From: a virus
Direction: 5' to 3' (one strand)
DNA: 64,000 nucleotides
Virus record (IMG/VR): IMGVR_UViG_3300032313_000500
Span: 1 to 64,000 of that record
Shown here: one piece after another, positions 1-64,000 of the stretch
Numbering within the stretch: position 1 is the stretch's first letter
Layout: the number at the start of each line of letters is the position of its first letter
Position numbers and translations under genes: made by a program
The notes under the pieces: model-generated
What the model saw: only the letters and a program-made list of their open reading frames with translations
What the model was told of the DNA's origin: nothing
The model's database searches: none

Positions 1-100
1 GTCTTGCAAAAGTTTCTTGGTCTACAAAAATTGTCAACCCATCGGAGCCAGCAGAGGACAAGTTCTTAATGGCGATAGGGGTTATAAATTTTTGAGCCAT
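1..100 (-). CDS. Tail fibre-like protein, N-terminal fragment (runs off window)
   Basis: Only the first 33 codons are present; the gene continues beyond the left edge. The start is the ATG complementary to 98-100, preceded by a GAGG ribosome-binding sequence. The protein begins MAQKFITPIAIKN, very close to the MAQKFLTNIDLNQ start of the fibre protein at 339-1631. The two therefore probably share an N-terminal attachment segment for docking to the baseplate. Its position at the distal end of the minus-strand tail operon fits an adhesin or fibre. Nothing can be said about its C-terminal receptor-binding part. Confidence 0.6.
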   Translation of the reverse strand, partial: MAQKFITPIAIKNLSSAGSDGLTIFVDQETFAR

Positions 101-143
101 GACCTCGGTCGTTTCTCTTGTTAATGCCCCTCAGGGCTAAACA

Positions 144-332
144 TTAAGCCTTTTTGCCGAATGCTGTGTCTTTTGGATTTAGGTAACGAAGAATAACAGG
201 AAGTGCTGCTGCCCAAAGAGCGTTAGCAGTAAGTTTTAAATCGTTTGTTGCTACATATGTTGCGACTGCTGCACCAAGGACGCTTCTTGCGTACGATGCT
301 GCCATTGCTTTTTGTTCTGCTGTAATTTTCAT
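144..332 (-). CDS. Small hydrophobic protein, holin-like
   Basis: This 62-residue protein lies between two fibre genes. It has an Ala/Leu/Val-rich stretch at about residues 15-30, a second at about 37-50, and a polar end with RYLNPKD near residues 49-55. Two short hydrophobic helices, small size and a Lys-rich C-terminus fit a class II holin or another small membrane protein. I recall similar short proteins ending in a 'RYLNPKD/FG' segment from environmental phages. No endolysin gene is adjacent, so the holin idea rests on composition only. It could also be a small virion protein. Confidence 0.5.
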   Translation of the reverse strand: MKITAEQKAMAASYARSVLGAAVATYVATNDLKLTANALWAAALPVILRYLNPKDTAFGKKA

Positions 333-338
333 GTTTTT

Positions 339-1631
339 CTATCCTGTTACTACGATTGTGTAGTCGCCTGCGCCGATTTCTCCTTGCAGGACTACGGTTA
401 CTGTGTCTGTTGTTCTGTTGGTGACGTCTCCAATAACTATTTCTCCAGTTGAAACTTGAAAAACTTGTACCATCACAACAGTGGTATTAAAGTTATGCGT
501 GACTATGGTTGTTGAAACAGCACCAGAGTGAGCCAAACATGCCCTGCTTGCAATGCGAGCGAGCGTAGGAGTTGTGCTGGTACGACCGGTGGCCTCACCA
601 GATGCCGATGCTAAGTTGGTACGAGCACCAGACTCTGTTGAGGAACCAGTACCACCGTGTGCTACGGCAACATCTGTTGCTGCCCAAGTACCAGTTCCGA
701 TTGTTCCAAGTGTCGTAATTGAGTCTTGACCAACGTAAGTTGATGCAATGTCAATACTGTCGTTATTGGCAGTAATACGGTCAGCCGTACCAACAACGTC
801 AAGCGTATTTCCGCTCTTTGTAAGACCGAAGCCAGCGGTGATTTGACCAGCACCTGAAAACTGAACCCAAGCGATTGCGTCAGTACCTACAGTAATGGCT
901 CCGTTGCTTGTAACAACCCAGCCAGAGTCTGCGTTTACGGTACCTTCTTCAACGAAAGTGAAGGCCCCACCGGACACTTCACCAGTTCCGTCAAAGTCTG
1001 TTGCACGAACTGCAGCGCCAGATGCTTGAACAACGTAAATTCCGTTTTCAGAAGCCGTGCCCTGGTTTTTTACAAGAACACGGTCACCAGCAACAAGAGT
1101 AACACTGGTGTCAAGAGTGTCGCCAGCCTCAAGTTGTGATGTGAGGTTTACCGCAGCGGTAGTAGCGGCACGAACCGACTGCTTAACATCAAGACCCGAG
1201 CGGGCTGCGTCTACATAGGCCTTAGTGGCAGCATGGGCATCAGCGGTTGGGGTGGCAACAGAAATATTACCGTCTCCGTTGCGCTTTACGAGCGTGTTTA
1301 TTGTGGCAGAAGTAGTGGCATTAGTAAGGTCGGTAAAAAACGCCGCAGTAAGCAGACCGGCATTTTCAGCAGTTGCAACGTTGAGAGCAATGGTTACGGT
1401 TCCGTTTGCGGCAGGAGTAACGGTTATTGCGCCGGTATTAGCACCAGTCGTGGTGATGGAGGTGATTGCATTTACCCAAGCGGTACCGTTGTACACACGA
1501 ACAACGCCATTGGTGCTGTTGTAGTACATGCGACCCGCATAACCTGTTGGGTCAGTGGTTAATACTTGAACCTTAAAGTTTAGGAGTTCGTTTTGATTTA
1601 GGTCAATATTTGTTAAAAACTTTTGTGCCAT
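339..1631 (-). CDS. Tail fibre / receptor-binding protein
   Basis: A 430-residue beta-rich, Thr/Ala/Gly-rich protein. An N-terminal segment (MAQKFLTNIDLNQ) is followed by a YNGTAWV-type fibre motif near residues 50-55, a spacer, and a module containing VAGDRVLVKNQ and ENGIYVV at about residues 178-200. The C-terminal about 90 residues (HNFNTTVVMVQVF...GDYTIVVTG) form a small beta domain resembling the whole of the 104-residue neighbour at 1644-1958, so both may be terminal appendage domains. The VLVKNQ module is also inserted in the wedge protein at 2384-3928 and is similar at nucleotide level. Likely a trimeric fibre involved in host attachment. Confidence 0.75.
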   Translation of the reverse strand: MAQKFLTNIDLNQNELLNFKVQVLTTDPTGYAGRMYYNSTNGVVRVYNGTAWVNAITSITTTGANTGAITVTPAANGTVTIALNVATAENAGLLTAAFFTDLTNATTSATINTLVKRNGDGNISVATPTADAHAATKAYVDAARSGLDVKQSVRAATTAAVNLTSQLEAGDTLDTSVTLVAGDRVLVKNQGTASENGIYVVQASGAAVRATDFDGTGEVSGGAFTFVEEGTVNADSGWVVTSNGAITVGTDAIAWVQFSGAGQITAGFGLTKSGNTLDVVGTADRITANNDSIDIASTYVGQDSITTLGTIGTGTWAATDVAVAHGGTGSSTESGARTNLASASGEATGRTSTTPTLARIASRACLAHSGAVSTTIVTHNFNTTVVMVQVFQVSTGEIVIGDVTNRTTDTVTVVLQGEIGAGDYTIVVTG

Positions 1632-1643
1632 TTTTACTCCACC

Positions 1644-1958
1644 TTACGTGAGATATGCTTTTCCAGAAAATGCCGCAGAAAACAGGACAGTAACTACAGT
1701 ATTACTACTGTATTGTACCTCACCGAATACATGCGTATCTGCAGAGTCCACAATGGTTACCTGTGGCTTACCTCCGAGCGCATGAGTTATGACCCAAGTT
1801 GCTGCTGGGGTTGCCTGAGTAAATTCAAGTCTGTTTGTAAGAGAGTTAGAAGGAGACGTTGAGCGAACAACAACAAGGTTTGGCGCATCCTGGTCAACAG
1901 TTACGCTGTTCGGAGTATCTTGATAAATATTTACATTGTTTGGAAGCGTGTTGCTCAT
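1644..1958 (-). CDS. Short tail appendage protein
   Basis: A 104-residue protein with an Asn/Asp/Thr-rich N-terminal half (repeated D-x-PN-x-V segments) and a C-terminal beta domain. That domain contains WVITHALGGKPQVTIVDS and ends in FSGKAYLT. The pattern of an aromatic followed by 'xHxLGxxPxVxxxDS' recurs in phage fibre tips and matches the last domain of the 339-1631 fibre (THNFNTTVVMVQVF). Its start overlaps the stop of the upstream gene at 1955-2329, indicating translational coupling. Probably a fibre tip or fibre-associated protein. Confidence 0.55.
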   Translation of the reverse strand: MSNTLPNNVNIYQDTPNSVTVDQDAPNLVVVRSTSPSNSLTNRLEFTQATPAATWVITHALGGKPQVTIVDSADTHVFGEVQYSSNTVVTVLFSAAFSGKAYLT

Positions 1959-2329
1959 CGTGTTACCTCTAGAGAGAGAGTAAATGTTCCTTGTATCACG
2001 CGTGATACAAGCCCGCTGGAAGAAATAATCTCAAGGTCGTAGACACCACTAGAAGTAAGAGCCGCAGTATCAGCAGCACTTATACTTAGGCTTATTAAGC
2101 CAGCAGCACCATTGAGGGTGATTCTTCCGTTCTCGGTTGTCAATGTAATCATTGGAGTTGTTGACTCAATTGTTCTTCTAACCTGCATCCTCGCCGTGTG
2201 GTTCGTGAGAGGGTAAGCCTCATATTCATCCGGGTTTTGTTCTGTTGGAGTCCTTGGTTGCTCAATCGCTATGATGCGTGAAAAACTAGACCCTTGCTGA
2301 CAAAGCATGTTGTAATTTCCTGCAATCAT
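1955..2329 (-). CDS. Tail/baseplate structural protein, beta-sandwich
   Basis: A 124-residue protein whose core reads like an immunoglobulin-type baseplate domain: an N-terminal 'QGSSFSRIIAIE' strand, 'ARMQVRRTIESTTPMITLTTENGRITL' strands, and a 'GVYDLEIIS' strand near the C-terminus. Phage proteins with this layout (BppU N-terminal-like) attach fibres to baseplates. It lies between the wedge gene and the fibre genes, which suits an adaptor role. Function is inferred from context and strand pattern. Confidence 0.5.
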   Translation of the reverse strand: MIAGNYNMLCQQGSSFSRIIAIEQPRTPTEQNPDEYEAYPLTNHTARMQVRRTIESTTPMITLTTENGRITLNGAAGLISLSISAADTAALTSSGVYDLEIISSSGLVSRVIQGTFTLSLEVTR

Positions 2330-2383
2330 TTTTCCGCCCGCATTACGTTTATTTGGATATACATATTGTGCCTCATTAAGTCA

Positions 2384-3928
2384 TCACAGAACAGCAGCAC
2401 CGAGTACGCCATAAATAGGGTCGCCAAGGGTAAGCGTGAACTTCTCTACCACCCTATGAGTAATTGAATACCCAAGAGGTCTTGCTGGTTCAACGGCGGC
2501 CAATACTTCTGGGGAGTCAGTAAACTCAGCAAAAATCAAACCTGTTGTACCGAGAGTAATTGTTCCTGTTGTTGTCAGGGTGAATGCCGTACCGCTATTG
2601 ATGGTTCCTTCAGTAACAAAGAACAGCGCACCGCTGGCTACTTCTAATGCAGAAACTGCGTCAAAGTTGGTCGCACGACTCCAGGTGCTAGCACCAACAA
2701 CGTAGACACCGTTTGCTGAAGGAGTTGCTTGGTTCTTTACGAGAACACGGTCACCAGCAACAAGGGCTACGCCATCAATAGTTTGTGTACCTGAGAGCGT
2801 AATATTCCCTGTAGTGTTTGTCCCTCCAGTGTTTATGGTCGCTGCTCTTACGTTGGGTCTGATATCAAGACCTGGGGTTTGACTACCAACCGTAGTTATT
2901 CTTATAGCCCAAGGGTTGTTATCGTGTCTTTGGCTAATAATTACAGATTTTGCTCCAGTAAGAACAAATTCAGCGGCCTCTCGTATTGCGGACTGAGTTC
3001 CAGCACCACGACCATATCCAGCAGGATAAAGTTGCCAGGTCTTAAACGCGGCTAGGTCGTTATTTCCTATAATTCCAGTATTGTTTAAATATATTTGATT
3101 TTTAATTTTATTTCCAGAAAACTGCATCAACCATTCGCTGTTTTCATTTCTTACATGTTGATAATCAACTAGCCTACTTTTTGTCTCGTATGTATTTAAA
3201 GGAATATTTGATGGAATTTCTCTTCTGTCATACCTAAACCATTCGCTATATAAGTTCATGGTGTCAGATATCGTGTCAGTTAAAACTTCCACAAATCTAA
3301 AGAATGGATAAGTCGGGTCTTCTTCTCTGCCGTCATAAGTTTGATAAAAATCAGGGATAAAAGAACGCATGCTTTGTATGACTGGAGAGTTTGCCCACGC
3401 AATATCGTTTACCAAGTTAGGTGTTGATATGCGAACATTTTTGCCGTTGTGGTTTGAAATAGTCAAAACAACTTTGTAATTAGTACTTGCTGGAGCGTTA
3501 TTTGCAATCGTTATCTGGTTTGACCTTACGGCCCCCCATGCTCCACCCTGGATTGTTCGCGTGTTTCCAGCGTCTACTAATCCGTTAGCATCGTAGAGAG
3601 CGGCATTTATGGTGAAACTTTCATCTTCCGAATAGGCAACACAACTGAATACAAAAATGCCTCCCCTATCGGCTACTTCAAAAACATTATTTACATTCAG
3701 TGTCATGACTACGGGCGCTAAACGACCTGTAGACATTTCAATAACGTAATGAGATGACCAGTAGAAATCGTCTCCGGTTACGTTTAGCGAAGCAGTACCG
3801 ATAGGGTCGGTGCTAACAACCGTCCAGTCATGGTTGGCGATTACGTAACTTAAAGGTATTGAGCGATTGGTCTCAATACTATAAGTTCTTAGCGCATTTT
3901 CGTCTAATAGTCTTTGTAGTGTTTTCAT
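2384..3928 (-). CDS. Baseplate wedge / tail protein I-like, with inserted beta module
   Basis: A 514-residue protein directly downstream of the baseplate-J gene; its ATG overlaps that gene's stop codon (ATGA). The N-terminal about 180 residues look like a carbohydrate-binding-type beta domain. Residues about 185-250 (FIPDFYQTYDGREEDPTYPFFRFVEV split into helices) and about 290-345 resemble a tail protein I/gp6-like wedge. A VLVKNQ-type module occupies about residues 356-468 and splits the parent sequence between '..VGSQTPG' and 'SPEVLAAVEPARPLGYSITH'. The same module occurs in the fibre gene at 339-1631. Role: peripheral wedge joining baseplate core to fibres. Confidence 0.65.
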   Translation of the reverse strand: MKTLQRLLDENALRTYSIETNRSIPLSYVIANHDWTVVSTDPIGTASLNVTGDDFYWSSHYVIEMSTGRLAPVVMTLNVNNVFEVADRGGIFVFSCVAYSEDESFTINAALYDANGLVDAGNTRTIQGGAWGAVRSNQITIANNAPASTNYKVVLTISNHNGKNVRISTPNLVNDIAWANSPVIQSMRSFIPDFYQTYDGREEDPTYPFFRFVEVLTDTISDTMNLYSEWFRYDRREIPSNIPLNTYETKSRLVDYQHVRNENSEWLMQFSGNKIKNQIYLNNTGIIGNNDLAAFKTWQLYPAGYGRGAGTQSAIREAAEFVLTGAKSVIISQRHDNNPWAIRITTVGSQTPGLDIRPNVRAATINTGGTNTTGNITLSGTQTIDGVALVAGDRVLVKNQATPSANGVYVVGASTWSRATNFDAVSALEVASGALFFVTEGTINSGTAFTLTTTGTITLGTTGLIFAEFTDSPEVLAAVEPARPLGYSITHRVVEKFTLTLGDPIYGVLGAAVL

Positions 3929-5136
3929 TCATCTACCGACACCAAAGTAACCGTCGTATTTGCAATAACCAAAGACGGCAAAGAACCCTTTTTTGTAAAA
4001 AGAACATTTCCGCTACTACTTGTTCCACCGGAGCCAGGAGTGACGGTTAAAGACTGAATATATAAAACTCCAGGAACTGAAGATGCTATGGAATAAAATT
4101 CAGAAAGTTTTATTCCGTCTGTAAATCTATAGTTAATTGGGGAAAAGTAATTTGTTAAAACAGTTTCAACGTTTTCCTGAACTACAGTGCTTTCGTAAGA
4201 AGAAGAATACGCCACCTCAACGCTTACAGTAAGAGTGACGATGTTTGCATCACGGACTTCAAGTTCAAGACCGGCAACGGTTCTATCTTGAAGGTCAATT
4301 AAAACATCTGATTTTTGGTCAATAGTTAGAGTCTTGTTAATACCGTATACGAATACTGTTACATATCCAGGCTCGTCTGCATCTGCCCACTCAAGTCCGC
4401 TTGCAGAATTTGTAAGGTCATATGCTTTACACCTACTTACCGTTGAGGCAAAAGTAGACAATACATATCCGTCAATTTGAGATGCGCGAGCAAAAGAAGA
4501 AGACAGTGAACCGAGAAACTGTACAGACCTATTTAAAAACTCTTCAGTTGATTCAGGGCTTGTGCCGTTGCTGACAAAGGCATCAACCGTTGCCCCAATT
4601 ATGCTTGAAGTCGGAGTATCAATCTCCAAGACAGTTCCAGCAGCAATTGGCAAAGTTGCTCCTACGTCAATTGCTCGCGCTTCTACCGTTACCGTGGGTA
4701 AAGGCTCTACCCCCGTGTACACGACAGATGCGATTGTCCCCTCTTCCGTTGTTTCAAAATAAATAGACTTTTGTTCTCCCAAGAATTCGTAGTCATATCT
4801 AACGATTGTTCCTTGTGGGACGATTGTTCCGTCATAATCAATACAGGTGAATTCAACATCAATGACTGCTTGAGTGCCGTCATTTATTTCAACACCCATC
4901 ATTCCCACCAAGCCGGCCATGAGTCTGTCGGGAAGCCTGTTGATTGCTGAAATATTAAGCGCTGAGATGTAGGAAACAGCCTGCAGTATTGCGTCTTCTG
5001 GAGTTCCTTGCCTTGGCTGGAATTCAGGTAGCGCTATTTTTGCGTACTCAATTGAGTCTAGGTAAACAGCAGTTGGAGAAACGTCAAAAGGGACTAGGTA
5101 GACATATTCTGAAAAATCTATTGGCATACCAATCAC
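3925..5136 (-). CDS. Baseplate J-like protein
   Basis: A 403-residue protein matching the P2 gpJ / T4 gp47-like family in order and motifs. An N-terminal helical part contains 'QPRQGTPEDAILQAVSYISALNI' (in two pieces). Next come 'VDVEFTCIDYDGTIVPQGTIV' strands and 'NGTSPESTEEFLNRSVQFLGSLSSSFARASQIDGYVL', then a C-terminal ferredoxin-like region 'TVSVEVAYSSSYESTVVQENV'. It forms the wedge part of the baseplate ring around the spike. It overlaps both neighbours by four bases (gp25-like upstream, wedge downstream), the classical gp25-J-I order of contractile tails. Confidence 0.85.
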   Translation of the reverse strand: MIGMPIDFSEYVYLVPFDVSPTAVYLDSIEYAKIALPEFQPRQGTPEDAILQAVSYISALNISAINRLPDRLMAGLVGMMGVEINDGTQAVIDVEFTCIDYDGTIVPQGTIVRYDYEFLGEQKSIYFETTEEGTIASVVYTGVEPLPTVTVEARAIDVGATLPIAAGTVLEIDTPTSSIIGATVDAFVSNGTSPESTEEFLNRSVQFLGSLSSSFARASQIDGYVLSTFASTVSRCKAYDLTNSASGLEWADADEPGYVTVFVYGINKTLTIDQKSDVLIDLQDRTVAGLELEVRDANIVTLTVSVEVAYSSSYESTVVQENVETVLTNYFSPINYRFTDGIKLSEFYSIASSVPGVLYIQSLTVTPGSGGTSSSGNVLFTKKGSLPSLVIANTTVTLVSVDE

Positions 5137-5453
5137 CCACGCAACTTAAAGGAAAATTCTACACTAAGCCCACCGTTTGGAGTAAAAGATGGGTTTATTC
5201 CTGTTATTTCTACTTCAGGTACATATCTTGCTGCATTAATTATAAAGTCTTCTGGTTCAATTGGCGTAAAAGATGGGTCAAGAACTCCGAATTCCGGAGT
5301 TATCGGATGCTCTCCTGGCTCTGTAAGTAAAGAAATTGTCAAGATTTGTTTGTAAAAATCAAAAGTTCCCTCTTCTAGCCGCTTGAGGCCAGTATCGGTA
5401 AATTTAATTGGGAAGGAAAGACAGTCCATCCCTGTATTATCCCATACCATCAT
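5133..5453 (-). CDS. gp25/gpW-like baseplate wedge protein
   Basis: A 106-residue protein with the gp25-like fold signature: 'GLKRLEEGTFDFYKQILTI' helix, 'GEHPITPEFG' turn and 'INAARYVPEVEITGI' helix-strand. These proteins link the tail tube to the wedge and begin sheath assembly. It is a normal length for the family. Two adjacent ATGs occur at the start; the second may also serve. A 27-codon overlapping reading frame precedes it and ends inside its first codons. Confidence 0.85.
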   Translation of the reverse strand: MMVWDNTGMDCLSFPIKFTDTGLKRLEEGTFDFYKQILTISLLTEPGEHPITPEFGVLDPSFTPIEPEDFIINAARYVPEVEITGINPSFTPNGGLSVEFSFKLRG

Positions 5454-5520
5454 GGCTTTGTTGCACTTCTACCGGATTAACCCAAGACAGAGACGGTGCG
5501 TTTGGAAAATTAATAGCCAT
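5437..5520 (-). CDS. Possible 27-residue leader ORF before gp25
   Basis: The frame begins with ATG at 5518-5520, three bases after the stop of the spike gene, with a TTAGG element at good spacing. It encodes MAINFPNAPSLSWVNPVEVQ and seven more residues, then stops inside the gp25 gene. The MAINFPN-type start is typical of full-length phage fibre proteins. This could be a remnant of such a gene or a short coupling peptide that carries ribosomes from the spike stop to the gp25 start. It may equally be chance; there is no homologous body to judge. Confidence 0.25.
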   Translation of the reverse strand: MAINFPNAPSLSWVNPVEVQQSHDGMG

Positions 5521-5522
5521 AA

Positions 5523-6945
<1,423 letters not shown>

Positions 6946-6953
<8 letters not shown>

Positions 6954-9228
6954 CGCAAACTCCTATGTATGGGACCGGTGCCGGTCCGTATGTAACCAAG
7001 TTTAACCATGTTACCTGAATGGTATTAAGGTTTTGAATATATGTAACTGCATCAGCAGTATTACCACTAGCAAATTTTCCCAAATGCTTTCCTGTAGTCA
7101 AGTAATAATCCCGAGCGTCTGCATCTGAATAAATTCTTCCGTTAATAACTGGGGTGTACACAACTTCATTGGCTCCGTCGTTAAAATAAGAACTCAACAA
7201 AGTGCTAATTGAACCATCAGTGTTCTTTACCAAAGGTCTAGAAGTTAGCGTAATATTTCCAGCCACAAGCGGACTGGGTCCAGACGACGGGTAAAGAGTG
7301 GCGGGAAGTCCTGCTGCCGATATCTGCCCTCCTGTTGGGTATATAGGCATGTCAACCGTCCATGGCTTTGCAGTTCTGTTTAGTATGCTTTCTGCTGATT
7401 TTGGAAATCTAATTTTAAGAACATTTTTTTGCACCAAAATTAATATTTCTGCATATTTTTTGGCTTTTTCTTCAGTAATAAATATTCCATGATGCAAGTC
7501 TTCTGATTCGTATTTTGTCTGTGCTTGAGCGGTTGTTAGAACGGTTGGTACATTGTCGCACCAAAGACGTTCTGTTACGACAAATACGCCGGCAATAGAA
7601 AATGACCACGAAGCATAAGTTCCAGAACTGCCAATTGTGTCGCACGTCATTGTCAAGGTAGTTCCTGAGACTGCAACAATACCTTCCATAAATCTTGCTG
7701 AGTTTGCTGTATTTGATGCACGAACTCTTTGACCAGTTGCGAATTTACTTCCAGCAGTGATTGTGAACACTTTTGAACCAGTACCGATTGCTAGTGATGT
7801 TGTTGAAGTAATTCCCGTATAACCAGTACCTGTAGTTCCGGCGATACCCGCTACAACTGTTGAGTAAATGTGAGGATACAAAGTTGGACCCGCCAGGGCT
7901 CCATATTCATATTCAAGACTTATTGGTCTGTTGTAGCAGTCAATATTTCCACCAACTAAAATATCTTCAGGAATTAAACCTGAACCCTTGAAGGAAAGTA
8001 GTTCCGCTTTTGTGTTTGGATAAGTCCTGAGCCTTCTAGAGTTTGGAATTTTTGCAATATTTTGAGGGCCGACTGGATTTATAGTTGTTCCAACTCCAAC
8101 AAATTGAGGAGTTGTCTCATTGAAAACTGGACGACCAACAGTTGTTGCTCCGAGCCTAGGCGAAGGCTGAAAATAACTACTATTAAAAATTTTACCTACT
8201 GGCAATTGGGGTATTTTGGGTTCTTTACCGTTTACTTTTAATCGCTCTGGTGTTCTAAATTCAACAGCAACTGGGTCTGTTATCTGTTCACCAAACGAAA
8301 CGCTAGTGATTAAATAGAAACTACTCATAGTTGGAATATTGTTTATTCTTATTGTCATACCTGGCCTGAGTTGAACGCCGTTGTCTCGTGCAACTAGTAG
8401 GTTTCCGGAACCTTCCAATGGGTCGTTCCCAGAGTCTCGCATTGAGGGAAGGCTCAGTACTTCAAACTTTCTATTGTTTGATTTATTTATTGGCGCATAT
8501 TCCATTGGAATAAAAAATTTATCTGGGTATTTTTCTGGAAGTTTATTTTTTCCAATTATCGGCTTGCCATTTTTTAATTTTATTTTACCTTCAATTTTTT
8601 CTGTTCCCCATTTATACATGAGCCATTGATGTGTTCCAAAGTACAAAGTTCCATCAGCAACAAATAAAACATACTGAGAATTGTCGGCAATACTTTTCAT
8701 TACGGTCCACACAGAGTCCTGTTGACCATCTCCTGAGTTTTTAGAAGCGCTTTTTATTCTTGCGCTTTTTTCACCAACAAAACGAAGTCCGTATTTATTT
8801 GCTGCTTTCTGAACAAAAGTGTAACCAGAACCACCAACAGAACTTGGTTTTTTGTCTCTTTTCATCTGCTGAACCGCTTTGGGCATTGCTTCAACCGACC
8901 ACTGAGGGGAAGCGCTTCCTTGCTGCTGAACACTAACAGAACTAATTTCGTAAAGATGTCTAATTCTGCTTATGATTGGCTCACCAGTTCCAGACGAAGA
9001 GTTAGCAACTTTTATTTTTGATACTGAAGTCGTTTCATAAACAATGTCACGACCAATGTTGAAATAGTTATTGGAAGCCATCTCAAAACCAGGGTCAATC
9101 ACAACAAAAGACAATTGACTAGCCATATCCATTGTGTAACTAATATTTAACGTCAATAAATTTGACGCTACTGTAGCCATTTGTTTTTCTGTTAAATCGC
9201 CTATTTGAAGTGATGTTGATGTAAACAT
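6946..9228 (-). CDS. Baseplate hub protein with inserted beta module
   Basis: A 760-residue protein upstream of the spike, where gp27/gpD-like hubs sit. The first about 310 residues show the late-control fold features: '[27 protein letters not shown]' in pieces, then '[20 protein letters not shown]', '[23 protein letters not shown]' and '[10 protein letters not shown]'. The C-terminal half is an accessory region seen in environmental phages. A module at about residues 471-545 ([17 protein letters not shown] to WSFSIAG) is a well-known mobile fibre-type beta module, here inside a hub. It overlaps the spike gene by eight bases. It forms the central ring through which the spike attaches to the tube. 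Confidence 0.7.
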
Positions 9229-9239
9229 TTTTACCTAAA

Positions 9240-10811
9240 TTAGGGTGTTTTTTCTGCAATGGCAAGTGCTGGTTCAAAAGTAAAACCAGGTGTCAAAAGG
9301 GAATTTTGAGGGTCTACCGGTTTGCAAGGTTTTGGTTTGCATGTTTTTGGAACTGGATTAGCCGGAGTTAGTGGAGGCAAAGCAATAATATCTCTAGCAA
9401 TAATTGGGTATTCATTTAAAGTTATTGAAACTTCTGCTGCTGCCATCTTGCGACCATTTGGCGTCAATCTTGTTGCAGTAATTGACATGTCGGCAATCAC
9501 CCACTGCAGGTTGCGAGTATTGTTTACATAGGGAAATCTAAAAGATGTAGAAGTTAATGTATTTAAATTATGAAGAGTGACTGGATAAGGAGAGCCGCCC
9601 ATTGCTCTTAAAATTTCTATTTGTTCATCAATAGAAACGTCCATACCGTCATTTACTACAGTTGACTTGGTCGCTGTCTGCCCTACGGGAACGGTGTCGG
9701 TTCTTTTGCCGGCAACAAGAAATCTAAACGTACACTTAGTTAAGTTATATTTAGACCAATCAACCATTGCGTAGTTGCCACTTCTCTCAACCTCATTCCA
9801 TACCGAAGAAAGTTGACTAAATTCAAAACTATTTGGAACTATGTCAAATACGTGAGTTCTTATTATTTTTTCACGAGTATTGGTGACTGAATTAAAATCT
9901 GTAATAGTTTGCTGCATGTATGGAACGTTTGCGTTTTCCGAACCAATTCTTCTATCTGGCAAATAATTCAGAACTGCAGTAGATTGACCAGTAGGAGGGT
10001 TTTCTCTTCTTCTCGTATTTGGGTTTGGACTTCTTCCGCCACTTGCCGAACTTGGGTTGCTTCCGCCTCCAGGGCTAGCAAAAGATTTTTGTGCTTCTTC
10101 TATTCTTCTGAAATCTGCTGCTGAGTCAAGTACTGAACGGCCTGCTCCAAATCCGCTATTTCCATTTGCGTCTGTTCTATTGATTTGTGCAGGAGTAGAA
10201 CTGGCACCAAATCCACTATTTCCATTTGCGTCTGTTCTGTTTGCTGTTAAAGCGCCGCTTCTTCCATTAGATTCGTTGTATAAATGATTGTACATTTCTT
10301 CAACTTCTCTAAAGGATTTAGTCAATACGCTTACTAATTTAGAGTCAGAACCTGTTGATATAACCGTAGTTGACTCAGCAGACGTTACTGGTTCGCCTTT
10401 TATGAATTTATAATCAGAATCGGTAATGCCAATGAATATGAAAGAACCCCAATTCTTAACGCTGTACTGGTTGCCTTTATTTAGTCTCTTTATCACAACG
10501 TCGCTTGAGTAGGTAATTTTTTTGCCATTAGCCGAAACTGCAGATGGCTCATTGCCAGACTTTCCCATGTTTACAAGAACTTTATAAACGGTTGTTGCTT
10601 TTAGTGTTTCTACGTTTACGAGAGCCCAAACTGGTTCGTCGTTTAATGTTCTATATGAAGTACATACATACGTGTTCCCATTTATGGGGTCATCTGCATA
10701 TTTTCCCTGAACCTGATTGTCAAATGCTTTTTTTCCTTTTTCCCACAAAAGAACGCCACTACCAGAATAGAAACTAATTGGGTTTTGATAAGAGTTACCT
10801 TCTTTTGACAT
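9240..10811 (-). CDS. Tube-initiator / LysM-type baseplate protein (gp53-like position)
   Basis: A 523-residue protein. Residues about 300-490 carry the pattern of contractile injection tube-initiator proteins: 'FDIVPNSFEFSQLSSVWNEVERSGNYAMVDWS', 'CTFRFLVAG', 'IDEQIEILRAMGGSPYPVTL', 'QWVIADMSITATRLTPNGRK' and 'AEVSITLNEYP'. These proteins connect tape measure/tube and hub. The N-terminal 150 residues are of unknown fold. A low-complexity linker contains two copies of NRTDANGNSGFGA separated by 20 residues. It sits between tape measure and hub, consistent with this role. Its stop overlaps nothing; its start overlaps the tape measure stop by one base. Confidence 0.6.
   Translation of the reverse strand: MSKEGNSYQNPISFYSGSGVLLWEKGKKAFDNQVQGKYADDPINGNTYVCTSYRTLNDEPVWALVNVETLKATTVYKVLVNMGKSGNEPSAVSANGKKITYSSDVVIKRLNKGNQYSVKNWGSFIFIGITDSDYKFIKGEPVTSAESTTVISTGSDSKLVSVLTKSFREVEEMYNHLYNESNGRSGALTANRTDANGNSGFGASSTPAQINRTDANGNSGFGAGRSVLDSAADFRRIEEAQKSFASPGGGSNPSSASGGRSPNPNTRRRENPPTGQSTAVLNYLPDRRIGSENANVPYMQQTITDFNSVTNTREKIIRTHVFDIVPNSFEFSQLSSVWNEVERSGNYAMVDWSKYNLTKCTFRFLVAGKRTDTVPVGQTATKSTVVNDGMDVSIDEQIEILRAMGGSPYPVTLHNLNTLTSTSFRFPYVNNTRNLQWVIADMSITATRLTPNGRKMAAAEVSITLNEYPIIARDIIALPPLTPANPVPKTCKPKPCKPVDPQNSLLTPGFTFEPALAIAEKTP
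10147..10238. repeat. Direct repeat, 32 bp with period 60, in the tube-initiator gene
   Basis: Copies at 10147-10178 and 10207-10238 differ at one base and encode the duplicated NRTDANGNSGFGA linker segment. They lie within a flexible Ser/Gly/Asn-rich region of the protein, consistent with linker growth by duplication. Confidence 0.8.
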
Positions 10812-13800
10812 TATCTTCTCTCCGAGTTTGAACGTTCAGCATCTCTTACTCTTTGCATAACGATGTCTGCTATCTCTTTGGCAGAAGCATTTTGACTTCC
10901 GGTCACATAGAAGTTGTATTCGTTGCCTCCACCGCCAGAACCGACGGTCATTGGCTGCTGGAGTGTTCTTGCAACAGGCATTCCGTTGTCACCCATTGCG
11001 CCTGAACCGGGAACAACATGAAGATGTCTTGCTTTGTTTACTCCGTGAAACTCGGCAAAACCACCAGTTGACCTTACAAGGGATTGGTACTGTCCAAGGT
11101 TTTGTCCAACTAGGTCATACGCTCTTCCTGTTACATGGTCGGAGTTTATAGAACCAAGACCATAGTTTCTGTACCCAGAAGTAACGGTTCTTTTGCCAGT
11201 TAATGCGCCATTCATTGATGCGTGGCGACTCATTGTTTGAGAAAGACGACTTGAGGTTGTGTCACCAAAAGCCTGTCCACGAGGAGTAGAAGTGTCTTCC
11301 GGCTTTGTGTTCCACCATGTCGGAGGAGTGCTGTACCAAGAAGGAGTTGCCTTATCTGTTTCTTCAAAAAAGATTTTCATTTGGTCAATAAGCGCCGTTG
11401 TCTTCTCTGCTATTGCTTCAGGAAGTTTGGTTAAGTCTGTGGTTTCCGTTGGCGTTTTTGCGGTGACTAGCCCCTCTAGGCCTAGCGCCTTCAATAGTGC
11501 TACTTCGGCTTTTCCACCAGACGCCTCCACCAATCTCATTCCAGCAGCGCCAGAAGGTAAAGCAAAACCACCTTCTGCCGCTTTTTCTAGTGCCACCTGC
11601 TGCTCTGGAGTCATAGACTTGAATCGTTTTGTGAATTCGGCAACATTAATTGAATTTCCACCCTGGAGAAGTTTGGCATTTAATTCTCCACCAAGACTGT
11701 TACCTAGGTCTGTGCTTGTTTTGTCAAAATATTCTTTAAGGGCAGGATTATTGGCAAAATCAATCTGCCCTTCCATTCCTTCAAAAGTTCTTCCCTTGCC
11801 GAACGCGCCACCCTGTTCGTAGTCTTTGCGTAATTGCGCAAATGAACTGACCCCCTCGCCAAAGTAGGCGGTGTAGTTTTTGACCTGGTCTTCCATGTAG
11901 GTGTTGATGTCTGTTTCTTTTAATTTTCCAGCGCCCGCTTGTTCTCTAAGTGACTCTGCCCTTTCGTCAATTATTTCTGGAGCACGAGCAGCAGCAGTGT
12001 ATTTTTGGAAAATTGACGTGTTGTCTATTACTATGCTTGTTGTTGCTGCTCTTATTTGTTGAGCAGTTTTAACTGTCGTCAAGCCAAGTTCTTTGAGAAC
12101 TTCGTTGAAGTCTTTAGTGCTGTCCATGAGATTGACGCCCATTGTTTTAGCAAGGGCTATGTTTTCTTGGTCTGATTTACCTGTGATTTTTGCTAAAGCA
12201 TCAAGACGACTGTTGTAGTTTTTTTGAAGTGGAGCCATTGCTGCTTCGCTGACTTCCATATCTTTTTGCATTTTTCTCAAAGCCTCACCAGGCTTCTTCA
12301 TCATGTCTTTATATTGTGTTTCAGAAATTTTAGTGCCGTACTTAGATTGGTTTCTATAAATACTGGTTAGTTTTGATTCTTGTTTTTGTCTATCAACATC
12401 TTTTTTGTTATTAGTTCCATATCCAAGAGGGTTTAAAACCCTGTTGTCCAAAAGGCTCTTGCCACCAAGTTTGGAAACAATTCCAGCAGTCAGGTTTCCG
12501 ACGATGTCCATGTTCATCGTTGTTCCGCCAAGAATTTTTCTTACAATTTTTGGCATTCTTTTACCAGTAGCGCTTTCAAATGCGAGTCCGGCTTGACCAC
12601 CAGTGGCACCACGATTTAAAACGTCTGGAACTATTCCATAATAGTTTTTTCTGTTTAGTGGTACTCCGGCCGTATCTTCAGAAAGTTTTTTACTGTATTT
12701 TAATGCGCCTGCTAAAGCGTTTCTAGTACCACTTCTACCAACGCCAGTTTCTCCGCGTACAGCATCAAGAGCAAAAGAAAAAGCATTATCAATAATGCTC
12801 TGTGCTACTTCTCCAGCAGCCTTTTTTGATGCTTTAACTTCTTCCTTCTTCTTATTTAGTGTTCCCATGATTCCACCAGTAACACCACCAATAAGACCAC
12901 CGATGATTGCGCCTGCGGCCGTACCAATTACTGGAACAAAAGAACCAATAAGTGCACCAGCAGCGGCACCTCCAGCAAGACCACTAACCGCACCACCGGT
13001 TGCGGTCTTTGATTTCATTGCAGTTCCAAGACCTGCTACAGCAATACCCGCAAGTGGGTTCATTTGACCGACTGCAGCGCCTAAAGCGAGCGCACCTTGT
13101 GCTTCTTCTGGAGCAAACTGTGACGCAGCACCGAGAAGCATTGTTGTTCCCATTCGTGCGCTACCAGAGCCTTGGAACTTGCCCATGGCTTTCATTCCTC
13201 TAGATTGTCTTGGTCCAGAACGAGCAGCACGGTTAGCAGCGGCTCTTTGTCTTAGTTTTGCGCCTCTAGTGAATTGCCCTCTGCTGTTTCTTTTGTTGGC
13301 TTTGTCGGCTGCTGCTTTCTCGCCAGTAGGGTCTTCTGCGTCGCCATACATATAGTTGTATGTACCTTGTCTTGCCAACTGCGATATTGCCGCTAACTTA
13401 GGGTTTCTAAGTCTTGACATTCCGACTCTGTAACCGCCTGGATTTGAAGCAGACATTCCAGGACGATTCCAAATCATGTTTCCATCGGGGTCAACGTCGT
13501 TCATGCTGTACGTTCCGCCTGGTCGCACATTCCTTCCACCAAGAAAAGACGAAGGGCCGACTGGGTAACTTCCAACTCTTCCTAGGGCGCTATAGAAACT
13601 GCCTCCACCGCCAGCGCCTGTTCTTGATGCAAAGCCTCCACCGCCAGCGCCTGTTCTTGATGCAAAGCCTCCGCCAGTACCTGTTCTTGATGGAACACCA
13701 CCACCGGTTCCGCCGTAATAGGCTCCGGTTGTTCCTAGCGAACCACCACCGGTTACTCCACCTCTTCCGCCTCCTGGGGCATGACCTCCAGGTGTTCCGC

Positions 13801-15487
13801 TAGTAATGATTGTTGCATTGGGGGCATTGATGGTTGCGTTTTTTGTAACAGCGCTTGCTGTCCATCCACCTTTTGTGCCCTTCATTGCGTTCAATCCACC
13901 ACGAACAGCAAGAAGCGTTGCAAGTGCGCCTACGGTTCCGCCTCCACTCAATGACCGCATCCCCTTTATAAAACCAGTCATTTGGCTGACCATTGCAGAA
14001 ATACCATTGACAACATCATTGATAAATGGCATTAAATCCTGCAGCAACTTTTTCATTTCTGCTTGAAACTTCATTATTTCACCAATGAGTTCACCAATTC
14101 TGTCTCCGAACTCAATTACGGTTGCTTTGTTATTTACTAGCCAATCGTTGAACTGTCCAAAACTTGATGCGGCAATATTTTTGACATGCACCCAAATTGC
14201 GCCAAACATGCTTTCAATTACACGCGCACCCTCTATGAATGGCCTGAGTTTGTCAAGCGTGGCATCCCAGCCGTATTTAAACTCTTTCCACCATCCAGCC
14301 ATCCTGTCAAACATTCCAGTAACGGTTCCAAGGTTTTCGTTAATCAAGTTAACCGAAAGGTCTGTAAGTTTTTGTACCATGCCTACAAGACCATCAAGCA
14401 TTGATGTCATGCCAAATCTTTGTGTACTTCCTGAAATTTTTGCAAAGCCACGGCTGAGGATGCCAAAAATCTCAAACATTGATTTCTTGATTGGTTCCAG
14501 AAGCGGTTGACCCATATCTCCAAACTGAACCTTGAGAAGATTGAAGTATCCTTTAAGTTTATTAATCAAAGTTCCAGATACTGCTTCAAACTGGCCTTCA
14601 AGGCCAGCCGCCTTTGCAAGTTCACCAGACGTAATCGCCGCCTCAAGAGATTTCTTGTTATTGATTTTTAGGTCTTTGAATGCTTTGTCAACTTTTGCTT
14701 TATCGGGAAATAGTTTTTGCGCAGAAACCTTGGCCTCGGAAAAAGATTTTTTTGAATCCTGAAGAAGCGCAACTAGGTCTGCTGCTTTTTTGATTCCTTC
14801 TTCAATCGGCTGACCTGCTGAAGCAAAGTCCATCAGTCCTTTAAGAAGTCCTTGGCTCTTTCCTGTGAATGTTGAAGTCTTTGAGATGGTCGCAAAAGCG
14901 GCGTTTAAGTTTTCTACACCGACAGAAGCAAGGTCTACGTCAGCATGAAGGCCACGCATTACTTGTCTTGTTTGATTTAAACTAGAACCAAACTGGCCCT
15001 TGCTTGTTGTTTTGTATGCAAACATTGCCGCTTGCTGTTCACGTATTGCAGCCGACGCAGCAGCAGCCGCAGCCACCACAGCGGTCATACCAGCAGCAAG
15101 TGGACCTAGGGTAGACCTCATGAGTTTCATGGCTCCATTACCTAGCAGGAACGCAGCATGAACACCCAGCATTGCAGCGCCCATGGCTGCCATTTCTATA
15201 CTGGCACCCTTCAGAGAAAGGCTTAGACCTTTTAATCCGACAGTTCCAACCATTTTGATTGCTTTGTCAAATTCGTCAAATGTACGTTTCCATTTAACAA
15301 GGGTTTTGGTGACACTAGAACCACCTCCGCCGCCGCCACCTGCGCCAGTGCTTGACGCTAGGCCAGAACCAATTTTATTGATTCTTCTCTCAAGTTTGTC
15401 AACGGAACTTTCAACGCTTTTAAGTTGCGCTTTGGCCCTGGCGGCACCGTCTACATCAATCTGTAGTTCAATTTTCGCTTCGGCCAT
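10811..15487 (-). CDS. Tape measure protein with C-terminal M15-type peptidase
   Basis: A 1558-residue protein, the largest of the tail operon. It opens with a coiled coil (LKSVESSVDKLERRINKIG) and then has a hydrophobic Ala-rich stretch at about residues 90-150. A TP901-type helical body follows, then a Gly/Arg-rich linker with tandem FASRTG units, and a second hydrophobic Gly/Ile/Ala region at about 836-875. The C-terminal domain has SDHVTGRAYDL (about 1447-1457) and RHLHVV (about 1485-1490), the S-x-H-x-x-G-x-A-x-D plus H-x-H zinc ligands of D-Ala-D-Ala carboxypeptidase-type (M15) peptidoglycan hydrolases. It sets tail length and probably opens the cell wall during DNA entry. Confidence 0.85.
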   Translation of the reverse strand: MAEAKIELQIDVDGAARAKAQLKSVESSVDKLERRINKIGSGLASSTGAGGGGGGGSSVTKTLVKWKRTFDEFDKAIKMVGTVGLKGLSLSLKGASIEMAAMGAAMLGVHAAFLLGNGAMKLMRSTLGPLAAGMTAVVAAAAAASAAIREQQAAMFAYKTTSKGQFGSSLNQTRQVMRGLHADVDLASVGVENLNAAFATISKTSTFTGKSQGLLKGLMDFASAGQPIEEGIKKAADLVALLQDSKKSFSEAKVSAQKLFPDKAKVDKAFKDLKINNKKSLEAAITSGELAKAAGLEGQFEAVSGTLINKLKGYFNLLKVQFGDMGQPLLEPIKKSMFEIFGILSRGFAKISGSTQRFGMTSMLDGLVGMVQKLTDLSVNLINENLGTVTGMFDRMAGWWKEFKYGWDATLDKLRPFIEGARVIESMFGAIWVHVKNIAASSFGQFNDWLVNNKATVIEFGDRIGELIGEIMKFQAEMKKLLQDLMPFINDVVNGISAMVSQMTGFIKGMRSLSGGGTVGALATLLAVRGGLNAMKGTKGGWTASAVTKNATINAPNATIITSGTPGGHAPGGGRGGVTGGGSLGTTGAYYGGTGGGVPSRTGTGGGFASRTGAGGGGFASRTGAGGGGSFYSALGRVGSYPVGPSSFLGGRNVRPGGTYSMNDVDPDGNMIWNRPGMSASNPGGYRVGMSRLRNPKLAAISQLARQGTYNYMYGDAEDPTGEKAAADKANKRNSRGQFTRGAKLRQRAAANRAARSGPRQSRGMKAMGKFQGSGSARMGTTMLLGAASQFAPEEAQGALALGAAVGQMNPLAGIAVAGLGTAMKSKTATGGAVSGLAGGAAAGALIGSFVPVIGTAAGAIIGGLIGGVTGGIMGTLNKKKEEVKASKKAAGEVAQSIIDNAFSFALDAVRGETGVGRSGTRNALAGALKYSKKLSEDTAGVPLNRKNYYGIVPDVLNRGATGGQAGLAFESATGKRMPKIVRKILGGTTMNMDIVGNLTAGIVSKLGGKSLLDNRVLNPLGYGTNNKKDVDRQKQESKLTSIYRNQSKYGTKISETQYKDMMKKPGEALRKMQKDMEVSEAAMAPLQKNYNSRLDALAKITGKSDQENIALAKTMGVNLMDSTKDFNEVLKELGLTTVKTAQQIRAATTSIVIDNTSIFQKYTAAARAPEIIDERAESLREQAGAGKLKETDINTYMEDQVKNYTAYFGEGVSSFAQLRKDYEQGGAFGKGRTFEGMEGQIDFANNPALKEYFDKTSTDLGNSLGGELNAKLLQGGNSINVAEFTKRFKSMTPEQQVALEKAAEGGFALPSGAAGMRLVEASGGKAEVALLKALGLEGLVTAKTPTETTDLTKLPEAIAEKTTALIDQMKIFFEETDKATPSWYSTPPTWWNTKPEDTSTPRGQAFGDTTSSRLSQTMSRHASMNGALTGKRTVTSGYRNYGLGSINSDHVTGRAYDLVGQNLGQYQSLVRSTGGFAEFHGVNKARHLHVVPGSGAMGDNGMPVARTLQQPMTVGSGGGGNEYNFYVTGSQNASAKEIADIVMQRVRDAERSNSERR
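13601..13692. repeat. 33-bp tandem repeat in the tape measure gene
   Basis: Two perfect 33-base copies (13601-13633 and 13634-13666) are followed by a degenerate third copy to about 13692. On the coding strand they encode FASRTGAGGGG units. The FASRTG core is the same motif that punctuates the head polyproteins at 31-53 kb. Confidence 0.9.
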
Positions 15488-15523
15488 GGGCTACTCCAGA
15501 ATTACATGAGCGACCAAAGGTTT

Positions 15524-15697
15524 TTACGCTTTTTGCGCTTTTTGTTGTTCTTCGCGGTCGTTAGAAACCACTTTAGCACAAGCAAGGCGTATCAGCCATT
15601 CATCATCGCTACAATCAAGGAGTCTTACGGGGTCTGTTCCAAACAGTTCACCTAATCGCGCAGCAGAGACGATTAGGGGGTCATTTACTAACTCCCC
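15524..15697 (-). CDS. Tail assembly chaperone GT extension (expressed by -1 frameshift)
   Basis: An open frame in the -1 register relative to the 15688-16227 gene runs to TAA at 15524-15526. It encodes about 55-60 residues including FGELVNDPLIVSAARLGEL and DDEWLIRLACAKVVSNDREE. It has no plausible start codon of its own. The previous -1-frame stop lies just upstream, so the shift must occur in the last about 30 bases of the upstream gene. The GGGG run at 15694-15697 (0-frame TCG GGG AGT TAG) lets a glycine tRNA slip back one base without mismatch. An arrangement of short G, slippery end and GT just before the tape measure is standard for tail chaperones. The product would be a G-T fusion of about 235 residues. 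Confidence 0.7.
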   Translation of the reverse strand, partial: GELVNDPLIVSAARLGELFGTDPVRLLDCSDDEWLIRLACAKVVSNDREEQQKAQKA

Positions 15698-16227
15698 GAA
15701 GACTCCGTCGTAGGGTCCGAGGTGTCAATTGTATCCGAATAGCCAGCAGCGTCAAGAATCGCCAACGCAGCGGCTTCTAGGTGAGGGTCAACGCCAAAAA
15801 ATGCACGAACTGCCTCTGGAATCGGTCTAGTTGTGTCTGTCATCGTAAGGATGTCAGCCGCCGCAAAGTTAAGCGTGTAGCCGTTCTCGTCGTAAACTTC
15901 TTCGCCATCAAAAACAATGCCAACAGTCGTGCTTCCGATTACGTAGCAGGAGAACTTAATTGAGTCCATCCCGGCTTTGCTGTCTTCTCCGGAGTTCTTA
16001 CGCCACTGACGCAATTGATGTTGCGTGATGTTTGGACTAATTCGCAAAGAAACGCCTGGACGTTCTGGTACGTCAAGACGAACGACTGGTCGTTCAACCT
16101 TCTTTTGAATCACTTCTTTGAGGCGAGAAAGAACATTTGGTTCCTCAACTTTTGGAATTGATGGACTCTTTGGCTCAGCCTTCTTTGGTGAATCAGGCTC
16201 GGTATAAAGGGAGTTGTTTTCTGTCAT
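15688..16227 (-). CDS. Tail assembly chaperone G
   Basis: A 179-residue protein with a Pro/Lys/Glu-rich N-terminal 60 residues. Its globular part contains 'QHQLRQWRKNSGED', 'IGSTTVGIVFDGEEVYDENG' and 'AVRAFFGVDPHLEAAALAILDAAGYSD'. It lies between the tail tube and tape measure genes, the position of lambda G/T-type and TAC chaperones that coat the tape measure during tail assembly. Its last codons contain a GGGG run that probably programmes a -1 shift into the downstream extension. No catalytic function is expected. Confidence 0.7.
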   Translation of the reverse strand: MTENNSLYTEPDSPKKAEPKSPSIPKVEEPNVLSRLKEVIQKKVERPVVRLDVPERPGVSLRISPNITQHQLRQWRKNSGEDSKAGMDSIKFSCYVIGSTTVGIVFDGEEVYDENGYTLNFAAADILTMTDTTRPIPEAVRAFFGVDPHLEAAALAILDAAGYSDTIDTSDPTTESSGS

Positions 16228-16291
16228 AACAGCACATTAGCACAACATCAGATGAGCGGTGCAACTAGGCTGTAAAACGTTTATTTAATTT

Positions 16292-16747
16292 TTATACAAC
16301 GCCTTGAACAGCGAACGTAAGGGCAAACGTTGCTGGAGCACCAGATGATGAGTCACCGTCTGGCTCGGTCATTCCGACAAGCAAGCAATTTGCGTAGGTA
16401 CGGTCAAGACCCTGAACTTTGATGTCGCAGTCATACGTTGTGACGGTGATGTCGTAGTACACGCGACCAATAAGCGGTCTCAATGTCTTAATCTTGGCTG
16501 CGATACCGCTACCGGTGTCTGAAACAACTCTGTCGTCATCGTAGTGAGCGGTAAGTGTGATGTCACCAATCTCTGCTGGTGCGCAAAGTACTTCAGGGAA
16601 CTTTGCTCCACCTGGGTAGATTTTTTCAACGGACGCTGTAATTTCGCCACCTGAAACCTGCGCAAATCTAAACCCTGTCCATTTTGGCGAAGTTGCGCCG
16701 ATTGGACTGATTTCTGCGAGGATTTGCCTCTGTGATACTTTAGCCAT
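16292..16747 (-). CDS. Tail tube protein
   Basis: A 151-residue protein immediately downstream of the sheath gene, with the size and beta-rich pattern of myovirus tail tube subunits. It shows 'WTGFRFAQVSGGEITASVEKIYPGG', 'GDITLTAHYDDDR', 'GRVYYDITVTTYDCDI' and a C-terminal 'ATFALTFAVQGVV'. Hexameric rings of this protein form the inner tube. The ATG is preceded by an AGGAG-type ribosome site (complement of about 16754). Confidence 0.8.
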   Translation of the reverse strand: MAKVSQRQILAEISPIGATSPKWTGFRFAQVSGGEITASVEKIYPGGAKFPEVLCAPAEIGDITLTAHYDDDRVVSDTGSGIAAKIKTLRPLIGRVYYDITVTTYDCDIKVQGLDRTYANCLLVGMTEPDGDSSSGAPATFALTFAVQGVV

Positions 16748-16760
16748 CGCTTACTCCTGA

Positions 16761-18236
16761 CTAGACTGTAACAGTTGATGTTAGATTTGATTTGACAATT
16801 GTAACTTCAATCTTGTCACCGATTGGCGAAACCCGGATGCCGAGTTGCGCTTTCACTGTTCCTCCTGCAAGTTGTGCAGTCGTATTGATTGAAGTATCGC
16901 ACTTGACCGAGTAACCAGGGTCAATAAGTTTTCCATTGACATCAAGTGCTTCATACAAAGCCCCTACTGCCTTCATTCTTTCGCAAATTCCGGTCAGTCT
17001 GCCCTCAATTGAAGAGAACAAACCGCCACGACCATCAACAACAGCGAAGATTAGGTCTTCCATTGAAGCGTTAGCCTCGGAGACAACGCTGTTGACTGTA
17101 TCTTGGGTTGTGATGAATCTGAAATTTTCTGTGTCCAGTGAAAGTGAACGTGCTCCATAGATTCTCACCGTGTTGGCAATGATTCTAATTGCGTTTACAT
17201 AGTCAGCATCAAGCGAGTCTCCAAGAGTCTTGTTGACGTCAACTTCAACTCCGGTAACAAAACGAGCAGCAGAGATTAAACCAGCATATGGCTGATGAGG
17301 ACCTGTCTGGTTGTGTGCGAGCGCACGCTTTCCAGCAGCGTAACCATCGGGTGGAATCAATCTTGTTACACCAGCAACGTCCGTTGGAACGTATACCCAC
17401 GGGTAGTAGAGAGCGGCATGCTCGGAACCAGTTTCAGCAGCGAGCGACGCTGCTGCTGCAGTAATTCCTGTTGCTGCTTCCGCAAGATGACAGAGTGCGA
17501 TTCTGTTGTATGTGTTTGCATGAGTAATGAGGTCCGTGTTGATTGCATGTGTTTCTGGGCAAGAAACTGCACCAGGACCAAAAGAATCGTTGAACAACTC
17601 AAGAGCATCAGCAAATGCTGTGAACGAAACGTCAACTGTGTTGTCTGTTCTGTCGTCGGCACCGTCAGTAAATGTTCCAGCACCAAATGCTGTTACTGCA
17701 CTCGCTTCTGGCATTCCGTCTGTCAACTTTACAGCCGCCATGTACTTTGAAGCAATAGGGCTGCTGTTAATTGCATTAACAAGAGCAGCGGTTGTCGTCT
17801 TGAGTCCTGTTGCGTAAACAAGTTCGTCGTTGTAATACAACTTAATGTTCTTACTTGAGGAACTAGCAACGACTTCAATATCCATGTCATGTGCCCAGTC
17901 GCCAGGGCCATTTGCCGTAAGTCGGATACAGTTGGCACCACCAACGCCGCCTACGTTAAGAAGTACTTGTGCTGAAGTTGCAGCAGGCCCTACGACTCTT
18001 GCGATATAGCACTGTGTGCCGCCTTCTTCAAAGAAGGTCTGAACGGTCGGGTGAAGGTATGCATATGTTACATAACCACCAAATGTTTCTTCAAACTCTG
18101 CAAGGCTTGTTACGAGAACTGCCTCATCAGAAGGACCACGGTGAGCAAGTCCAACGAAAAATGCCTGCGACGAAGCGCGCACTGTTGTGCTTGTAGGACC
18201 TGTTCTGACTGCTGTAGTAATTGATACGCCTGGCAT
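16761..18236 (-). CDS. Tail sheath protein
   Basis: A 491-residue contractile sheath subunit. Family features include the start MPGVSITTAVRTGPT, 'AFFVGLAHRGPSDEAVLVTSLAEFEETFG', 'VQTFFEEGGTQCYIARVVG', 'YPWVYVP' and 'PPDGYAAGKRALAHNQTGPHQPYAG', plus the C-terminal 'RMKAVGALYEALDVNG' with terminal beta strands 'IRVSPIGDKIEVTI'. Length is typical. It polymerises around the tube and drives contraction. The gene heads the tube/chaperone/tape-measure block. Confidence 0.92.
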   Translation of the reverse strand: MPGVSITTAVRTGPTSTTVRASSQAFFVGLAHRGPSDEAVLVTSLAEFEETFGGYVTYAYLHPTVQTFFEEGGTQCYIARVVGPAATSAQVLLNVGGVGGANCIRLTANGPGDWAHDMDIEVVASSSSKNIKLYYNDELVYATGLKTTTAALVNAINSSPIASKYMAAVKLTDGMPEASAVTAFGAGTFTDGADDRTDNTVDVSFTAFADALELFNDSFGPGAVSCPETHAINTDLITHANTYNRIALCHLAEAATGITAAAASLAAETGSEHAALYYPWVYVPTDVAGVTRLIPPDGYAAGKRALAHNQTGPHQPYAGLISAARFVTGVEVDVNKTLGDSLDADYVNAIRIIANTVRIYGARSLSLDTENFRFITTQDTVNSVVSEANASMEDLIFAVVDGRGGLFSSIEGRLTGICERMKAVGALYEALDVNGKLIDPGYSVKCDTSINTTAQLAGGTVKAQLGIRVSPIGDKIEVTIVKSNLTSTVTV

Positions 18237-18250
18237 GTGACCTCCGTGTC

Positions 18251-18628
18251 TTAAAGTTCGTCGCTGTTAAGCGTCTTACTGTCGTCTGGCAAGTCTAATT
18301 GTACAGAAACTTGCTCTCTAGAATCTGCAACTGTTGTTAAAGTTTCTTCTTTTACTTTTTCAACTTTTGTTTCTTCAATTTTTGTTTTTTTGGGCTTTTC
18401 TTTTGCTTCTTCAGTCTTGACAATTTCAAGTTTGTAAGACTTTACGGCAGAAAGGACATCTGGATTGTCGTCGCAAGAAAATGCTTCGTCCTCTGGATAC
18501 AGCAAAACAGGTGGCAAACCAATGGTTATATTTCTTCCGGAAATGTTCTTGACAACAATATGTCCAGAGCCGTCATTGTCAAAGTCGGATTGACTTTTGA
18601 TTTTTTCAACTTTGTGTGAATGGGTCAT
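18251..18628 (-). CDS. Hypothetical protein with charged C-terminal tail
   Basis: 125 residues. The N-terminal half (IVVKNISGRNITIGLPPVLLYPEDE) looks like a small beta domain. The second half is strongly charged, with Lys/Glu repeats such as EEAKEKPKKTKIEETKVEKV. It sits between the tail completion protein and the sheath gene, so it is probably a small structural or assembly factor. I do not recognise a family. AGGAG precedes its ATG. Confidence 0.6.
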   Translation of the reverse strand: MTHSHKVEKIKSQSDFDNDGSGHIVVKNISGRNITIGLPPVLLYPEDEAFSCDDNPDVLSAVKSYKLEIVKTEEAKEKPKKTKIEETKVEKVKEETLTTVADSREQVSVQLDLPDDSKTLNSDEL

Positions 18629-18667
18629 TTTTGCTCCTGATTGACTTTAATTAGTGTACATCACTAT

Positions 18668-19252
18668 TTACGGCGTTGTATCTAGATTGATAAATTCAAT
18701 CTCTACAGAAGACGCTGCAGCGAGTGGCCTTCTGTCAACAATTTCGTCAATAGATAAGTCATAAGATATGTAGGCCCCAGCAAGAACCCTGTCACCCTTC
18801 AGGAGGGTTAAATCAGAAAATTGTTCTTGCATTGAACCCTCATCTATCTGTAAACGAAAGGTCTCTTGTGGGTCTGTTGCTTTTAGACATGGGTAGTCAA
18901 GCAAGGCAGACCTAACAACCGTAGTGAACCTGTCTCTCATAAGTGTTGTTTCTGCAGAGCCGACGTCTCTAACCCACACATACGTGCGCATCGTGTAATT
19001 GACTCTATACAACGGGTTTGAGCCAGAATATCCAATTCTTTCAATCCTATTCGTGGACATAACGACCGTTATTATCGTTGGCCATTCGTCTAAAGCAATT
19101 GGCTCATAGGTCAAAAACTTGACTGGAGTCGGGAGTTGCTCGTCGTCTGCATTCCAACCGTTTCTGTAGTCAATAATTCTTATAGGAATATCATCACTTA
19201 GATAAGAATTAACGTAATCCTTGGCAAATTGGGCACCGTACATCAGTTCCAT
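18668..19252 (-). CDS. Tail completion / terminator-like protein
   Basis: A 194-residue protein between a virion-morphogenesis (gpS-like) protein and the sheath. Segments such as 'FLTYEPIALDEWPTIITVVMST', 'VNYTMRTYVWVR', 'RDRFTTVVRSALLDYPCL' and 'AGAYISYDLSIDEIVDRRP' match the layout of tail terminator proteins (ferredoxin-like alpha/beta with a central helix). The start overlaps the stop of the preceding gene. Such proteins cap the tail before head joining. The assignment is from order and fold pattern. Confidence 0.6.
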   Translation of the reverse strand: MELMYGAQFAKDYVNSYLSDDIPIRIIDYRNGWNADDEQLPTPVKFLTYEPIALDEWPTIITVVMSTNRIERIGYSGSNPLYRVNYTMRTYVWVRDVGSAETTLMRDRFTTVVRSALLDYPCLKATDPQETFRLQIDEGSMQEQFSDLTLLKGDRVLAGAYISYDLSIDEIVDRRPLAAASSVEIEFINLDTTP

Positions 19253-19686
19253 TAGTTACCCTCGGCAATGTATCGCTCAGCGTCTTTAGCCAGTTTCTTT
19301 GCAAACATCGGTGGCTCAAAGATGATTTCACGTTTTGGCATGCTCCATGTTCCATATTGGTGAAATCTTGCAACCGGTGCGTCGGTTCCAAACCTTGCTG
19401 ATTGACGGTTTATTTCACTAACTGAAAATGTTTCAATACTCTTGAACAGTCCACCAGACCTAACAAGTGTTGGTGCACCCGGAAAACGAACAGACTTCCA
19501 TGCTCCGTATTCAGCATCCAATGGAGCCCATTTTCCATTTCCGTTAGAAAGAAAATGCTTGGTGTAGATGTCTGATAAGTCTTCTTTTGCTCTTCTAAAA
19601 ACAGGACGCAAGTCTTCCACTCTGTCCCTTACGTCTTGTAAGAGTTCCTGAGCATCATTTGTGTTTACTTCAACCCGTACGCGCAT
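19252..19686 (-). CDS. Phage virion morphogenesis protein (gpS / HK97 gp10-like)
   Basis: A 144-residue protein: an N-terminal strand and coiled helix (VRVEVNTNDAQELLQDVRDRVEDL), then 'GKWAPLDAEYGAWK', 'LVRSGGLFKSI' and the diagnostic 'FHQYGTWSMPKREIIFEPP'. This pattern characterises tail completion proteins of the P2 gpS type. It is a normal size and acts at the tail-head interface. It is flanked by the head-tail connector and the terminator-like protein. Confidence 0.8.
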   Translation of the reverse strand: MRVRVEVNTNDAQELLQDVRDRVEDLRPVFRRAKEDLSDIYTKHFLSNGNGKWAPLDAEYGAWKSVRFPGAPTLVRSGGLFKSIETFSVSEINRQSARFGTDAPVARFHQYGTWSMPKREIIFEPPMFAKKLAKDAERYIAEGN

Positions 19687-19687
19687 C

Positions 19688-20575
19688 TTACGCCACTCTT
19701 GAGCGTTTGTATTTCTTTACAGACATCAGTTCTCTGTCAGTAAATCCTGTTTCAAGTGGAGCGACATTTCTTGGCTCCAAATCTTTAATACCAACAACGT
19801 CGTCATGCATGTTCTGCATTTCCCTAGTTGCTGCCCTGAGAATCAAAAGTTTGAATACAGGTATTGAATCCCCGTCTAATCCAGCCTCGTAAGTAATCGT
19901 TACAGTGTCATCAGCAACAATGTTGAAAATGTCTATTCCGTATCTTCTTACCGTGTAGTTGCTACCAATTGCCTCTGCAAAACCTCCAGAAACATAGGCG
20001 GATAAAGCGCCAGCCTCAACTACAACAACAAACGTATTCGCAGTAACTTCTGTTATTTTTTTATTTAGAACATTGTAACCAATAGGCGTAATTCCAGTAA
20101 CTGTCACATATTGACCAACTGTAAATTTGTGATTAGCAGAAGTAAACGTTATTTTTGTTCCGACCTTTGCCGCTGATGTAACAGTTGCTTCCCTGCTCAC
20201 CGCTTCACCCAGATACGTCGGTGTTGTCCACTGGTTTTGCACCTGAACACTCAACACCCGAGCAACGGGAGAATTTCGCAAATACACCGTTTCTGGAGGC
20301 ATTGCGTAATTCATTGAAGATTGACTTGCGTTTCCATTAGCGGTGTAGAAAGAAGATTCAAGACTGCTTTGATAAAAAAACGAAGACATCGGTATGGCGT
20401 TATGAGTACTTGGAACTTTATATTCCTCAACAAACTCAACTACCTCAATTGGTCTTCTCAGATATGATTCTAATTCGCTTTGAAGGCCAGACAGCACAAT
20501 TTCAGCAGCATCTTGCTGCCTGAGGGACAGGGATATGTCCATGTATGTTACGAGGTCTCGTACTTCAACTAGCAT
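19688..20575 (-). CDS. Head-tail connector (gp6/gp15-like) with inserted beta module
   Basis: A 295-residue protein. The N-terminal 'VEVRDLVTYMDISLSLRQQDAAEIVLSGLQSELESYLRRPIEVVEF' (helical) and the C-terminal 'DDTVTITYEAGLDG' and 'LKLLILRAATREMQNMHDDVVGIK' (across KLLILRA) are typical of DNA-packaging or connector proteins that ring the portal. The parent would be about 220 residues. Residues about 130-203 (HKFTVGQYVTVTGI, NVLNKKITEVTANTFVVVV) form an extra 'hole-filling' Ig-like module found in fibres and in the 59137-59763 protein. The connector therefore probably carries an outward decoration. Confidence 0.65.
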   Translation of the reverse strand: MLVEVRDLVTYMDISLSLRQQDAAEIVLSGLQSELESYLRRPIEVVEFVEEYKVPSTHNAIPMSSFFYQSSLESSFYTANGNASQSSMNYAMPPETVYLRNSPVARVLSVQVQNQWTTPTYLGEAVSREATVTSAAKVGTKITFTSANHKFTVGQYVTVTGITPIGYNVLNKKITEVTANTFVVVVEAGALSAYVSGGFAEAIGSNYTVRRYGIDIFNIVADDTVTITYEAGLDGDSIPVFKLLILRAATREMQNMHDDVVGIKDLEPRNVAPLETGFTDRELMSVKKYKRSRVA

Positions 20576-20600
20576 TGTTTCCCCCTTGGGGACTTATTAA

Positions 20601-20798
20601 CTATCTTCCAGGGCGGCCACGACGGAAAATGGCACGGCCACCTTCTCGTATGATGTCTCCAGGACGCTCGCCACCGACACCGCCTCTGCCGAATCGTCTA
20701 CGACCAGCCTGGACAAGTGAACGGACAAAGCGGCGACCACGACCGGCGCGTTCTGCTCCGAGAGTTCTTCTTAAAAAACCAGTTTTTGGTACGTCCAT
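20601..20798 (-). CDS. Small Arg/Gly-rich basic protein
   Basis: 65 residues, about one third Arg, with RGRR, RRRFGRGG and GRAIFRRGRPGR stretches. A clear AAGGAG ribosome site precedes the ATG, and a TGGTACAAT extended -10 lies about 30 bases upstream. This makes the reading frame credible despite its composition. It could bind nucleic acid or be an internal head component. It opens the transcription unit leading to the connector and tail genes. No family recognised. Confidence 0.5.
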   Translation of the reverse strand: MDVPKTGFLRRTLGAERAGRGRRFVRSLVQAGRRRFGRGGVGGERPGDIIREGGRAIFRRGRPGR

Positions 20799-20829
20799 TG
20801 CTTAACTCCTTGAATTGGGTGCTCGGCAA

Positions 20830-20838
20830 ATTGTACCA
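20830..20838 (-). promoter_or_regulatory. Candidate extended -10 promoter for connector/tail block
   Basis: The minus strand reads TGGTACAAT, an extended -10 (TGn-TACAAT), about 30 bases upstream of the 20601-20798 start. No convincing -35 is visible. A very similar TGGTATAGT is found at 62997-63005 before another gene. Position fits a promoter for the structural block. Confidence 0.35.
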
Positions 20839-20842
20839 TTAA

Positions 20843-21394
20843 TCACCTATCAGCGTTTGGTGGGCGCTCAATGGCGACCTGTATTTCTGTCGCTTTAGGG
20901 TCCGCTTCAACTGGAACCCAAGCACGGGAATAGTTATGTTCAGAAATTTTACGGTGTTTAAGCAGTGAGCCATCAAGCATTAAATGGAATTCATCATGAC
21001 GCATTTGTAAGATTTCTTCAAAATCTTCTTTGCAGTACTTTTTTGACTTAACTAAGTTTCTGATAATGCTTGATACTGGTTTAGCCACAAGATTACCCCG
21101 AGAACGATTCAACCTAAGGTGCATAAATTGAGCATCAAGACTGTCGCATTCAACATAAAGAACAGGACAGTTGTCCCCAACGGTGCTTTTTACGTGCTTG
21201 TTTTTTGTGGCAAGCAAAAGACGTTCGTTCCCGTCAATCACAATATTTGTGTCTTTCTGCACAACTATTGGCAGCATAAAACCCAAATCCATCAAAGACC
21301 TAGAGAGAGCAAGAAGGTCGGGCCGCAGTATGTAAGTTGCCTTAAATGGGGCTACTTGTAAGTCCGAAAATGGCACCATCTCAATATTGTTCAT
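20843..21394 (-). CDS. ParB/Srx-like protein, IbrB-like
   Basis: A 183-residue protein with an N-terminal ParB-nuclease fold. 'MVPFSDLQVAPFKATYILRPDLLALSRSLMDLGFMLPIVVQ' (in pieces) leads to IVIDGNERLLLA, with the G-x-x-R box at residues 55-58. It overlaps by 14 bases the 3' end of the PAPS-reductase-like gene. The pairing of a ParB-like protein with a DUF3440/PAPS-reductase-like protein matches the IbrB-IbrA pair known from prophages and islands. Its biochemical role is unresolved; ParB-fold partners can be CTP-dependent or nucleases. Not a partition protein by context. Confidence 0.7.
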   Translation of the reverse strand: MNNIEMVPFSDLQVAPFKATYILRPDLLALSRSLMDLGFMLPIVVQKDTNIVIDGNERLLLATKNKHVKSTVGDNCPVLYVECDSLDAQFMHLRLNRSRGNLVAKPVSSIIRNLVKSKKYCKEDFEEILQMRHDEFHLMLDGSLLKHRKISEHNYSRAWVPVEADPKATEIQVAIERPPNADR

Positions 21395-22523
21395 TATTTA
21401 ACTCCTGCTCTGCTGCTTTCGCCCTAAGTGTATGCGCTTTTGTTTTTGGTCCCACTGGTGCTGCTGCAGAAACAGTTATTTCATTGAGAATTAAGTTTCT
21501 GATAAGCCAGTTAATCGGGTAGGAGTAAGGGTCCTTGATATGTTTTTTTCTAAAATCTGCCGTGTATGCACGAGCGCGTCGCTTGTCAATCTCATCAAGC
21601 ATGTTTTCATTGATGCAGCGTTTTGCACCTTCAAAACCGTCAACAGCGTAACTCTGAATAAACTTCTCAATATCAAAATCGGGCCACCAACGCCTCTGTG
21701 CGTCAATATTGGGCCATATTTGCCAAAGGGTGTCGTAGAAGCCTGGCTCCGTCATAACGAGGTCACCGATGCGCCTGATAGCCACTGCGTGCAAAGGAAC
21801 GCCAACCCTGGTGTTTGAGCCAGTCATGGCGGCGAGGTCGTAGTACTCACAGTATTCGGCATTATGTTCTTCTGATATGAATTTTAGAACATCATCCATT
21901 TGCCAGTCATAAATAACTTTAGCAAACTTTAGTGGTATTGATTTTTTCATTTTGTAGGGAGAAACTATGTAGTTTTCGTGCACCTTCTGGACAAGGGACC
22001 TGTATCTAACCATTGATTCGTTTGCTCGTACGCCAGTAATAAACGCAATGCTCCCGGTCTTGCCCTGCATTGTGTAGTAATCAATTCCTTCTGGCATTAC
22101 TTGGTCGCCAGGGAGGCCAAAATGTCCAGCGTGAATTGCCCATTCAGGCATTTCCCTAACAAGGCGACCTTCTAGTTTTCTAAACGAATCCCACGAAAGA
22201 ATATTTTCCCTGACTCCTAGAACCCATACTTCTTGTGGGTAAGGAAGGCAGTACCACTCCATGTCAACCCAGTCGTACTGCCTGACTTTGTTTACATAGT
22301 CGTGAACCAGGGGGCTAACCATCTCTTGGTCTCTGAAAATTACTTTTACAGGACCCAGTCCTCGTTCTTCATGAATTTCTTTTGCAAGATACAAAACAGC
22401 AGTTGAGTCTTTTCCGCCGGAAAACTGTACGCATACGGTGTCAAAATTGTCATAGACGTGACGAATCCGCTGACGAGCGGCGTCAACACATGATATGTCT
22501 AGGAACATCCTCTGCTTGGTCAT
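21381..22523 (-). CDS. PAPS reductase / sulfotransferase-like protein, IbrA-like
   Basis: A 380-residue adenine-nucleotide alpha-hydrolase. The PP-loop FSGGKDST at residues 34-41 binds ATP or an adenylate. Later motifs 'FITGVRANESMVRYRSLV', 'VIYDWQMDDVLKFI', 'YYDLAAMTGSNTRVGVPLHA' and 'VAIRRIGDL' match the PAPS-reductase-like (DUF3440) family. Its start overlaps the stop of a 51-residue ORF (TAATG). Paralogous PAPS-reductase enzymes act in sulfur assimilation or in nucleic-acid thiolation. The adjacent ParB-like gene supports an Ibr-type pair. Real substrate unknown; a nucleic-acid or cofactor modification role is inference. Confidence 0.8.
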   Translation of the reverse strand: MTKQRMFLDISCVDAARQRIRHVYDNFDTVCVQFSGGKDSTAVLYLAKEIHEERGLGPVKVIFRDQEMVSPLVHDYVNKVRQYDWVDMEWYCLPYPQEVWVLGVRENILSWDSFRKLEGRLVREMPEWAIHAGHFGLPGDQVMPEGIDYYTMQGKTGSIAFITGVRANESMVRYRSLVQKVHENYIVSPYKMKKSIPLKFAKVIYDWQMDDVLKFISEEHNAEYCEYYDLAAMTGSNTRVGVPLHAVAIRRIGDLVMTEPGFYDTLWQIWPNIDAQRRWWPDFDIEKFIQSYAVDGFEGAKRCINENMLDEIDKRRARAYTADFRKKHIKDPYSYPINWLIRNLILNEITVSAAAPVGPKTKAHTLRAKAAEQELNNEQY

Positions 22524-22678
22524 TAGTATTTCGCAATCTGCGACAACCGTGAAACTTCTGCCCGCAATTCTTCTACTTGACGAAGTAGGGAATCTCGTTG
22601 TTCCGTAACGTCTTGAAGCGTAACGCCAATGACAGTATGTGCTTCATCAATTCGGCTCTTGTATTCATCCGTGCTCAC
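22523..22678 (-). CDS. Small coiled-coil protein (51 residues, GTG start)
   Basis: The frame runs from GTG at 22676-22678 to TAA at 22523-22525, the stop sharing bases with the next gene's ATG (TAATG). A perfect GGAGG lies six bases before the GTG and ends the upstream ParB-like gene. The peptide contains TLQDVTEQRDSLLRQVEELR, a clear heptad-type coiled coil. Strong ribosome site and coupling at both ends make this a real gene. Function unknown; perhaps a partner of the flanking ParB or PAPS-reductase proteins. Confidence 0.7.
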   Translation of the reverse strand: MSTDEYKSRIDEAHTVIGVTLQDVTEQRDSLLRQVEELRAEVSRLSQIAKY

Positions 22679-22679
22679 C

Positions 22680-23471
22680 TCAAACCTCCGTATGCATGTC
22701 AATAAAATCCATTAATTTTTCTGCTGTTGTAGTTCCAGATATTCCTGGGTCATTGCGCAGGTAGCGAACAAAGTCATACCATCTACGCTGTTGGTCTGGG
22801 TTGTCAAAAACAATCGTGTACTGAACCACTGCCTGAGGAGAAGAACCAGGAGAAACAAGAGTGCTACCACTGACGGCAACCTTGTTGTGGTCTACATCAT
22901 TGCCAGCAACAATTCGCCTAACGCCATCTTCGGATTCTTCAATATTTATATTGATTGGCGTACTGGGAGGAGCGATGGGTGCTGGGTTCTGCATTACAGG
23001 AGTGAAGTATGCATCAGCAATAGGGGAAATAATTTCTGATGCAATTTGAGTTTCCTCCATCGCCGCCACCTCAAACTCATCCCAACCAAGCCCCTCAAAT
23101 AGTTCTGGGTATTCTTCGTACAGGTCAATCACAATGTCGTTGAGAAGAGAAGGGTCTGTATGCCCTAATTCCATTGTTCTGTTGTCTGCTAGTGCAAACG
23201 CAATTGCTTCGTCGTTTTCAACCTCCATTTTAACAACGGCAATTTTGCTCCACCCAAGACGTCTCGCTGCCTCCAACTGATGGTTTCCTGCAATCACGGT
23301 AAATGTTCCGTTGTCGTTAGGTCGCGCCACTATTGGCTTCATCTGCCCAAACTCTTCGTAGGAAGCCATGATTGCTTCAATGTTTCCCTTACGAGGATTC
23401 TTCTCCAAAGGGACAAGTGAATCTATATCAACAGCAAGTGATTTCAAATCTTCAGAAATGTCGTTTTTCAT
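22680..23471 (-). CDS. ParB-like nuclease-domain protein
   Basis: A 263-residue protein with a ParB N-terminal fold: 'LVPLEKNPRKGNIEAIMASYEEFGQMKPIV', then VIAGNHQLEAARRLG at residues 59-73 and 'AIAFALADNRTMELGHTD'. The GNHQ box replaces the usual GxxR arginine, as in many phage ParB-like proteins tied to DNA methylases. The linker is Pro-rich, and the C-terminal 'IVFDNPDQQRRWYDFVRYLRN' resembles chromosome-associated ParB/Srx phage proteins. No methylase gene is adjacent here. It overlaps the next gene upstream by four bases. Confidence 0.75.
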   Translation of the reverse strand: MKNDISEDLKSLAVDIDSLVPLEKNPRKGNIEAIMASYEEFGQMKPIVARPNDNGTFTVIAGNHQLEAARRLGWSKIAVVKMEVENDEAIAFALADNRTMELGHTDPSLLNDIVIDLYEEYPELFEGLGWDEFEVAAMEETQIASEIISPIADAYFTPVMQNPAPIAPPSTPININIEESEDGVRRIVAGNDVDHNKVAVSGSTLVSPGSSPQAVVQYTIVFDNPDQQRRWYDFVRYLRNDPGISGTTTAEKLMDFIDMHTEV

Positions 23472-23815
23472 TGTCCTACCTGAACTCTCACGTTAGCGTT
23501 TAGTGTTCGCATGGCATCAATAGAAGTGCGAAGAGAAAGAAGTTTCTCACGCTTGGACTTCAGTAGAGCCTCAGCAATTTTGTAATCAAAGTTTTCGTCA
23601 GCAAGTTTGTAATCTGCCCATGCTTCGCGTTCTTTGATGGAACCTTTTGCCGAAAGATATTCTTTAGCCCAATTGGCTTTGTAGAGGGATTCCTTTTTTG
23701 CAGAATCTTCTGCAAGCGATTCAAATGCTTCTGTTTCTTGTTCCAGCATCTCAAGGAGTCGCATCAACTCGTGTTCAATATCTATCTGACTAATAGGGCT
23801 ATTTCGCGAAATCAT
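23468..23815 (-). CDS. Hypothetical helical protein
   Basis: A 115-residue, almost wholly helical, charged protein (LLEMLEQETEAFESLAEDSAKKE; IAEALLKSKREKLLSLRTSIDAMRTL). It overlaps the RuvC-like gene upstream and the ParB-like gene downstream, so it is in the recombination/replication operon. I recall proteins of this shape near annealing proteins in other phages but cannot name a family. Confidence 0.6.
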   Translation of the reverse strand: MISRNSPISQIDIEHELMRLLEMLEQETEAFESLAEDSAKKESLYKANWAKEYLSAKGSIKEREAWADYKLADENFDYKIAEALLKSKREKLLSLRTSIDAMRTLNANVRVQVGQ

Positions 23816-24347
23816 TTTTCTCCATTAAGTTTTGCATCGGTGACCAATCTATCTTTTCAAAAGCGGAAAGTTGTTCTTTAGTCCATTGATATGCGGATAA
23901 TCCTACTTTAGTCAAAGCCATCTGCTCAAGCACCCATGCATCGCATTCGTCGTTGCCGGAAGCGCCACTAAATATAATTCCAGTCTTTGCCGAGATGGCA
24001 GAGATGACTTCTCCTTTTGATGCGTTTCCCCGTCCAGTTGCAAACTTTGCACGACACGTGGGTGGCACTTCAATAATTGGGATATTGCATTCAAACAATG
24101 TCATCCGAACACATCCACCCAGTTCTCCGATACTGAAAGCCTGTCCACTACGAGAGGCAAAAGAGTAGCCCTCAATCACCACGCAGGAAATTTCGTTTTC
24201 CAAGCACTGATGCAAAACTTCCTTCGTAACGTCAGACAAACGCTCCGCACCTCGTGTCTTGGGGCGAACAACACTAGTTACACCATTCATAGATATTCCT
24301 GTTGAGGTGAGCGATAGGTCAAGACCCATCAGTCTCATCTCTCCCAA
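23799..24347 (-). CDS. RuvC-like Holliday junction resolvase
   Basis: A 182-residue RNase H-fold nuclease. Acidic residues occur in order: D10 in LMGLDLSLTSTG, E in CVVIEGYSFASRSGQAFSIGELGG, and the last pair in GASGNDECDAW. It should resolve branched DNA in recombination or before packaging. Length is typical for phage RuvC. Neighbours are an HNH nuclease, a RecB-like nuclease and a Rad52-like annealing protein, which together look like a recombination toolkit. It overlaps the HNH gene by 13 bases. Confidence 0.85.
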   Translation of the reverse strand: MGEMRLMGLDLSLTSTGISMNGVTSVVRPKTRGAERLSDVTKEVLHQCLENEISCVVIEGYSFASRSGQAFSIGELGGCVRMTLFECNIPIIEVPPTCRAKFATGRGNASKGEVISAISAKTGIIFSGASGNDECDAWVLEQMALTKVGLSAYQWTKEQLSAFEKIDWSPMQNLMEKNDFAK

Positions 24348-24637
24348 CCCCTTTTAGCCAAACCAAGGTCAAAGGCTATTTGTGGATAGTTTCCTATACG
24401 GGTGTGGCATGGTCGGCATACAGCCATCAAGTTATCTTCATCAAGGATTGAGCCACCCTGAGAGCGACGCACTATTTCGTGGATGTCCTGCGAAGAACGG
24501 CGTACATATGTTGCGAGTTCGTCATATTCGGCAAATATTGGGCATGCTTCACATAGGGGTTTTTCGTTGAGAAGTTTCTCCACAAGTGGCCTACGGAGCC
24601 TGTATTCCGCTTCTTTTTTCTTGGACCTATGACGCAC
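24335..24637 (-). CDS. HNH endonuclease
   Basis: A 100-residue HNH nuclease with the zinc pair C29-x2-C32, catalytic-type H53 in DIHEIVRRSQGG, N69 in DEDNLMAVC, and C74-x2-C77-H78. It starts with GTG at 24635-24637. Small HNH proteins are often required with the terminase in HK97-like packaging. It could also be a free-standing nuclease that aids recombination. Its place in an operon with RuvC and the terminase favours a packaging or processing role. Confidence 0.8.
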   Translation of the reverse strand: MRHRSKKKEAEYRLRRPLVEKLLNEKPLCEACPIFAEYDELATYVRRSSQDIHEIVRRSQGGSILDEDNLMAVCRPCHTRIGNYPQIAFDLGLAKRGWER

Positions 24638-24681
24638 GAACAGAGTCTAGTTTATTTCTGACCACCGTACGAGACGAGGAA

Positions 24682-25188
24682 CTATAAATTTCCCTCATTG
24701 ACGTCATCAAACTCCCAACTGCCATTTACTGCAGCCCATAAAGCCCTGTCAATTGATGTTTCTTCAAGGTCATATTCACGTAATAGATTTTTATGCTTGA
24801 TAATTGCGTTCTCAAGAAATGAAGCCCTATCCCAACCATCGGAAGAAACCGCTTCACCAGTTTCAATCATTGTCATGACTTCATCAAGACGACGGTTGAC
24901 ATAAAACTTGAATCTGTCAATTTTTTTTATTCTGTGTTGATATTCGCGAGCCGCTTCAGTAGCGAGTCGTTCACCACTTCTGCCCATTGACAAATACCTC
25001 TCAGCATCAGCATCGGCATCATCTTTAATGCCGTCAATCTGAATGTCAAGGTTTTCAATCAAAAGAAGCAGACCTTCTTTCCATCTTTCCCAGTTTTCAG
25101 GCTGGAGAAGTAATTGCTTCTGAACCAAGGAAAGTTTATTTTTAACATCCTCGGATACAAGTCGTGCGAATACGTCGTCGTTAATCAT
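24682..25188 (-). CDS. Hypothetical helical protein
   Basis: About 168 residues when started at the ATG at 25186-25188, which shares bases with the RecB-like gene's stop (TAATG). An upstream in-frame extension of 15 residues is possible but would overlap the neighbour. The protein is helical and charged (IENLDIQIDGIKDDADADAERY; EYQHRIKKIDRFKFYVNRRLDEVMTMI). The operon context is recombination and nuclease genes. No recognised domain. Confidence 0.55.
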   Translation of the reverse strand: MINDDVFARLVSEDVKNKLSLVQKQLLLQPENWERWKEGLLLLIENLDIQIDGIKDDADADAERYLSMGRSGERLATEAAREYQHRIKKIDRFKFYVNRRLDEVMTMIETGEAVSSDGWDRASFLENAIIKHKNLLREYDLEETSIDRALWAAVNGSWEFDDVNEGNL

Positions 25189-25985
25189 TACCGCCATGCA
25201 GGGCATACCTTTTTGAATGAGCACCAATTGCAAAGGATTGACTTGTTCGGTTCAAACTCACCAGTCTCACACTTTACGTCTATTTTCTTTTTTGTTTCAA
25301 TAACAGTTGATTCAACTTTGTCAAGGTCCTGCTGAGTTACTGCTTGACTAAACTGAACACCATCTTTTAGGTAAAGAAGTTCAACCTTCGTTGCTTTGCC
25401 GACACCAGTTGATTCAAGCAGGTGAGAATAAATTAGTAGTTGAAAAAACTTGTCGCTAATCCAGTTTTTCTTTGGAGTTTTTCCAGTTTTGTAATCCGAG
25501 ATAGTAAATCCTGTCTCGTTTTTATCAAACCTGTCAATGAATCCTTTGATGCGAACTCCGCCGATTTCACCGTTTAGTTCGTGCTCAAGCCCCATTGGGG
25601 ACAGAAGTGTTGGTTCTTCTATCTTCCATAGATTTTGGATACACCACCATGACTTCCATCTGAACATTCGCAGTGCTTCATCTCCACGAACCCAAGGCTT
25701 GACCCTATCGCTCCAGCCGTTTTCCCAAAGTTGGGCTGCTAAGAGTTTCGCTTCGTCCTCAGTCCTATAAGTGCTTTCAACATGATAGAGAGCCTCAAGA
25801 ACATCATGAACAAAGTTACCCATTAGGGTTGCCTCTGTAGGGTCTTCTTGCATCAAGTCAATTTTTGAGTACTTGAATTTGAGTGGGCACTGTTCAAATG
25901 TCCCCATGGAAGAAGGAGAAAGATGAGGTGGAGGATTAAACGTTGTCAATGTCTTCACGCGCCGTTGCGTCAAATGAGAGAACAA
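25188..25985 (-). CDS. Cas4/RecB-like PD-(D/E)XK nuclease with Fe-S cysteines
   Basis: 265 residues. An SPSSMGTFEQCPLKFKY opening (C33) leads to GNFVHDVLEALYH (His motif) and IKGFIDRFDKNETGFTISDYKTGK, the D...DYKTGK nuclease motifs. 'QLLIYSHLL' follows, with C-terminal cysteines C252, C255 and C261 in LCNWCSFKKVCP. The cysteine set with C33 is the four-Cys iron-sulfur signature of Cas4/AddB-type exonucleases. It probably makes single-stranded ends for the Rad52-like protein encoded just upstream. The N-terminus overlaps that gene by 50 bases, so a later GTG/TTG start is possible. Confidence 0.85.
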   Translation of the reverse strand: MFSHLTQRRVKTLTTFNPPPHLSPSSMGTFEQCPLKFKYSKIDLMQEDPTEATLMGNFVHDVLEALYHVESTYRTEDEAKLLAAQLWENGWSDRVKPWVRGDEALRMFRWKSWWCIQNLWKIEEPTLLSPMGLEHELNGEIGGVRIKGFIDRFDKNETGFTISDYKTGKTPKKNWISDKFFQLLIYSHLLESTGVGKATKVELLYLKDGVQFSQAVTQQDLDKVESTVIETKKKIDVKCETGEFEPNKSILCNWCSFKKVCPAWR

Positions 25986-26709
25986 GACAATGCTCCAAGA
26001 GGGCAGTTAAGTCCTCCTGAGTGGCAGTTGCCTTTGTCGGCTTGGGGCGACCGTTTGAGTACTTTTCCCAAAATGCACCAAGTCGTGTTTTGTGTTCTGG
26101 AGACAAGGACTTTGAAAGACTCACAAAATTTATCCACAGTTCTTCAATAACTGGGTCAATAGTGGGCTCGGGAATTGCATCAACTGCCTCCATTGCTTCT
26201 TCGGTGCGAGCAAGATAAAGACCCACACCAAGTGCCTGAGCGGCTTTTTTAAGTGCATCAGAAACCGCACCCTTGAATTCGTCACCCAAGTCAACAATGT
26301 CGCCGTTTTTTGTGCGCTTAATCTTTTGACCACCAAAACCATCTTTGGTAACGCTAGTGAACCTGTCGGTTCCGTAAACATTCAAACGAACATGAGCAAC
26401 AATAAATTCTGGGTCAAGAGCATCTCGTTCGCACTTGATGATTTCGTATGACCAACCGTCAAATCCAAGAACCTTATTGAGTCGTGAGATTACTTCGCTC
26501 ACTGGAATGTAGGTAAGAGAAGTTCCGCCTTTTTTGAGTTGGCGTTCAACTTCTTTCGGGAATGCTTCATTCAGGGATACTTGAATACTGTTTCTCTCAG
26601 CAACTGCTTTTAGGCGCATTTCCTCTTGGCGACGTGTCCACATCTCTTCATTGTTCATGTTTTCTACAACCTCAGTCTCTTCTGCTGAGTCAATTTTTTT
26701 AGTAGCCAT
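25936..26709 (-). CDS. Rad52/Rad22-like single-strand annealing protein
   Basis: A 257-residue protein. The core at about residues 45-165 has LTYIPVSEVISRLNKVLGFDGW, 'AHVRLNVYGTDRFTSVTKDGFGG' and 'GDEFKGAVSDALKKAAQALGVGLYL', which define the Rad52 family of phage annealing proteins. The C-terminal third is variable and Thr/Glu-rich. It pairs complementary single strands during phage recombination and repair. A Cas4-like exonuclease follows with an overlapping frame, the common exonuclease-plus-annealase pair. Confidence 0.88.
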   Translation of the reverse strand: MATKKIDSAEETEVVENMNNEEMWTRRQEEMRLKAVAERNSIQVSLNEAFPKEVERQLKKGGTSLTYIPVSEVISRLNKVLGFDGWSYEIIKCERDALDPEFIVAHVRLNVYGTDRFTSVTKDGFGGQKIKRTKNGDIVDLGDEFKGAVSDALKKAAQALGVGLYLARTEEAMEAVDAIPEPTIDPVIEELWINFVSLSKSLSPEHKTRLGAFWEKYSNGRPKPTKATATQEDLTALLEHCLVLSFDATAREDIDNV

Positions 26710-26711
26710 TG

Positions 26712-27209
26712 TTATTTTTCACCTTTTGTATAGATAGCGATATTTGTTTTTGGTTCACCAACTTCGCAGTACTGGTCTGCGTTGATGCCCAAGTCGTTTA
26801 GTGCCCCAACCCGCCAATATGAAGGCTGGACATAATCAAGTATCTTATTGACAATTTCTTCAGTTGACAACGTAACTTCGCCAGTATCCATATCAACGGA
26901 AGACTGCTGAAGGCGTTCAAACACTTGCATCATGAGACCCTTACTGTCCCATGACTTACGGGCAGAACCAACCTTGCATTTGATTTCAGCACCGGTGCTG
27001 AGGGTCAATTCCGTCTTCTTTTCAGATTGCATTTTTTCAACCATCTTGGCTGCAAACGAATCGTAAATTAAGGCAATGTCTTTCTTTACATGGTTAAGCA
27101 TTACAAGATGCTCAGACCAAACATCAAGGTCTGCCTCGCTGACGTCTTCGCTATTAAGGAACTTGTCAAGGGTCATAAGCATGATTCGTAAATCTGCTGG
27201 AGTTATCAT
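26712..27209 (-). CDS. Hypothetical protein upstream of the annealing protein
   Basis: A 165-residue protein. The N-terminal half is helical (LMTLDKFLNSEDVSEADLDVWSEHL). The C-terminal half contains 'LTLSTGAEIKCKVGSARKSWDS' and 'ILDYVQPSYWRVGALNDLGINADQYCE'. Proteins with a similar C-terminal 'PSYWRVGALN' region occur beside Rad52-like genes in other phages, as far as I recall. Two bases separate it from the annealing gene. Possibly a recombination mediator, but unproven. Confidence 0.6.
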   Translation of the reverse strand: MITPADLRIMLMTLDKFLNSEDVSEADLDVWSEHLVMLNHVKKDIALIYDSFAAKMVEKMQSEKKTELTLSTGAEIKCKVGSARKSWDSKGLMMQVFERLQQSSVDMDTGEVTLSTEEIVNKILDYVQPSYWRVGALNDLGINADQYCEVGEPKTNIAIYTKGEK

Positions 27210-27221
27210 TTTCTCTCCGTC

Positions 27222-27256
27222 TAGTAGTAAGTACCTGGGGTTAGTAGTAGGTACCT
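27222..27256. repeat. Direct repeat pair downstream of the terminase gene
   Basis: Copies TAGTAGTAAGTACCT (27222-27236) and TAGTAGTAGGTACCT (27242-27256) differ at one base and have a period of 20. They fill the short gap between the terminase stop and the next minus-strand gene. The second copy contains the GGTACC palindrome and overlaps the terminase stop codon. This could be an operator or processing site, or a small duplication. Confidence 0.6.
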
Positions 27257-28598
27257 AGACGATGATACTGACGATTTTCCTTTGTGGCAACCCGAGGCCG
27301 GTTAAATGTGTGAATGCTCCAACAACGGAGTCAACTTGGTCGTCATGGTCGCACGCTTCAGGAAATGAGGAAAGTTCATCCATCCAGTCGCTCAACCACG
27401 TACCCCTTACAACTCTTACGTTTCCGTTGCCCACAGCCGCCGCAAATGGTCTAGCCCTGGTTAATTTATCACCAGTTGAGCGTATTCCTGCAAAATCAAA
27501 GCCGGGAACAACATATCTGGCATATTGGTCCACCAAGGCCTTGCCTGAAGAGCCAGGCTCCTGCTCCATCCTGATGGCGACTCCCCTGCCGTCCTCGTAG
27601 GCGGTCTGAGCGACCAGTTGCTCCACCTTCTCTCCTTTGACGCGGGCTCTCTTGACATCCAAGACATAAGCAACACCACCGTCAAAAAGCATCAATGTTC
27701 CGACTGTCCAGTCAGGGTTGGGGGTCGCATGGGACGGTTCAGTTGCTGCAAGGTCCCAGAAACGCACAGCCCTAGCCGCTGATGTGACGGTGGGCACCTC
27801 GTTGTTGTCAATTATTATTATATTTTCTCTTTCAAACAGGGTTCCCAGGGTGGTGCTCCACCAGTCACCTTCTTCTAGTCTTCGCCGTTCAACAGGGTCA
27901 AGAGCCTGAAGAGCCTGTCGGTAGGAGTCTGCGTCAATTCCAGGATTGTCTGTCAATTTTGACGGCACAAAAATGCGTCCCTTTTCCATTCCCTCAACGA
28001 TAAATCGCTGCCTAACCCAGTTGGGGGCGGGGTTTGATGCCGCCCTCATCCGAAGAGGAACCTGAGAAAGTGGTCCAGAGTTCGGACGACGGAGACGGGA
28101 GAACATGTACCTGTAGTCGGATTCTCGGATTTCGGTAACTTCATCCATTCCGATGAACTGAAATTCTGAACCCTTATAGCGAAGATAGTCGTTGGTGTTA
28201 TTTAAGTACCCAAAAGAGACTCTCGCACCAGAAGGGAAGGTGGCAACATAACTGTTTGCGTTCCAGTGAATTTCGTCAGAACCCTCTATCCATGTCTTGA
28301 ATCTGTCCATGAGAGCACCGGGAAGCGCCAAGTCGGCGTATGTACGCCTGAACAGAATTGCCGAATAGTTAGGCACATCTACATACTGAAGAGCAGACAT
28401 TAACAATGCAGAACTTTTGCCTCCACCTGCTGCTCCGCCAAATAACGCCTCAATACCGTTAGTTCTTAAAAAAACTTTTTGCGTGATAGATGCTTCCTCT
28501 GGACAGAATTCAGGTTTTTTAGGTTCTAAGTATTCAAGAACTTTTATCCAGTCGGTAGTCATGGTTTTCTTTCTGTAGGGCAATTGCACATTAGGCAT
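27255..28598 (-). CDS. terL: Terminase large subunit
   Basis: A 447-residue packaging motor. Walker A GGAAGGGKSS lies at residues 54-63, an ATPase coupling region contains 'RYKGSEFQFIGMDEVTE' (Walker B FIGMDE), and 'MRAASNP' is motif III. The C-terminal nuclease has VRFWDLAATEP, 'VLDVKRARVKGEKVEQL' and a final DHDDQVDSVVGAF acidic cluster. An internal ATG at 28560-28562 (MTTDW...) is an alternative start that would leave room for divergent promoters. The gene reads away from the portal, which is on the other strand. No small terminase was recognised nearby. Confidence 0.92.
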   Translation of the reverse strand: MPNVQLPYRKKTMTTDWIKVLEYLEPKKPEFCPEEASITQKVFLRTNGIEALFGGAAGGGKSSALLMSALQYVDVPNYSAILFRRTYADLALPGALMDRFKTWIEGSDEIHWNANSYVATFPSGARVSFGYLNNTNDYLRYKGSEFQFIGMDEVTEIRESDYRYMFSRLRRPNSGPLSQVPLRMRAASNPAPNWVRQRFIVEGMEKGRIFVPSKLTDNPGIDADSYRQALQALDPVERRRLEEGDWWSTTLGTLFERENIIIIDNNEVPTVTSAARAVRFWDLAATEPSHATPNPDWTVGTLMLFDGGVAYVLDVKRARVKGEKVEQLVAQTAYEDGRGVAIRMEQEPGSSGKALVDQYARYVVPGFDFAGIRSTGDKLTRARPFAAAVGNGNVRVVRGTWLSDWMDELSSFPEACDHDDQVDSVVGAFTHLTGLGLPQRKIVSIIV

Positions 28599-28623
28599 GT
28601 TTTATGCGCTACGGTGTGAGCAT

Positions 28624-28848
28624 ATGAATAATTTCATCACTAAAACGAAGTCTGTAAGTGTAAAGAGTATTAAGTTTTTATGGGGGGTAGTAAAAGAATT
28701 GTTAACACGCCCGTTCTTCGCCAACGTTTTAATGGTAGGATTTATATTATTTACAAGTATAGGGGCGAGCATGGTTTCGCCTGCTTTGGGTTTCATTGCG
28801 GCGGGTGTTACATGCGGAATTTTCGGTTTATTGCTAGGTCTTGAGTAA
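28624..28848 (+). CDS. Small membrane protein
   Basis: A 74-residue protein. A Lys-rich N-terminal 25 residues is followed by two hydrophobic segments (NVLMVGFILFTSIGASMVSP and ALGFIAAGVTCGIFGLLLGL). ATG at 28624 is preferred over the upstream frame opening at 28597, which would overlap the divergent terminase start. It ends three bases before the portal gene. It resembles a holin-like or membrane-anchored head factor; no specific family recognised. Confidence 0.5.
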   Translation: MNNFITKTKSVSVKSIKFLWGVVKELLTRPFFANVLMVGFILFTSIGASMVSPALGFIAAGVTCGIFGLLLGLE

Positions 28849-28851
28849 AAA

Positions 28852-30909
28852 ATGGCTTGGAACAACTTTAATAATAAATCACTGAACAATCAGTCCGCAA
28901 AGAGCGTAGGACCTGGCGCGCCAATTTCGCACAACCCCGGTTACGCAGGGAAGGCCTATTCCGACTCGTGGGATATTGAACGCGTTTATAAAGAAGGAAT
29001 GCAGAAAGTCACCTGGGTTGCTAGATGTATTGACGCAATCGCCGGAAACCAAGCAAGACTCCCGGTCGTGCTTAGGAAAGACAACTCTCCACAGGGTGAG
29101 ATTATTACGGGCTCAAAAGCAAAAAATTCAGAGATATTAAAAATTCTGAATACAAAATCCAATATAGGCGAAAATTCATTCATATTTAGATACAGGCTTT
29201 CTTCTCAACTTTTAATGAGCACCCGAGGCGTGTTTATAGAAAAAATTTACGGTAGGGACGGCGGCGTTATCGCTCTTAACCTCCTACCACCACAAAGTAC
29301 TGCTCCGATTCCCGACCCAAGAAACTTTGTTGCTGGGTACGAAGTAAAGATGCCAAACGGCAGCATTATAAACATGAAACCCAAAGATGTTATTTGGATT
29401 CGTAAGCCGCACCCATTAGACCCATATCTGTCAATGACCCCATTAGAGGCTGCTGGCATTGCTGTGGAAATAGAAAACTTGGCAAAGGTCTACAACAGAA
29501 ACTACCTACTCAACGATGGTCGCCCTGGCGGTCTCCTCGTTTTGCGTGGCGAAATTGACGATGATGACAAAGAAGAACTAAAAAGCAGATTTAGAGGAAA
29601 TATTGCTCGTGCTGGAGCAACGACTGTTATCTCATCCGACGACGGTGCCGACTTTGTTGACACCTCCGCTAGCCCCCGTGATGCTGCATACATTCAAATG
29701 CGCCAAATCACCAAAGAAGAGATTCTGGCATCTTTTGGTGTTCCTGAATCAGTTATCGGAAATGCCGCTGGCAGGACATTTTCTAATGCTGGCGAAGAAA
29801 TCCGAGTTTTTTGGAACGAAACAATGCTTCCACACTTGGAGCCAATTGCTCGCGCCTTGGACGAACTGGATGACCAGTATTATATTGATTTTGATGTTAG
29901 GAACGTCCCTGTACTGATTCTTTACGAACAGGAAAGAAACAGATACCTGAAAGACGAACTGGGTCAAGGTCTAATTAGTACTAACGAATACAGAATCGGT
30001 ACAGGCAGAAAAGAAGTTGAAAGCGACCTCGCTGATTCTCTTTTGATGAATCCAAACCTGACTCCAATTGCAAACACAAAGAAGAAGATGGAAGAACCTG
30101 CACAGGCTGGCGTAATGGGAGCACCAGGAGCACCAGGAATGCCAGGAATGCCACCAGGAATGCCAGGAATGCCAGGAATGCCTCCAGGGGCAGAGGGAAT
30201 GCCCCCAGACCCGACGACAATGCAAGGTGCCATGGAACTTGCAACACAAGGCGAGCAAATGGCGCAAGGAGCAGGAATGCCTCCAGTTGACGCGGCAATG
30301 TCTCCAGAGCAGGGAGCCATACCGACTGCTCCAGCGCAGGCATCTGCAAACTATTCAGCGCTACAAACCAAAACAGAGCAAGAGTGGCAAACAAAAGTTG
30401 ACACGACATTTAGCAGATGGACTGAGATTCTTGACAGAAGCCTAGAAAGGGTGTTTGAAAGACAGCAGAGAGTTGTTCTTGAAAAAGCATCTGGCATCAA
30501 ATCTAGAAAACTATTGGCAACAGGAGCGCTTGACGTTGAAAGCATATTTAGTACCGATATATGGGCTAAGCAGATAGACGAAGACATCAGGCCTGTTCTC
30601 AATGCAATTATCCAAGACGCACAAACAACGTATTCTGAAAAAAACCTTGTCAAGATGCCGTTGAAAAAAGAAGACATCGTTGCTCATGTCAACTCACAAA
30701 TTGCCAGAATTAAGTCAGTGAACGAAGAAACAGCACAAGAAATCAACAATGCGGTATATGCAACACTTGGTGTTCTTGGCGAAGAAGACAAGGTGACAAC
30801 CTTGAGAACCGCCCTTGTTGGAACCTTTACCAATCTTCTTGCTAAAAAGAAATCACAGATTGCCGAAGACGAAACACGTCGTGCGTGGTCAATGGGTTCA
30901 AACATCTAA
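28852..30909 (+). CDS. Portal protein with collagen-like insert
   Basis: A 685-residue HK97/SPP1-type portal. The core spans about residues 30-400: 'VTWVARCIDAIAGNQARLPVVL', 'LLMSTRGVFIEKIYGRDG', 'DVIWIRKPHPLDPYLSMTPLEAA', 'RNYLLNDGRPGGLLVL', 'EILASFGVPESVIGNA' and 'NEYRIGTGRKEVE'. A Gly-Met-Pro/Gly-Ala-Pro collagen-like stretch at about 420-450 leads into a Met/Ala/Pro-rich and then helical extension to 685, much longer than usual. It is the DNA gate of the head and starts the plus-strand head operon. Confidence 0.9.
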   Translation: MAWNNFNNKSLNNQSAKSVGPGAPISHNPGYAGKAYSDSWDIERVYKEGMQKVTWVARCIDAIAGNQARLPVVLRKDNSPQGEIITGSKAKNSEILKILNTKSNIGENSFIFRYRLSSQLLMSTRGVFIEKIYGRDGGVIALNLLPPQSTAPIPDPRNFVAGYEVKMPNGSIINMKPKDVIWIRKPHPLDPYLSMTPLEAAGIAVEIENLAKVYNRNYLLNDGRPGGLLVLRGEIDDDDKEELKSRFRGNIARAGATTVISSDDGADFVDTSASPRDAAYIQMRQITKEEILASFGVPESVIGNAAGRTFSNAGEEIRVFWNETMLPHLEPIARALDELDDQYYIDFDVRNVPVLILYEQERNRYLKDELGQGLISTNEYRIGTGRKEVESDLADSLLMNPNLTPIANTKKKMEEPAQAGVMGAPGAPGMPGMPPGMPGMPGMPPGAEGMPPDPTTMQGAMELATQGEQMAQGAGMPPVDAAMSPEQGAIPTAPAQASANYSALQTKTEQEWQTKVDTTFSRWTEILDRSLERVFERQQRVVLEKASGIKSRKLLATGALDVESIFSTDIWAKQIDEDIRPVLNAIIQDAQTTYSEKNLVKMPLKKEDIVAHVNSQIARIKSVNEETAQEINNAVYATLGVLGEEDKVTTLRTALVGTFTNLLAKKKSQIAEDETRRAWSMGSNI

Positions 30910-31017
30910 TTTCTGTAAATAGCAAAACCTATTTAAAGAAACAGCAATATCTGTATTCAATACTTGCAATCGTTTGAGTTCCTATCATTTATTATCAATT
31001 AGGACATTAGGAGCGAC

Positions 31018-34000
31018 ATGAGTCAGCAAGACATTCAATTTAAAGCCATTCCTGGCCAGTTCAACATTGACGAGGCTCAGGGCGTAGTTGAGTGTTTCGT
31101 CGCAGGTATCGGCAACAAAGATTCGGTTGGCGACGTTTTGATTACTGGGGCATTTACTAAAAGCCTTACCCGCCGCAAGCCTCGTGTTGTTTGGGGTCAC
31201 AACTGGAACGACCCAATCGGCAAAGTCCTTGAAATATATGAAGTTGCACCTGGGGATAGAAGACTCCCATCCAAGATGTTAAATGCTGGAATTGGCGGCC
31301 TTTACGCAAGAGTTCAGTTCAACCTCAACTCAGAAAAAGGTCGTGAGGCATTCGCCAACGTCGCTTTCTTCGGTCAAGAGCAAGAATGGTCAATCGGTTA
31401 TAAAACGCTTGATTCAATCTTTGACCCGAACATCCAAGCAAACATTCTAAAAGAAGTAGAACTTTACGAAGTATCGCCAGTACTACATGGTGCTAACCAA
31501 CTAACTGGAACAATTTCTGTAAAGTCTGACGAAACAGCCGAGAAGCACATGCCGGGAATGATGATGCCCCACCACGAAGGAATGGGTGCTGGTCCTAAAA
31601 TTGTTGTCGTAAGACAAAGCAACGATGACGACGACGATAAGCCGATTTTCTCAGAAGGTCTCGCTCAGGCACTTGGTGACAACGAAAAAGAAAGATTGAC
31701 ACGCGAACTGCAAGCCAGAAGCGGTTCATCAATTCAATTGGTTTCCGCTACAGAGAGTACGGCAAAGTTTAGAAGAATGACTTCTGATGGTCGTTCCGTA
31801 ATGTACAGAATTGGATACCACACTCCAGACAATTACGTTACCTTCATGTTTGGAAAGCCGGAACTGGCGGAAAGCCAACAACCGGGCGGTTCACGCACTG
31901 TTGTTCCGTCACAGATGCCTTCAATGCCAATGCAGGTTAAGCCACGAGTAACAACTGACTCAACAAACTATGTTGTTAGCCCTGAATACGTAATGCCAAA
32001 AGGCGAAGATTACGAAAAGTCAGCCTTTGACGAAGAACTAGAAAATCTTGCTCAAATTCTTGATGAGACATTTGATGTAAAAGTTGGAAGAACTCTTAGT
32101 TCTCGCAACATGTCAAAACTAAAAACTGTCCTAGAGACACTTCAGGATATTGTTTCATCAGCAGAAAAAGATGTTGAGTCAAAAAGCGATTACATCATTC
32201 CTGTCAAACTGGAAAATGCGTTTGAGACCAAGCAGTTACTTGACCCAATTTTTGATTACCACAGAGTTGAATCTCATGTGACAGAAGACGGAATAGTCAT
32301 CACAACAGGGGTAACTCAAGAATTTATAGAGGCCATTGGCGTGGCCGAAAAAGCCTTGGGGCGAACGCTGAGCGGTGGCCTGGGAAAATTAGGCCGCGCC
32401 GGTAGGGGCGCGGTAAACTTTGACCCAAAAGCATGGGACGGTGACGGAGACGGAATCGTACAAGAAGGAACACCGTACTCACGTCCAGCAATACCTGGAG
32501 TAAATGACCGCGCATCTGGCGGAAGAGTTGATGCCACTGCTGCAACCCGTGCATGGCAAAATCAACGCAGAGCCGGAATGGCATCACGTACTGGCCGTAT
32601 GGATGCAGATGACAACTTTGACGAATACGACGAAGCAATGGGTCCACCAATGCGTCGTGCAGGTAGAGGAATGGCTGAAGACCCAACTGGCGACGCTGCT
32701 TCAGAAAACCTTGATAGGGACAGAAACGCTGGCGCTGTAAGAAGAGGATTGAGTTCAAGCACACCAAAGCCTCGTAAAAAGTCAACCGATTACAAAAAAG
32801 ACAAAAACTACACAGACCTTGACGATGACGACAAGAAAATTGTAGACGTAATTCAAGAAGCAATAGAAAACGGCGAGATAACGGGTGAAAGTTATTGGTC
32901 GGATTGGGTGAGTAATACTCTTGGTGACTGGAGTCTGCAAGAACAGTACGAGGCTATTTATGGCAGGTCTGCTACTAGTGAAGACTTTCAAGAATCTGCC
33001 GACCAAAGCGGCAGTCGGTACAGAGATGGTGAAGGAAGATATGATGACGACATTGAGGAAGAATTCTATTCCGAATCAATAGCGGATGCATCCCCTCGTG
33101 AGAAACTAATAGGGCTAGTTGGAGAATACATGCCTGAGGGTTCAAAGTATGGCGACAAAAAGCACATTGCTGCACTTCGTCAATCTTTTTCTTCTGGAAG
33201 AAGCGGACTCAGTTCAAGCACTTCAGGTTCTAGAGGAAAACCGGAGCCGTTAAAGCGCGAGGGCGAATTTCACGGTGGGAATATCTACGACGAATTCAAT
33301 GGTCAATATGTTGAAGGTGAAGTAGTTGCTTTATCCGACCTTTATGGCGACGACAGACCAGGGTATGGAATAGTTGGTAGATACGACAGCGACGGAAGTG
33401 GCACTGTTGATTATTTCTACGGCGGAACGGACGACGAAGAATTTGAAACCATTGAGGATGCTATAGCGTTCTTGGAAAATGTTGAAAACGAAGCAGAAAA
33501 CGACAGATTCTATAACGAACCTGAATTTAGAAGCGTAGACCGTAAGCGTTCTGCTGGTAGACCTGGCGAAAGACCACTTGCAGGGTTTTCATCAAGCACC
33601 GCAGAGGTTGTGTCAAAAGATGACTTGCCAAAAGAACTTGTAAACGACGTAGCAAATGCTGCAGTTCGCGCCGTGGGCCGTAGTGGTGACGAGACACGAC
33701 TTATTGATGGGGCTAAAGAAGTATTGGCAAACCTTACTAGCGAAAAATTAAAAGACAGCGTCGGTAAGTCTATATCCAATGCAAGAAAACGATTAGCAGA
33801 AATGCTTTCTGACGAAAAAGTCATTGAAGAATTTCAGTCAAGAAAAGCAATTGAAGATTTTATGGACGAAGTGGGCTATGCCGTTCAAGAGATGCTTGAT
33901 TTACATGTTGGTTCTGTTAAAAAAAATGGAACCTCTGTTGAAAAAGAAGAAATTGAAGAAATTGTAGATAATGCAAAATCTAAATTTGATAATGATTTTA

Positions 34001-37000
34001 ATGAATTAGTTAAAGCGTCTAAAGAGTTTTGGAACAAGAGACGTAAGCCCGGCAGATTAGATGGCACTCCAGAAGAAGCAAAAAAAGAAGCAGCAATAGA
34101 TAGAAAAAATTTGATGGAAACCCTCAGGGAGGGTGGAGAGCCAGAAGACCTTGAATCAACGCTTGGTTCAATTTTTAAAATGTTTGATAATGATTCTGAA
34201 AAAATAATTTCCGGAACAATTTCTGTTGAAGATTTAAACTATCTAACAGAAAAAGCACTTGACCAAATTATTGAAAACGACCCATCAATTGACCCAGAAG
34301 AATTAGTAAACGAATTTGCTGAGGCTCTCCGTGAGGGAGCATCCAAGGATGGTGCAAACCCACTGATTGTTGCTTTAGCAAAAGAATTTGGCGATGAAAA
34401 GATTACTGGTGGCGACCTAATTGACTACCTGAATGACACTCGTCAAAATTCTGTTTACAGACCCGACAGAGGCAAGATTGAAAAAGAAAAACTTCGTGGC
34501 TTTGCTTCCAGGGTAGGCAATAACGACCCTGCCAACACTGGAGACGGAGAACGTGGTCTTGGTTCTTCATCCGATAAGCGTGAAATGGACATGACGCTTG
34601 CTGAATATGCAGAACTAGATAAAGTTCTTAAGAAATACATGGATGACAGCCAAGTAGACGGCATCGGTGCTGACGAAGACATGCAAGTAATTCAGGATAT
34701 TCTTGACAAACTTGATGAGAGTTCAGCCGCAAACGACTCAATTCCTCTTACGGACAAAGAAATTGACGACTACATGGACACTCTCACAAGAATGAGAGAC
34801 AACGGTCCAGTTGAAGATTTAGCAGATAAAGAATCAATAGACAAACTGATTGACTCCTTAAAGAAAACAAAAGAATCAACAGACGGAACCTACGAATCAG
34901 ATGCTCTTCAGCAGGCCGGAACAAGGCTCACTCCTCCTCCTGGCGGTCGTGGAAGAACCACAAAAGGCACTCGCCCATTCAAGAGTTCCAACGGAACAAT
35001 AAATCCACACAAAAAACTTGATTTTGAATTAGAAGATTCTGAAATTGGCGAACTTCGTGATGAACTTGATGGTTTTATGAAGATGACCAACAACCCTGGT
35101 CCACTTAGGGCTGTTGCTGAGAAACTAGAAAAAGCCACAAATGGCAAGTTTTCACTTGAAAAAGAAGAATACGAAGAAGTTGTAAAAGAAATAGAAAAAC
35201 TACGGACAGACAAAAAGATAGTTACATCAGACGTAATCGGACTTCTTGAGCAAGCAGCAGAATCCAAAAAAGGAAAGTACTCAAGCATTGAAGTCAATGG
35301 CGGACGAGGTTTCTCATCATCTACTGGTGGTGGCAAGAACAATGGAGCACCATCCGACATTCCCGAGACAATGCAAAAGCAATTACTCATGTGGGCTAGA
35401 CAGCAAAGAGGTCTTAGGCTCGCTCAAGAATCAGTTGAGAAGTTTGACAGGGACAAAGGAACTCTTCCAGCATCACATTGGAGAAGACTGCGCACCTTGT
35501 ATGAGAACATGGGACCAGGCTCAGCCAGTGGCGCTGCTCGCAGTGGTGGACGCAGAGGCATCTTCGGCCGTGGAAAAGATACTTCTCCGACTACGCAGGT
35601 TGGTCGTGGACCTTCCGCTGAAAGCAAACCACTACCCCAAGGCCTGCTTGATAACACAATGTCAAAAAATCCAATTGTCACAGATGGATTTACGGACATG
35701 AGGTCTGGAAGCATGGGTGGCTCACAGGGCGGAGGCGTATTCAAAGACCCAAAGACTGGTCAGGAATATTACATCAAGCCAGCAAAGACGCAGACTCATG
35801 CAGAAAACGAATCGCTAATGTCTCGTCTCTATGAAAGAATAGGTATTCCTGTTGCGAAAGTAAAAGTAGGAACCTACAAAGGTCGTCCAAAAATTGTTAG
35901 CATAATGATTCCAGGAGCAGAAAAAGTCAACCACGAATCCGAGATGAAAAAACCGGCGTGGAAGAAGGCGGTTCAAGATACTTTTGTGGCTAATGCGTGG
36001 CTTGCAAACTGGGACGCTGTTTCAAACGGCGGAAATACCATTAGGGGCGGAGACGGCAATGCGTACGTCGTTGATGTTGGCGGTGCTGGTCTTTTCCGAG
36101 CAAGAGGAGAAGCAAAGGGCTCGGCGTTTGGTCCTATCGTCGGGGAAATGGAATCCTTGAGAGACCCCAAACAGGACGGCGCTCAACGCGGTGTTGCATA
36201 CTGGGGAGATATTCCACCAGCAGAAATTGCTCGTCAGGTAAAAGTAATTGGAGCAATATCCGATTCTGAAATCAAACAAATGGTTGATGCGTTAATTTCT
36301 GACAAGGGTGAAGCAAAGAAACTTTCTGACACTCTTATTGCACGACGTGACTATCTCGTTCAAAACTGGAGCACTGGCAAAAACAGTGGCTCCGGCAGAA
36401 GAGGTCGTACTGGCTTTTCATCTAGAACAGACCCTAGCGACCTTTCCGACTACAGACCACCCCGGCGCACGCCTGGCGGAGTACCGGCAATGAGACCTGC
36501 CGATTTTGAAGTGCGAGCCGATAGCGAAGGCGTCACTGGTGTTGGCAAGGGTGGGGCAATGGGAACAAAGCCTGACAAAAAATTCTCTGGTGACTCTTTT
36601 GACCAAGTTAAGCCAGACAAGTGGGATGAACTCACAATTGACGAAAAATGGGAATGGATGCTTGGCGAAGGAAACCCTGAAAAGGGCGGAACCATGTCTC
36701 CTGCTGCGTACGAGGGCGCTATGAAGAAACTTGGCGACGAAGAAGCCAGAGAAGAAGCAAAGCGGATGTCTCCAGAAGAACGGAGAAAAGCCCGTACCGA
36801 GTCAAGAGAGAGCCAAAGAGCGCAACTTTCCGACAACGAAAAAGAAAGAATCTCTGCTGAAAGAGCAAAGCGTCAAGCAGATGCAGAAAGCCAATCCAAG
36901 CGAGTCAAGGAAGAGGCAACTGCAGAAAAAGCACAAGCCAAGAGACAGGCGCTTCTTGATGGTTTCAACGAATGGATTGATGACTCAGTCCGTCAACTTT

Positions 37001-37890
37001 CAGAAATGGAATATGACGGAACCGACATCAACCCTGATGCCGACGATATCTGGGACACCGTTTCCACAATCCTTGGCGTCAATGACATTACACCAAAATC
37101 CCTAAACGAAGCAATTGAGGAACTTTCATCATACGTTGACGTTAATTCACCTGGGGAAAATGCTTATGAAAAGAAGAGCATTGCCCGTGCCAACGCATTA
37201 TTGAAGAAACTTTCAAAGATGAAATCAGAGTATTCGGAAGACAAATGGTTCAACGGCAGAGAAGGCAGAAGGTCTGGATTTGACTCCAGAACTGGTGGCA
37301 GGCCACGTCCTGGAACCCCAGAAATGCCTCAATCAAACGCCAAGCGCGAGGGAGACATAAAAAGACTTTCCACACTGATTGAGCAGGTTGTCGCAGAACT
37401 TGAAGCAAAACGTCAAAACCCTTCACCCAAAAAGGGTCGCATGGGCTTCTCTTCGTCTACCGGAAAGACCATGATTACCGACGAAGCGACATTCTTTAAG
37501 GACATTGAGAATTCTCTTGCAAAAGAAATTAGAGCCGCACAGAAGGCCAAGAACACCAAGGCAATTACAGGGCTAACTAAACTTCAAGAAATAATCAAGA
37601 GAAACGAAGCATCCAAGACTGGCGACAGAAGAACAAATGTCGGAAGCATATACATGACGATGGATGAAGTTGACCTAATTCTTGACGGTCTTCAGTTTGC
37701 TCTTGACCAACAGGTGGACGCCGGTGGAGATAAGAGAATTGGCTGGTACTCAAAGTTGATTGAAAAGATTGCAGCAGCAGCCATGTCTACATTTATTGAT
37801 AAAAGCACAACAGAGATTGGTTCAACCAGAAGAACAGTCACCAACAAAGATGGCGTAAAGAAAAAAATCAATATTGTCCCAGAAGCATAA
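31018..37890 (+). CDS. Prohead protease fused to a giant multidomain polyprotein
   Basis: A 2290-residue protein; ATG at 31018 follows AGGAG. Residues about 1-170 are an HK97-type prohead protease (S78): PRVVWGHNWNDPIGKV holds the catalytic-type His, QEWSIGYKTLDS the Ser, and 'EVELYEVSPVLHGANQLTG' the end strand. After that come an EF-hand-like loop (DGDGDGIVQEG, about 474-484), charged helical segments, and a kinase-fold domain at about 1570-1780 (EYYIKPA, ANWDAVSNGGN, VVDVGGAG). Charged coiled-coil regions follow to the end. At least ten G-[FLM]-x-S-[SR]-[TS] motifs, nearly all after basic residues, lie between the domains. Ordinary proteases of this family have about 200 residues. The rest is probably cargo or scaffold processed during head maturation. 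Confidence 0.8.
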   Translation: MSQQDIQFKAIPGQFNIDEAQGVVECFVAGIGNKDSVGDVLITGAFTKSLTRRKPRVVWGHNWNDPIGKVLEIYEVAPGDRRLPSKMLNAGIGGLYARVQFNLNSEKGREAFANVAFFGQEQEWSIGYKTLDSIFDPNIQANILKEVELYEVSPVLHGANQLTGTISVKSDETAEKHMPGMMMPHHEGMGAGPKIVVVRQSNDDDDDKPIFSEGLAQALGDNEKERLTRELQARSGSSIQLVSATESTAKFRRMTSDGRSVMYRIGYHTPDNYVTFMFGKPELAESQQPGGSRTVVPSQMPSMPMQVKPRVTTDSTNYVVSPEYVMPKGEDYEKSAFDEELENLAQILDETFDVKVGRTLSSRNMSKLKTVLETLQDIVSSAEKDVESKSDYIIPVKLENAFETKQLLDPIFDYHRVESHVTEDGIVITTGVTQEFIEAIGVAEKALGRTLSGGLGKLGRAGRGAVNFDPKAWDGDGDGIVQEGTPYSRPAIPGVNDRASGGRVDATAATRAWQNQRRAGMASRTGRMDADDNFDEYDEAMGPPMRRAGRGMAEDPTGDAASENLDRDRNAGAVRRGLSSSTPKPRKKSTDYKKDKNYTDLDDDDKKIVDVIQEAIENGEITGESYWSDWVSNTLGDWSLQEQYEAIYGRSATSEDFQESADQSGSRYRDGEGRYDDDIEEEFYSESIADASPREKLIGLVGEYMPEGSKYGDKKHIAALRQSFSSGRSGLSSSTSGSRGKPEPLKREGEFHGGNIYDEFNGQYVEGEVVALSDLYGDDRPGYGIVGRYDSDGSGTVDYFYGGTDDEEFETIEDAIAFLENVENEAENDRFYNEPEFRSVDRKRSAGRPGERPLAGFSSSTAEVVSKDDLPKELVNDVANAAVRAVGRSGDETRLIDGAKEVLANLTSEKLKDSVGKSISNARKRLAEMLSDEKVIEEFQSRKAIEDFMDEVGYAVQEMLDLHVGSVKKNGTSVEKEEIEEIVDNAKSKFDNDFNELVKASKEFWNKRRKPGRLDGTPEEAKKEAAIDRKNLMETLREGGEPEDLESTLGSIFKMFDNDSEKIISGTISVEDLNYLTEKALDQIIENDPSIDPEELVNEFAEALREGASKDGANPLIVALAKEFGDEKITGGDLIDYLNDTRQNSVYRPDRGKIEKEKLRGFASRVGNNDPANTGDGERGLGSSSDKREMDMTLAEYAELDKVLKKYMDDSQVDGIGADEDMQVIQDILDKLDESSAANDSIPLTDKEIDDYMDTLTRMRDNGPVEDLADKESIDKLIDSLKKTKESTDGTYESDALQQAGTRLTPPPGGRGRTTKGTRPFKSSNGTINPHKKLDFELEDSEIGELRDELDGFMKMTNNPGPLRAVAEKLEKATNGKFSLEKEEYEEVVKEIEKLRTDKKIVTSDVIGLLEQAAESKKGKYSSIEVNGGRGFSSSTGGGKNNGAPSDIPETMQKQLLMWARQQRGLRLAQESVEKFDRDKGTLPASHWRRLRTLYENMGPGSASGAARSGGRRGIFGRGKDTSPTTQVGRGPSAESKPLPQGLLDNTMSKNPIVTDGFTDMRSGSMGGSQGGGVFKDPKTGQEYYIKPAKTQTHAENESLMSRLYERIGIPVAKVKVGTYKGRPKIVSIMIPGAEKVNHESEMKKPAWKKAVQDTFVANAWLANWDAVSNGGNTIRGGDGNAYVVDVGGAGLFRARGEAKGSAFGPIVGEMESLRDPKQDGAQRGVAYWGDIPPAEIARQVKVIGAISDSEIKQMVDALISDKGEAKKLSDTLIARRDYLVQNWSTGKNSGSGRRGRTGFSSRTDPSDLSDYRPPRRTPGGVPAMRPADFEVRADSEGVTGVGKGGAMGTKPDKKFSGDSFDQVKPDKWDELTIDEKWEWMLGEGNPEKGGTMSPAAYEGAMKKLGDEEAREEAKRMSPEERRKARTESRESQRAQLSDNEKERISAERAKRQADAESQSKRVKEEATAEKAQAKRQALLDGFNEWIDDSVRQLSEMEYDGTDINPDADDIWDTVSTILGVNDITPKSLNEAIEELSSYVDVNSPGENAYEKKSIARANALLKKLSKMKSEYSEDKWFNGREGRRSGFDSRTGGRPRPGTPEMPQSNAKREGDIKRLSTLIEQVVAELEAKRQNPSPKKGRMGFSSSTGKTMITDEATFFKDIENSLAKEIRAAQKAKNTKAITGLTKLQEIIKRNEASKTGDRRTNVGSIYMTMDEVDLILDGLQFALDQQVDAGGDKRIGWYSKLIEKIAAAAMSTFIDKSTTEIGSTRRTVTNKDGVKKKINIVPEA

Positions 37891-37999
37891 ATAGTGTGCG
37901 TTCTCGCCCAGAGGGGCGTGCTACGTTATACTTTTATAAACTATTCATAATGTGATATTGACACTCGTGTCTTTACTCGCTAAAAAACAGGAGTTACCA

Positions 38000-39376
38000 A
38001 TGAGCGAAAAAGTTGAAGTCAGTGTTGATGCGGACGGCAATGTTCTTAAGTGCGCTAAGGGCGCAAATGCTGCCGATTGCGGGTTTACACCAGGGGCAAA
38101 AGTTTGTGGCAAGTGCGGAGCAATGCCTATTCAGATGAAGATGGTCCCAGTCACTGATGATGACTATGAAGTCAAGGGTGGCGATAACTGGGACGACAGC
38201 GCCATGTTTAACGCTATGAAAAAGCGTCAAAAGGGCATGGGTATGGGTATGCCTGACGAAGAAGACGAAGAAGAAATGCCAATGAAGGGTATGGGCTACG
38301 AAGAAGAAGACGACGAAGAAGACGACTTAGTTCCCATGAAAACTTCAAAGAAGAAGATGTCTCTTGAAATTGAAGAAGACGACGAAGAAGAAGACGACGA
38401 AGACGAGTTGTCCATGGACGGAGAAGTTGACCTAGAGGCAGCAAGAAAGAAGCGCCTTGCCAGCATGGGTGAAAAAGTTGCAGAACTCGGCAGAAATGCA
38501 TACATGTGTGCTGTTGAAAGAAAAGTTTACCCAGGTGGTTCAAGCGTTTGTGACGACTGCCCTGGTGGGTGTTTGCCAGAGCGCGGAATGCCAGGACTTC
38601 TTTCAGTTGAAGGAATTGCTGAACAAATGTTTCAGGGCAAGGTTCTTGACTCTGGATACTCTTCAGATGCAGACATGTTCGTAGTTGACATTCAATCAAA
38701 GAGCGGCCGTGCCGTTGAAGTATTTATTGACGGTACAACTGCAGAAGTTCTTGGTTTCCACAAACTTGACGACAACGCTTTTGAGCAAAAGTCAGCACTT
38801 GATTCAATGATGGTTATTGACTTCCATGAAGCAGCAGAAATTGCTGTTAAGTCTATTCAGGGTGACGTTGTTGCAGTTGAGCCAGACATTTTTGAAGGCT
38901 TTGATGCATACGCAGTTGAGATTGAAGGTCTTGATGGAAAGTCATACGATGTGTTTGTCTCTCTTGACGGTGAAGTTCTTGGATACGATAAGTACGAGCC
39001 AGAAGAAGCAGAAGCAATTGAAGCAGAAGCCGCAGAAATTGCATTAAAGCGTGCATTCAATGAAGACATGCGTACACAAATGGCGCAAGAAGGAAAAGCA
39101 CTTCCAGACGGCTCTTTCCCAATCTCCAACGTAGAAGACCTAAAGAACGCAATCAGCGCTTATGGTCGTGCAGGCGATAAAGAGGCAGCAAAAAAGCACA
39201 TCATGAAGCAAGCAAAGGCTCTCGGTCAGGAAAAACTAATTCCTGCTAACTGGGTAACTGGTGGAGCAAAAGTTGTTGAAGAGAAGTCCGGAGAAGTTGA
39301 CTCTGACCTTATGGCATCACTCGTTGAGTTTGAACTCCTTGAGGCCGAGGTTAAAGACGCAGACCCAACAATCTAG
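38000..39376 (+). CDS. Acidic protein with zinc-ribbon-like and PepSY-like domains
   Basis: 458 residues from the ATG at 38000 (AGGAG five bases earlier). N-terminal cysteines (LKCAKGANAADC, VCGKCG) suggest a zinc ribbon. A very acidic, Met-rich stretch spans about 85-150. A second Cys group (MCAVERK, VCDDCPGGC) lies near 165-195. Two PepSY-like units follow: 'DMFVVDIQSKSGRAVEVFID' near 225 and 'AYAVEIEGLDGKSYDVFVS' near 305. The end matches a common phage capsid-associated domain (SFPISNVEDLKNAISAYGRA...PANW). Located between the protease polyprotein and the next giant gene; probably a scaffold-like or head-associated factor. Confidence 0.6.
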   Translation: MSEKVEVSVDADGNVLKCAKGANAADCGFTPGAKVCGKCGAMPIQMKMVPVTDDDYEVKGGDNWDDSAMFNAMKKRQKGMGMGMPDEEDEEEMPMKGMGYEEEDDEEDDLVPMKTSKKKMSLEIEEDDEEEDDEDELSMDGEVDLEAARKKRLASMGEKVAELGRNAYMCAVERKVYPGGSSVCDDCPGGCLPERGMPGLLSVEGIAEQMFQGKVLDSGYSSDADMFVVDIQSKSGRAVEVFIDGTTAEVLGFHKLDDNAFEQKSALDSMMVIDFHEAAEIAVKSIQGDVVAVEPDIFEGFDAYAVEIEGLDGKSYDVFVSLDGEVLGYDKYEPEEAEAIEAEAAEIALKRAFNEDMRTQMAQEGKALPDGSFPISNVEDLKNAISAYGRAGDKEAAKKHIMKQAKALGQEKLIPANWVTGGAKVVEEKSGEVDSDLMASLVEFELLEAEVKDADPTI

Positions 39377-39392
39377 AGAAAGCGTGGCCCGT

Positions 39393-42300
39393 ATGACGGG
39401 GGTGAACATTAATAAAATTCGCCATTACGCGCCTGGATTCAATAATAGAACAACGCGTCTTGATGCGGATATGTCTGCATTGCTTTTCAAGGCGGGAACA
39501 AGAGTTATTTCATCATCGGAAAGACTAATAGCCGACGTCTCTATTAAGGCAGCAATGGGTGCAGGTGCTCCTGCCGATGATAAAAAAAGAGGCCTTCAAA
39601 GCGCTGGTAAATCAAAGTACATAAACATCAACGGTCTTGTTTATGACCCAGCAGCAAAAAAACAAGAAGGTCAATTCTTTAAACCGTGGATTACGGAAAG
39701 AGAAAGAATTAATGCCATGCGCTCAAGCGACCCAGTTCCCAACTGGGGATGGGTTGATGCGCATCCAGAGCATCAAAATAAACTTGAAGCGCCAAGGAAT
39801 TCAAAAGGCAAAGTAACAAGATATCCAGTAAATCCTAAAACTGGTGAGCCAATGAAGAACCAGGGGTTTGACCAAGAGTTCAAATCTCTTGGACCAACGC
39901 TTGGTGAAAGAAATCCTGGCGGAAAACTGCTTGCACGAACAGCAAAGGCCTTTGGTTTAGTAGTTGATGCTCTTGGAAAATTCAGATGCCCTCCCGGCAC
40001 TCCAGCAGCAAACAGGTTTACAAACGAAAGAGGCGAAGGCTGTTTTGATATTTCAGTAGCCCAAGTACGTAATTTGGTTGGTTCTTTAGCCGACTCAATG
40101 CAGGGACCGCAGAACAGGTCACAAATAGTGTCATCTCTTGCATCTGCGGGATTAAGTATTGCTGAAATTAGAAAGTCCTACAAAGAAAATGGTATTGCCG
40201 GACTAGCAAGCCTCGCACGGCGTGTAGGCATTGATTACGTCGGTGAAAAATGGAACGACATGTCATATGTTTCACAAATACCAGTAAGACTAAGAGAAAT
40301 TTCTGGCTTGACAATGGGCGCTCAGTCAAGAATGGAAAGAATTGTTCAGGAAAAGGCTGCAACAATTGATTTTCTTGCAGAATATTACGGCATAACGGAA
40401 ACTGATGAATATAAAAAAATTGGTGAAATAGTCAAAGCGATGTCTGCCGACCCGGACTCGCCTTTAGCACCAAATCAATTTGAACTTTTGTTTAGAGGTG
40501 GCACTCCAGAAAGTCATGAAGACTGGGCAATTGATGCGCTAATTGAAACACACATTGAGGCAATTAACCAAAAACTTGGACTTGGAGGAACTCCTGATGT
40601 AATTAGGAGAGACCCAGTAATGATGGCAAGAGTTGCTGCAGATGCAAAAGAAGAGTATCTGCGAGCAAAGGCCGCTGGCGAAGTAACGCCAATTACTCAA
40701 TTCATTGATGCTGGTTTGAGAAGAGAAAAAGATTTTAGACTCGGAGCGTTTGAGGATATGGTAATCGCCGCACATGAGCGACCTCATTCTTTCACCATGC
40801 CGAATGGAAGTAAAAGAACATACGTAGCAGATGTTGGTGCCGGATATCAATACGATAAAAATGGAGAGGCTTGGCCTGACACTATTTTAATCAACTCCGG
40901 ACCTGCTCTTCTTGGATTTAGAGATACTCCACCTGCTGGATACATGGACCTATACGAAGCAACAGGCGGAGATATTGACGACCAGTGGAGGGCAGTTGCT
41001 TCAGCAATGGATGCAGACGAGCGCCTCAGAGCATATGCAACGCTATGGGGTACCGACTTGGCGGCAACTGAAGGTCGTGGATGGAGAGATTTTGGAGCAC
41101 AAACCTCTGCTCATGAAAGAGCCCACTGGGGTCAAATGGATGCAATTTTCCAGTATCACGCAGATAACGGAACCGGAAGAAATATAGAAGACTTAAACAA
41201 CGATGAACTGATGGATTTAACTAAAGAATTCATGACAAAAGCATCACCAGAAATATTGAGTGACGTTTTTGGTATTGATATTGATGATTTAATTGATAAG
41301 CGTTTTGACGCTCTTGCTGGTGCTTATAGCCAAGTGAAGCAACAAGAGGCGCTTGGTGAATTGACGGGAGGAGGAACTTCTGAAGAATTTAACTATGCCA
41401 GAACTCTTGCGTTAATGGAGACGCTTGCGGAATTAAAGGCAAATAAAGCAGTCGGCCTAATAGGCGACGACCCGGAGTTGGATGCAATTCTTGAAAAAAT
41501 GGACCCACTACCACCTTTGACTGGTGGCTCAATATCCCCATCGGGTGGAATTGTTCCATCAAGACCCGATGGTTCTCCTGCTCCTAGGTTCGTGCCGTCT
41601 GGCCGCGTTAGACCAACACTCCCTGGTTCGGCACCAGCGCTGCCAACCAATGCTGGAAGGGTGGTTACAACAACTCCAGGAAGAAGTGGCGGAAGAGGCC
41701 GACGAGGACCGGTTGACCCGTTTGAAAAGGAAAGATACGGAAAAGTCCCAACGATGATTAAAGAGGGGCGCTTTACCCTTGAAGACATTGACGAGTTCCT
41801 GTATGGAGAAGACGGCAAAGGTGGACTCAAGCGAATGCTTGAAAGTGTTGCAAACATGCGCACTAAAAAGAACGGCTACACCGACCCAGCATTGGTTAAA
41901 AGAAAACGTCTACTTAATGAACTAGTTGACACAATGGGTATTTCTTTTCCCGAACTTGAAGCACTAGCGCTTAAAGCAAAAAGAGGAGAGTCTTTAACTC
42001 CAGAAGAAAAGTCAAAACTTGTTGACGCTATTTCACATTTAAGAAACGGTGCAAATGAGTTTAAGGCAAAATCTATTGAAGCAAGAAAGAAATTTGAAGA
42101 CTATCGGTCTGTTGATGTATCCAGGGCAACTGGTGACGGTTCCGAATACGACGAAAAAGATACGAACGTATTAAATCTTGAACAAATACAAGACGAAATT
42201 GAAATGTATGAAGCACTGTTCAATAGGGTTGGGCGCGGAATAGCGCCAGCAGTGCATGACATTCTTACAATGACAGAGAATGGACCATACCCTCACCGCC

Positions 42301-45077
42301 TAACCGCAAGAAGACCTGGTCCGCAACCACTTTTAGGAATTGATGTTGATGGTGCTGACGGCATTGCCTCAAGACAGGCTTCAAGACTCAGTCCGCAGGA
42401 ACTTTCCGCCCTTTCTTCTGCTGTAACGAATCCACCTAGAATTCTTTCATATCCAAACCCGCAAAACGTTCCTGAACTTACTTTACTTTTGGAAGATATT
42501 GAAGAGGTTAGACAGGTTTTTGAACGCAATAATTTAACACCACCAATTACCGTTGCGGATAATGAACTCCAAAATGCAGCCCCAGTTATGTCTGGATTGG
42601 ATAAATCGGTGCTTCCAAGCGACATGGTCGTTGAACTTGAAATTGATACGCCAGAAGACACTTCGCCAGGTTCAATCTATGAAATGTCTCAAATATCTTC
42701 GGCTCAACTCATAACGGATTCAAACACAGAGGAAGTTGATGTTCCACGGTCTGGTTTCTCTTCCACTACCGGAATGAGAACAAAGGCCGGAATTGCCGGG
42801 AGACTAATTGCAAGTAAGAGAACAAGAAAACTTCTTGAAAAAGCAGGAATTGACGCAGAAAGAACAGACGTTGTTCAGTTGATGAGTGAAGTTGCTATTG
42901 GTTTTTCGGTTGGAGGACCGTACGGCGCACTTATTCCTATAGCGCGACGTGGAAGCAGAGACGCTGCCGAGCAAGCGCTAAAAATGATGGTTGAACGCGG
43001 ATGGATTGAGCAAGACCTTGCTAACAAAATTGAAAAATATGGTCTTGACAGAATTGCCGCAGAAGGACTTCCTGACGAAATACTTAATTTAGCAGAATCG
43101 GCCAAAGACAGACTCTTAACGGAAGAATCAAAACGTAGGGCTCTTGATTTTGGTTCGGTTCTTCAAGAAAGAAGCATTGAATTATCTGAAGCAACTCGTG
43201 AAAAAGTATCAGAATTAGCCGACACAGGAAAAGAAAAGGCTCGCGAATTAGCAGCCTCGGGCATGGATAGAGCAAGAAGATTAAGAAGTCGCTTTGACAG
43301 GGACTCCGAAGAATTGGATGCAGGTGACCCGTTTTCCCTTCCTCCATCAGGTGGCGCTGTTGATATGCCTTCCCCATACGACGACCCATTTAAGTCCGCG
43401 TTTGTTGACATTGAGTTTAAGCAACTCGGTTCTTCAATCGGGGAGCAAAAGCAAGTTAAGAAAACCAAGGTAAGAGTTGCTGTTCCCGCTGGCTCAAAAG
43501 GCAAGATTGAATCAGGTAAAAGCAAGGCAAGCAACATGATTCTCCCTCCAGGAAAAGTAAAATTTACTGGAGTTGGCGAAGATGGAGTTCCTGAAGCAGA
43601 AATTACTGAACAGATGTCCGCTGAGGAATACATGAAGAATGTTGAAAAGATGTCTTCAGAAATTGCCTCATCTTCCAACAAACCAAGTCTAAAAAAGGCT
43701 GCAAAATTAAGAGCAGATACTGCTAAAAAAATGCGTCAAGAAATGACCGCCAAGTCAGGAACACCTCAGTCAATGTCCGGAATATCAAAAGTTGTATTTG
43801 ATAAATCAAACTCAATAATGGAAAGAGGAAAAGCGGCTGGTATTAATTTCTTCACTCTTGAAAAAGTAAAAAATGACGATACGGATATTGAGACATCCGA
43901 GTACGTGCGTATGTATCAAGAAAAACTTGTATCAACTATTAATAATTACAGCAAATCTTTACCATCTCGTCTTTTTGATGAAGAAATAAGCGCAGATACT
44001 AAAAAGTTTATTTACAGCAATTCAGTAAAAGAGATAGTTAAAGAGGTTAACAAAGTAGCAATGTTGATACACGAAGACATAGATAGAAGAGTACGTGTAT
44101 CAATGTCTAAATCTTCGTTAGAACAATTTGTTGGTTCTGGAAAAATTGCAAATATTGACGTTGATAGTGAATCTTTAAAGATTTTAAAAAACAAAAGAAA
44201 TTCAATGTTGGGTAATTCTCCTGGAATTAAAGAGTTTTCTTTTACTCCTGTTGAGTTTATGCACGGAGTAATGATTGAAAAAATTGAAAAACAACTTTAC
44301 GAAAATGGCACCCATGTTGGCTCCGAAGAATTTACAGATTACGGAAGAGGAATAGAACTTGTACTTCGCGCAGAAAATTCCCCAAGAATTGGATACGGAA
44401 GAAAAGAATCTTACAAAAACGGCGGAATTTTTGTACAAATAAACGAAGAAGACGAAAACCTTATTCAGGCTTCAATTTTTGGACAAATGTTTATGTCAAA
44501 AAATGGTGCAGAAGAATACTTGGCGGAGATTATTGAAGCAAGTCTTTCTGGTGACTATTCAAAACTAATAAAGAAAAATGACGAAGATGTATTTGAAGCG
44601 TTTATAGTTGGAGAAATATCACTTAACGATGTTGAGCACATCAAAATACCTTTGTCAATATTCAACATCAGAAAGAAAAGGGTCCCCAAGAGCAGCATGA
44701 TTGGTGGGGCAGACTCAATCAATATGATATTTATGAACAGAGGAGTTCCAAAAGAAAAAATTAAAGACTTCTTTGATAAAGACGGAACAATAGGTGGCGG
44801 ATACACGCCAAAGCATTTGTCTTACCTAAACGAGTTAGAGGCTGCAGAAGAATTTAAAGAAAACCTAATATCTCTAGGCATATCTGAAGTCATATTTACG
44901 AACAAAGACGGAATTGACATCATGAGTGAGGACACTTGGGTGACCCCACCTCCGACGAAGAAAAAGGGCAAAGACGCCTTGAAGGAGATAGCAAGAAAAG
45001 AAGTTATGTCAATTATTGACAAAATTGCCCCACCACCCAAAAAGCCAATTCCTAAAAAGGAGACTGCAAAGAAATGA
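39393..45077 (+). CDS. Giant head-module protein with HExxH metallopeptidase-like domain
   Basis: About 1894 residues; GTG at 39384 or ATG at 39393 are plausible starts, the longer frame overlapping the previous gene. A Cys motif near 195 (FRCPPGTPAANRFT...CFD) recurs in the 46046 protein. SAHERAHWGQ at about residue 572-581 holds HERAH, a zinc-binding HExxH. A Pro/Gly/Arg linker follows near 700-760, helical regions, RSGFSSTTG at about 1119, and a Lys/Glu-rich C-terminal third. A short 'VAVPAGSKGKI...MILPPGKVKFTGVG' segment near 1360-1390 looks like an ADP-ribosyltransferase tail but lacks a convincing front half. Function unknown; likely head-packaged. Confidence 0.6.
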   Translation: MTGVNINKIRHYAPGFNNRTTRLDADMSALLFKAGTRVISSSERLIADVSIKAAMGAGAPADDKKRGLQSAGKSKYININGLVYDPAAKKQEGQFFKPWITERERINAMRSSDPVPNWGWVDAHPEHQNKLEAPRNSKGKVTRYPVNPKTGEPMKNQGFDQEFKSLGPTLGERNPGGKLLARTAKAFGLVVDALGKFRCPPGTPAANRFTNERGEGCFDISVAQVRNLVGSLADSMQGPQNRSQIVSSLASAGLSIAEIRKSYKENGIAGLASLARRVGIDYVGEKWNDMSYVSQIPVRLREISGLTMGAQSRMERIVQEKAATIDFLAEYYGITETDEYKKIGEIVKAMSADPDSPLAPNQFELLFRGGTPESHEDWAIDALIETHIEAINQKLGLGGTPDVIRRDPVMMARVAADAKEEYLRAKAAGEVTPITQFIDAGLRREKDFRLGAFEDMVIAAHERPHSFTMPNGSKRTYVADVGAGYQYDKNGEAWPDTILINSGPALLGFRDTPPAGYMDLYEATGGDIDDQWRAVASAMDADERLRAYATLWGTDLAATEGRGWRDFGAQTSAHERAHWGQMDAIFQYHADNGTGRNIEDLNNDELMDLTKEFMTKASPEILSDVFGIDIDDLIDKRFDALAGAYSQVKQQEALGELTGGGTSEEFNYARTLALMETLAELKANKAVGLIGDDPELDAILEKMDPLPPLTGGSISPSGGIVPSRPDGSPAPRFVPSGRVRPTLPGSAPALPTNAGRVVTTTPGRSGGRGRRGPVDPFEKERYGKVPTMIKEGRFTLEDIDEFLYGEDGKGGLKRMLESVANMRTKKNGYTDPALVKRKRLLNELVDTMGISFPELEALALKAKRGESLTPEEKSKLVDAISHLRNGANEFKAKSIEARKKFEDYRSVDVSRATGDGSEYDEKDTNVLNLEQIQDEIEMYEALFNRVGRGIAPAVHDILTMTENGPYPHRLTARRPGPQPLLGIDVDGADGIASRQASRLSPQELSALSSAVTNPPRILSYPNPQNVPELTLLLEDIEEVRQVFERNNLTPPITVADNELQNAAPVMSGLDKSVLPSDMVVELEIDTPEDTSPGSIYEMSQISSAQLITDSNTEEVDVPRSGFSSTTGMRTKAGIAGRLIASKRTRKLLEKAGIDAERTDVVQLMSEVAIGFSVGGPYGALIPIARRGSRDAAEQALKMMVERGWIEQDLANKIEKYGLDRIAAEGLPDEILNLAESAKDRLLTEESKRRALDFGSVLQERSIELSEATREKVSELADTGKEKARELAASGMDRARRLRSRFDRDSEELDAGDPFSLPPSGGAVDMPSPYDDPFKSAFVDIEFKQLGSSIGEQKQVKKTKVRVAVPAGSKGKIESGKSKASNMILPPGKVKFTGVGEDGVPEAEITEQMSAEEYMKNVEKMSSEIASSSNKPSLKKAAKLRADTAKKMRQEMTAKSGTPQSMSGISKVVFDKSNSIMERGKAAGINFFTLEKVKNDDTDIETSEYVRMYQEKLVSTINNYSKSLPSRLFDEEISADTKKFIYSNSVKEIVKEVNKVAMLIHEDIDRRVRVSMSKSSLEQFVGSGKIANIDVDSESLKILKNKRNSMLGNSPGIKEFSFTPVEFMHGVMIEKIEKQLYENGTHVGSEEFTDYGRGIELVLRAENSPRIGYGRKESYKNGGIFVQINEEDENLIQASIFGQMFMSKNGAEEYLAEIIEASLSGDYSKLIKKNDEDVFEAFIVGEISLNDVEHIKIPLSIFNIRKKRVPKSSMIGGADSINMIFMNRGVPKEKIKDFFDKDGTIGGGYTPKHLSYLNELEAAEEFKENLISLGISEVIFTNKDGIDIMSEDTWVTPPPTKKKGKDALKEIARKEVMSIIDKIAPPPKKPIPKKETAKK

Positions 45078-45484
45078 AAGCAGTATTAGTGGCAACTGTC
45101 CATGGCGACAAAAAACTATTCTATGTGGTTGACGCAAAAGACGAAAAAACCGACGGCGTACTTGATGATGGCGTTAAACCAAAAGTTGTAAATTTCTGGG
45201 CAACCGCTATGAATGCAATAAATCTAGTACCATTACGTTCAACGAAGTTTCATGATTTTTTATGGGATGGAGCATCTTGGGACAACAGCGACGAATGGGA
45301 AAGGGTTTTTATAAAAAAAACTCAAGTGGTTTCCCCAAGAATGTCGTCTGGTGTTGTTTTTTCAACAGATGCAATGAAATCAAAATTAAAAGAAAAATCA
45401 ATCAATTCTCGCGCTACAGAGTTCAAGACATTGATGCAGACGCAAAATATAAATATAGTACGTTCCAGAACGGGTAACCAATGA
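45074..45484 (+). CDS. Hypothetical protein between giant head genes
   Basis: A 136-residue protein starting inside the last codons of the 39393 gene (ATGA overlap) and ending on the first codon of the next gene. Features: a beta-rich start (AVLVATVHGDKKLFYVVDA), 'VVNFWATAMNAINLVPL', and a basic helical C-terminus. Tight coupling shows it belongs to the head operon. No family recognised. Confidence 0.55.
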   Translation: MKAVLVATVHGDKKLFYVVDAKDEKTDGVLDDGVKPKVVNFWATAMNAINLVPLRSTKFHDFLWDGASWDNSDEWERVFIKKTQVVSPRMSSGVVFSTDAMKSKLKEKSINSRATEFKTLMQTQNINIVRSRTGNQ

Positions 45485-46077
45485 ACAATAGAGACATTAA
45501 GGCAGACCCGCTAGGTGGGATAATCCCCCAAGAACTAGTAACTGGAGACATCCTCAAAGGCCGTGGACCAAGAAGAGGAAACCTTGAAAGACTGCTTCGC
45601 TACTGGCGACCAATCATGAAAAAGCCAGGTGGCTTTAGGCGTTGCAAGGTCATTCTTGCTGACCATCCAGAGTTGTACCCACTGAACAATATATGTGCTT
45701 GGTTGCATCATGAAACTACCGGTCTTTGGCCAAACGAAGGTTGTCACCATCCCGGCATGAAAAACTGCCGTAAAAAAATTAAAAAAGGAACGAATGGTTC
45801 TCTTTTCTCTGACTCAGATTTTGATAAAAGGGTAAGAAAACTTGCTGGAAATAGTAAGAAGTCTTTACAGCCGGAAACCGAGCAATACGAAGACTCAGTA
45901 GTGACGAATGCCGACGAAAAACATTCAGTTCTAGTGATGCGTGACTTTTCTGAGATGGAACCAGATTTTTGCAAAACCATGTCTGACGATTCAAATTGGG
46001 AAATAGAGGGCGAAGACGAAATGGGAAACACCAAGTCAGTCCCTTATGATTCTGAACAGGACAACGACGTTGAGTAA
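45481..46077 (+). CDS. His/Cys-rich hypothetical protein
   Basis: A 198-residue protein. Residues about 33-100 contain 'NLERLLRYWRPIMKKPGGFRRC', 'LNNICAWLHHETTGLWPNEG' and 'CHHPGMKNC', a conserved basic, Trp/His/Cys-rich domain that I have met in other actinophage-type head modules. Metal binding via His/Cys is plausible. The C-terminal half is acidic and low complexity. Overlaps the neighbours on both sides. Confidence 0.55.
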   Translation: MNNRDIKADPLGGIIPQELVTGDILKGRGPRRGNLERLLRYWRPIMKKPGGFRRCKVILADHPELYPLNNICAWLHHETTGLWPNEGCHHPGMKNCRKKIKKGTNGSLFSDSDFDKRVRKLAGNSKKSLQPETEQYEDSVVTNADEKHSVLVMRDFSEMEPDFCKTMSDDSNWEIEGEDEMGNTKSVPYDSEQDNDVE

Positions 46078-48067
46078 TAGAGAAATAAATTTCGTTAAAA
46101 GAAGAGTTGCCCTACTTTCCGTAAAGACGGTACGTAAGGTAAACCCCGTAATTACCATGCGCCTAAACGGCCAGCAAAACGTAATAGATTACAAGGCCTT
46201 AGCAAAACGTTCTGGACTAACACGAAAGTACAGCGTGAAGGTTGGAATACTTGGCACGCACTCAACAATCGGCCAGGCTGCTCAATCTGCAATTTCTGCT
46301 GCAACTCCAGGAAACCTGAGCCCAATAAGAAGCCCGATTCGTTCTGGCTTATGGGGTGCCTTAACTCCTGGAAAGCCAAGAATTCCAGGTGGAACTGGTG
46401 GGGCAAATCGTGCCAGTCGTTGTCCAGAGGGATATCAGTATGGCGGTCGCTTTACTGACTCTCGTTTTTCTACATGTGGGGCAAAACTCTTTGACATACC
46501 TTCCGCTATTGGTTTAGCAATTGGCGCACTGAGAAGGATAGCCCGTGGCGCTAGAGCGGTTTCTGGAGACTCAACTCCAATCACTGGCGAAACTCCACCA
46601 GAGTCAATAGTTCAATCAAGACGTCCACAGATTCCAAGAGTCGGAAATCCCAACCCTGCAGCACGCGCGGCTGCGGCAAAAAACATCGTCTCTCAAATTG
46701 GGCAGACAGACGCGGCAGTCGTAAGAATGGTCAGAAAAGACGGTTTCGCATTGGAGCCAGTAGTCTCAGCGCAAGTACTCAGAGCAATCCCCGACAACAG
46801 GGACATGGAAGGCGCTGACTACATATTGTCAGTTCAGGACCTTCCACAACTCGGTGGCCAAGAACTCGGACTTTTATCAAATACCGGCGTTACTAAACTC
46901 ACCTATGTTTTGCCAGGTGGCTCAACCCTCTCGCTTGAAAAGAAGAGGCAACTCACTGTTGGTGAAAGAAGAAAACTTGGGCGCACCGTTAATGCTGCAT
47001 CAAAAATTGACATATCAAACGACCCCACTGCTCGCCTAAAAGAAGTCGTTGCTCAAACTGGGGATGGAATAGGTTATTCGGAAAACTTTTTAAACATCAA
47101 GAACCCAAATGAGGTGGTTTCTAAAGGTGGAAAGTCGGTTCCGAGATGGGCTGACGAATTGTTCGGCAAGGGAAGAAAAGCAAAGCCTGCAGCCAATGCA
47201 GAAAGAGCAACAGATTCAAGTAGTGCTGTGGGTAAAAACATCACAAGTGTTGACGCTGCAGTTGACCAGATAATGTCCGGAAGACCACTTTCTGAAATTG
47301 ACCCAATGATTTTGCAACAGGCTCTTACAAAGGCAAACGTATTTAAGAGACAAAAATTGGACCGAAGAAGAGAAATGCTTGAAACGCCAAATGGCAACAA
47401 GTACATGCTCTATTCCTCGTCTGGCAAATATGAGCACCTTGGTCAAAAACTTGCAAGCGATATCCAGCAGCACCTTGGTCTTGAGTCACCTGACGTTTTC
47501 TTTGTTGGCGAGGGAGATAAGAGAAAGTACATAGTGGAGGACCCTTCTTCTCTAATTAGGGGATTCCAGGTTGACCGTAGGCGTAAATTCTCCGACTACA
47601 AACCGGAAGATGTAGCAAAAATGCTTGTTTCCGACTGGCTTACGGACCAGAGAGAAAGAGACCCAGGCTCAATTGTTCCTGTTTCAAACGGAACTGACAC
47701 AAAGCCGGTTGTTACCAACAACTTCACTTCTGGACTTACTGACCTTGACCAAGTGTCAATTGTTGAGCGTCAAAAACTAACATTATCTCAATTCATGGAC
47801 GCAAATAGGGCTGAGACTTACTCGCAATATTTCCAAAATTTACAGCAACAACAGAGATTTGCCTTCAGAAGAGAGATTGACGCTCTACTATTAAGAGCAA
47901 GACAATTTAACTTTACACAATTTAAAAATCGCCTTTACAACGATGGTCGCTTAACCGACGCAGAAAAAGCACACCTGAACATCGTTGGGCGCATTCTGGA
48001 AATAAGAATTCAAAACTATGCAGGTAGTAGGGAAATTTTAATGGAAATCCTCGGAGTCAAAAAATGA
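46046..48067 (+). CDS. Large head-module protein with Cys motif and degenerate kinase-like domain
   Basis: 673 residues from ATG 46046; starts at TTG 46070 or ATG 46158 are also possible. A Cys motif at about 130-150 (SRCPEGYQYGGRFT...CGAKLFD) matches one in the 39393 protein. Residues about 440-590 (NKYMLYSSSGKYEHLGQKL, ...KMLVSDWLTDQRERDPGS) run in parallel with the kinase-fold domain of the protease polyprotein. The DxxxxN and DxG residues are replaced, so it may be inactive. The C-terminal 100 residues are helical. It overlaps the preceding and following genes by a few bases. Confidence 0.55.
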   Translation: MILNRTTTLSNREINFVKRRVALLSVKTVRKVNPVITMRLNGQQNVIDYKALAKRSGLTRKYSVKVGILGTHSTIGQAAQSAISAATPGNLSPIRSPIRSGLWGALTPGKPRIPGGTGGANRASRCPEGYQYGGRFTDSRFSTCGAKLFDIPSAIGLAIGALRRIARGARAVSGDSTPITGETPPESIVQSRRPQIPRVGNPNPAARAAAAKNIVSQIGQTDAAVVRMVRKDGFALEPVVSAQVLRAIPDNRDMEGADYILSVQDLPQLGGQELGLLSNTGVTKLTYVLPGGSTLSLEKKRQLTVGERRKLGRTVNAASKIDISNDPTARLKEVVAQTGDGIGYSENFLNIKNPNEVVSKGGKSVPRWADELFGKGRKAKPAANAERATDSSSAVGKNITSVDAAVDQIMSGRPLSEIDPMILQQALTKANVFKRQKLDRRREMLETPNGNKYMLYSSSGKYEHLGQKLASDIQQHLGLESPDVFFVGEGDKRKYIVEDPSSLIRGFQVDRRRKFSDYKPEDVAKMLVSDWLTDQRERDPGSIVPVSNGTDTKPVVTNNFTSGLTDLDQVSIVERQKLTLSQFMDANRAETYSQYFQNLQQQQRFAFRREIDALLLRARQFNFTQFKNRLYNDGRLTDAEKAHLNIVGRILEIRIQNYAGSREILMEILGVKK

Positions 48068-51000
48068 AAAAAGTATCTACCCTATTTGATGCACTGCGTA
48101 ATGAAAAATTTGCTATTGCTATTCAAGATGATTATGGAGTCAAATACTATGGCTCCGAAGGCCAGGGAAAAGAATGGTCCGACTGGGCCAACTCTCTTAG
48201 CACCAAAACTATTGACGCAAACAATATTCCAGCAGGAATCATTCAGGGGCCCTACAAAAACATTAGCGAGCATTCCTTAAAGTCATTGCTGACTGCTTTT
48301 GGAAACAACATTAGCGAAATTGGCAACTCCTATACAGACTCCAAGTCATACTCTTACAAAAGTTCTGTAAAGATGGACAACGGTGCCCGTGTTCCAGCAG
48401 TAATGGATACACCAATTGGTCACTTTACCAAGTCCCAGTATTCAAGCGCTGTGAATTACAAGGGTCTTGCTATTCGCACCCAAATCAAAGAGGGAAGTTT
48501 TCTTTTTGAAGCAAGAGCAAACAATTACGCATTCAACTTTGACAACTGGATGTACAACTCAACCCCGTCAAAAGCCGAAATAAAGTCACTTCGTCACAGA
48601 ATTGACACAAACGTAGGTCGTTCTTCCGAAAGACGTCTGGGCATGAAATTTAAAGCCGCTCTTGTTGAAAGAGATGGACGCCACAGAGTTGGTTACGCGC
48701 AAACACTGGAAACCAAATCACTTGAAGACTCTCTTGAGTTGAAAGGAATTGGTCAAAGAATAGGTGGAGGAGCACGCATCGGCAGAAGAGCGGCTCGCAG
48801 TATGGCCATGTTTGACCCTAAAGCATGGGACGGCGATGGCGATGGCGTAGTGCAGGAAGGTACACCCTTTGAAAGACCTGCAATTCCCGGCATCAACGAC
48901 AGGGCAACTGGCGGTGCTGTTGACGCAGATGCTGCGAAGAAGGCATGGAAAGAATTTCAAAAGAATCCAGGCAGTTCAACGCCTTCTAGAGAGTTGAGTC
49001 CTGCACGCAGAGCCATGCGCGAAGGAAGCCGCTCAGTAGGAAGACAAGTTCTCACTAACCGTAAGCCAGCGGCAGCGGGTCGTAAATTACCTGACTCAAA
49101 ACCAATCAAGAGAAGCGGTCTTGCATCAAGATTGCCTGGCGACAAAAACGAAGCAGGAGTCAACCCACTAGTAGCAAAAGAAGTAGTTCGCAAAATAGAA
49201 GATGTTCTCTATAAACGAGACACATTAGATTCATTCAGTGCTTTCATTGATGGACTTGGTCCAGACGGTGGTCAGGAATTAAGTGCTGAACAAGTTTTTG
49301 ACATAAAAGAAGCAATCCAGTTGTACGACAATGAAGAATACGACATGGACGACCTTTACAGCAGTGTTTCAGCAGCCGTCACCAGAAAGAAGCCCGACGC
49401 TAAACCAAGTCAATCCGGAATGCGTTCACGTGTTGGTAAAGCACAAATGGACAGACAAGTTAATGGTCTCGCATCACGAAGTGGTCGTTCTAAGAAAAAA
49501 TCAAAACTGAAAGCAGTACCAGGACTTGACAAGGTTGACGAACGAGATGGTTCCCTATGGGCGTCTTTGACACCAGAACAGCAAGAAGTTGTAAAGAAAA
49601 ATACTCAAACAGCATATGAAAGACTTCAGACATCCATCAAAAAAGACAAGTATCTCAGCACGTGGTGGGATGAATTTTTACGTCTTCCTCGCAAAAAGGG
49701 AGCAACAGACGCTGACGGTAATGAGTGGTCTGAGCAATCAAGAATTGCTGGAGAGGCATTCACTTCTTTTGAAGTAGCAATAAACAGGTCAATTGACGGC
49801 GCAAATTCAGAAATACAAGCCGACGAGAGAGCGCTTGCAGCAATGAGACCTACAGGGTCTGATGCTGAAATTAAAAAAGCAGAAAACAGAATTGCAAATA
49901 AGAAGAAACAGGTTCAAAGAATTCAAAAAATTCTAGACGACCTTAAAACGTACGACCAAATGGACAAAGCCGATGACTGGTCGCTTCTTGAACACCTTCA
50001 CCCAGAACAAAGAAAGAAATCTTTCGGTACTGGATTGCAAAAAGATGAAATAAATCTGATTGTTAGCCCTTTTGCTGATGGAAAACTTCCAAAGGGAATG
50101 AAAGTTGGAGAACCATCAACAATTTTTGAAGAAATTGGTGGAGTTAAAAGAGCAAAGCCTCGTATTATCGGAGAAAAAGGTGATGCAAAACTTGCAGACT
50201 TTGCAGACAGAATTCTTCGCCCCAACCCAGTAAGGGCGGAAAGAAGAAGACTACGAAAGGCCGGAAAAGGTAAGACGTTCACAGAAGAATCGCCACGCGA
50301 AAAAATCTCAAAAGTTAAAAGAAGAATTTCTAAAGCAAAACGTCAAGTACAAAGCAAGATTCGTGGAAAGCGCAATCCAGAGAATATTGAAAGCGCTTTG
50401 GAAAAAGTCAGGAAACGTAACACTCCACTTATCGGCAGAGACAAAGACGACAATCCGGTTATCTCTCGCGAAACAATTGAGGGTTTTGCAAAACTGCTAA
50501 GAGGATACAAGCCTTCGGAAAAAAGAACCAAAGATGGAGCGACCAAAGGTAAGAACGCCGACTCGTTCCTTGGACAAATCTGGGACTCACAAAACTTCTC
50601 TGCACTTCCTACAGCGATAACTGAAGAAGAGGCCAGGGAACTAATATCTTTAGGATGGACACCAATTCAACGTGGGCATGGAGGAACAACACCCTCCCAG
50701 GCAGCCTCATGGGCGGAAGATTATATTTACGACCCTAGAAGATTTATTACTGGAGAAGGTGGACAAGCAGTAGGCCCTGGAGAATACTGGGCCCACCCTG
50801 AGAGCACCGGATGGGACAGTTGGATTAGAGGTCAATCTTCAAACACTGCAACACTTGCTTTCTTGCCACCTAACTCAAAAGTCCTAACGGAAGCGCAAGC
50901 GTCAAAACTTCAACAGGACGGCAATAGTATTGCAAACGCAATCGGTGGATACATAACTGGTGCTGGTAGTGGTGGAAAAGCGGAAGAACTTGACCCACAA

Positions 51001-51360
51001 GACCTTGTTAGAGAAATCAAACAGCATCTTTCAAGCGTGTTACCAATGGATTCAGGTGTTTGGAATAGCGAAGTAGGAAAAGTATATTCTCAAATATTCA
51101 GCCTCATGGAGGCTGGAAACTCGGCGGAAGGCAAGCAACTCTATGCCGCTCTGCAGTTCATGTTAAAACAAAGAGACTCTCATAAAAACATTTACGCCAT
51201 GATTCTTGGATACGACGGTGTTGATTATGGAAAATCAGACGGAAGATTGCTGATGTTTAACCGCGGTGCGCTATCTGTTGTTGGAGAAGCAGTTGTTCCT
51301 CTTGATAAACTCAAAGCCATAGCAGCGGGCCAACCTTGGCCACCCAGAAAGGACGCATAA
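48064..51360 (+). CDS. Large head-module protein with ADP-ribosyltransferase-like C-terminus
   Basis: 1098 residues. The N-terminal about 230 residues are an unknown alpha/beta domain. An EF-hand-like module FDPKAWDGDGDGVVQEGTPF lies at about 250-270, nearly identical to one in the 31018 protein. Linker motifs GLASRLPG, GMRSRVG and GLASRSG lie at about 352, 452 and 468. Long charged helices follow. The last about 240 residues (WTPIQRGHGG at about 868, 'GGQAVGPGEYWAHPE', 'TLAFLPPNSKVL', then AMILGYDGVDYGKSDGRLL and FNRGAL) follow the R-G...G-E-Y...GYDai...NR layout of ART-type toxins in phage heads. NAD-dependent host modification is inferred. Confidence 0.55.
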   Translation: MKKVSTLFDALRNEKFAIAIQDDYGVKYYGSEGQGKEWSDWANSLSTKTIDANNIPAGIIQGPYKNISEHSLKSLLTAFGNNISEIGNSYTDSKSYSYKSSVKMDNGARVPAVMDTPIGHFTKSQYSSAVNYKGLAIRTQIKEGSFLFEARANNYAFNFDNWMYNSTPSKAEIKSLRHRIDTNVGRSSERRLGMKFKAALVERDGRHRVGYAQTLETKSLEDSLELKGIGQRIGGGARIGRRAARSMAMFDPKAWDGDGDGVVQEGTPFERPAIPGINDRATGGAVDADAAKKAWKEFQKNPGSSTPSRELSPARRAMREGSRSVGRQVLTNRKPAAAGRKLPDSKPIKRSGLASRLPGDKNEAGVNPLVAKEVVRKIEDVLYKRDTLDSFSAFIDGLGPDGGQELSAEQVFDIKEAIQLYDNEEYDMDDLYSSVSAAVTRKKPDAKPSQSGMRSRVGKAQMDRQVNGLASRSGRSKKKSKLKAVPGLDKVDERDGSLWASLTPEQQEVVKKNTQTAYERLQTSIKKDKYLSTWWDEFLRLPRKKGATDADGNEWSEQSRIAGEAFTSFEVAINRSIDGANSEIQADERALAAMRPTGSDAEIKKAENRIANKKKQVQRIQKILDDLKTYDQMDKADDWSLLEHLHPEQRKKSFGTGLQKDEINLIVSPFADGKLPKGMKVGEPSTIFEEIGGVKRAKPRIIGEKGDAKLADFADRILRPNPVRAERRRLRKAGKGKTFTEESPREKISKVKRRISKAKRQVQSKIRGKRNPENIESALEKVRKRNTPLIGRDKDDNPVISRETIEGFAKLLRGYKPSEKRTKDGATKGKNADSFLGQIWDSQNFSALPTAITEEEARELISLGWTPIQRGHGGTTPSQAASWAEDYIYDPRRFITGEGGQAVGPGEYWAHPESTGWDSWIRGQSSNTATLAFLPPNSKVLTEAQASKLQQDGNSIANAIGGYITGAGSGGKAEELDPQDLVREIKQHLSSVLPMDSGVWNSEVGKVYSQIFSLMEAGNSAEGKQLYAALQFMLKQRDSHKNIYAMILGYDGVDYGKSDGRLLMFNRGALSVVGEAVVPLDKLKAIAAGQPWPPRKDA

Positions 51361-51689
51361 TGTCTGAAGACGAATTTGTAGAAAAACACCGTGAGTACTC
51401 CGTGTACGCAGACTGGCCTCCGTTTTCAATATCTAGCAAAAAAAGAAATGACTATCTTGAAGATGTTGTTAAAGAAGACAGACGAATAGTTTCAAAAATT
51501 AACGCCAAAGACGAAGATGCATTTGAAAGAATGTACTCAACCGTAGAGGTTAAGTGGTCTGACGACCTTGAAGAAGCCCGCCTCTACCAAAAGAGGTATG
51601 GCAAAGAAAAGATTGACGCATTTCTCGCTGCTTTAGAACTGGAAGGTCTTGAAGAAGACAGCGACGGCGTTCCATTTGGAATTTTTTAA
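51360..51689 (+). CDS. Small hypothetical protein coupled to the ART-like gene
   Basis: A 109-residue acidic protein. ATG at 51360 shares a base with the stop of the preceding gene (TAATG). Contains 'YSVYADWPPFSISSKKRNDYLED' and a helical C-terminus (EEARLYQKRYGKEKIDAFLAALELEG). Strong coupling to an enzyme-like gene suggests a chaperone, inhibitor or loading partner, but nothing in its sequence proves that. Confidence 0.55.
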   Translation: MSEDEFVEKHREYSVYADWPPFSISSKKRNDYLEDVVKEDRRIVSKINAKDEDAFERMYSTVEVKWSDDLEEARLYQKRYGKEKIDAFLAALELEGLEEDSDGVPFGIF

Positions 51690-51690
51690 T

Positions 51691-54600
51691 GTGGAAAGCG
51701 AACTCAGAAGTCAAATTGCTGCCGTAAGGCGAGCAGCGGATATTGGATGTTTTGGTGCGCACCAAATTTCAAACGGTGAATGGCTGCCCTGTTCTTCAAC
51801 AAAACAATTTCTGACAATTACTAACGGTTTTGATGTCAAGTCAAGAATTTCACTTGACGACATGGAGAACTGGTCTTCAATCAGAAAATCAAAAGGAAAA
51901 AAGCGAAAGAAGCGTTGGGAAAAACTTCGTGAGCGCAGAATACTTGGAATTGAATCTCTGGAAGGCGGCGGTCTTGTTTCTCCAAGAAACTCAACAAACA
52001 TGATTAATGGTGGCACAAATCCACCAATCACGCATGGTGCTTCAAGTCCTTCGGGTATGTCTACTAAGAGCATTCAGCCCGCATTCATGCCTAGAGACAA
52101 CGACCCTGACGTGTTTGTTGATATTGAATCAGCAAGAAAAAGAGCGCAGCAACTTGGCTGTATCGGTGTAAGCAGAAGAATGTCAAAAGGTGGAAAGGTT
52201 ATATGGATGCCATGTACAAATATCACCGACTACAACAATCTGACCGGAATGACTTCTCTTGGAAGAACAAATCTTCAAAAAAGAAATGAAAAAATAATTA
52301 GAACCGTAATAAAAGAAAATCTTAAAAAGAAAAAAACAACTATTCAAGAAGATATTTACGGCAAGGCTCTCGGTCCAAGAATTAGAGGAATAGCCCGAGC
52401 AGCAGTTTCAAGGTTTGACGCAAATGCTTTTGACGGAGACGAAGACGGCTTAATCCAAGACGGAACCACGTTTGAGAGACCAAGCATTCCAACTCCATCC
52501 ATACCAAAACCCGCAGACAGAGAAGCCACACCAAAAACTGTAGACAGAGAAGTTTCAGCATCAGAAGTTTCTGCAGTACGCAAATTCATGAGCGCCATGA
52601 CTTCTTCGCAAATGGATTCTTTCAGAGGTGAACCAATTGAAGCGTACGACGGAGTTCCTGGGTCAAGGCGTGGAATGGCATCCAGTGGTCCTGGATTCAT
52701 TATCGGTCGCGGTCCAAAACCAGTAAGCGGAAGAAAGACACCAAAGCCTTTATCCATAGCGGAACTGAGAAACCCAGAAGCAAGTCCAACCAACCCATTT
52801 AGAAATCTCGGTGGAAGACTGATGGGCAAATTGATTAGGGGAATGGTCAAGCCTGAACATAGAAACAAACAAGATAGAACGACTTTCCTCATTGGTGGAA
52901 ATACTGGTTCGGGTAAAACAACCGTACTTGACGGACATTTAATACCAAAAGGCCTAGTCCCCTCACACGAGGAAGCCGCGCTCATTGACCCTGACTTCAT
53001 CAAGAAAGGTCTTGTTGGATACAACGACGGGGATGGTGCTGGTCGTGTTCATAGAGAGTCTCAAGCAGCAACTGACAAGACAATTAGGGATGCCGCTTCT
53101 GACCAAATGGACATGGTAATCACAGGTTCTGGTGCGTCAAGACAAATTCAACACATGCGTGAAGCGTCTGAGCGTGGAGAAAAGGTAGTCGGACACTGGG
53201 TGCACGTTCCACAACAGGAAGCATCTAGGAGAATTAAAAAAAGAATGGATGAAACCAATAGGTACATCCCAGACAACACAGCCCATATGGCTCAGAGTAT
53301 TCCTAAAGTTATTTCAACAGGATTTGAAGAAGACTTACTGGATGAGTTCTACCTATGGGACAACGACGTACCCGAAGGTAAAGAGCCAAAACTTATTGCA
53401 AAAAAAGTTCGTGGCAAAAAGTTTGAAATATACGACGCTAAAAAATTTGAAGAATTTGCCGGAAGTAAAAAGTGGGCAGACACCTGGGTTGCAACATCTG
53501 AAGGAAAAGATTCAGACAATGACAGCGCATCTGTACAGATGAGTAAAAATAGAAGCGGAAATCCTGCAAACAGAGGCGGGAGTGGACGTGTCACGCCTCC
53601 CAAAAACCCGCGAACCCCAATACCTAGCACAGGACAAGGCTCTCCCTTGGACCTAACTCCGTACTCACCGCCATCAAGAGAAAATTCTGTAAAAAAAACA
53701 TTAATAGGAAAAATTCAAAAAATTATACCGCGTGTTCAATTTGAGGGAGTACTTAGAATAGCATCGCGTATTCCAAAGGGAATGCCTCTTTATGAAGAAA
53801 CTGACGACAATCAAATTAAAATAAATTTAAAATCTTTGCAAATTAATCTTGACACTCCTCAGGATATTTTGAAAGCAGTTGATACCTACGCTCCACTCAA
53901 AGCAGACAACGAATCAATGGAGGATTTTGCAGCAAGAATTATTCAAACTATTCCGGCTATGAGGTGGGCGGTTGGGTCCAGTGGTCCAGGAGGAGCAAAA
54001 AGACTTGCAGACATATTAACTCAATCTGGATTCAGTAATAATTCTCAAGAAAAAGTAAGAGAAATACTAAAGAAAAATTTAGAAAATCCATCATTTGCTG
54101 AATTAGTAAAAATACACGGAATGCCATTGATTGTAAACGGTGACACATTATTTACAACAAACGAAAAACTAGCAGCAGGAGGGACGGATGCTTTTCATAC
54201 TGCAGGTTATGGGTTTATCCTCATGTCTGATTCTCTTCTACGGGAAGGAAAGTCGTATTCTCTTGGCTGGACCGAGGAAACCCCCCTTTACAATTATGTT
54301 GGAGAAACAATGCGTCACGAGTGGTTTCACTACTTAGATGGAATAATGAACGCAATGGACCCTGTTGCGAGAAACAATAGAATACAAAAGTACATGAAAA
54401 GTGTAAATGATTTTCTTTCAGACCCTCAGGCTCGTTTTGAAAAAGCGCTAGGAACTCCAGAAGAAATGATTAAAGAAGCAGAGTCAATAGCAGTAAGAAG
54501 TATTGCTTTTGCTCAAGGAAAATCAAAACGTGATGCCATAAGGTATTTAAGGAATAGGAAAGACAAAGATTATTTGGCTTTAATGGATTTAGCCATTGGA

Positions 54601-54900
54601 AAAATGATAGACGACGCAGTGGACTCACTGTTTCAAGACAGGGGTGGAGTTTACGATGATGTCGCTAAAAAATATAGTGTTTATTCTCGTCATGGGATGC
54701 ATGAGTTAATTGCTGAAATAGGAAAACTCATAACCTCAACCCCAGAAGAGAGGGGTTTGTCTGCAAGCGACACAAACTACGCCATTGATAGTGAAACCGT
54801 AGATTTCCTCATGGACATGTTTCCTTCAATATCAAGAGGATTATGGGTAAGTATAATAAAGACGTCTTATCCAGGGATTCAAATAAAGGTATTGAGGTAA
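51691..54900 (+). CDS. Large head-module protein with zeta-toxin-like kinase and HExxH domains
   Basis: About 1069 residues from GTG 51691 (an in-frame TTG at 51649 would extend it into the previous gene). Two N-terminal units carry the same Cys pair: GCFGAH...EWLPCSS and GCIGVS...IWMPCTN. An EF-hand-like loop DGDEDGLIQDG lies at about 248-258, and a GMASSGPG linker near 328. A P-loop GGNTGSGKT at about 402-410 is followed by 'VHRESQAATDKTIRDAA' and 'RRIKKRMDETNRYIP', matching zeta toxin-type kinases. The C-terminal domain has GETMRHEWFHYLDG with HEWFH at 876-880, a zinc metallopeptidase motif. Likely a packaged effector. Confidence 0.6.
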   Translation: MESELRSQIAAVRRAADIGCFGAHQISNGEWLPCSSTKQFLTITNGFDVKSRISLDDMENWSSIRKSKGKKRKKRWEKLRERRILGIESLEGGGLVSPRNSTNMINGGTNPPITHGASSPSGMSTKSIQPAFMPRDNDPDVFVDIESARKRAQQLGCIGVSRRMSKGGKVIWMPCTNITDYNNLTGMTSLGRTNLQKRNEKIIRTVIKENLKKKKTTIQEDIYGKALGPRIRGIARAAVSRFDANAFDGDEDGLIQDGTTFERPSIPTPSIPKPADREATPKTVDREVSASEVSAVRKFMSAMTSSQMDSFRGEPIEAYDGVPGSRRGMASSGPGFIIGRGPKPVSGRKTPKPLSIAELRNPEASPTNPFRNLGGRLMGKLIRGMVKPEHRNKQDRTTFLIGGNTGSGKTTVLDGHLIPKGLVPSHEEAALIDPDFIKKGLVGYNDGDGAGRVHRESQAATDKTIRDAASDQMDMVITGSGASRQIQHMREASERGEKVVGHWVHVPQQEASRRIKKRMDETNRYIPDNTAHMAQSIPKVISTGFEEDLLDEFYLWDNDVPEGKEPKLIAKKVRGKKFEIYDAKKFEEFAGSKKWADTWVATSEGKDSDNDSASVQMSKNRSGNPANRGGSGRVTPPKNPRTPIPSTGQGSPLDLTPYSPPSRENSVKKTLIGKIQKIIPRVQFEGVLRIASRIPKGMPLYEETDDNQIKINLKSLQINLDTPQDILKAVDTYAPLKADNESMEDFAARIIQTIPAMRWAVGSSGPGGAKRLADILTQSGFSNNSQEKVREILKKNLENPSFAELVKIHGMPLIVNGDTLFTTNEKLAAGGTDAFHTAGYGFILMSDSLLREGKSYSLGWTEETPLYNYVGETMRHEWFHYLDGIMNAMDPVARNNRIQKYMKSVNDFLSDPQARFEKALGTPEEMIKEAESIAVRSIAFAQGKSKRDAIRYLRNRKDKDYLALMDLAIGKMIDDAVDSLFQDRGGVYDDVAKKYSVYSRHGMHELIAEIGKLITSTPEERGLSASDTNYAIDSETVDFLMDMFPSISRGLWVSIIKTSYPGIQIKVLR

Positions 54901-54903
54901 CAG

Positions 54904-55110
54904 ATGACAACCTACGGACGTAACGCCAGATTTACGGGAATTAAATCAAAAATAGACGAGTTAGACATGTTGATAAACTCGTTTGAGTTTTCCAAGGAGA
55001 CCGACCTGTTGGCTCAACTTAAAAAGTTGCGTGAACAATTACTAGAAACACTTGACAATTTGGAAAAAACTTTAGGAGATAGCCAAAAATCTCCTGAAGG
55101 CGAGAAGTAG
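54904..55110 (+). CDS. Small coiled-coil protein before the capsid gene
   Basis: A 68-residue protein, mostly one long heptad-type helix (LDMLINSFEFSKETDLLAQL, KKLREQLLETLDNLEKTLG). It lies between the last giant head gene and the major capsid gene. Size and coiled coil would suit a mini-scaffold or capsid-associated factor, but this is inference. Confidence 0.6.
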   Translation: MTTYGRNARFTGIKSKIDELDMLINSFEFSKETDLLAQLKKLREQLLETLDNLEKTLGDSQKSPEGEK

Positions 55111-55256
55111 TTACCAAATAATTATTGACTCAAAACCCAATACCTTCACTACGGCCACTAAAATAGCGTTATTATTTTTCAATAGGGCTTGGTGCTTACC
55201 TGGGCCGTCCAATTAGTAAACAAAAACCAATTATCCCAAACCAGGAGAAAAATAAA

Positions 55257-56615
55257 ATGTCAGACCAAGCAAGACTTACAGAATTGCAATCCGCCCTTCG
55301 CGCCAAGATGGCCGATAACAAGGCAATTGCAGACTCATTCCGCATTGAAGAAGGAACCGTTGTTGTCAACGCTCAGCAAAAGAGCGCATTTGATAAGAAC
55401 ATGACCGACATCAAGGAAATCAAGGGACTCATTGAGGGCCTTGAGGCAATGAACACCGTTGACCAATGGGGCTCACAGGCTCCAGCAGAATCAGTTGCTG
55501 CTGCTGCAGCCGCTGGCTACTCTCTCAAGAGCGTCTACGGCTCACAGAGCATCGGTGACCTCTTCCTCGCTTCACCAGAGTTCAAGACCCTTTTGGGTGG
55601 CAAGAATGGCGCAAACATGCCTTCCCCATTCCAACTCGGAGCATCACTCACCACTCATGGCGCATTCAGCGTTAAGGACGTTTACTCGGCACTTCCATCA
55701 GGCACATTGGGCCGTGGTGCAGATGCTCAGTTCGGTTCAATCCAGCGTGACCCAATGGTCATGTCACCACAGCGTGTAAAGCGCGTTCGTGACTTGTTCC
55801 CAAGCCGCACCACAACTGCTGCAGTTATTGAATACTTCCGTATGCTCGGTTTCACCGCAACAGGCGGCGGAGTCAACAATGCAGGAACAGTTGCTGAGCG
55901 TAACGCCGGAAACACAAACTTTGCTGCCAAGCCACAGTCCTCAATGGTATTTGAAGGCCACCAGGCCCCAGTACGTACCATTGCTCACTGGGAAGCAGCA
56001 CACCGTAACGTCCTCGCAGACGAGCCACAGTTGCGTTCAATCATTGACAACGAATTGATGTACGGTCTCCGTCTTCAAGAAGATGCTCAAATCCTCAACG
56101 GTGATGGCTCTGGCGAAAACCTTACTGGTGTTCTTCAGACTTCCGGTATCCAGAACTACTCATGGTCCAGCGGTTTGTACTCAGCAACTGCAGGAATGTC
56201 AGACACAAAGGCAGACGCAATCCGTCGCGCCGCTACTCTGTCGTTCTTGGCTTACTACGAGCCATCTGGTGTCGTTCTTCACCCGAACGATTGGGAAGAC
56301 ATTGAGTTGACCAAGGATGGCAATGGCCAGTACCTCGTTGCAGTTTCGGTTGCAATGGGTGGCGAGCCAAAGGTATGGCGTTTGCCGGTCGTTGAGACTC
56401 CTGCAATCCCAGAAGGCACCGCACTTGTCGGCGCATTCGGTACGGGCGCACAGTTGTATGACCGTGAGCAGGCTTCAATCCGCATCTCAGAGCAGCACTC
56501 GGACTTCTTCGTTCGCAACGCAATCGTTGTACTCGCAGAACAGCGCCTCGCCCTTGCGGTTAAGCGCCCAGAGTCATTCGTCAAAGTTACATTTGACAAC
56601 GCTCCAGCAGCCTAA
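55257..56615 (+). CDS. Major capsid protein (HK97 fold)
   Basis: A 452-residue capsid protein. Residues about 1-75 are a helical delta-domain-like scaffold. 'SIGDLFLASPEFKTLL' at about 100-115 begins the N-arm region, then 'RVKRVRDLFPSRTTTAAVIEYFRML' (in two parts), 'IAHWEAAHRNVLADEPQLRSIIDNELMYGL', 'DAQILNGDGSGENLTGVLQTSGI', 'VVLHPNDWEDIELTKDGNGQYL' and the C-terminal 'NAIVVLAEQRLALAVKRPESFVKVTF' define the HK97 fold. It has a good AGGAG ribosome site and is followed by a strong terminator, as expected for the most expressed gene. Confidence 0.93.
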   Translation: MSDQARLTELQSALRAKMADNKAIADSFRIEEGTVVVNAQQKSAFDKNMTDIKEIKGLIEGLEAMNTVDQWGSQAPAESVAAAAAAGYSLKSVYGSQSIGDLFLASPEFKTLLGGKNGANMPSPFQLGASLTTHGAFSVKDVYSALPSGTLGRGADAQFGSIQRDPMVMSPQRVKRVRDLFPSRTTTAAVIEYFRMLGFTATGGGVNNAGTVAERNAGNTNFAAKPQSSMVFEGHQAPVRTIAHWEAAHRNVLADEPQLRSIIDNELMYGLRLQEDAQILNGDGSGENLTGVLQTSGIQNYSWSSGLYSATAGMSDTKADAIRRAATLSFLAYYEPSGVVLHPNDWEDIELTKDGNGQYLVAVSVAMGGEPKVWRLPVVETPAIPEGTALVGAFGTGAQLYDREQASIRISEQHSDFFVRNAIVVLAEQRLALAVKRPESFVKVTFDNAPAA

Positions 56616-56626
56616 TAACTACTAAG

Positions 56627-56669
56627 TAAAAACCCCGCTCATGCCTTCGGGTGTGGGCGGGGTTTTTGC
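56627..56669 (+). terminator. Rho-independent terminator after the major capsid gene
   Basis: The sequence AAAAACCCCGC(TC)...GGCGGGGTTTTT forms a GC-rich stem of about ten pairs with a loop containing CCTTCGGG, followed by a T run. It begins about 12 bases after the capsid stop codon. Its A-tract/T-tract symmetry means it can work on both strands. Confidence 0.9.
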
Positions 56670-56711
56670 TATTTATGGCATAATTAGAACATGCCACCTT
56701 AGGGCTAATCC

Positions 56712-56757
56712 AGGAAATCCCTCGTCCTTGTTTTGAAGGCGGGGGATTTCTTGTTTA
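56712..56757 (+). terminator. Possible second hairpin in the capsid downstream gap
   Basis: AGGAAATCCC pairs with GGGGATTTCTT around an inner CCTT/AAGG pair, followed by TTTCTTGTTT. The hairpin lies 45 bases after the first terminator in the 194-base gap 56616-56809. It may be a back-up terminator or a processing hairpin. I see no convincing promoter in the rest of the gap. Confidence 0.45.
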
Positions 56758-56809
56758 ACGGGAGTATCTGAGCCTTTTGCGTTTATGGACTACAATTTGT
56801 TCATGACAT

Positions 56810-56992
56810 ATGAAGTTGATTGTTGTGCCTAGAAGAGACGAAGACGAGCCATTGGATAAATACATCCAATACGTTAGTAAACTAAGAGGCACACCCGACG
56901 ATTTTGAGGATTGGGCGCTAGACAACAATGTTAAGTTGCCTGCTAAAAAGAAGACAAATAAACCAGAGGACAATTATGACGATACCCAGTGA
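56810..56992 (+). CDS. Small acidic hypothetical protein
   Basis: 60 residues (MKLIVVPRRDEDEPLDKYIQ...). It opens the small-gene operon after the capsid terminator, and its end overlaps the start of the next gene. Acidic at both ends with a short basic patch AKKKTNK. No family recognised. Confidence 0.5.
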   Translation: MKLIVVPRRDEDEPLDKYIQYVSKLRGTPDDFEDWALDNNVKLPAKKKTNKPEDNYDDTQ

Positions 56993-57173
56993 AGACGCTT
57001 TTAAAGACAAGGGAACATGGGATAGATGGAAGAAGAGAAATTCTCCCGGTAGGTCACCCGAAGAAACAATTAGGTCAATGGAAGCACCAGTTAATCCTTT
57101 CACAAACGACCCAAACAATCCCTTCACTATCCTAAAAAGAGAGCGGGAAATTAGAGAAGCGGGCGAACAGTGA
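56976..57173 (+). CDS. Small hypothetical protein
   Basis: A 65-residue protein from ATG 56976, with AGAGG nine bases upstream inside the previous gene. Rich in Pro, Asn and charged residues (WDRWKKRNSPGRSPEET; NPFTNDPNNPFTILKRERE). Probably disordered. The stop overlaps the GTG of the next gene (GTGA). Unknown function. Confidence 0.55.
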   Translation: MTIPSEDAFKDKGTWDRWKKRNSPGRSPEETIRSMEAPVNPFTNDPNNPFTILKREREIREAGEQ

Positions 57174-57436
57174 TAATCAAGCCCGGCACCGACCCTGAAC
57201 AGGCTGCAAAAATAAGGGCTTCAATTAATAAACTCCATCAAGAGATTGAAGACTTCCTTACACTTTCTGACACTATTGAGTCAGAAAACCCCACGGGGGA
57301 CGCATGGAAGGCAGTGTGGGGACACGAAAATCCTGCTTTTGATGAGAACACAAAAGAAAGCCACGAACTAAAAGCAAGCATAGCAAAAATGCACGGCATG
57401 GACATTGGTGCCCAAAAACAAATTGAGGCAGAGTGA
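57170..57436 (+). CDS. Small helical hypothetical protein
   Basis: 88 residues, GTG start overlapping the preceding stop. Mainly two helices (AAKIRASINKLHQEIEDFLTLSD; SHELKASIAKMHGMDIGAQKQ). It ends in TGATG, coupling it to the next gene. No known domain. Confidence 0.55.
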   Translation: MIIKPGTDPEQAAKIRASINKLHQEIEDFLTLSDTIESENPTGDAWKAVWGHENPAFDENTKESHELKASIAKMHGMDIGAQKQIEAE

Positions 57437-58224
57437 TGGATTCCATCTTTTCTTTTGATGAAAGCAAATGGTCTGTTTTTGATGTCGCGTACTCAATTGA
57501 ACTGAAAGAACAGTACCCAGAAATTTGGGCTATGTCTGGCGGCTCAAAGTCCGACTACGTGCACAGCGTCCTGTTGGAAGTGTTTGAAAATGGTGGGGTG
57601 GCTACGACCCCGGAACAAGCAGAAGTTCTTGAACTAAGAGAATCCTGGATTAACAGACATGTTTACGATAGTCAGCCAGCAGGTTATATTGCTCAAGTTA
57701 AATGGCTAGCCGTATCTTCCAACGGTGAAGCATGGCAGAAGAGAAAAATCAACGAAGAAGTTTCAAAATTTCATGCAAGAAACGAATGGCTTCTTGAAAA
57801 AGGTGGTCCATGCTGGCAGGGTTACAAACAGGTCGGAATGAAAAAGGGAAAAAGCGGAAAAATGGTTCCCAACTGTGTTCCGGTTGAGACCAAAAGTGCG
57901 CAATTAAAAAACCCCAAAGGTGGGCTTACTGCCGCTGGTAGAAAATTCTTCAAGAGAACCGAAGGCTCAAATCTAAAACCGGGCGTAAAAGGTGCTGCTG
58001 ACACCCCGGAAAAGATGCGTAGAAAAGGTTCATTCCTGACTAGATTCTTCACCAACCCATCAGGACCGATGAAAGACGACAAGGGACGCCCTACGCGTCT
58101 TGCTCTTTCTGCTGCAGCATGGGGAGAACCAGTGCCTCAGGACGCCTCAGACGCCGCTGCGCTGGCCGCTAAGGGCCGCAGAATGCTTGATAGGTACGAG
58201 AGAGCAAAGAAGGCCAAAAAATGA
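57436..58224 (+). CDS. DUF6321-like protein
   Basis: 262 residues. The N-terminal about 110 residues are helical with 'DYVHSVLLEVFENGG'. The central 'CWQGYKQVGMKKGKSGKMVPNCVP' is a small Cys/Lys motif often placed at the ends of phage structural or minor proteins. The C-terminal 90 residues (GGLTAAGRKFFKRTEGSNLK, PEKMRRKGSFLTRFFTNPSG, RLALSAAAWGEPVP) are the DUF6321-type basic domain common in environmental phages. Function unknown; strongly basic, so nucleic-acid contact is possible. Confidence 0.7.
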   Translation: MDSIFSFDESKWSVFDVAYSIELKEQYPEIWAMSGGSKSDYVHSVLLEVFENGGVATTPEQAEVLELRESWINRHVYDSQPAGYIAQVKWLAVSSNGEAWQKRKINEEVSKFHARNEWLLEKGGPCWQGYKQVGMKKGKSGKMVPNCVPVETKSAQLKNPKGGLTAAGRKFFKRTEGSNLKPGVKGAADTPEKMRRKGSFLTRFFTNPSGPMKDDKGRPTRLALSAAAWGEPVPQDASDAAALAAKGRRMLDRYERAKKAKK

Positions 58225-58673
58225 CTACATGGGGCGAATACAAGGGCGAGATAAAAGGTTTTAGGTTTGAAACAAAAGCAGACAAGAAATGCCCTCCAGC
58301 AACACAGGACATTTCGGTAAACATAAAGAACCGTCAAAAGGCAATCAAGTCTGCGGCATATGGTCCTTTAAACCCTAAAGAGACAAACGATAAATTTTGG
58401 CAAGAAAAAGCAGACAGATGGGACGTCTCTATCCCCTCAGCAAAAAAGCAGAAGTGTGGAAACTGTATTCTCTTCGTACGCTCGCCAAGAATCCTTGACT
58501 GCATTGAGACAGGACTCGGGAACGAGTCTGGCGCAGCGTGGGACGTAATTGAAGCAGGAAAGATTGGATACTGCGAAGCGTTTGACTTCAAGTGCCATGC
58601 CGAACGAACATGCGATGCATGGGTCGTAGGTGGACCAACCGTAACGGACAACGACAGTCGGAAACCAGACTAA
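58221..58673 (+). CDS. Cysteine-rich putative metal-binding protein
   Basis: A 150-residue protein. The C-terminal half holds cysteines in CGNCILF, LDCIETG, GYCEAFDFKC and RTCDAW, a pattern suggesting a zinc site or an Fe-S cluster of the high-potential type. The first 50 residues are basic. It overlaps the DUF6321-like gene by four bases and the nuclease gene by one base (TAATG). I have seen this pairing in other phages, but the role is not known. Confidence 0.55.
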   Translation: MTTWGEYKGEIKGFRFETKADKKCPPATQDISVNIKNRQKAIKSAAYGPLNPKETNDKFWQEKADRWDVSIPSAKKQKCGNCILFVRSPRILDCIETGLGNESGAAWDVIEAGKIGYCEAFDFKCHAERTCDAWVVGGPTVTDNDSRKPD

Positions 58674-59077
58674 TGACGAACGAAAGATTCTGGTACGGAG
58701 CAACCCTGTTAAAAGTTATTGATGGTGACACAATTGAACTCATGATTGACCTTGGTTTCAATATCCATCACAAGATTCGTGTTCGTCTTTATGGGGTAAA
58801 TACGCCAGAATCACGCACAAAAGACCTTGCTGAAAAAGAAATGGGCCTAAAGGCTAAGAGTTTCACCCAAGACTGGCTTACTAATCACAAGTGGGTATTC
58901 GTTAATACCATCCCCGATAAGAACGACAAATACGGGCGTATTTTGGCTCGTATTTTTTCTTCGGACGATATTGATGACCCAACTACTGCTTGTCTTAATA
59001 AAGACATAATCCAGTCTGGCTACGCCCGTGAATACTTCGGCGTTGGCGATAAGACTTGGACTGAGTTTAAGAAATAA
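58673..59077 (+). CDS. Thermonuclease (SNase) family protein
   Basis: A 134-residue micrococcal-nuclease-type enzyme. It has LLKVIDGDTIEL (D17, D19), IRVRLYGVNTPES (R38, E46) and DKYGRILARIF (Arg near residue 87), the conserved SNase catalytic set. A Ca2+-dependent phosphodiesterase is expected. No signal peptide is visible, so it should act in the cytoplasm, perhaps in host DNA breakdown. Last gene before a bidirectional terminator. Confidence 0.88.
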   Translation: MTNERFWYGATLLKVIDGDTIELMIDLGFNIHHKIRVRLYGVNTPESRTKDLAEKEMGLKAKSFTQDWLTNHKWVFVNTIPDKNDKYGRILARIFSSDDIDDPTTACLNKDIIQSGYAREYFGVGDKTWTEFKK

Positions 59078-59113
59078 AAAACCCCGCCCCAATTAAGGAG
59101 CGGGAGTTTTTTA
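59074..59113. terminator. Bidirectional terminator between convergent genes
   Basis: AAAAAACCCCGC...GCGGGAGTTTTTT forms a stem with A/T tracts on both sides. It lies directly after the nuclease stop and just before the end of the minus-strand gene 59137-59763. It can serve both converging operons. Confidence 0.85.
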
Positions 59114-59116
59114 ATA

Positions 59117-59145
59117 AGTTTTTAGACTGTTAGTTTTTAGACTGT
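59117..59145. repeat. 15-bp tandem duplication covering a gene end
   Basis: Two copies of AGTTTTTAGACTGT (59117-59130, 59132-59145; period 15) include the stop codon of the minus-strand gene. The duplication leaves a second in-frame stop-containing copy downstream. Confidence 0.8.
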
Positions 59146-59763
59146 GGTTCCATCCCAGTCAAGAGGAGCACCTGCATCGGAACTTGCCTGAACTGTAATT
59201 ACTACACCAAGGTTTGCACCAGCAACGGTTGAACCAACCTGAGTCACTGCTACGGTCACCAATTGACCTGCAGCAAATGCGGCGGGTGAAGCAGACGTCG
59301 CTGTTGCGCTTGCGCCTGCAGCAACTGCTGCTGACGATACGTTTGGCTTTGTTCTGACATATCCGAATGTTGTGGTTGAGGCAACTGCACTGATTACATA
59401 TGTTCCATCAAATGGCGCACCTACGTTATCTACGGTCACTGTGTCGCCCACTGCGTAACCATGAACTGCTGAAGTTGTAAGGGTTGCAACGTTTGATGTG
59501 AGTGCCTTGTTTGTGATGGTGAATGCACCAGTGCTGAGGGTGAAGTCTCCGCTTGTTCCTGAGGCGGCGATTGAGAGTCTTCCCAAAACTCCGTCATTGG
59601 CAACAAGGGTGGCGGTAAGAGCCGCACCCGTAGGGGCGGTACCTACGGCAGCAGTTGCTCCCGTAACGTATCCCTTGAATGGCATACGAAACACGGCAGT
59701 GCTGGAAGTGGCGAGTGTACCTGTGATGTTGGCACTAAGAATTGCTGGTGTGCTAATTGACAT
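59137..59763 (-). CDS. Beta-rich virion protein, Ala/Thr-rich
   Basis: A 208-residue protein that is rich in Ala, Thr, Val and Ser. Start: MSISTPAILSANITGTLA. The middle (VHGYAVGDTVTVDNVGAPFDG, TYVISAVASTTTFGYVRT) is an Ig-like module of the same type inserted in the head-tail connector. The end 'GVVITVQASSDAGAPLDWDG' is typical of phage structural proteins. A good AGGAG site precedes the ATG. Probably a decoration, fibre or head appendage protein, separated from the main tail module. Confidence 0.55.
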   Translation of the reverse strand: MSISTPAILSANITGTLATSSTAVFRMPFKGYVTGATAAVGTAPTGAALTATLVANDGVLGRLSIAASGTSGDFTLSTGAFTITNKALTSNVATLTTSAVHGYAVGDTVTVDNVGAPFDGTYVISAVASTTTFGYVRTKPNVSSAAVAAGASATATSASPAAFAAGQLVTVAVTQVGSTVAGANLGVVITVQASSDAGAPLDWDGTTV

Positions 59764-59806
59764 TTATGTCTCCTTGGAGTTGTTGGCGCTAATGCCCTTG
59801 TTCTAA

Positions 59807-59838
59807 ATAATACATCAGACTGTGGCTTGGCGTAGCAA
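59807..59838 (-). promoter_or_regulatory. Candidate promoter for 59137-59763 gene
   Basis: On the minus strand TTGCTA (59833-59838) precedes TATTAT (59807-59812) by 20 bases, with TG just before the -10. Spacing is longer than ideal. The -10 lies about 45 bases from the start codon, in the short gap after the ribonucleotide reductase gene. Confidence 0.3.
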
Positions 59839-59841
59839 TAA

Positions 59842-61884
59842 TTACTGGTTGTCTTTAATAAATTTTATTTCGCATGAATCCGTTGTGCAGTAAGACTCCC
59901 CGATTGCATCGGCAGCCATTCCTGCATATACGCCCGTGAAGTCAATAGGAAATAATGATTTACCTGCCTCTTCATAGACGCTCTGCTCTATCTGTGTGTA
60001 CGGCATTTGCGGATAGGTGAAGTTTCCTTGGGGCAAGAACGACACAGTCTTTAATTGACCGTCATACATGTGGAGTACGGTGCCGATGTGTTCTTTTTCT
60101 TTCTCTGCGTCAAAGGAAATCGTAACTGACACCGAGTTGTCCGACCAGTAGCGTTGTGCAACTGCTGCTAGTGACATCTTTTCAAAGATTGTTACGTCCT
60201 TTTCGGAGCGACGTGCGTCTGACTTGATTGGGAAGAACACAACAGAGGTCGTCTCAGGCGATTCAGAGGCAGGCTCAACTCTGTAGTTGGCCATCTTGAA
60301 CAGCGGAAGCATTGGGTCGTCGTTAGAGAACCGGATTGCTCTGTCAAAATACTCACCACCTGGAGTCCAATGAACCCCAGGAGACTCGCCGGCGAGAATT
60401 GAAACAGTTCCCGAAGGCTTTACTGTTGTCATCTTGATTGATTCACGAATTCCAAGCCACTCAGAGTAAGAAACGTCATAATTCTTTACTGTGTTGTACC
60501 CAGTGTCCATCCATTCACGAAGAACTGGCATTCCTACACGGTCAGCGAAGTTAGCAACACCGGACATTGAAGTACCGATGCGACGATTGCGTTGCATGAT
60601 TGCGTTTGTCTCTTCCCAGTGGGTAGGAAGAAGCGTTACGGTCTTTGCGTAGAGATATGCAAACTTCAAGGTTCGCTTGTAGTCATCTAATGAATCGTGA
60701 CGATTGAGGTATGTCTCCACGAGAGTACAGCACTCATATGACTCAAGAGATTGTTCTGCACATGGGTTATATCCAGCAACACGCCAGTCTTTGTTGTTTG
60801 CAGGGTCTGCAAGACGGCCGTATTTACGAGACATATCAAGCCAGATGACTCCTGGCTCTCCATTGAGAGCGATTCCGTCAACAATCTTGGAAAGGTCTTT
60901 ACCTACAGAAGTTTCTACAGAGTTGTTGGACATCCAACCCCAACCGAGAGATTCTGGGTCGTACGAGTTGCGCGCAGGAAACACTGACGAGTTCTTTAGG
61001 TTAAGGAACTCATCGTCATCCAAACTGCCAATTAGTAATTCTGCAGAACGACGTACGTTTCCAGAAACAACACAAACACCAATCATGTTTCCGATGTCTG
61101 CGATATCAACTTTTGTAACTAATTGACCATTGCGGTTTTTAAACATTTTTCTAATGTAGTTGTGCAGTCGCTCTAACGAAGCGTGACCAGCAGCCGTACC
61201 ACCAAAAGTTTTAATAGGTGTTCCTGCAGGGCGAATTAGTGAATAATCAAAGACGATTGGTGCCTGGTCCTGCTTTAAGTAAGAGTTAATCAACATACTC
61301 ACAGATGTAACCCAACCTTCTCGGCTGTCTTCAATTACTTCAGTAACTACTGGTTTTGTTGGCTCATAGATAGTGAAATCTTTTTCTGCACCCTTGTTGT
61401 CAAATCCAACACCGACACCAAGCATTGATGCTTCCATAAGAAACGCAAAAGGCTTTGCAGGGTTGTTCTTTGTCATTTCAGATGTTGATACAAATGCACA
61501 GTTCTGTAATGCAGCAGAGTTTTTCTGAACATTGACTAACGGAGTCCCCATAACCCACAAGCCACGACCAGGTGGAGTCCACTTCAGGTTAAACAAACGG
61601 TCAAACGCTTCTTTTGCAGATGCTTGTGCTTTGGAGTCATTCCAGGGTAGACGATTTGTTTTGCAGTGGTCTTTCTGCAGGGAGTACATACCGTTGATTA
61701 CGCGTTCACAAACATCTGACCATGTTTCTTTTGTTCCGTCTTCTTTTAAGCGCGAATAAGTACGCAAAAAAGTTATTTCTCCTACAGAGTTACCACCGGC
61801 ATCAACATAACCAAATGGTGCTTTTCTAGTTCTGTACGAACTAATAAAATCTTCTGATAAACGGAATGTGAAAAATGAAGACAC
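59842..61884 (-). CDS. rtpR: B12-dependent ribonucleoside-triphosphate reductase (class II)
   Basis: A 680-residue monomeric adenosylcobalamin-dependent reductase that makes dNTPs from NTPs. It shows 'FGYVDAGGNSVGEITFLRTYSR', 'PPGRGLWVMGTP', 'ALQNCAFVST', 'VCVVSGNVRRSAELL', 'NPCAEQSLESYECCTLVE', 'NRRIGTSMSGVANF' and 'VKPSGTVSILAGESPGVHW'. The C-terminal ESYCTTDSCEIKF supplies the mobile cysteine pair. Length is close to the Lactobacillus-type enzyme. It supplies DNA precursors independently of oxygen but needs host or environmental B12. No intein is visible. Confidence 0.92.
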   Translation of the reverse strand: MSSFFTFRLSEDFISSYRTRKAPFGYVDAGGNSVGEITFLRTYSRLKEDGTKETWSDVCERVINGMYSLQKDHCKTNRLPWNDSKAQASAKEAFDRLFNLKWTPPGRGLWVMGTPLVNVQKNSAALQNCAFVSTSEMTKNNPAKPFAFLMEASMLGVGVGFDNKGAEKDFTIYEPTKPVVTEVIEDSREGWVTSVSMLINSYLKQDQAPIVFDYSLIRPAGTPIKTFGGTAAGHASLERLHNYIRKMFKNRNGQLVTKVDIADIGNMIGVCVVSGNVRRSAELLIGSLDDDEFLNLKNSSVFPARNSYDPESLGWGWMSNNSVETSVGKDLSKIVDGIALNGEPGVIWLDMSRKYGRLADPANNKDWRVAGYNPCAEQSLESYECCTLVETYLNRHDSLDDYKRTLKFAYLYAKTVTLLPTHWEETNAIMQRNRRIGTSMSGVANFADRVGMPVLREWMDTGYNTVKNYDVSYSEWLGIRESIKMTTVKPSGTVSILAGESPGVHWTPGGEYFDRAIRFSNDDPMLPLFKMANYRVEPASESPETTSVVFFPIKSDARRSEKDVTIFEKMSLAAVAQRYWSDNSVSVTISFDAEKEKEHIGTVLHMYDGQLKTVSFLPQGNFTYPQMPYTQIEQSVYEEAGKSLFPIDFTGVYAGMAADAIGESYCTTDSCEIKFIKDNQ

Positions 61885-61954
61885 TCGCTTGTTCCTCTTT
61901 CTAATTGTATGTTTAGGAAATCAATCATACAACCAACACTCCGTTTACCCCTGT

Positions 61955-62272
61955 CTAAGCAATGCCCAAATTTTTAGCCGCTTCAAGTGTCACGTATGAA
62001 CCTTTGTGATGAATAATTACACGTGCTTTTGTGAATGGAGTTATTTGACGGTCTTCGTAGATGTCTTCTTCTACTAAAAACGTCTGCAGTTCTTTTAATG
62101 TTTCAATAACTCCGGTAAGTCCAACAATTTTTTGCGGTGGGCCACTTTCTCCGTCGCAATCACCTGTAGGGTGTCCGCAAACTGGACAAGGTTGACGAGT
62201 TGCTCTTAGAATGGATATTCCATTTCCAAGTTCCTCATTTGCTGAATCTCTAAACATGCCCAATTTTATCAC
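61955..62272 (-). CDS. Small protein with CPVCGHPTGDC zinc motif
   Basis: 105 residues (GTG at 62272; ATG at 62257 is an alternative). RQPCPVCGHPTGDCDG at about 27-42 is a knuckle-type zinc motif. The C-terminal half (IYEDRQITPFTKARVIIHHKG, YVTLEAAKNLGI) is a short beta/alpha segment like a structural attachment motif. Similar short proteins with this exact Cys signature occur in many actinobacteriophages, as I recall. Function unknown. Its start is adjacent to the tRNA on the other strand. Confidence 0.6.
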   Translation of the reverse strand: MIKLGMFRDSANEELGNGISILRATRQPCPVCGHPTGDCDGESGPPQKIVGLTGVIETLKELQTFLVEEDIYEDRQITPFTKARVIIHHKGSYVTLEAAKNLGIA

Positions 62273-62344
62273 GCCCCTGTCGTCTACTGGTTAGGACGCG
62301 ACTCTTATAAGGTCGTTAAGGTGGTTCAATTCCACCCAGGGGTA
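62273..62344 (+). tRNA. tRNA-Ile with anticodon UAU
   Basis: A 72-base cloverleaf folds by eye. The acceptor GCCCCTG/CAGGGGT has one G-U pair. The D-stem is GTCT/GGAC with loop ACTGGTTA. The anticodon stem CGACT/GGTCG has loop CTTATAA, so bases 34-36 are TAT. The T-stem GGTGG/CCACC has loop TTCAATT. The 3' CCA is not encoded (A then CTA). It would read AUA codons directly. It is transcribed opposite to both neighbours, filling the gap between them exactly. Confidence 0.85.
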
Positions 62345-62980
62345 CTAGTAGAAAATCTGAAGATGAAAGCCTAAGTTATTGATTGCTTCTGCTGCTTCAT
62401 CTTCGTCTTTTTCATTGACAATGTATTGCTCCATTACAGTCTTGTATAAAAGTGCTGGATAACTCTTGTCACGCAGTGTTCTTACTGCCCCATCCGGGTA
62501 AACGGTAATTGGCTTGAAAATCATTCTGTTTTTTGCCAAGTATTCGTAAGCAATGGAAACGAGGGTTAGTTCCGCTCCGCCCATCTCGTCGTTTTCTGCA
62601 TGGGTTACGGTTATACACTCGCTTACACCGGTAGTTTCATCAAGAAACGCTTTCTGAAGGTCAAGTCCTCTTGTTTTTTCCACGTCCGGAGAACAGTAAC
62701 CCTCTGCCACCATTGAAATACTGTCAATATCCCAAAAACCTTTAAGAATCCCAAGCATCGCTGCGCATCTTTGGAGCCTGTCTATTGGCTTTTCTTTCAT
62801 GTGCTTCTGGCTCAACTGGACAATGGCTAAAACTTTGCCTTCTTTCCATCCAATAAAATTGAACGCCAAATCTTCCCCGACTCCTGCTTCACTAACAAAA
62901 CCCTGTTTTGCTAATTGAGCAGACGTCAAGGCTAATGCTATTTTTGAAAATTCGTCTGGGTATAAATCATCCACGCCCAC
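62345..62980 (-). CDS. Hypothetical protein
   Basis: A 211-residue alpha/beta protein (GTG start). Segments 'LAFNFIGWKEGKVLAIVQLSQKHM', 'SISMVAEGYCSPD' and 'TVTHAENDEMGGAELTLVSIAYEYL' recur in actinophage proteins I recall only as unknowns. No catalytic motif recognised. It diverges from the histone-like gene across a 72-base gap that holds a TGGTATAGT promoter element for the other direction. Confidence 0.6.
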   Translation of the reverse strand: MGVDDLYPDEFSKIALALTSAQLAKQGFVSEAGVGEDLAFNFIGWKEGKVLAIVQLSQKHMKEKPIDRLQRCAAMLGILKGFWDIDSISMVAEGYCSPDVEKTRGLDLQKAFLDETTGVSECITVTHAENDEMGGAELTLVSIAYEYLAKNRMIFKPITVYPDGAVRTLRDKSYPALLYKTVMEQYIVNEKDEDEAAEAINNLGFHLQIFY

Positions 62981-62996
62981 ACGTTAGCCCACTCAG

Positions 62997-63005
62997 TGGT
63001 ATAGT
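62997..63005 (+). promoter_or_regulatory. Candidate extended -10 promoter for the H1-like gene
   Basis: TGGTATAGT (TGn plus TATAGT) lies 48 bases before the ATG at 63053 in a divergent gap. The element resembles the TGGTACAAT found upstream of the 20601-20798 gene on the other strand. No good -35 is visible. Confidence 0.4.
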
Positions 63006-63052
63006 CGGGGATGTCCCATGAGGCCAAAAATCTTAACAAAGAAAGACAAGAC

Positions 63053-63343
63053 ATGAGTAAGCAACCAGCAAAGAAAACAGCAGCCAAGAAGACGGCAGCA
63101 AAAAAAACTGCTCCTAAAAAGAAGGCTGCTCCTAAAAAGAAGGCTGCAGCAAAAAAGGCAGACCCAGTCAAGCGCGCGTATAACAAAGTTGAAAAAGTTG
63201 CAAAGGAAAATGGTATTGATTTTGATACCTACGAAGAGAAGGCAATTGAAGTCATTGAAGATGCTTCAGAAAAAGTAGTTGCTGAATTCGTTAAAAATCG
63301 CAAGGGAATCATAAGTAAACTTTTTGCTTGGATTAAGAAGTAA
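63053..63343 (+). CDS. Histone H1-like Lys/Ala-rich protein
   Basis: A 96-residue protein from ATG 63053. Residues 3-38 are AKK/PKK-type repeats (KKTAAKKTAAKKTAPKKK, then AAPKKKAAAKK), like the tails of histone H1 and of actinobacterial HU. The rest is a small helical domain (NKVEKVAKENGIDFDTYEEK; VVAEFVKNRKGIISKLFAW). It probably coats phage or host DNA. Followed by a strong terminator, so it may be well expressed. Confidence 0.75.
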   Translation: MSKQPAKKTAAKKTAAKKTAPKKKAAPKKKAAAKKADPVKRAYNKVEKVAKENGIDFDTYEEKAIEVIEDASEKVVAEFVKNRKGIISKLFAWIKK

Positions 63344-63360
63344 AAAAAACTACTCAAAAT

Positions 63361-63404
63361 AACCCCTAGGGCGAAAATTTGTTCGCCTCGGGGGTTGTTT
63401 TATT
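63361..63404 (+). terminator. Rho-independent terminator after the H1-like gene
   Basis: AACCCC-TA-GGGCGAA ... TTCGCC-TCG-GGGGTT forms a long stem with a six-base loop and a GTTTTATTT tail. It begins 18 bases after the stop codon. Confidence 0.9.
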
Positions 63405-63447
63405 TATACGCCTAGGTACGCTTTCTTTTAATAAAGGAAGGTCTCAG

Positions 63448-63666
63448 ATGGCAAGAACACATGGCAACAAAGAGTTTGCCGCCGTAGTAAAAGAGATTGA
63501 ACGCATCGGCTTCAGGGTTGAACAGACCAAGCGTGGCGTCTACAAGATTTACCCCCCACTAAGTATTGGTGGGCGTATGTACACAACCCACGGAACACCA
63601 AAGGCGATGAAAGCCATCAAAAGCGAGTTTCGCAAAATCTACGGCATTGACTTGGCCTCAATATGA
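63448..63666 (+). CDS. Small HicA-like (dsRBD-fold) protein
   Basis: A 72-residue protein from ATG 63448. EFAAVVKEIERIGFRVEQTK, GVYKIYPPL and a C-terminal helix AMKAIKSEFRKIYGI follow the helix-strand-strand-helix order of HicA mRNA-interferase-like proteins. The catalytic-type His of HicA is not clearly in its usual place, and no HicB antitoxin is visible. The assignment is therefore only of fold. The stop overlaps the next start (ATGA). Confidence 0.45.
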   Translation: MARTHGNKEFAAVVKEIERIGFRVEQTKRGVYKIYPPLSIGGRMYTTHGTPKAMKAIKSEFRKIYGIDLASI

Positions 63667-64000
63667 TTTACCCAGAAAAAGAAATGTATAGCATTCTGGA
63701 GCCGCAACCCCCTGAAGTTAGGCTCACAGCGGAGCCACTTCTTGCTCTTTTCAAGATTGAGGGCTCAGATAACGGTATTTCCAACCTGGCAATGCGTTTA
63801 GGAACTGAACGCAACTCCCTGTACAGGTGGATAGAAAACGGGATTGACCTTAGGAACGCCGAACGCATGGCTGAAAAAATCAACACGCACCCTTCTTTGA
63901 TTTGGGGTCCTGAATATCACATCGCAACCTACATGGAGCAAAATCGTCAAACAATAATGGCGCGTAGAAAACGTGAAAAACTCGTTATCCGTCGTTCTAT
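63663..64000 (+). CDS. Helix-turn-helix DNA-binding protein, 3' end outside window
   Basis: Open from ATG 63663 to the window edge (112 codons seen). Residues about 38-58 (GISNLAMRLGTERNSLYRWI) form a clear HTH of the excisionase/MerR-like or Cro-like type, followed by LRNAERMAEKINTHPSLIWG. A basic segment ARRKRE lies near residue 104. Likely a regulator or a DNA-binding tail-end protein. The frame is coupled to the HicA-like gene. Confidence 0.6.
   Translation, partial: MIYPEKEMYSILEPQPPEVRLTAEPLLALFKIEGSDNGISNLAMRLGTERNSLYRWIENGIDLRNAERMAEKINTHPSLIWGPEYHIATYMEQNRQTIMARRKREKLVIRRS

Follow-up and report, generated by a model that had tools for sequence, protein, structure and literature searches.

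Does the tandemly amplified peptide GFASRTG in the tape measure protein (TMP) of a phage merely resemble the motif that recurs in the giant head polyproteins of the same genome, or is it the same motif, read by the same factor? The locus lies in the IMG/VR record IMGVR_UViG_3300032313_000500 (118,470 bases), whose positions 1-64,000 form the window, the stretch of 64,000 bases analysed here; positions are those of the window unless the record is named. A preliminary description of this DNA had noted the likeness and offered two interpretations, namely a protease site at which the TMP may be processed, releasing its M15 peptidase part, or a generic Gly/Ser hinge that the genome uses again and again.

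Results

The TMP candidate (1558 aa, 10811-15487, minus strand) is a very long protein of the tail cluster with a sheath-like (16761-18236) and a tube-like gene (16292-16747) as neighbours, and its ORF matches the PHROG tail-length TMP family (E 3.5e-4). Homologues were found in 27 of 50 related contigs, and a search among annotated phages gave no TMP match. Tandem Repeats Finder places 3.3 copies of a 33-bp unit in a Gly-rich linker of this protein (13601-13706, minus strand). The two perfect repeats and one degenerate copy previously described were all located, at 13601-13633, 13634-13666 and, with 73% identity, 13664-13696, and they do encode FASRTG units. The array translates on the minus strand as GGVPSRTGTGGGFASRTGAGGGGFASRTGAGGGG (TMP about aa 596-628), where GVPSRTG, TGG, GFASRTG, AGGG, GFASRTG and AGGGG follow each other; the two GFASRTG copies occupy aa 607-613 (13649-13669) and 618-624 (13616-13636), and the degenerate GVPSRTG aa 597-603 (13679-13699), all on the minus strand. 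Another copy, GLASSTG, absent from the preliminary description, lies in an N-terminal hinge at aa 42-48 (15344-15364, minus strand), directly before another Gly run. Shuffling TMP residues 561-645 produced one match to the core [FLM][AS]S[RSTA]T[GD] in 0.1% of cases and two matches in none of 20,000 shuffles, which places the motif above the Gly/Ser background of its linker. Further downstream, the TMP has a Gly/Ala-rich hydrophobic segment (aa ~780-880; 12848-13150, minus strand), conserved in relatives, and a C-terminal domain resembling Peptidase M15_3 (10988-11290, minus strand; SDHxxGxAxDL ... HLH). The PF08291 match of the latter is weak (E 0.01, 16.4 bits against a cut-off of 23.2; four of four homologues tested), and its metal-site residues SDHxxGxAxD and HxH are invariant in 11 homologues.

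Nine IMG/VR contigs (L003-L011) have close TMPs. The array is present in L009, a contig identical to the window phage; every other relative whose TMP reaches the linker carries a single copy at the position of the array, GGGFSSRTGG in L003-L005 and GGSFSSATGG in L006-L008 and L010 (the TMP of L011 stops short of the linker and was left out of this comparison). Residues 600-700 are the least conserved part of the TMP in the L004 and L006 groups (48-50% identical), most of the protein being far better conserved. Since the relatives keep a single copy amid an otherwise diverged linker, the linker motif is ancestral, and its tandem amplification, being private to the window lineage and the identical L009, is recent. 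The site at aa 42 reads GFASSTG in the L006 group, GMRSST in G013 and RLSSGA in G045, and the swap of L and F between GLASST and GFASST is one that also occurs among the head copies. The motif is thus kept at two fixed places of the TMP, the hinge at aa ~42 and the linker at aa ~600, while their surroundings diverge.

In the head region, the richest carrier is head polyprotein 1 (2290 aa, 31018-37890, plus strand), which joins an N-terminal S78 prohead protease domain (Peptidase_S78, Pfam E 3.3e-11) to cargo modules and has ten copies of G[FLM]xS[RST][TSV] against 0.08 expected from shuffling. The first is GMASRTG at aa 520 (32575-32595, plus strand) and the others start at aa 577, 730, 856, 1161, 1180, 1431, 1799, 2087 and 2143. 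Head polyprotein 2 (1938 aa, 39261-45077, plus strand) has GFSSTTG at aa 1165 and an HExxH sequence, HERAH (41112-41126, plus strand), a candidate metalloprotease site. Two more head polyproteins follow on the plus strand, one with GMRSRVG at aa 452 and GLASRSG at aa 468 (48064-51360), the other with a Zeta-toxin domain (Pfam E 8e-9), a degenerate RRGMASSGPG and a second HExxH site at 54316-54330 (51649-54900), and then the major capsid protein (MCP; 55257-56615, plus strand), of HK97 fold by sequence. With S78, HipA-like (weak), Zeta-toxin and HExxH elements, the ORFs between the portal and MCP genes have the make-up of polyvalent proteins. Sequence flanking the motif sites of the head is less well conserved than the remainder and also more hydrophilic; from composition and divergence, the motif sites are probably disordered. 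Outside the head polyproteins, the TMP and a third giant protein, matches to the motif form of this phage number 17 against 17.5 expected, as by chance.

Several other features of these proteins were recorded. The third giant ORF (3222 aa, record 66560-76225, outside the window) has nine to ten motif copies, is without Pfam match and resembles giant ORFs of G003 and G010. Residues ~1575-1785 of head polyprotein 1 match HipA_C weakly and resemble parts of Gordonia, Aeromonas and Pseudomonas phage proteins annotated as ADP-ribosyltransferases or as hypothetical. An element of the form DPKAWDGDGDGxVQEGTPxxRPAIPG, EF-hand-like by eye, recurs in several of the head polyproteins (32419-32500, and in the ORFs 48064-51360 and 51649-54900). 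A collagen-like tail protein rich in GATGPTG (5523-6953) has long tandem repeats of 27 and 78 bp.

Relatives of the capsid protein numbered 430 among the contigs scanned, and enriched gapped four-residue patterns were sought in head polyproteins phage by phage. About 30 related phages each repeat a motif dialect of their own in these proteins, at up to 29 sites per phage; the top patterns score 21-71 in real head proteins against about 9-11 in shuffled proteins of one phage. The window phage uses GF[AS]S[RS]TG. Elsewhere the dialect is RxGLASxS (G010), RGMASR (G012), GLRSST (G013), GFASRG (G019) or GMRSxR (G029); LGSRS (G048), R[FL]SSG (G045), LSSGxR (G042) or GLSSGR (G027), with PLGSRS and RLSSGR also among them; or ISGRM (G026 and G035) and ITGxM (G041).

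Across phages, the dialect of the TMP follows that of the head polyproteins. When PSSMs trained on head polyproteins only were scored on each TMP, TMPs matched the dialect of their own phage, both in 14 phages (z about 6.7, p = 1e-5) and in 19 phages with automatic seeds (z = 7.4, with none of 200,000 permutations as high). The phages compared are uncultured contigs related to each other, thus not independent samples, and the permutations leave some of this relatedness in; two disjoint sets of dialect representatives, which lessen it, gave exact p values of 1e-5 and 2e-5. The signal is found only in TMP residues 1-100 (z 6.6) and 480-900 (z 6.8), the remainder giving z -0.4. Examples are GMRSST and GLRSST in G013, RLSSGA twice in G045, FSSGRS in G042, GLSSGK in G027, IAGAMG and ISGKM in G026, and IAGAMS in G041; the match is poor in G035 and G040 and only moderate in G029 and G030. 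No such signal was seen in the MCP, portal, sheath, TerL and p46046 (a conserved head protein), nor in three of four baseplate proteins, and the p = 0.013 of the fourth (6946-9228) is unremarkable given nine controls. The predicted maturation site of the MCP, considered as a possible dialect site, was rejected, as it has no own-dialect motif of the kind that a capsid substrate of the same prohead protease would show (trace z 1.1).

Discussion

This phage-by-phage covariation makes the motif of the TMP the motif of the head rather than a coincidental likeness. Judging from these comparisons, we put at roughly 60% the probability that the TMP GFASRTG is a copy of the recognition motif used throughout the giant head polyproteins, and that both have a shared reader, most likely a protease. 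We infer that one phage-specific factor reads head polyproteins and TMP alike. A protease acting at the motif, and cleavage of the TMP there, are plausible predictions.

If so, the protease would cut the linkers and split the head cargo into modules, and the TMP would fall into its first ~45 residues, a central tape of residues ~45-610, and a C-terminal remainder comprising the hydrophobic segment and the M15-like domain. The 33-bp amplification is a recent duplication and adds one or two sites. The release of the M15 part, as originally proposed, is not supported by such a map: after cleavage at aa ~610, the M15-like domain (aa ~1400-1500) would stay together with the hydrophobic segment at aa ~780-880 on a fragment of ~940 residues.

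An explanation without proteolysis is that a phage-specific adaptor binds the motif as a signal for docking or ejection, head cargo and TMP both leaving the particle through the tail during infection. It accounts for the shared dialect and for the restriction of the motif to protein classes expected to be ejected, and the evidence at hand is sequence comparison, cleavage at the motif being only predicted. However, up to 29 sites per phage along the polyproteins suit linkers and cleavage better than a single delivery tag, and no adaptor candidate was found, which leaves this explanation rather unlikely.

Should the reader be a protease, the phage itself offers more than one enzyme. The S78 domain fused to head polyprotein 1 might cut head cargo and TMP alike, which would be a special case of the shared-reader explanation. 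It stands in cis with ten motif copies, and its distances track the dialect beyond the backbone (partial r 0.44, 19 phages). Against it, phages of widely differing dialects have S78 domains with an average identity of about 75%, the capsid segment SALPSGT, which aligns with the mature start of HK97, hardly varies across phages, and the partial correlation disappears when the ISGxM branch is omitted, in which case the partial Mantel test no longer separates S78 from other fast-evolving genes (for the window phage, the zincin row of this test was taken from a misplaced region). Moreover, relatives without the motif retain S78, and we regard this enzyme as an improbable reader. The HExxH sequence in the slot of polyprotein 2 behaves differently: among motif-bearing phages, all 30 in which this region was read have it, and among seven relatives lacking the motif it is missing from five (G024, G025, G034, G038 and G049), all of which keep S78. 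It does occur in G022, which is motif-less, and in G021, whose motif is doubtful. Compared with Pfam at E 0.1 and at E 1, the HExxH region of polyprotein 2 matched no family, zincin or otherwise, so that calling it zincin-like refers to HExxH and position only. From this distribution, the domain may be the reader, with odds a little short of even; it is the best candidate and not an identification. Should it not be the enzyme, S78, a host protease or another enzyme would take its place. An HslV/proteasome-like Ntn peptidase (record 112009-112677, minus strand; Pfam Proteasome E 1.6e-7) occurs in 9 of 22 related contigs and was rejected as reader, since it does not co-vary with the dialect (partial r -0.39).

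A repeat acting at the DNA level, i.e., a mobile or slippage-prone element spread within each genome and translated by chance, is very improbable. The TMP array is itself a perfect 33-bp tandem repeat, and slippage therefore explains its local amplification; but the 33-mer is unique in the record, where no further copy exists even allowing 3 mismatches, and relatives keep the peptide in a single copy. In the window, motif copies share the codon for a given amino acid at a rate of 0.29, against 0.29 predicted by codon usage, and codon diversity is near this prediction in most genomes (G042 and G048 show higher same-codon rates). Because motif codons vary as codon usage predicts, selection acts on the peptide and not on the DNA. 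With synonymous variation among the copies free, the DNA-level explanation is rejected for all but the local duplication. The generic Gly/Ser hinge, by which linkers of one genome are alike through composition, is the least credible explanation of all, for although the TMP sites lie in Gly-rich stretches and the head sites in diverged, hydrophilic flanks, the motif almost never arises in linker shuffles, control proteins are null, and dialects that differ sharply between phages are matched within a phage between head and TMP, a covariation that rejects this half of the preliminary description.

Going back to the shared reader, it is tempting to extend it into a private peptide code, in which one phage-encoded protease of fast-drifting specificity would process both head polyproteins and TMP, and its sites would co-evolve with it as a dialect; this is a tentative suggestion, and the odds are somewhat against it. 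In practice, the motif offers a sequence method for marking where one module of a giant phage cargo protein ends and the next begins; with a protease as the reader, these phages would hold natural enzyme-substrate pairs of many specificities.

The head proteins themselves resemble polyvalent proteins as the available parts of PMC5512222 describe them: giant, multidomain and virion-associated, with effector-like modules (Zeta toxin, HipA-like) and HExxH sites, here known from genes, and zincin-like peptidases are proposed there to process them. Unlike in the present phages, those parts describe neither a phage-specific repeat motif between modules nor a link to the TMP. One phage protease with many motif-bearing substrates, as proposed here, has a precedent in gp245 of the giant phage SPN3US, a prohead protease which, according to the accessible portions of PMC10052503, has many substrates among head and ejected proteins and cleaves some of them at several copies of its motif; in those portions, however, the substrates are head proteins, the TMP is listed as a tail protein and not as a substrate, and dialects across phages do not appear. 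Cleavage of a TMP is known from T5, whose pb2 is cut beside its peptidase part during tail assembly (PMC10038345), and likewise from lambda gpH (PMC10038345 and references there); host involvement in the T5 cut is reported by a study cited in PMC10038345. The pb2 cut separates the peptidase domain, and, unlike here, no recognition motif common with head proteins is described for pb2 or gpH.

The isolated actinobacterial phages Cantare, DalanDe, Gray, GMA6, Gilgamesh and DSL-LC01, with related capsids or cargo, also have an HK97-type capsid, a gene for a capsid maturation protease and, close to the capsid gene, large cargo-like proteins; no motif matching between head proteins and TMP was found in these six. 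The head proteins of the Gordonia phage Gray have a different repeated motif, PxAHxH, in six copies, which is missing from its TMP. A literature search covering chiefly open-access papers found no motif common to head cargo and TMP with lineage dialects. Head and tail are usually regarded as separate assembly lines with separate processing. In the present phages, a motif common to head cargo and TMP changes in step across a large clade, and therefore points to a common reader linking both.

Follow-up and report, generated by a model that had tools for sequence, protein, structure and literature searches.

Eukaryotic RNA viruses make polyproteins that carry a protease within the chain and repeated short sites at the domain borders. 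Among the usual substrates of S78 prohead proteases is the capsid. Polyvalent proteins are encoded by phages and plasmids; peptidase release of their domains has been proposed, and that source also draws an analogy to RNA virus polyproteins (Iyer et al. 2017, PMC5512222). Among head proteases, T4 gp21 recognises L/I-x-E and phiKZ gp175 recognises S/A-x-E (PMC9026906), while the SPN3US gp245 site is A-x-E, with Ser favoured at P1' (PMC10052503). Moreover, the virion anti-restriction protein DarA is cut by P1 Pro (PMC12810830), and the tape measure of T5/DT57C is proteolytically processed during assembly, near its C-terminus (PMC10713586).

The locus analysed here has the look of polyvalent proteins arranged as a cassette polyprotein that is punctuated by a motif and whose code is particular to each phage. 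As in the polyvalent proteins, these are huge phage multidomain chains with ArdC-N, MPTase-PolyVal, other effectors and embedded peptidases (PMC5512222), and many unrelated effector or counter-defence domains share one phage polypeptide, as judged from the kinase of our locus and the domains of its relatives. However, no inter-domain recognition motif was found in a search of PMC5512222, whereas here one spelling per phage serves both the module borders and the tape measure, and a prohead protease is in most cases fused to the array. A comparable case is that of T4 gp21 (which acts on the internal proteins and Alt), phiKZ gp175 and SPN3US gp245, head proteases of related fold that process many internal, ejected proteins at a very short P3-x-P1 motif (PMC9026906, PMC10052503). 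In those phages the sites have Glu as their last residue and serve mainly to strip propeptides from proteins with genes of their own; in contrast, we found a hydrophobic-x-Ser (Phi-x-Ser) site, up to about 20 modules per chain, respelling between close relatives and a capsid protein without a clear copy of the site, unlike the capsid protein of T4 and phiKZ, which is cut at the same motif as the internal proteins. Phi-x-Ser fits the P3-x-P1 grammar, although the residue at the putative P1 is Ser or Gly where those phages have Glu. T4 also uses an N-terminal capsid-targeting sequence that is later removed; here a DGDxDG leader lies upstream of the motif arrays and might play such a loading role. 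As in viral polyproteins, the sites fall at module borders and outside domains. Unlike the RNA virus polyproteins, however, this putative one is encoded by a DNA phage with a tail; its site also occurs in trans, in the tape measure and in further giant cargo genes, and we infer the cutting. The candidate tape-measure sites, near aa 42 and aa 560-800 and spelled as the cargo sites, also differ from the T5/DT57C case.

The window, that is, the whole stretch of 64,000 nucleotides analysed, spans the initial 64 kb of a virus record of 118 kb. The polyprotein gene has the portal gene (28852-30909) upstream and the major capsid gene (55257-56615) downstream; further giant ORFs come after it, and the cargo genes sit between the portal and capsid genes. 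Note that the portal carries a PGMPGMPP collagen-like repeat at about 30080-30250, also present in relatives. The features of the polyprotein gene are as follows.

31018..37890, plus strand: S78-headed cargo polyprotein, a single open frame of 2290 aa; full-length relatives are 74-100% identical
31084..31524, plus strand: S78 prohead protease domain, aa 23-169 (Pfam PF04586, E 3e-11, above cut-off)
32419..32496, plus strand: leader FDPKAWDGDGDGIVQEGTPYSRPAIP, immediately upstream of the motif array
32575..32592, plus strand: motif 1, GMASRT; G-M-A-S retained in all aligned relatives
32746..32763, plus strand: motif 2, GLSSST, at a module border; 153- and 279-aa indels begin here
33205..33222, plus strand: motif 3, GLSSST, at a module border
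33583..33600, plus strand: motif 4, GFSSST, at a module border
34498..34515, plus strand: motif 5, GFASRV; relatives continue with a different module
34555..34572, plus strand: motif 6, GLGSSS (alignment of relatives)
35308..35325, plus strand: motif 7, GFSSST (alignment of relatives, AlphaFold model)
35731..36372, plus strand: predicted kinase module of HipA/CtkA type, aa 1572-1785 (Foldseek match with CtkA at E 4e-4 and probability 1.0)
36412..36429, plus strand: motif 8, GFSSRT (alignment of relatives, AlphaFold model)
37276..37293, plus strand: motif 9, GFDSRT (alignment of relatives, AlphaFold model)
37444..37461, plus strand: motif 10, GFSSST (alignment of relatives, AlphaFold model)

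A first-pass annotation of this DNA had claimed that a prohead protease heads the 2290-residue chain, and both the PF04586 match and the match of the N-terminus to PHROG 80, head maturation protease (E 1e-27), confirmed this within one open frame. The ten motifs that it had listed all start exactly at the bases given. G-[FLM]-x-S-[RS]-[TSV] is present ten times in the frame, and for the pattern G[FLM]xS[RSTE][STVMI] the ten observed copies compare with 0.18 on average, and never more than 3, in 5000 local shuffles, in which residues were permuted within 20-residue windows so that local composition was kept. These shuffles ruled out a composition artefact of Ser/Gly-rich linkers. In 6/10 copies, R stands at position -2 relative to the motif G.

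In the S78 domain, H61 and S125, which from knowledge of the family we take to be the catalytic residues, are invariant across 20 relatives; a Foldseek search with the N-terminal model returned no more than weak similarity to herpes proteases (E about 1 or more). In most relatives, S78 and the motif array are fused. In G012 it forms its own 491-aa gene, and the next gene opens with the leader and the motif array; this and the other stand-alone S78 genes (G031, G021, G027 and G024) stop near what is aa 446 in the window, before the leader. The leader itself, with the consensus FDPxAxDGDxDGxxQxGTxFxRPxIP, recurs 5' of the motif arrays of giant cargo ORFs (window 32419-32496, 48811-48888 and 52414-52491; near aa 62 in L222), and PHROG 7924 matches at it. 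By its sequence, the DGDxDG leader is similar to a calcium-loop-like tag and could serve as a signal for loading into the head.

Scans with the portal and capsid proteins gave a broad clade among metagenomic virus contigs (about 200 portal matches among environmental virus contigs), from which full polyproteins of up to 4740 aa were retrieved. We searched each protein without bias for its most over-represented gapped pattern, against locally shuffled controls; almost all related polyproteins, or else their companion ORFs, yielded a short motif. The spelling is set per phage (GFxSxT, GFAS, GLAS, RGMxS/RGMAS, LGSR, GFASR, R[LF]SSG/RLSSG, SLSSG, GLSSG, GSKSxT/GSKSTT, GMRS or ISGRM, the variant patterns being partly picked after data inspection), and nearly all copies of each phage use its own. 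The shared core is Phi-x-S; the exceptions are the ISGxM group of three phages, with Gly for Ser, and GSKS, which has no hydrophobic residue. A few S78 proteins, such as those of G001, G021 and G027, are without their own motif, yet other giant ORFs of the same genomes carry one; in G020 no motif was detected in the S78 protein or the other giant ORFs.

Among 190 register-aligned orthologous copies from phages of different spelling, identity was 0.48 to the orthologues and 0.65 to the same-genome paralogues, scored over five variable core positions and partly circular, since the classes are defined by spelling. The contrast of the flanks is free of this circularity: 6-12 residues from the motif, identity was 0.16 to orthologues and 0.08 to paralogues. 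Homologues in which the motif is lost and its neighbours are kept would have spoken against the first-pass annotation, by its own account, and the opposite was found: copies of the own variant persist while the flanks diverge across spelling classes. A general actinophage trait was considered and rejected: in the stretches examined, the giant ORFs of Gordonia phages GMA6, DalanDe and Sixama, and likewise those of Brevibacterium phage Cantare, Streptomyces phage Gilgamesh and Actinomycetia phage DSL-LC01, have no repeated motif. No relative turned up when bacterial genomes were scanned for the polyprotein, and the scan thus gives no pointer to the host. Judging from its nearest cultured relatives, the clade may infect freshwater Actinobacteria.

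We aligned the close relatives of the polyprotein (eleven loci, 74-100% identity). They differ by whole cassettes, with modules gained, lost and reshuffled and the borders at the motif. For example, GLSSST and 279 aa come after AVRR in the window; L002 and L006 are without these, and there AVRR is joined directly to the next motif, GFSSETAEVV. Clean motif-to-motif indels were also seen in L003 (aa 582-707), L029 (685-862) and L036 (1270-1568), and segment 1161-1180 is replaced by two different cassettes in different relatives. Moreover, 19-22% of the edges of homology blocks (at least 50% identity) fall on the motif, compared with 4.4% at random, a 4-5x enrichment that is gone below 35% identity. 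The modules of the relatives are recognisable as ArdC (ArdcN and MPTase-PolyVal), UvrD helicase, sigma-70 region 4, KTSC, RNase_T, NUDIX and GNAT; in the window, the Pfam HipA_C match to the polyprotein is below cut-off. In the polyproteins of the relatives, 0/99 motifs lie within a Pfam domain unit, compared with 17.7 expected, and at least one motif lies between neighbouring domains in 16/17 pairs. In five phages, which between them use three spellings, ArdC begins 2, 3, 4, 12 and 15 aa beyond a motif. That the motifs avoid domains, part domain pairs and precede ArdC is the clearest indication of a motif that separates independent proteins. The first-pass annotation had also proposed comparing the motifs with AlphaFold domain borders. 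In models of aa 1-1165 and 1150-2290, all ten motifs were in segments of pLDDT <50, with folded stretches between most of them, which agrees with linkers predicted to be disordered; note that the models average 57 and 62 on shallow alignments, where low pLDDT is not proof of disorder.

The spelling of a genome recurs in its other large ORFs and rarely in other genomes. The correct assignment of spellings to genomes alone reached the observed total (1 of 40320 permutations), with a close runner-up (45 vs 43), as hits are few in one genome and certain spellings overlap. In the window's virus, copies beyond those of the first-pass annotation start at 42753; 49117, 49417 and 49465; 52672; and, in the tape measure on the minus strand, 15364, 13669 and 13636. 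The genes concerned, and others discussed below, are as follows.

10811..15487, minus strand: tape-measure protein, 1558 aa (PHROG tape measure, E 3.5e-4)
15347-15364, 13652-13669 and 13619-13636, minus strand: tape-measure motifs GLASST, GFASRT and GFASRT
39261..45077, plus strand: cargo ORF of 1938 aa, with a HERAH metallopeptidase-like motif and GFSSTT at 42753-42770
48064..51360, plus strand: cargo ORF of 1098 aa, with the leader at 48811-48888 and GLASRL 49117, GMRSRV 49417 and GLASRS 49465
51649..54900, plus strand: cargo ORF of 1083 aa, with the leader at 52414-52491, GMASSG 52672, Pfam Zeta_toxin (E 8e-9) and HEWFH
55257..56615, plus strand: major capsid protein, own variant absent
L222:2560-12225 = G000:66560-76225, plus strand: second polyprotein of the window's virus, 3222 aa, just beyond the window
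G000:112009-112629 and L224:8006-8629 (minus strand): proteasome-like subunit (PF00227), which almost every larger relative has

The second polyprotein has no S78 domain and carries about ten motif copies at module borders, and four of its modules have HExxH metallopeptidase-like motifs; no Pfam domain was detected in it, and a sequence search against solved structures was empty. The same kind of search with the 48064 ORF found nothing, and its C-terminus is ART-like by eye only, without database support. The zeta-toxin-like kinase and HEWFH share one cargo protein directly upstream of the capsid gene, and a Cys signature, RCPxG...RFT...C, is common to the neighbouring cargo ORFs 39261-45077 and 46046-48067.

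The tape measure bears the spelling of its own genome in 18/20 cases, compared with a permuted mean of 4.2 and a maximum of 12; two of the patterns were widened post hoc, and the original ones give about 16/20. Its sites typically lie near aa 42 and in a Gly-rich linker at about aa 560-800, and two conserved sites switch spelling with the genome. As the first-pass annotation had remarked, the capsid protein of the window shows no copy: the variant of the phage is absent, with just a weak LKS, and across 12 capsid proteins, aligned over their N-terminal regions, the own variant was not found. Near-copies, LSSR/LSSH at the delta junction, occur in some LSSG phages. The motif was therefore rejected as a capsid maturation site, the variant being absent from the capsid or, in the LSSG phages, ambiguous. 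As a separate observation, the C-terminus of the acidic ORF 37952-39376, DGSFPISNVEDLKNAISAYGRAGDKEAAKKHI, resembles that of the Gordonia phage DalanDe capsid protease, and this ORF is a possible scaffold piece.

These results strongly support that the motif is a conserved inter-module site that acts like one signal for one phage-specific factor. We consider it fairly probable that the locus encodes a cassette polyprotein with phage-specific sites for one reader, likely a protease, from which about ten products are released and injected. In this scheme, in which we infer the cutting, S78 as the cutter, the packaging and the injection, the S78 protease, the DGDxDG leader and about ten cargo modules, including the HipA-like kinase, would be translated as one chain, each module flanked by a short Phi-x-S site in a predicted disordered linker. 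One phage-encoded reader would recognise the sites wherever they occur, in the polyprotein, in further giant cargo genes or in the tape measure; a single reader of all sites is the simplest explanation for one spelling per phage. The reader would most likely be a protease, with S78 as the leading candidate, since the Phi-x-small spacing, by analogy with the head-protease sites of T4 and phiKZ, makes it the first suspect. Cutting would free roughly ten proteins, which would accompany the DNA into the next host.

A simple prohead model is opposed by the capsid without a clear motif, the nearly invariant S78 and the tape measure, which is outside the head, though T5-like phages offer a precedent for processing of a tape measure as virions assemble (PMC10713586). 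The S78 domains of GFxST and GLAS phages share 95.5% identity (7 residues apart), and in the S78 alignment across motif classes no clear specificity position was found that covaries with the motif class; few S78 changes could still alter the substrate pocket. The first-pass annotation had read the motif as a recognition site of the protease or an inter-domain hinge. Its inter-module conservation, its maintenance at the protein level and its behaviour towards one reader were borne out; cutting at the motif stays a prediction and S78 a candidate cutter, given the capsid without the variant, the 95.5% identity and the tape measure, a tail protein, that carries the variant.

Shuffling of cassettes at the motif would also be expected from a DNA recombination repeat, or from a linker spread by duplication or gene conversion without protein function, and in L196, L198 and L187 the codon identity among copies exceeds expectation, which suggests that some arrays also grew by duplication. 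In the window, however, the identical-codon frequency among copies is 0.27 compared with 0.28 expected (L200 is similar), and the Gly and Ser codons of the motif vary fully, including TCN/AGY. Because synonymous codons vary, the window motif is kept by selection on the protein; the codon identity ruled out gene conversion of DNA repeats in the window. The two conserved tape-measure sites also change spelling with the genome. A DNA repeat is largely refuted for the window and, overall, very improbable. Another reading is a binding site that is never cut, gripped by a chaperone, the capsid lining or an ejection factor that holds cargo and tape measure unfolded or tethered: a co-evolving partner would equally make the copies of a phage agree, and both kinds of chain, the cargo as well as the tape measure, would be ejected. 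Placement at near every border, ArdC at 2-15 aa after the motif and motif-to-motif exchange are nevertheless better explained by module separation, and we regard binding alone as improbable.

Somewhat less unlikely, though still doubtful, is a protease site read by another phage protease, be it an embedded MPTase/HExxH module or the subunit of proteasome type (PF00227), that would act inside the infected cell or once ejected. Embedded metallopeptidases of polyvalent proteins were proposed to release domains (PMC5512222), and MPTase-PolyVal was found in relatives. Another cutter would also suit the fact that tape measure and head cargo share the site, though only the cargo would meet a head protease. 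The proteasome-like gene follows the presence of the motif among the larger records: it is present in every tested record of at least 118 kb, and among the larger ones only G020 (117 kb), which is also motif-less, is without it; however, the gene is also present in DSL-LC01, whose examined stretch shows no motif. Proteasome-type chambers are not known to make single site-specific cuts, and this subunit is a weak rival as the cutter. The fusion of S78 to the array in most relatives likewise speaks against another cutter.

In a more general form, we tentatively propose that tailed phages make true polyproteins, with one protease and some 20-40 sites in giant cargo genes and the tape measure that are respelled together between close relatives. 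Such a co-evolving code would let cassettes swap at the linkers, with each phage processing only its own chains. In the openly available literature searched, which included papers on phages of freshwater bacteria, no description of such a coded polyprotein was found. If true, this would explain how many different takeover proteins are loaded from one gene, and would provide a sequence rule for splitting unannotated giant phage proteins into their real products. It would also offer a series, ready-made in nature, of proteases paired with their sites, in which to follow the joint change in specificity of a protease and dozens of sites, and would make one-factor processing of tape-measure and head-cargo proteins testable.

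Finally, downstream of the capsid gene, the window encodes on the minus strand, at 59842-61884, an adenosylcobalamin-type ribonucleotide reductase (RNR_Alpha, RNR-II insertion domain).
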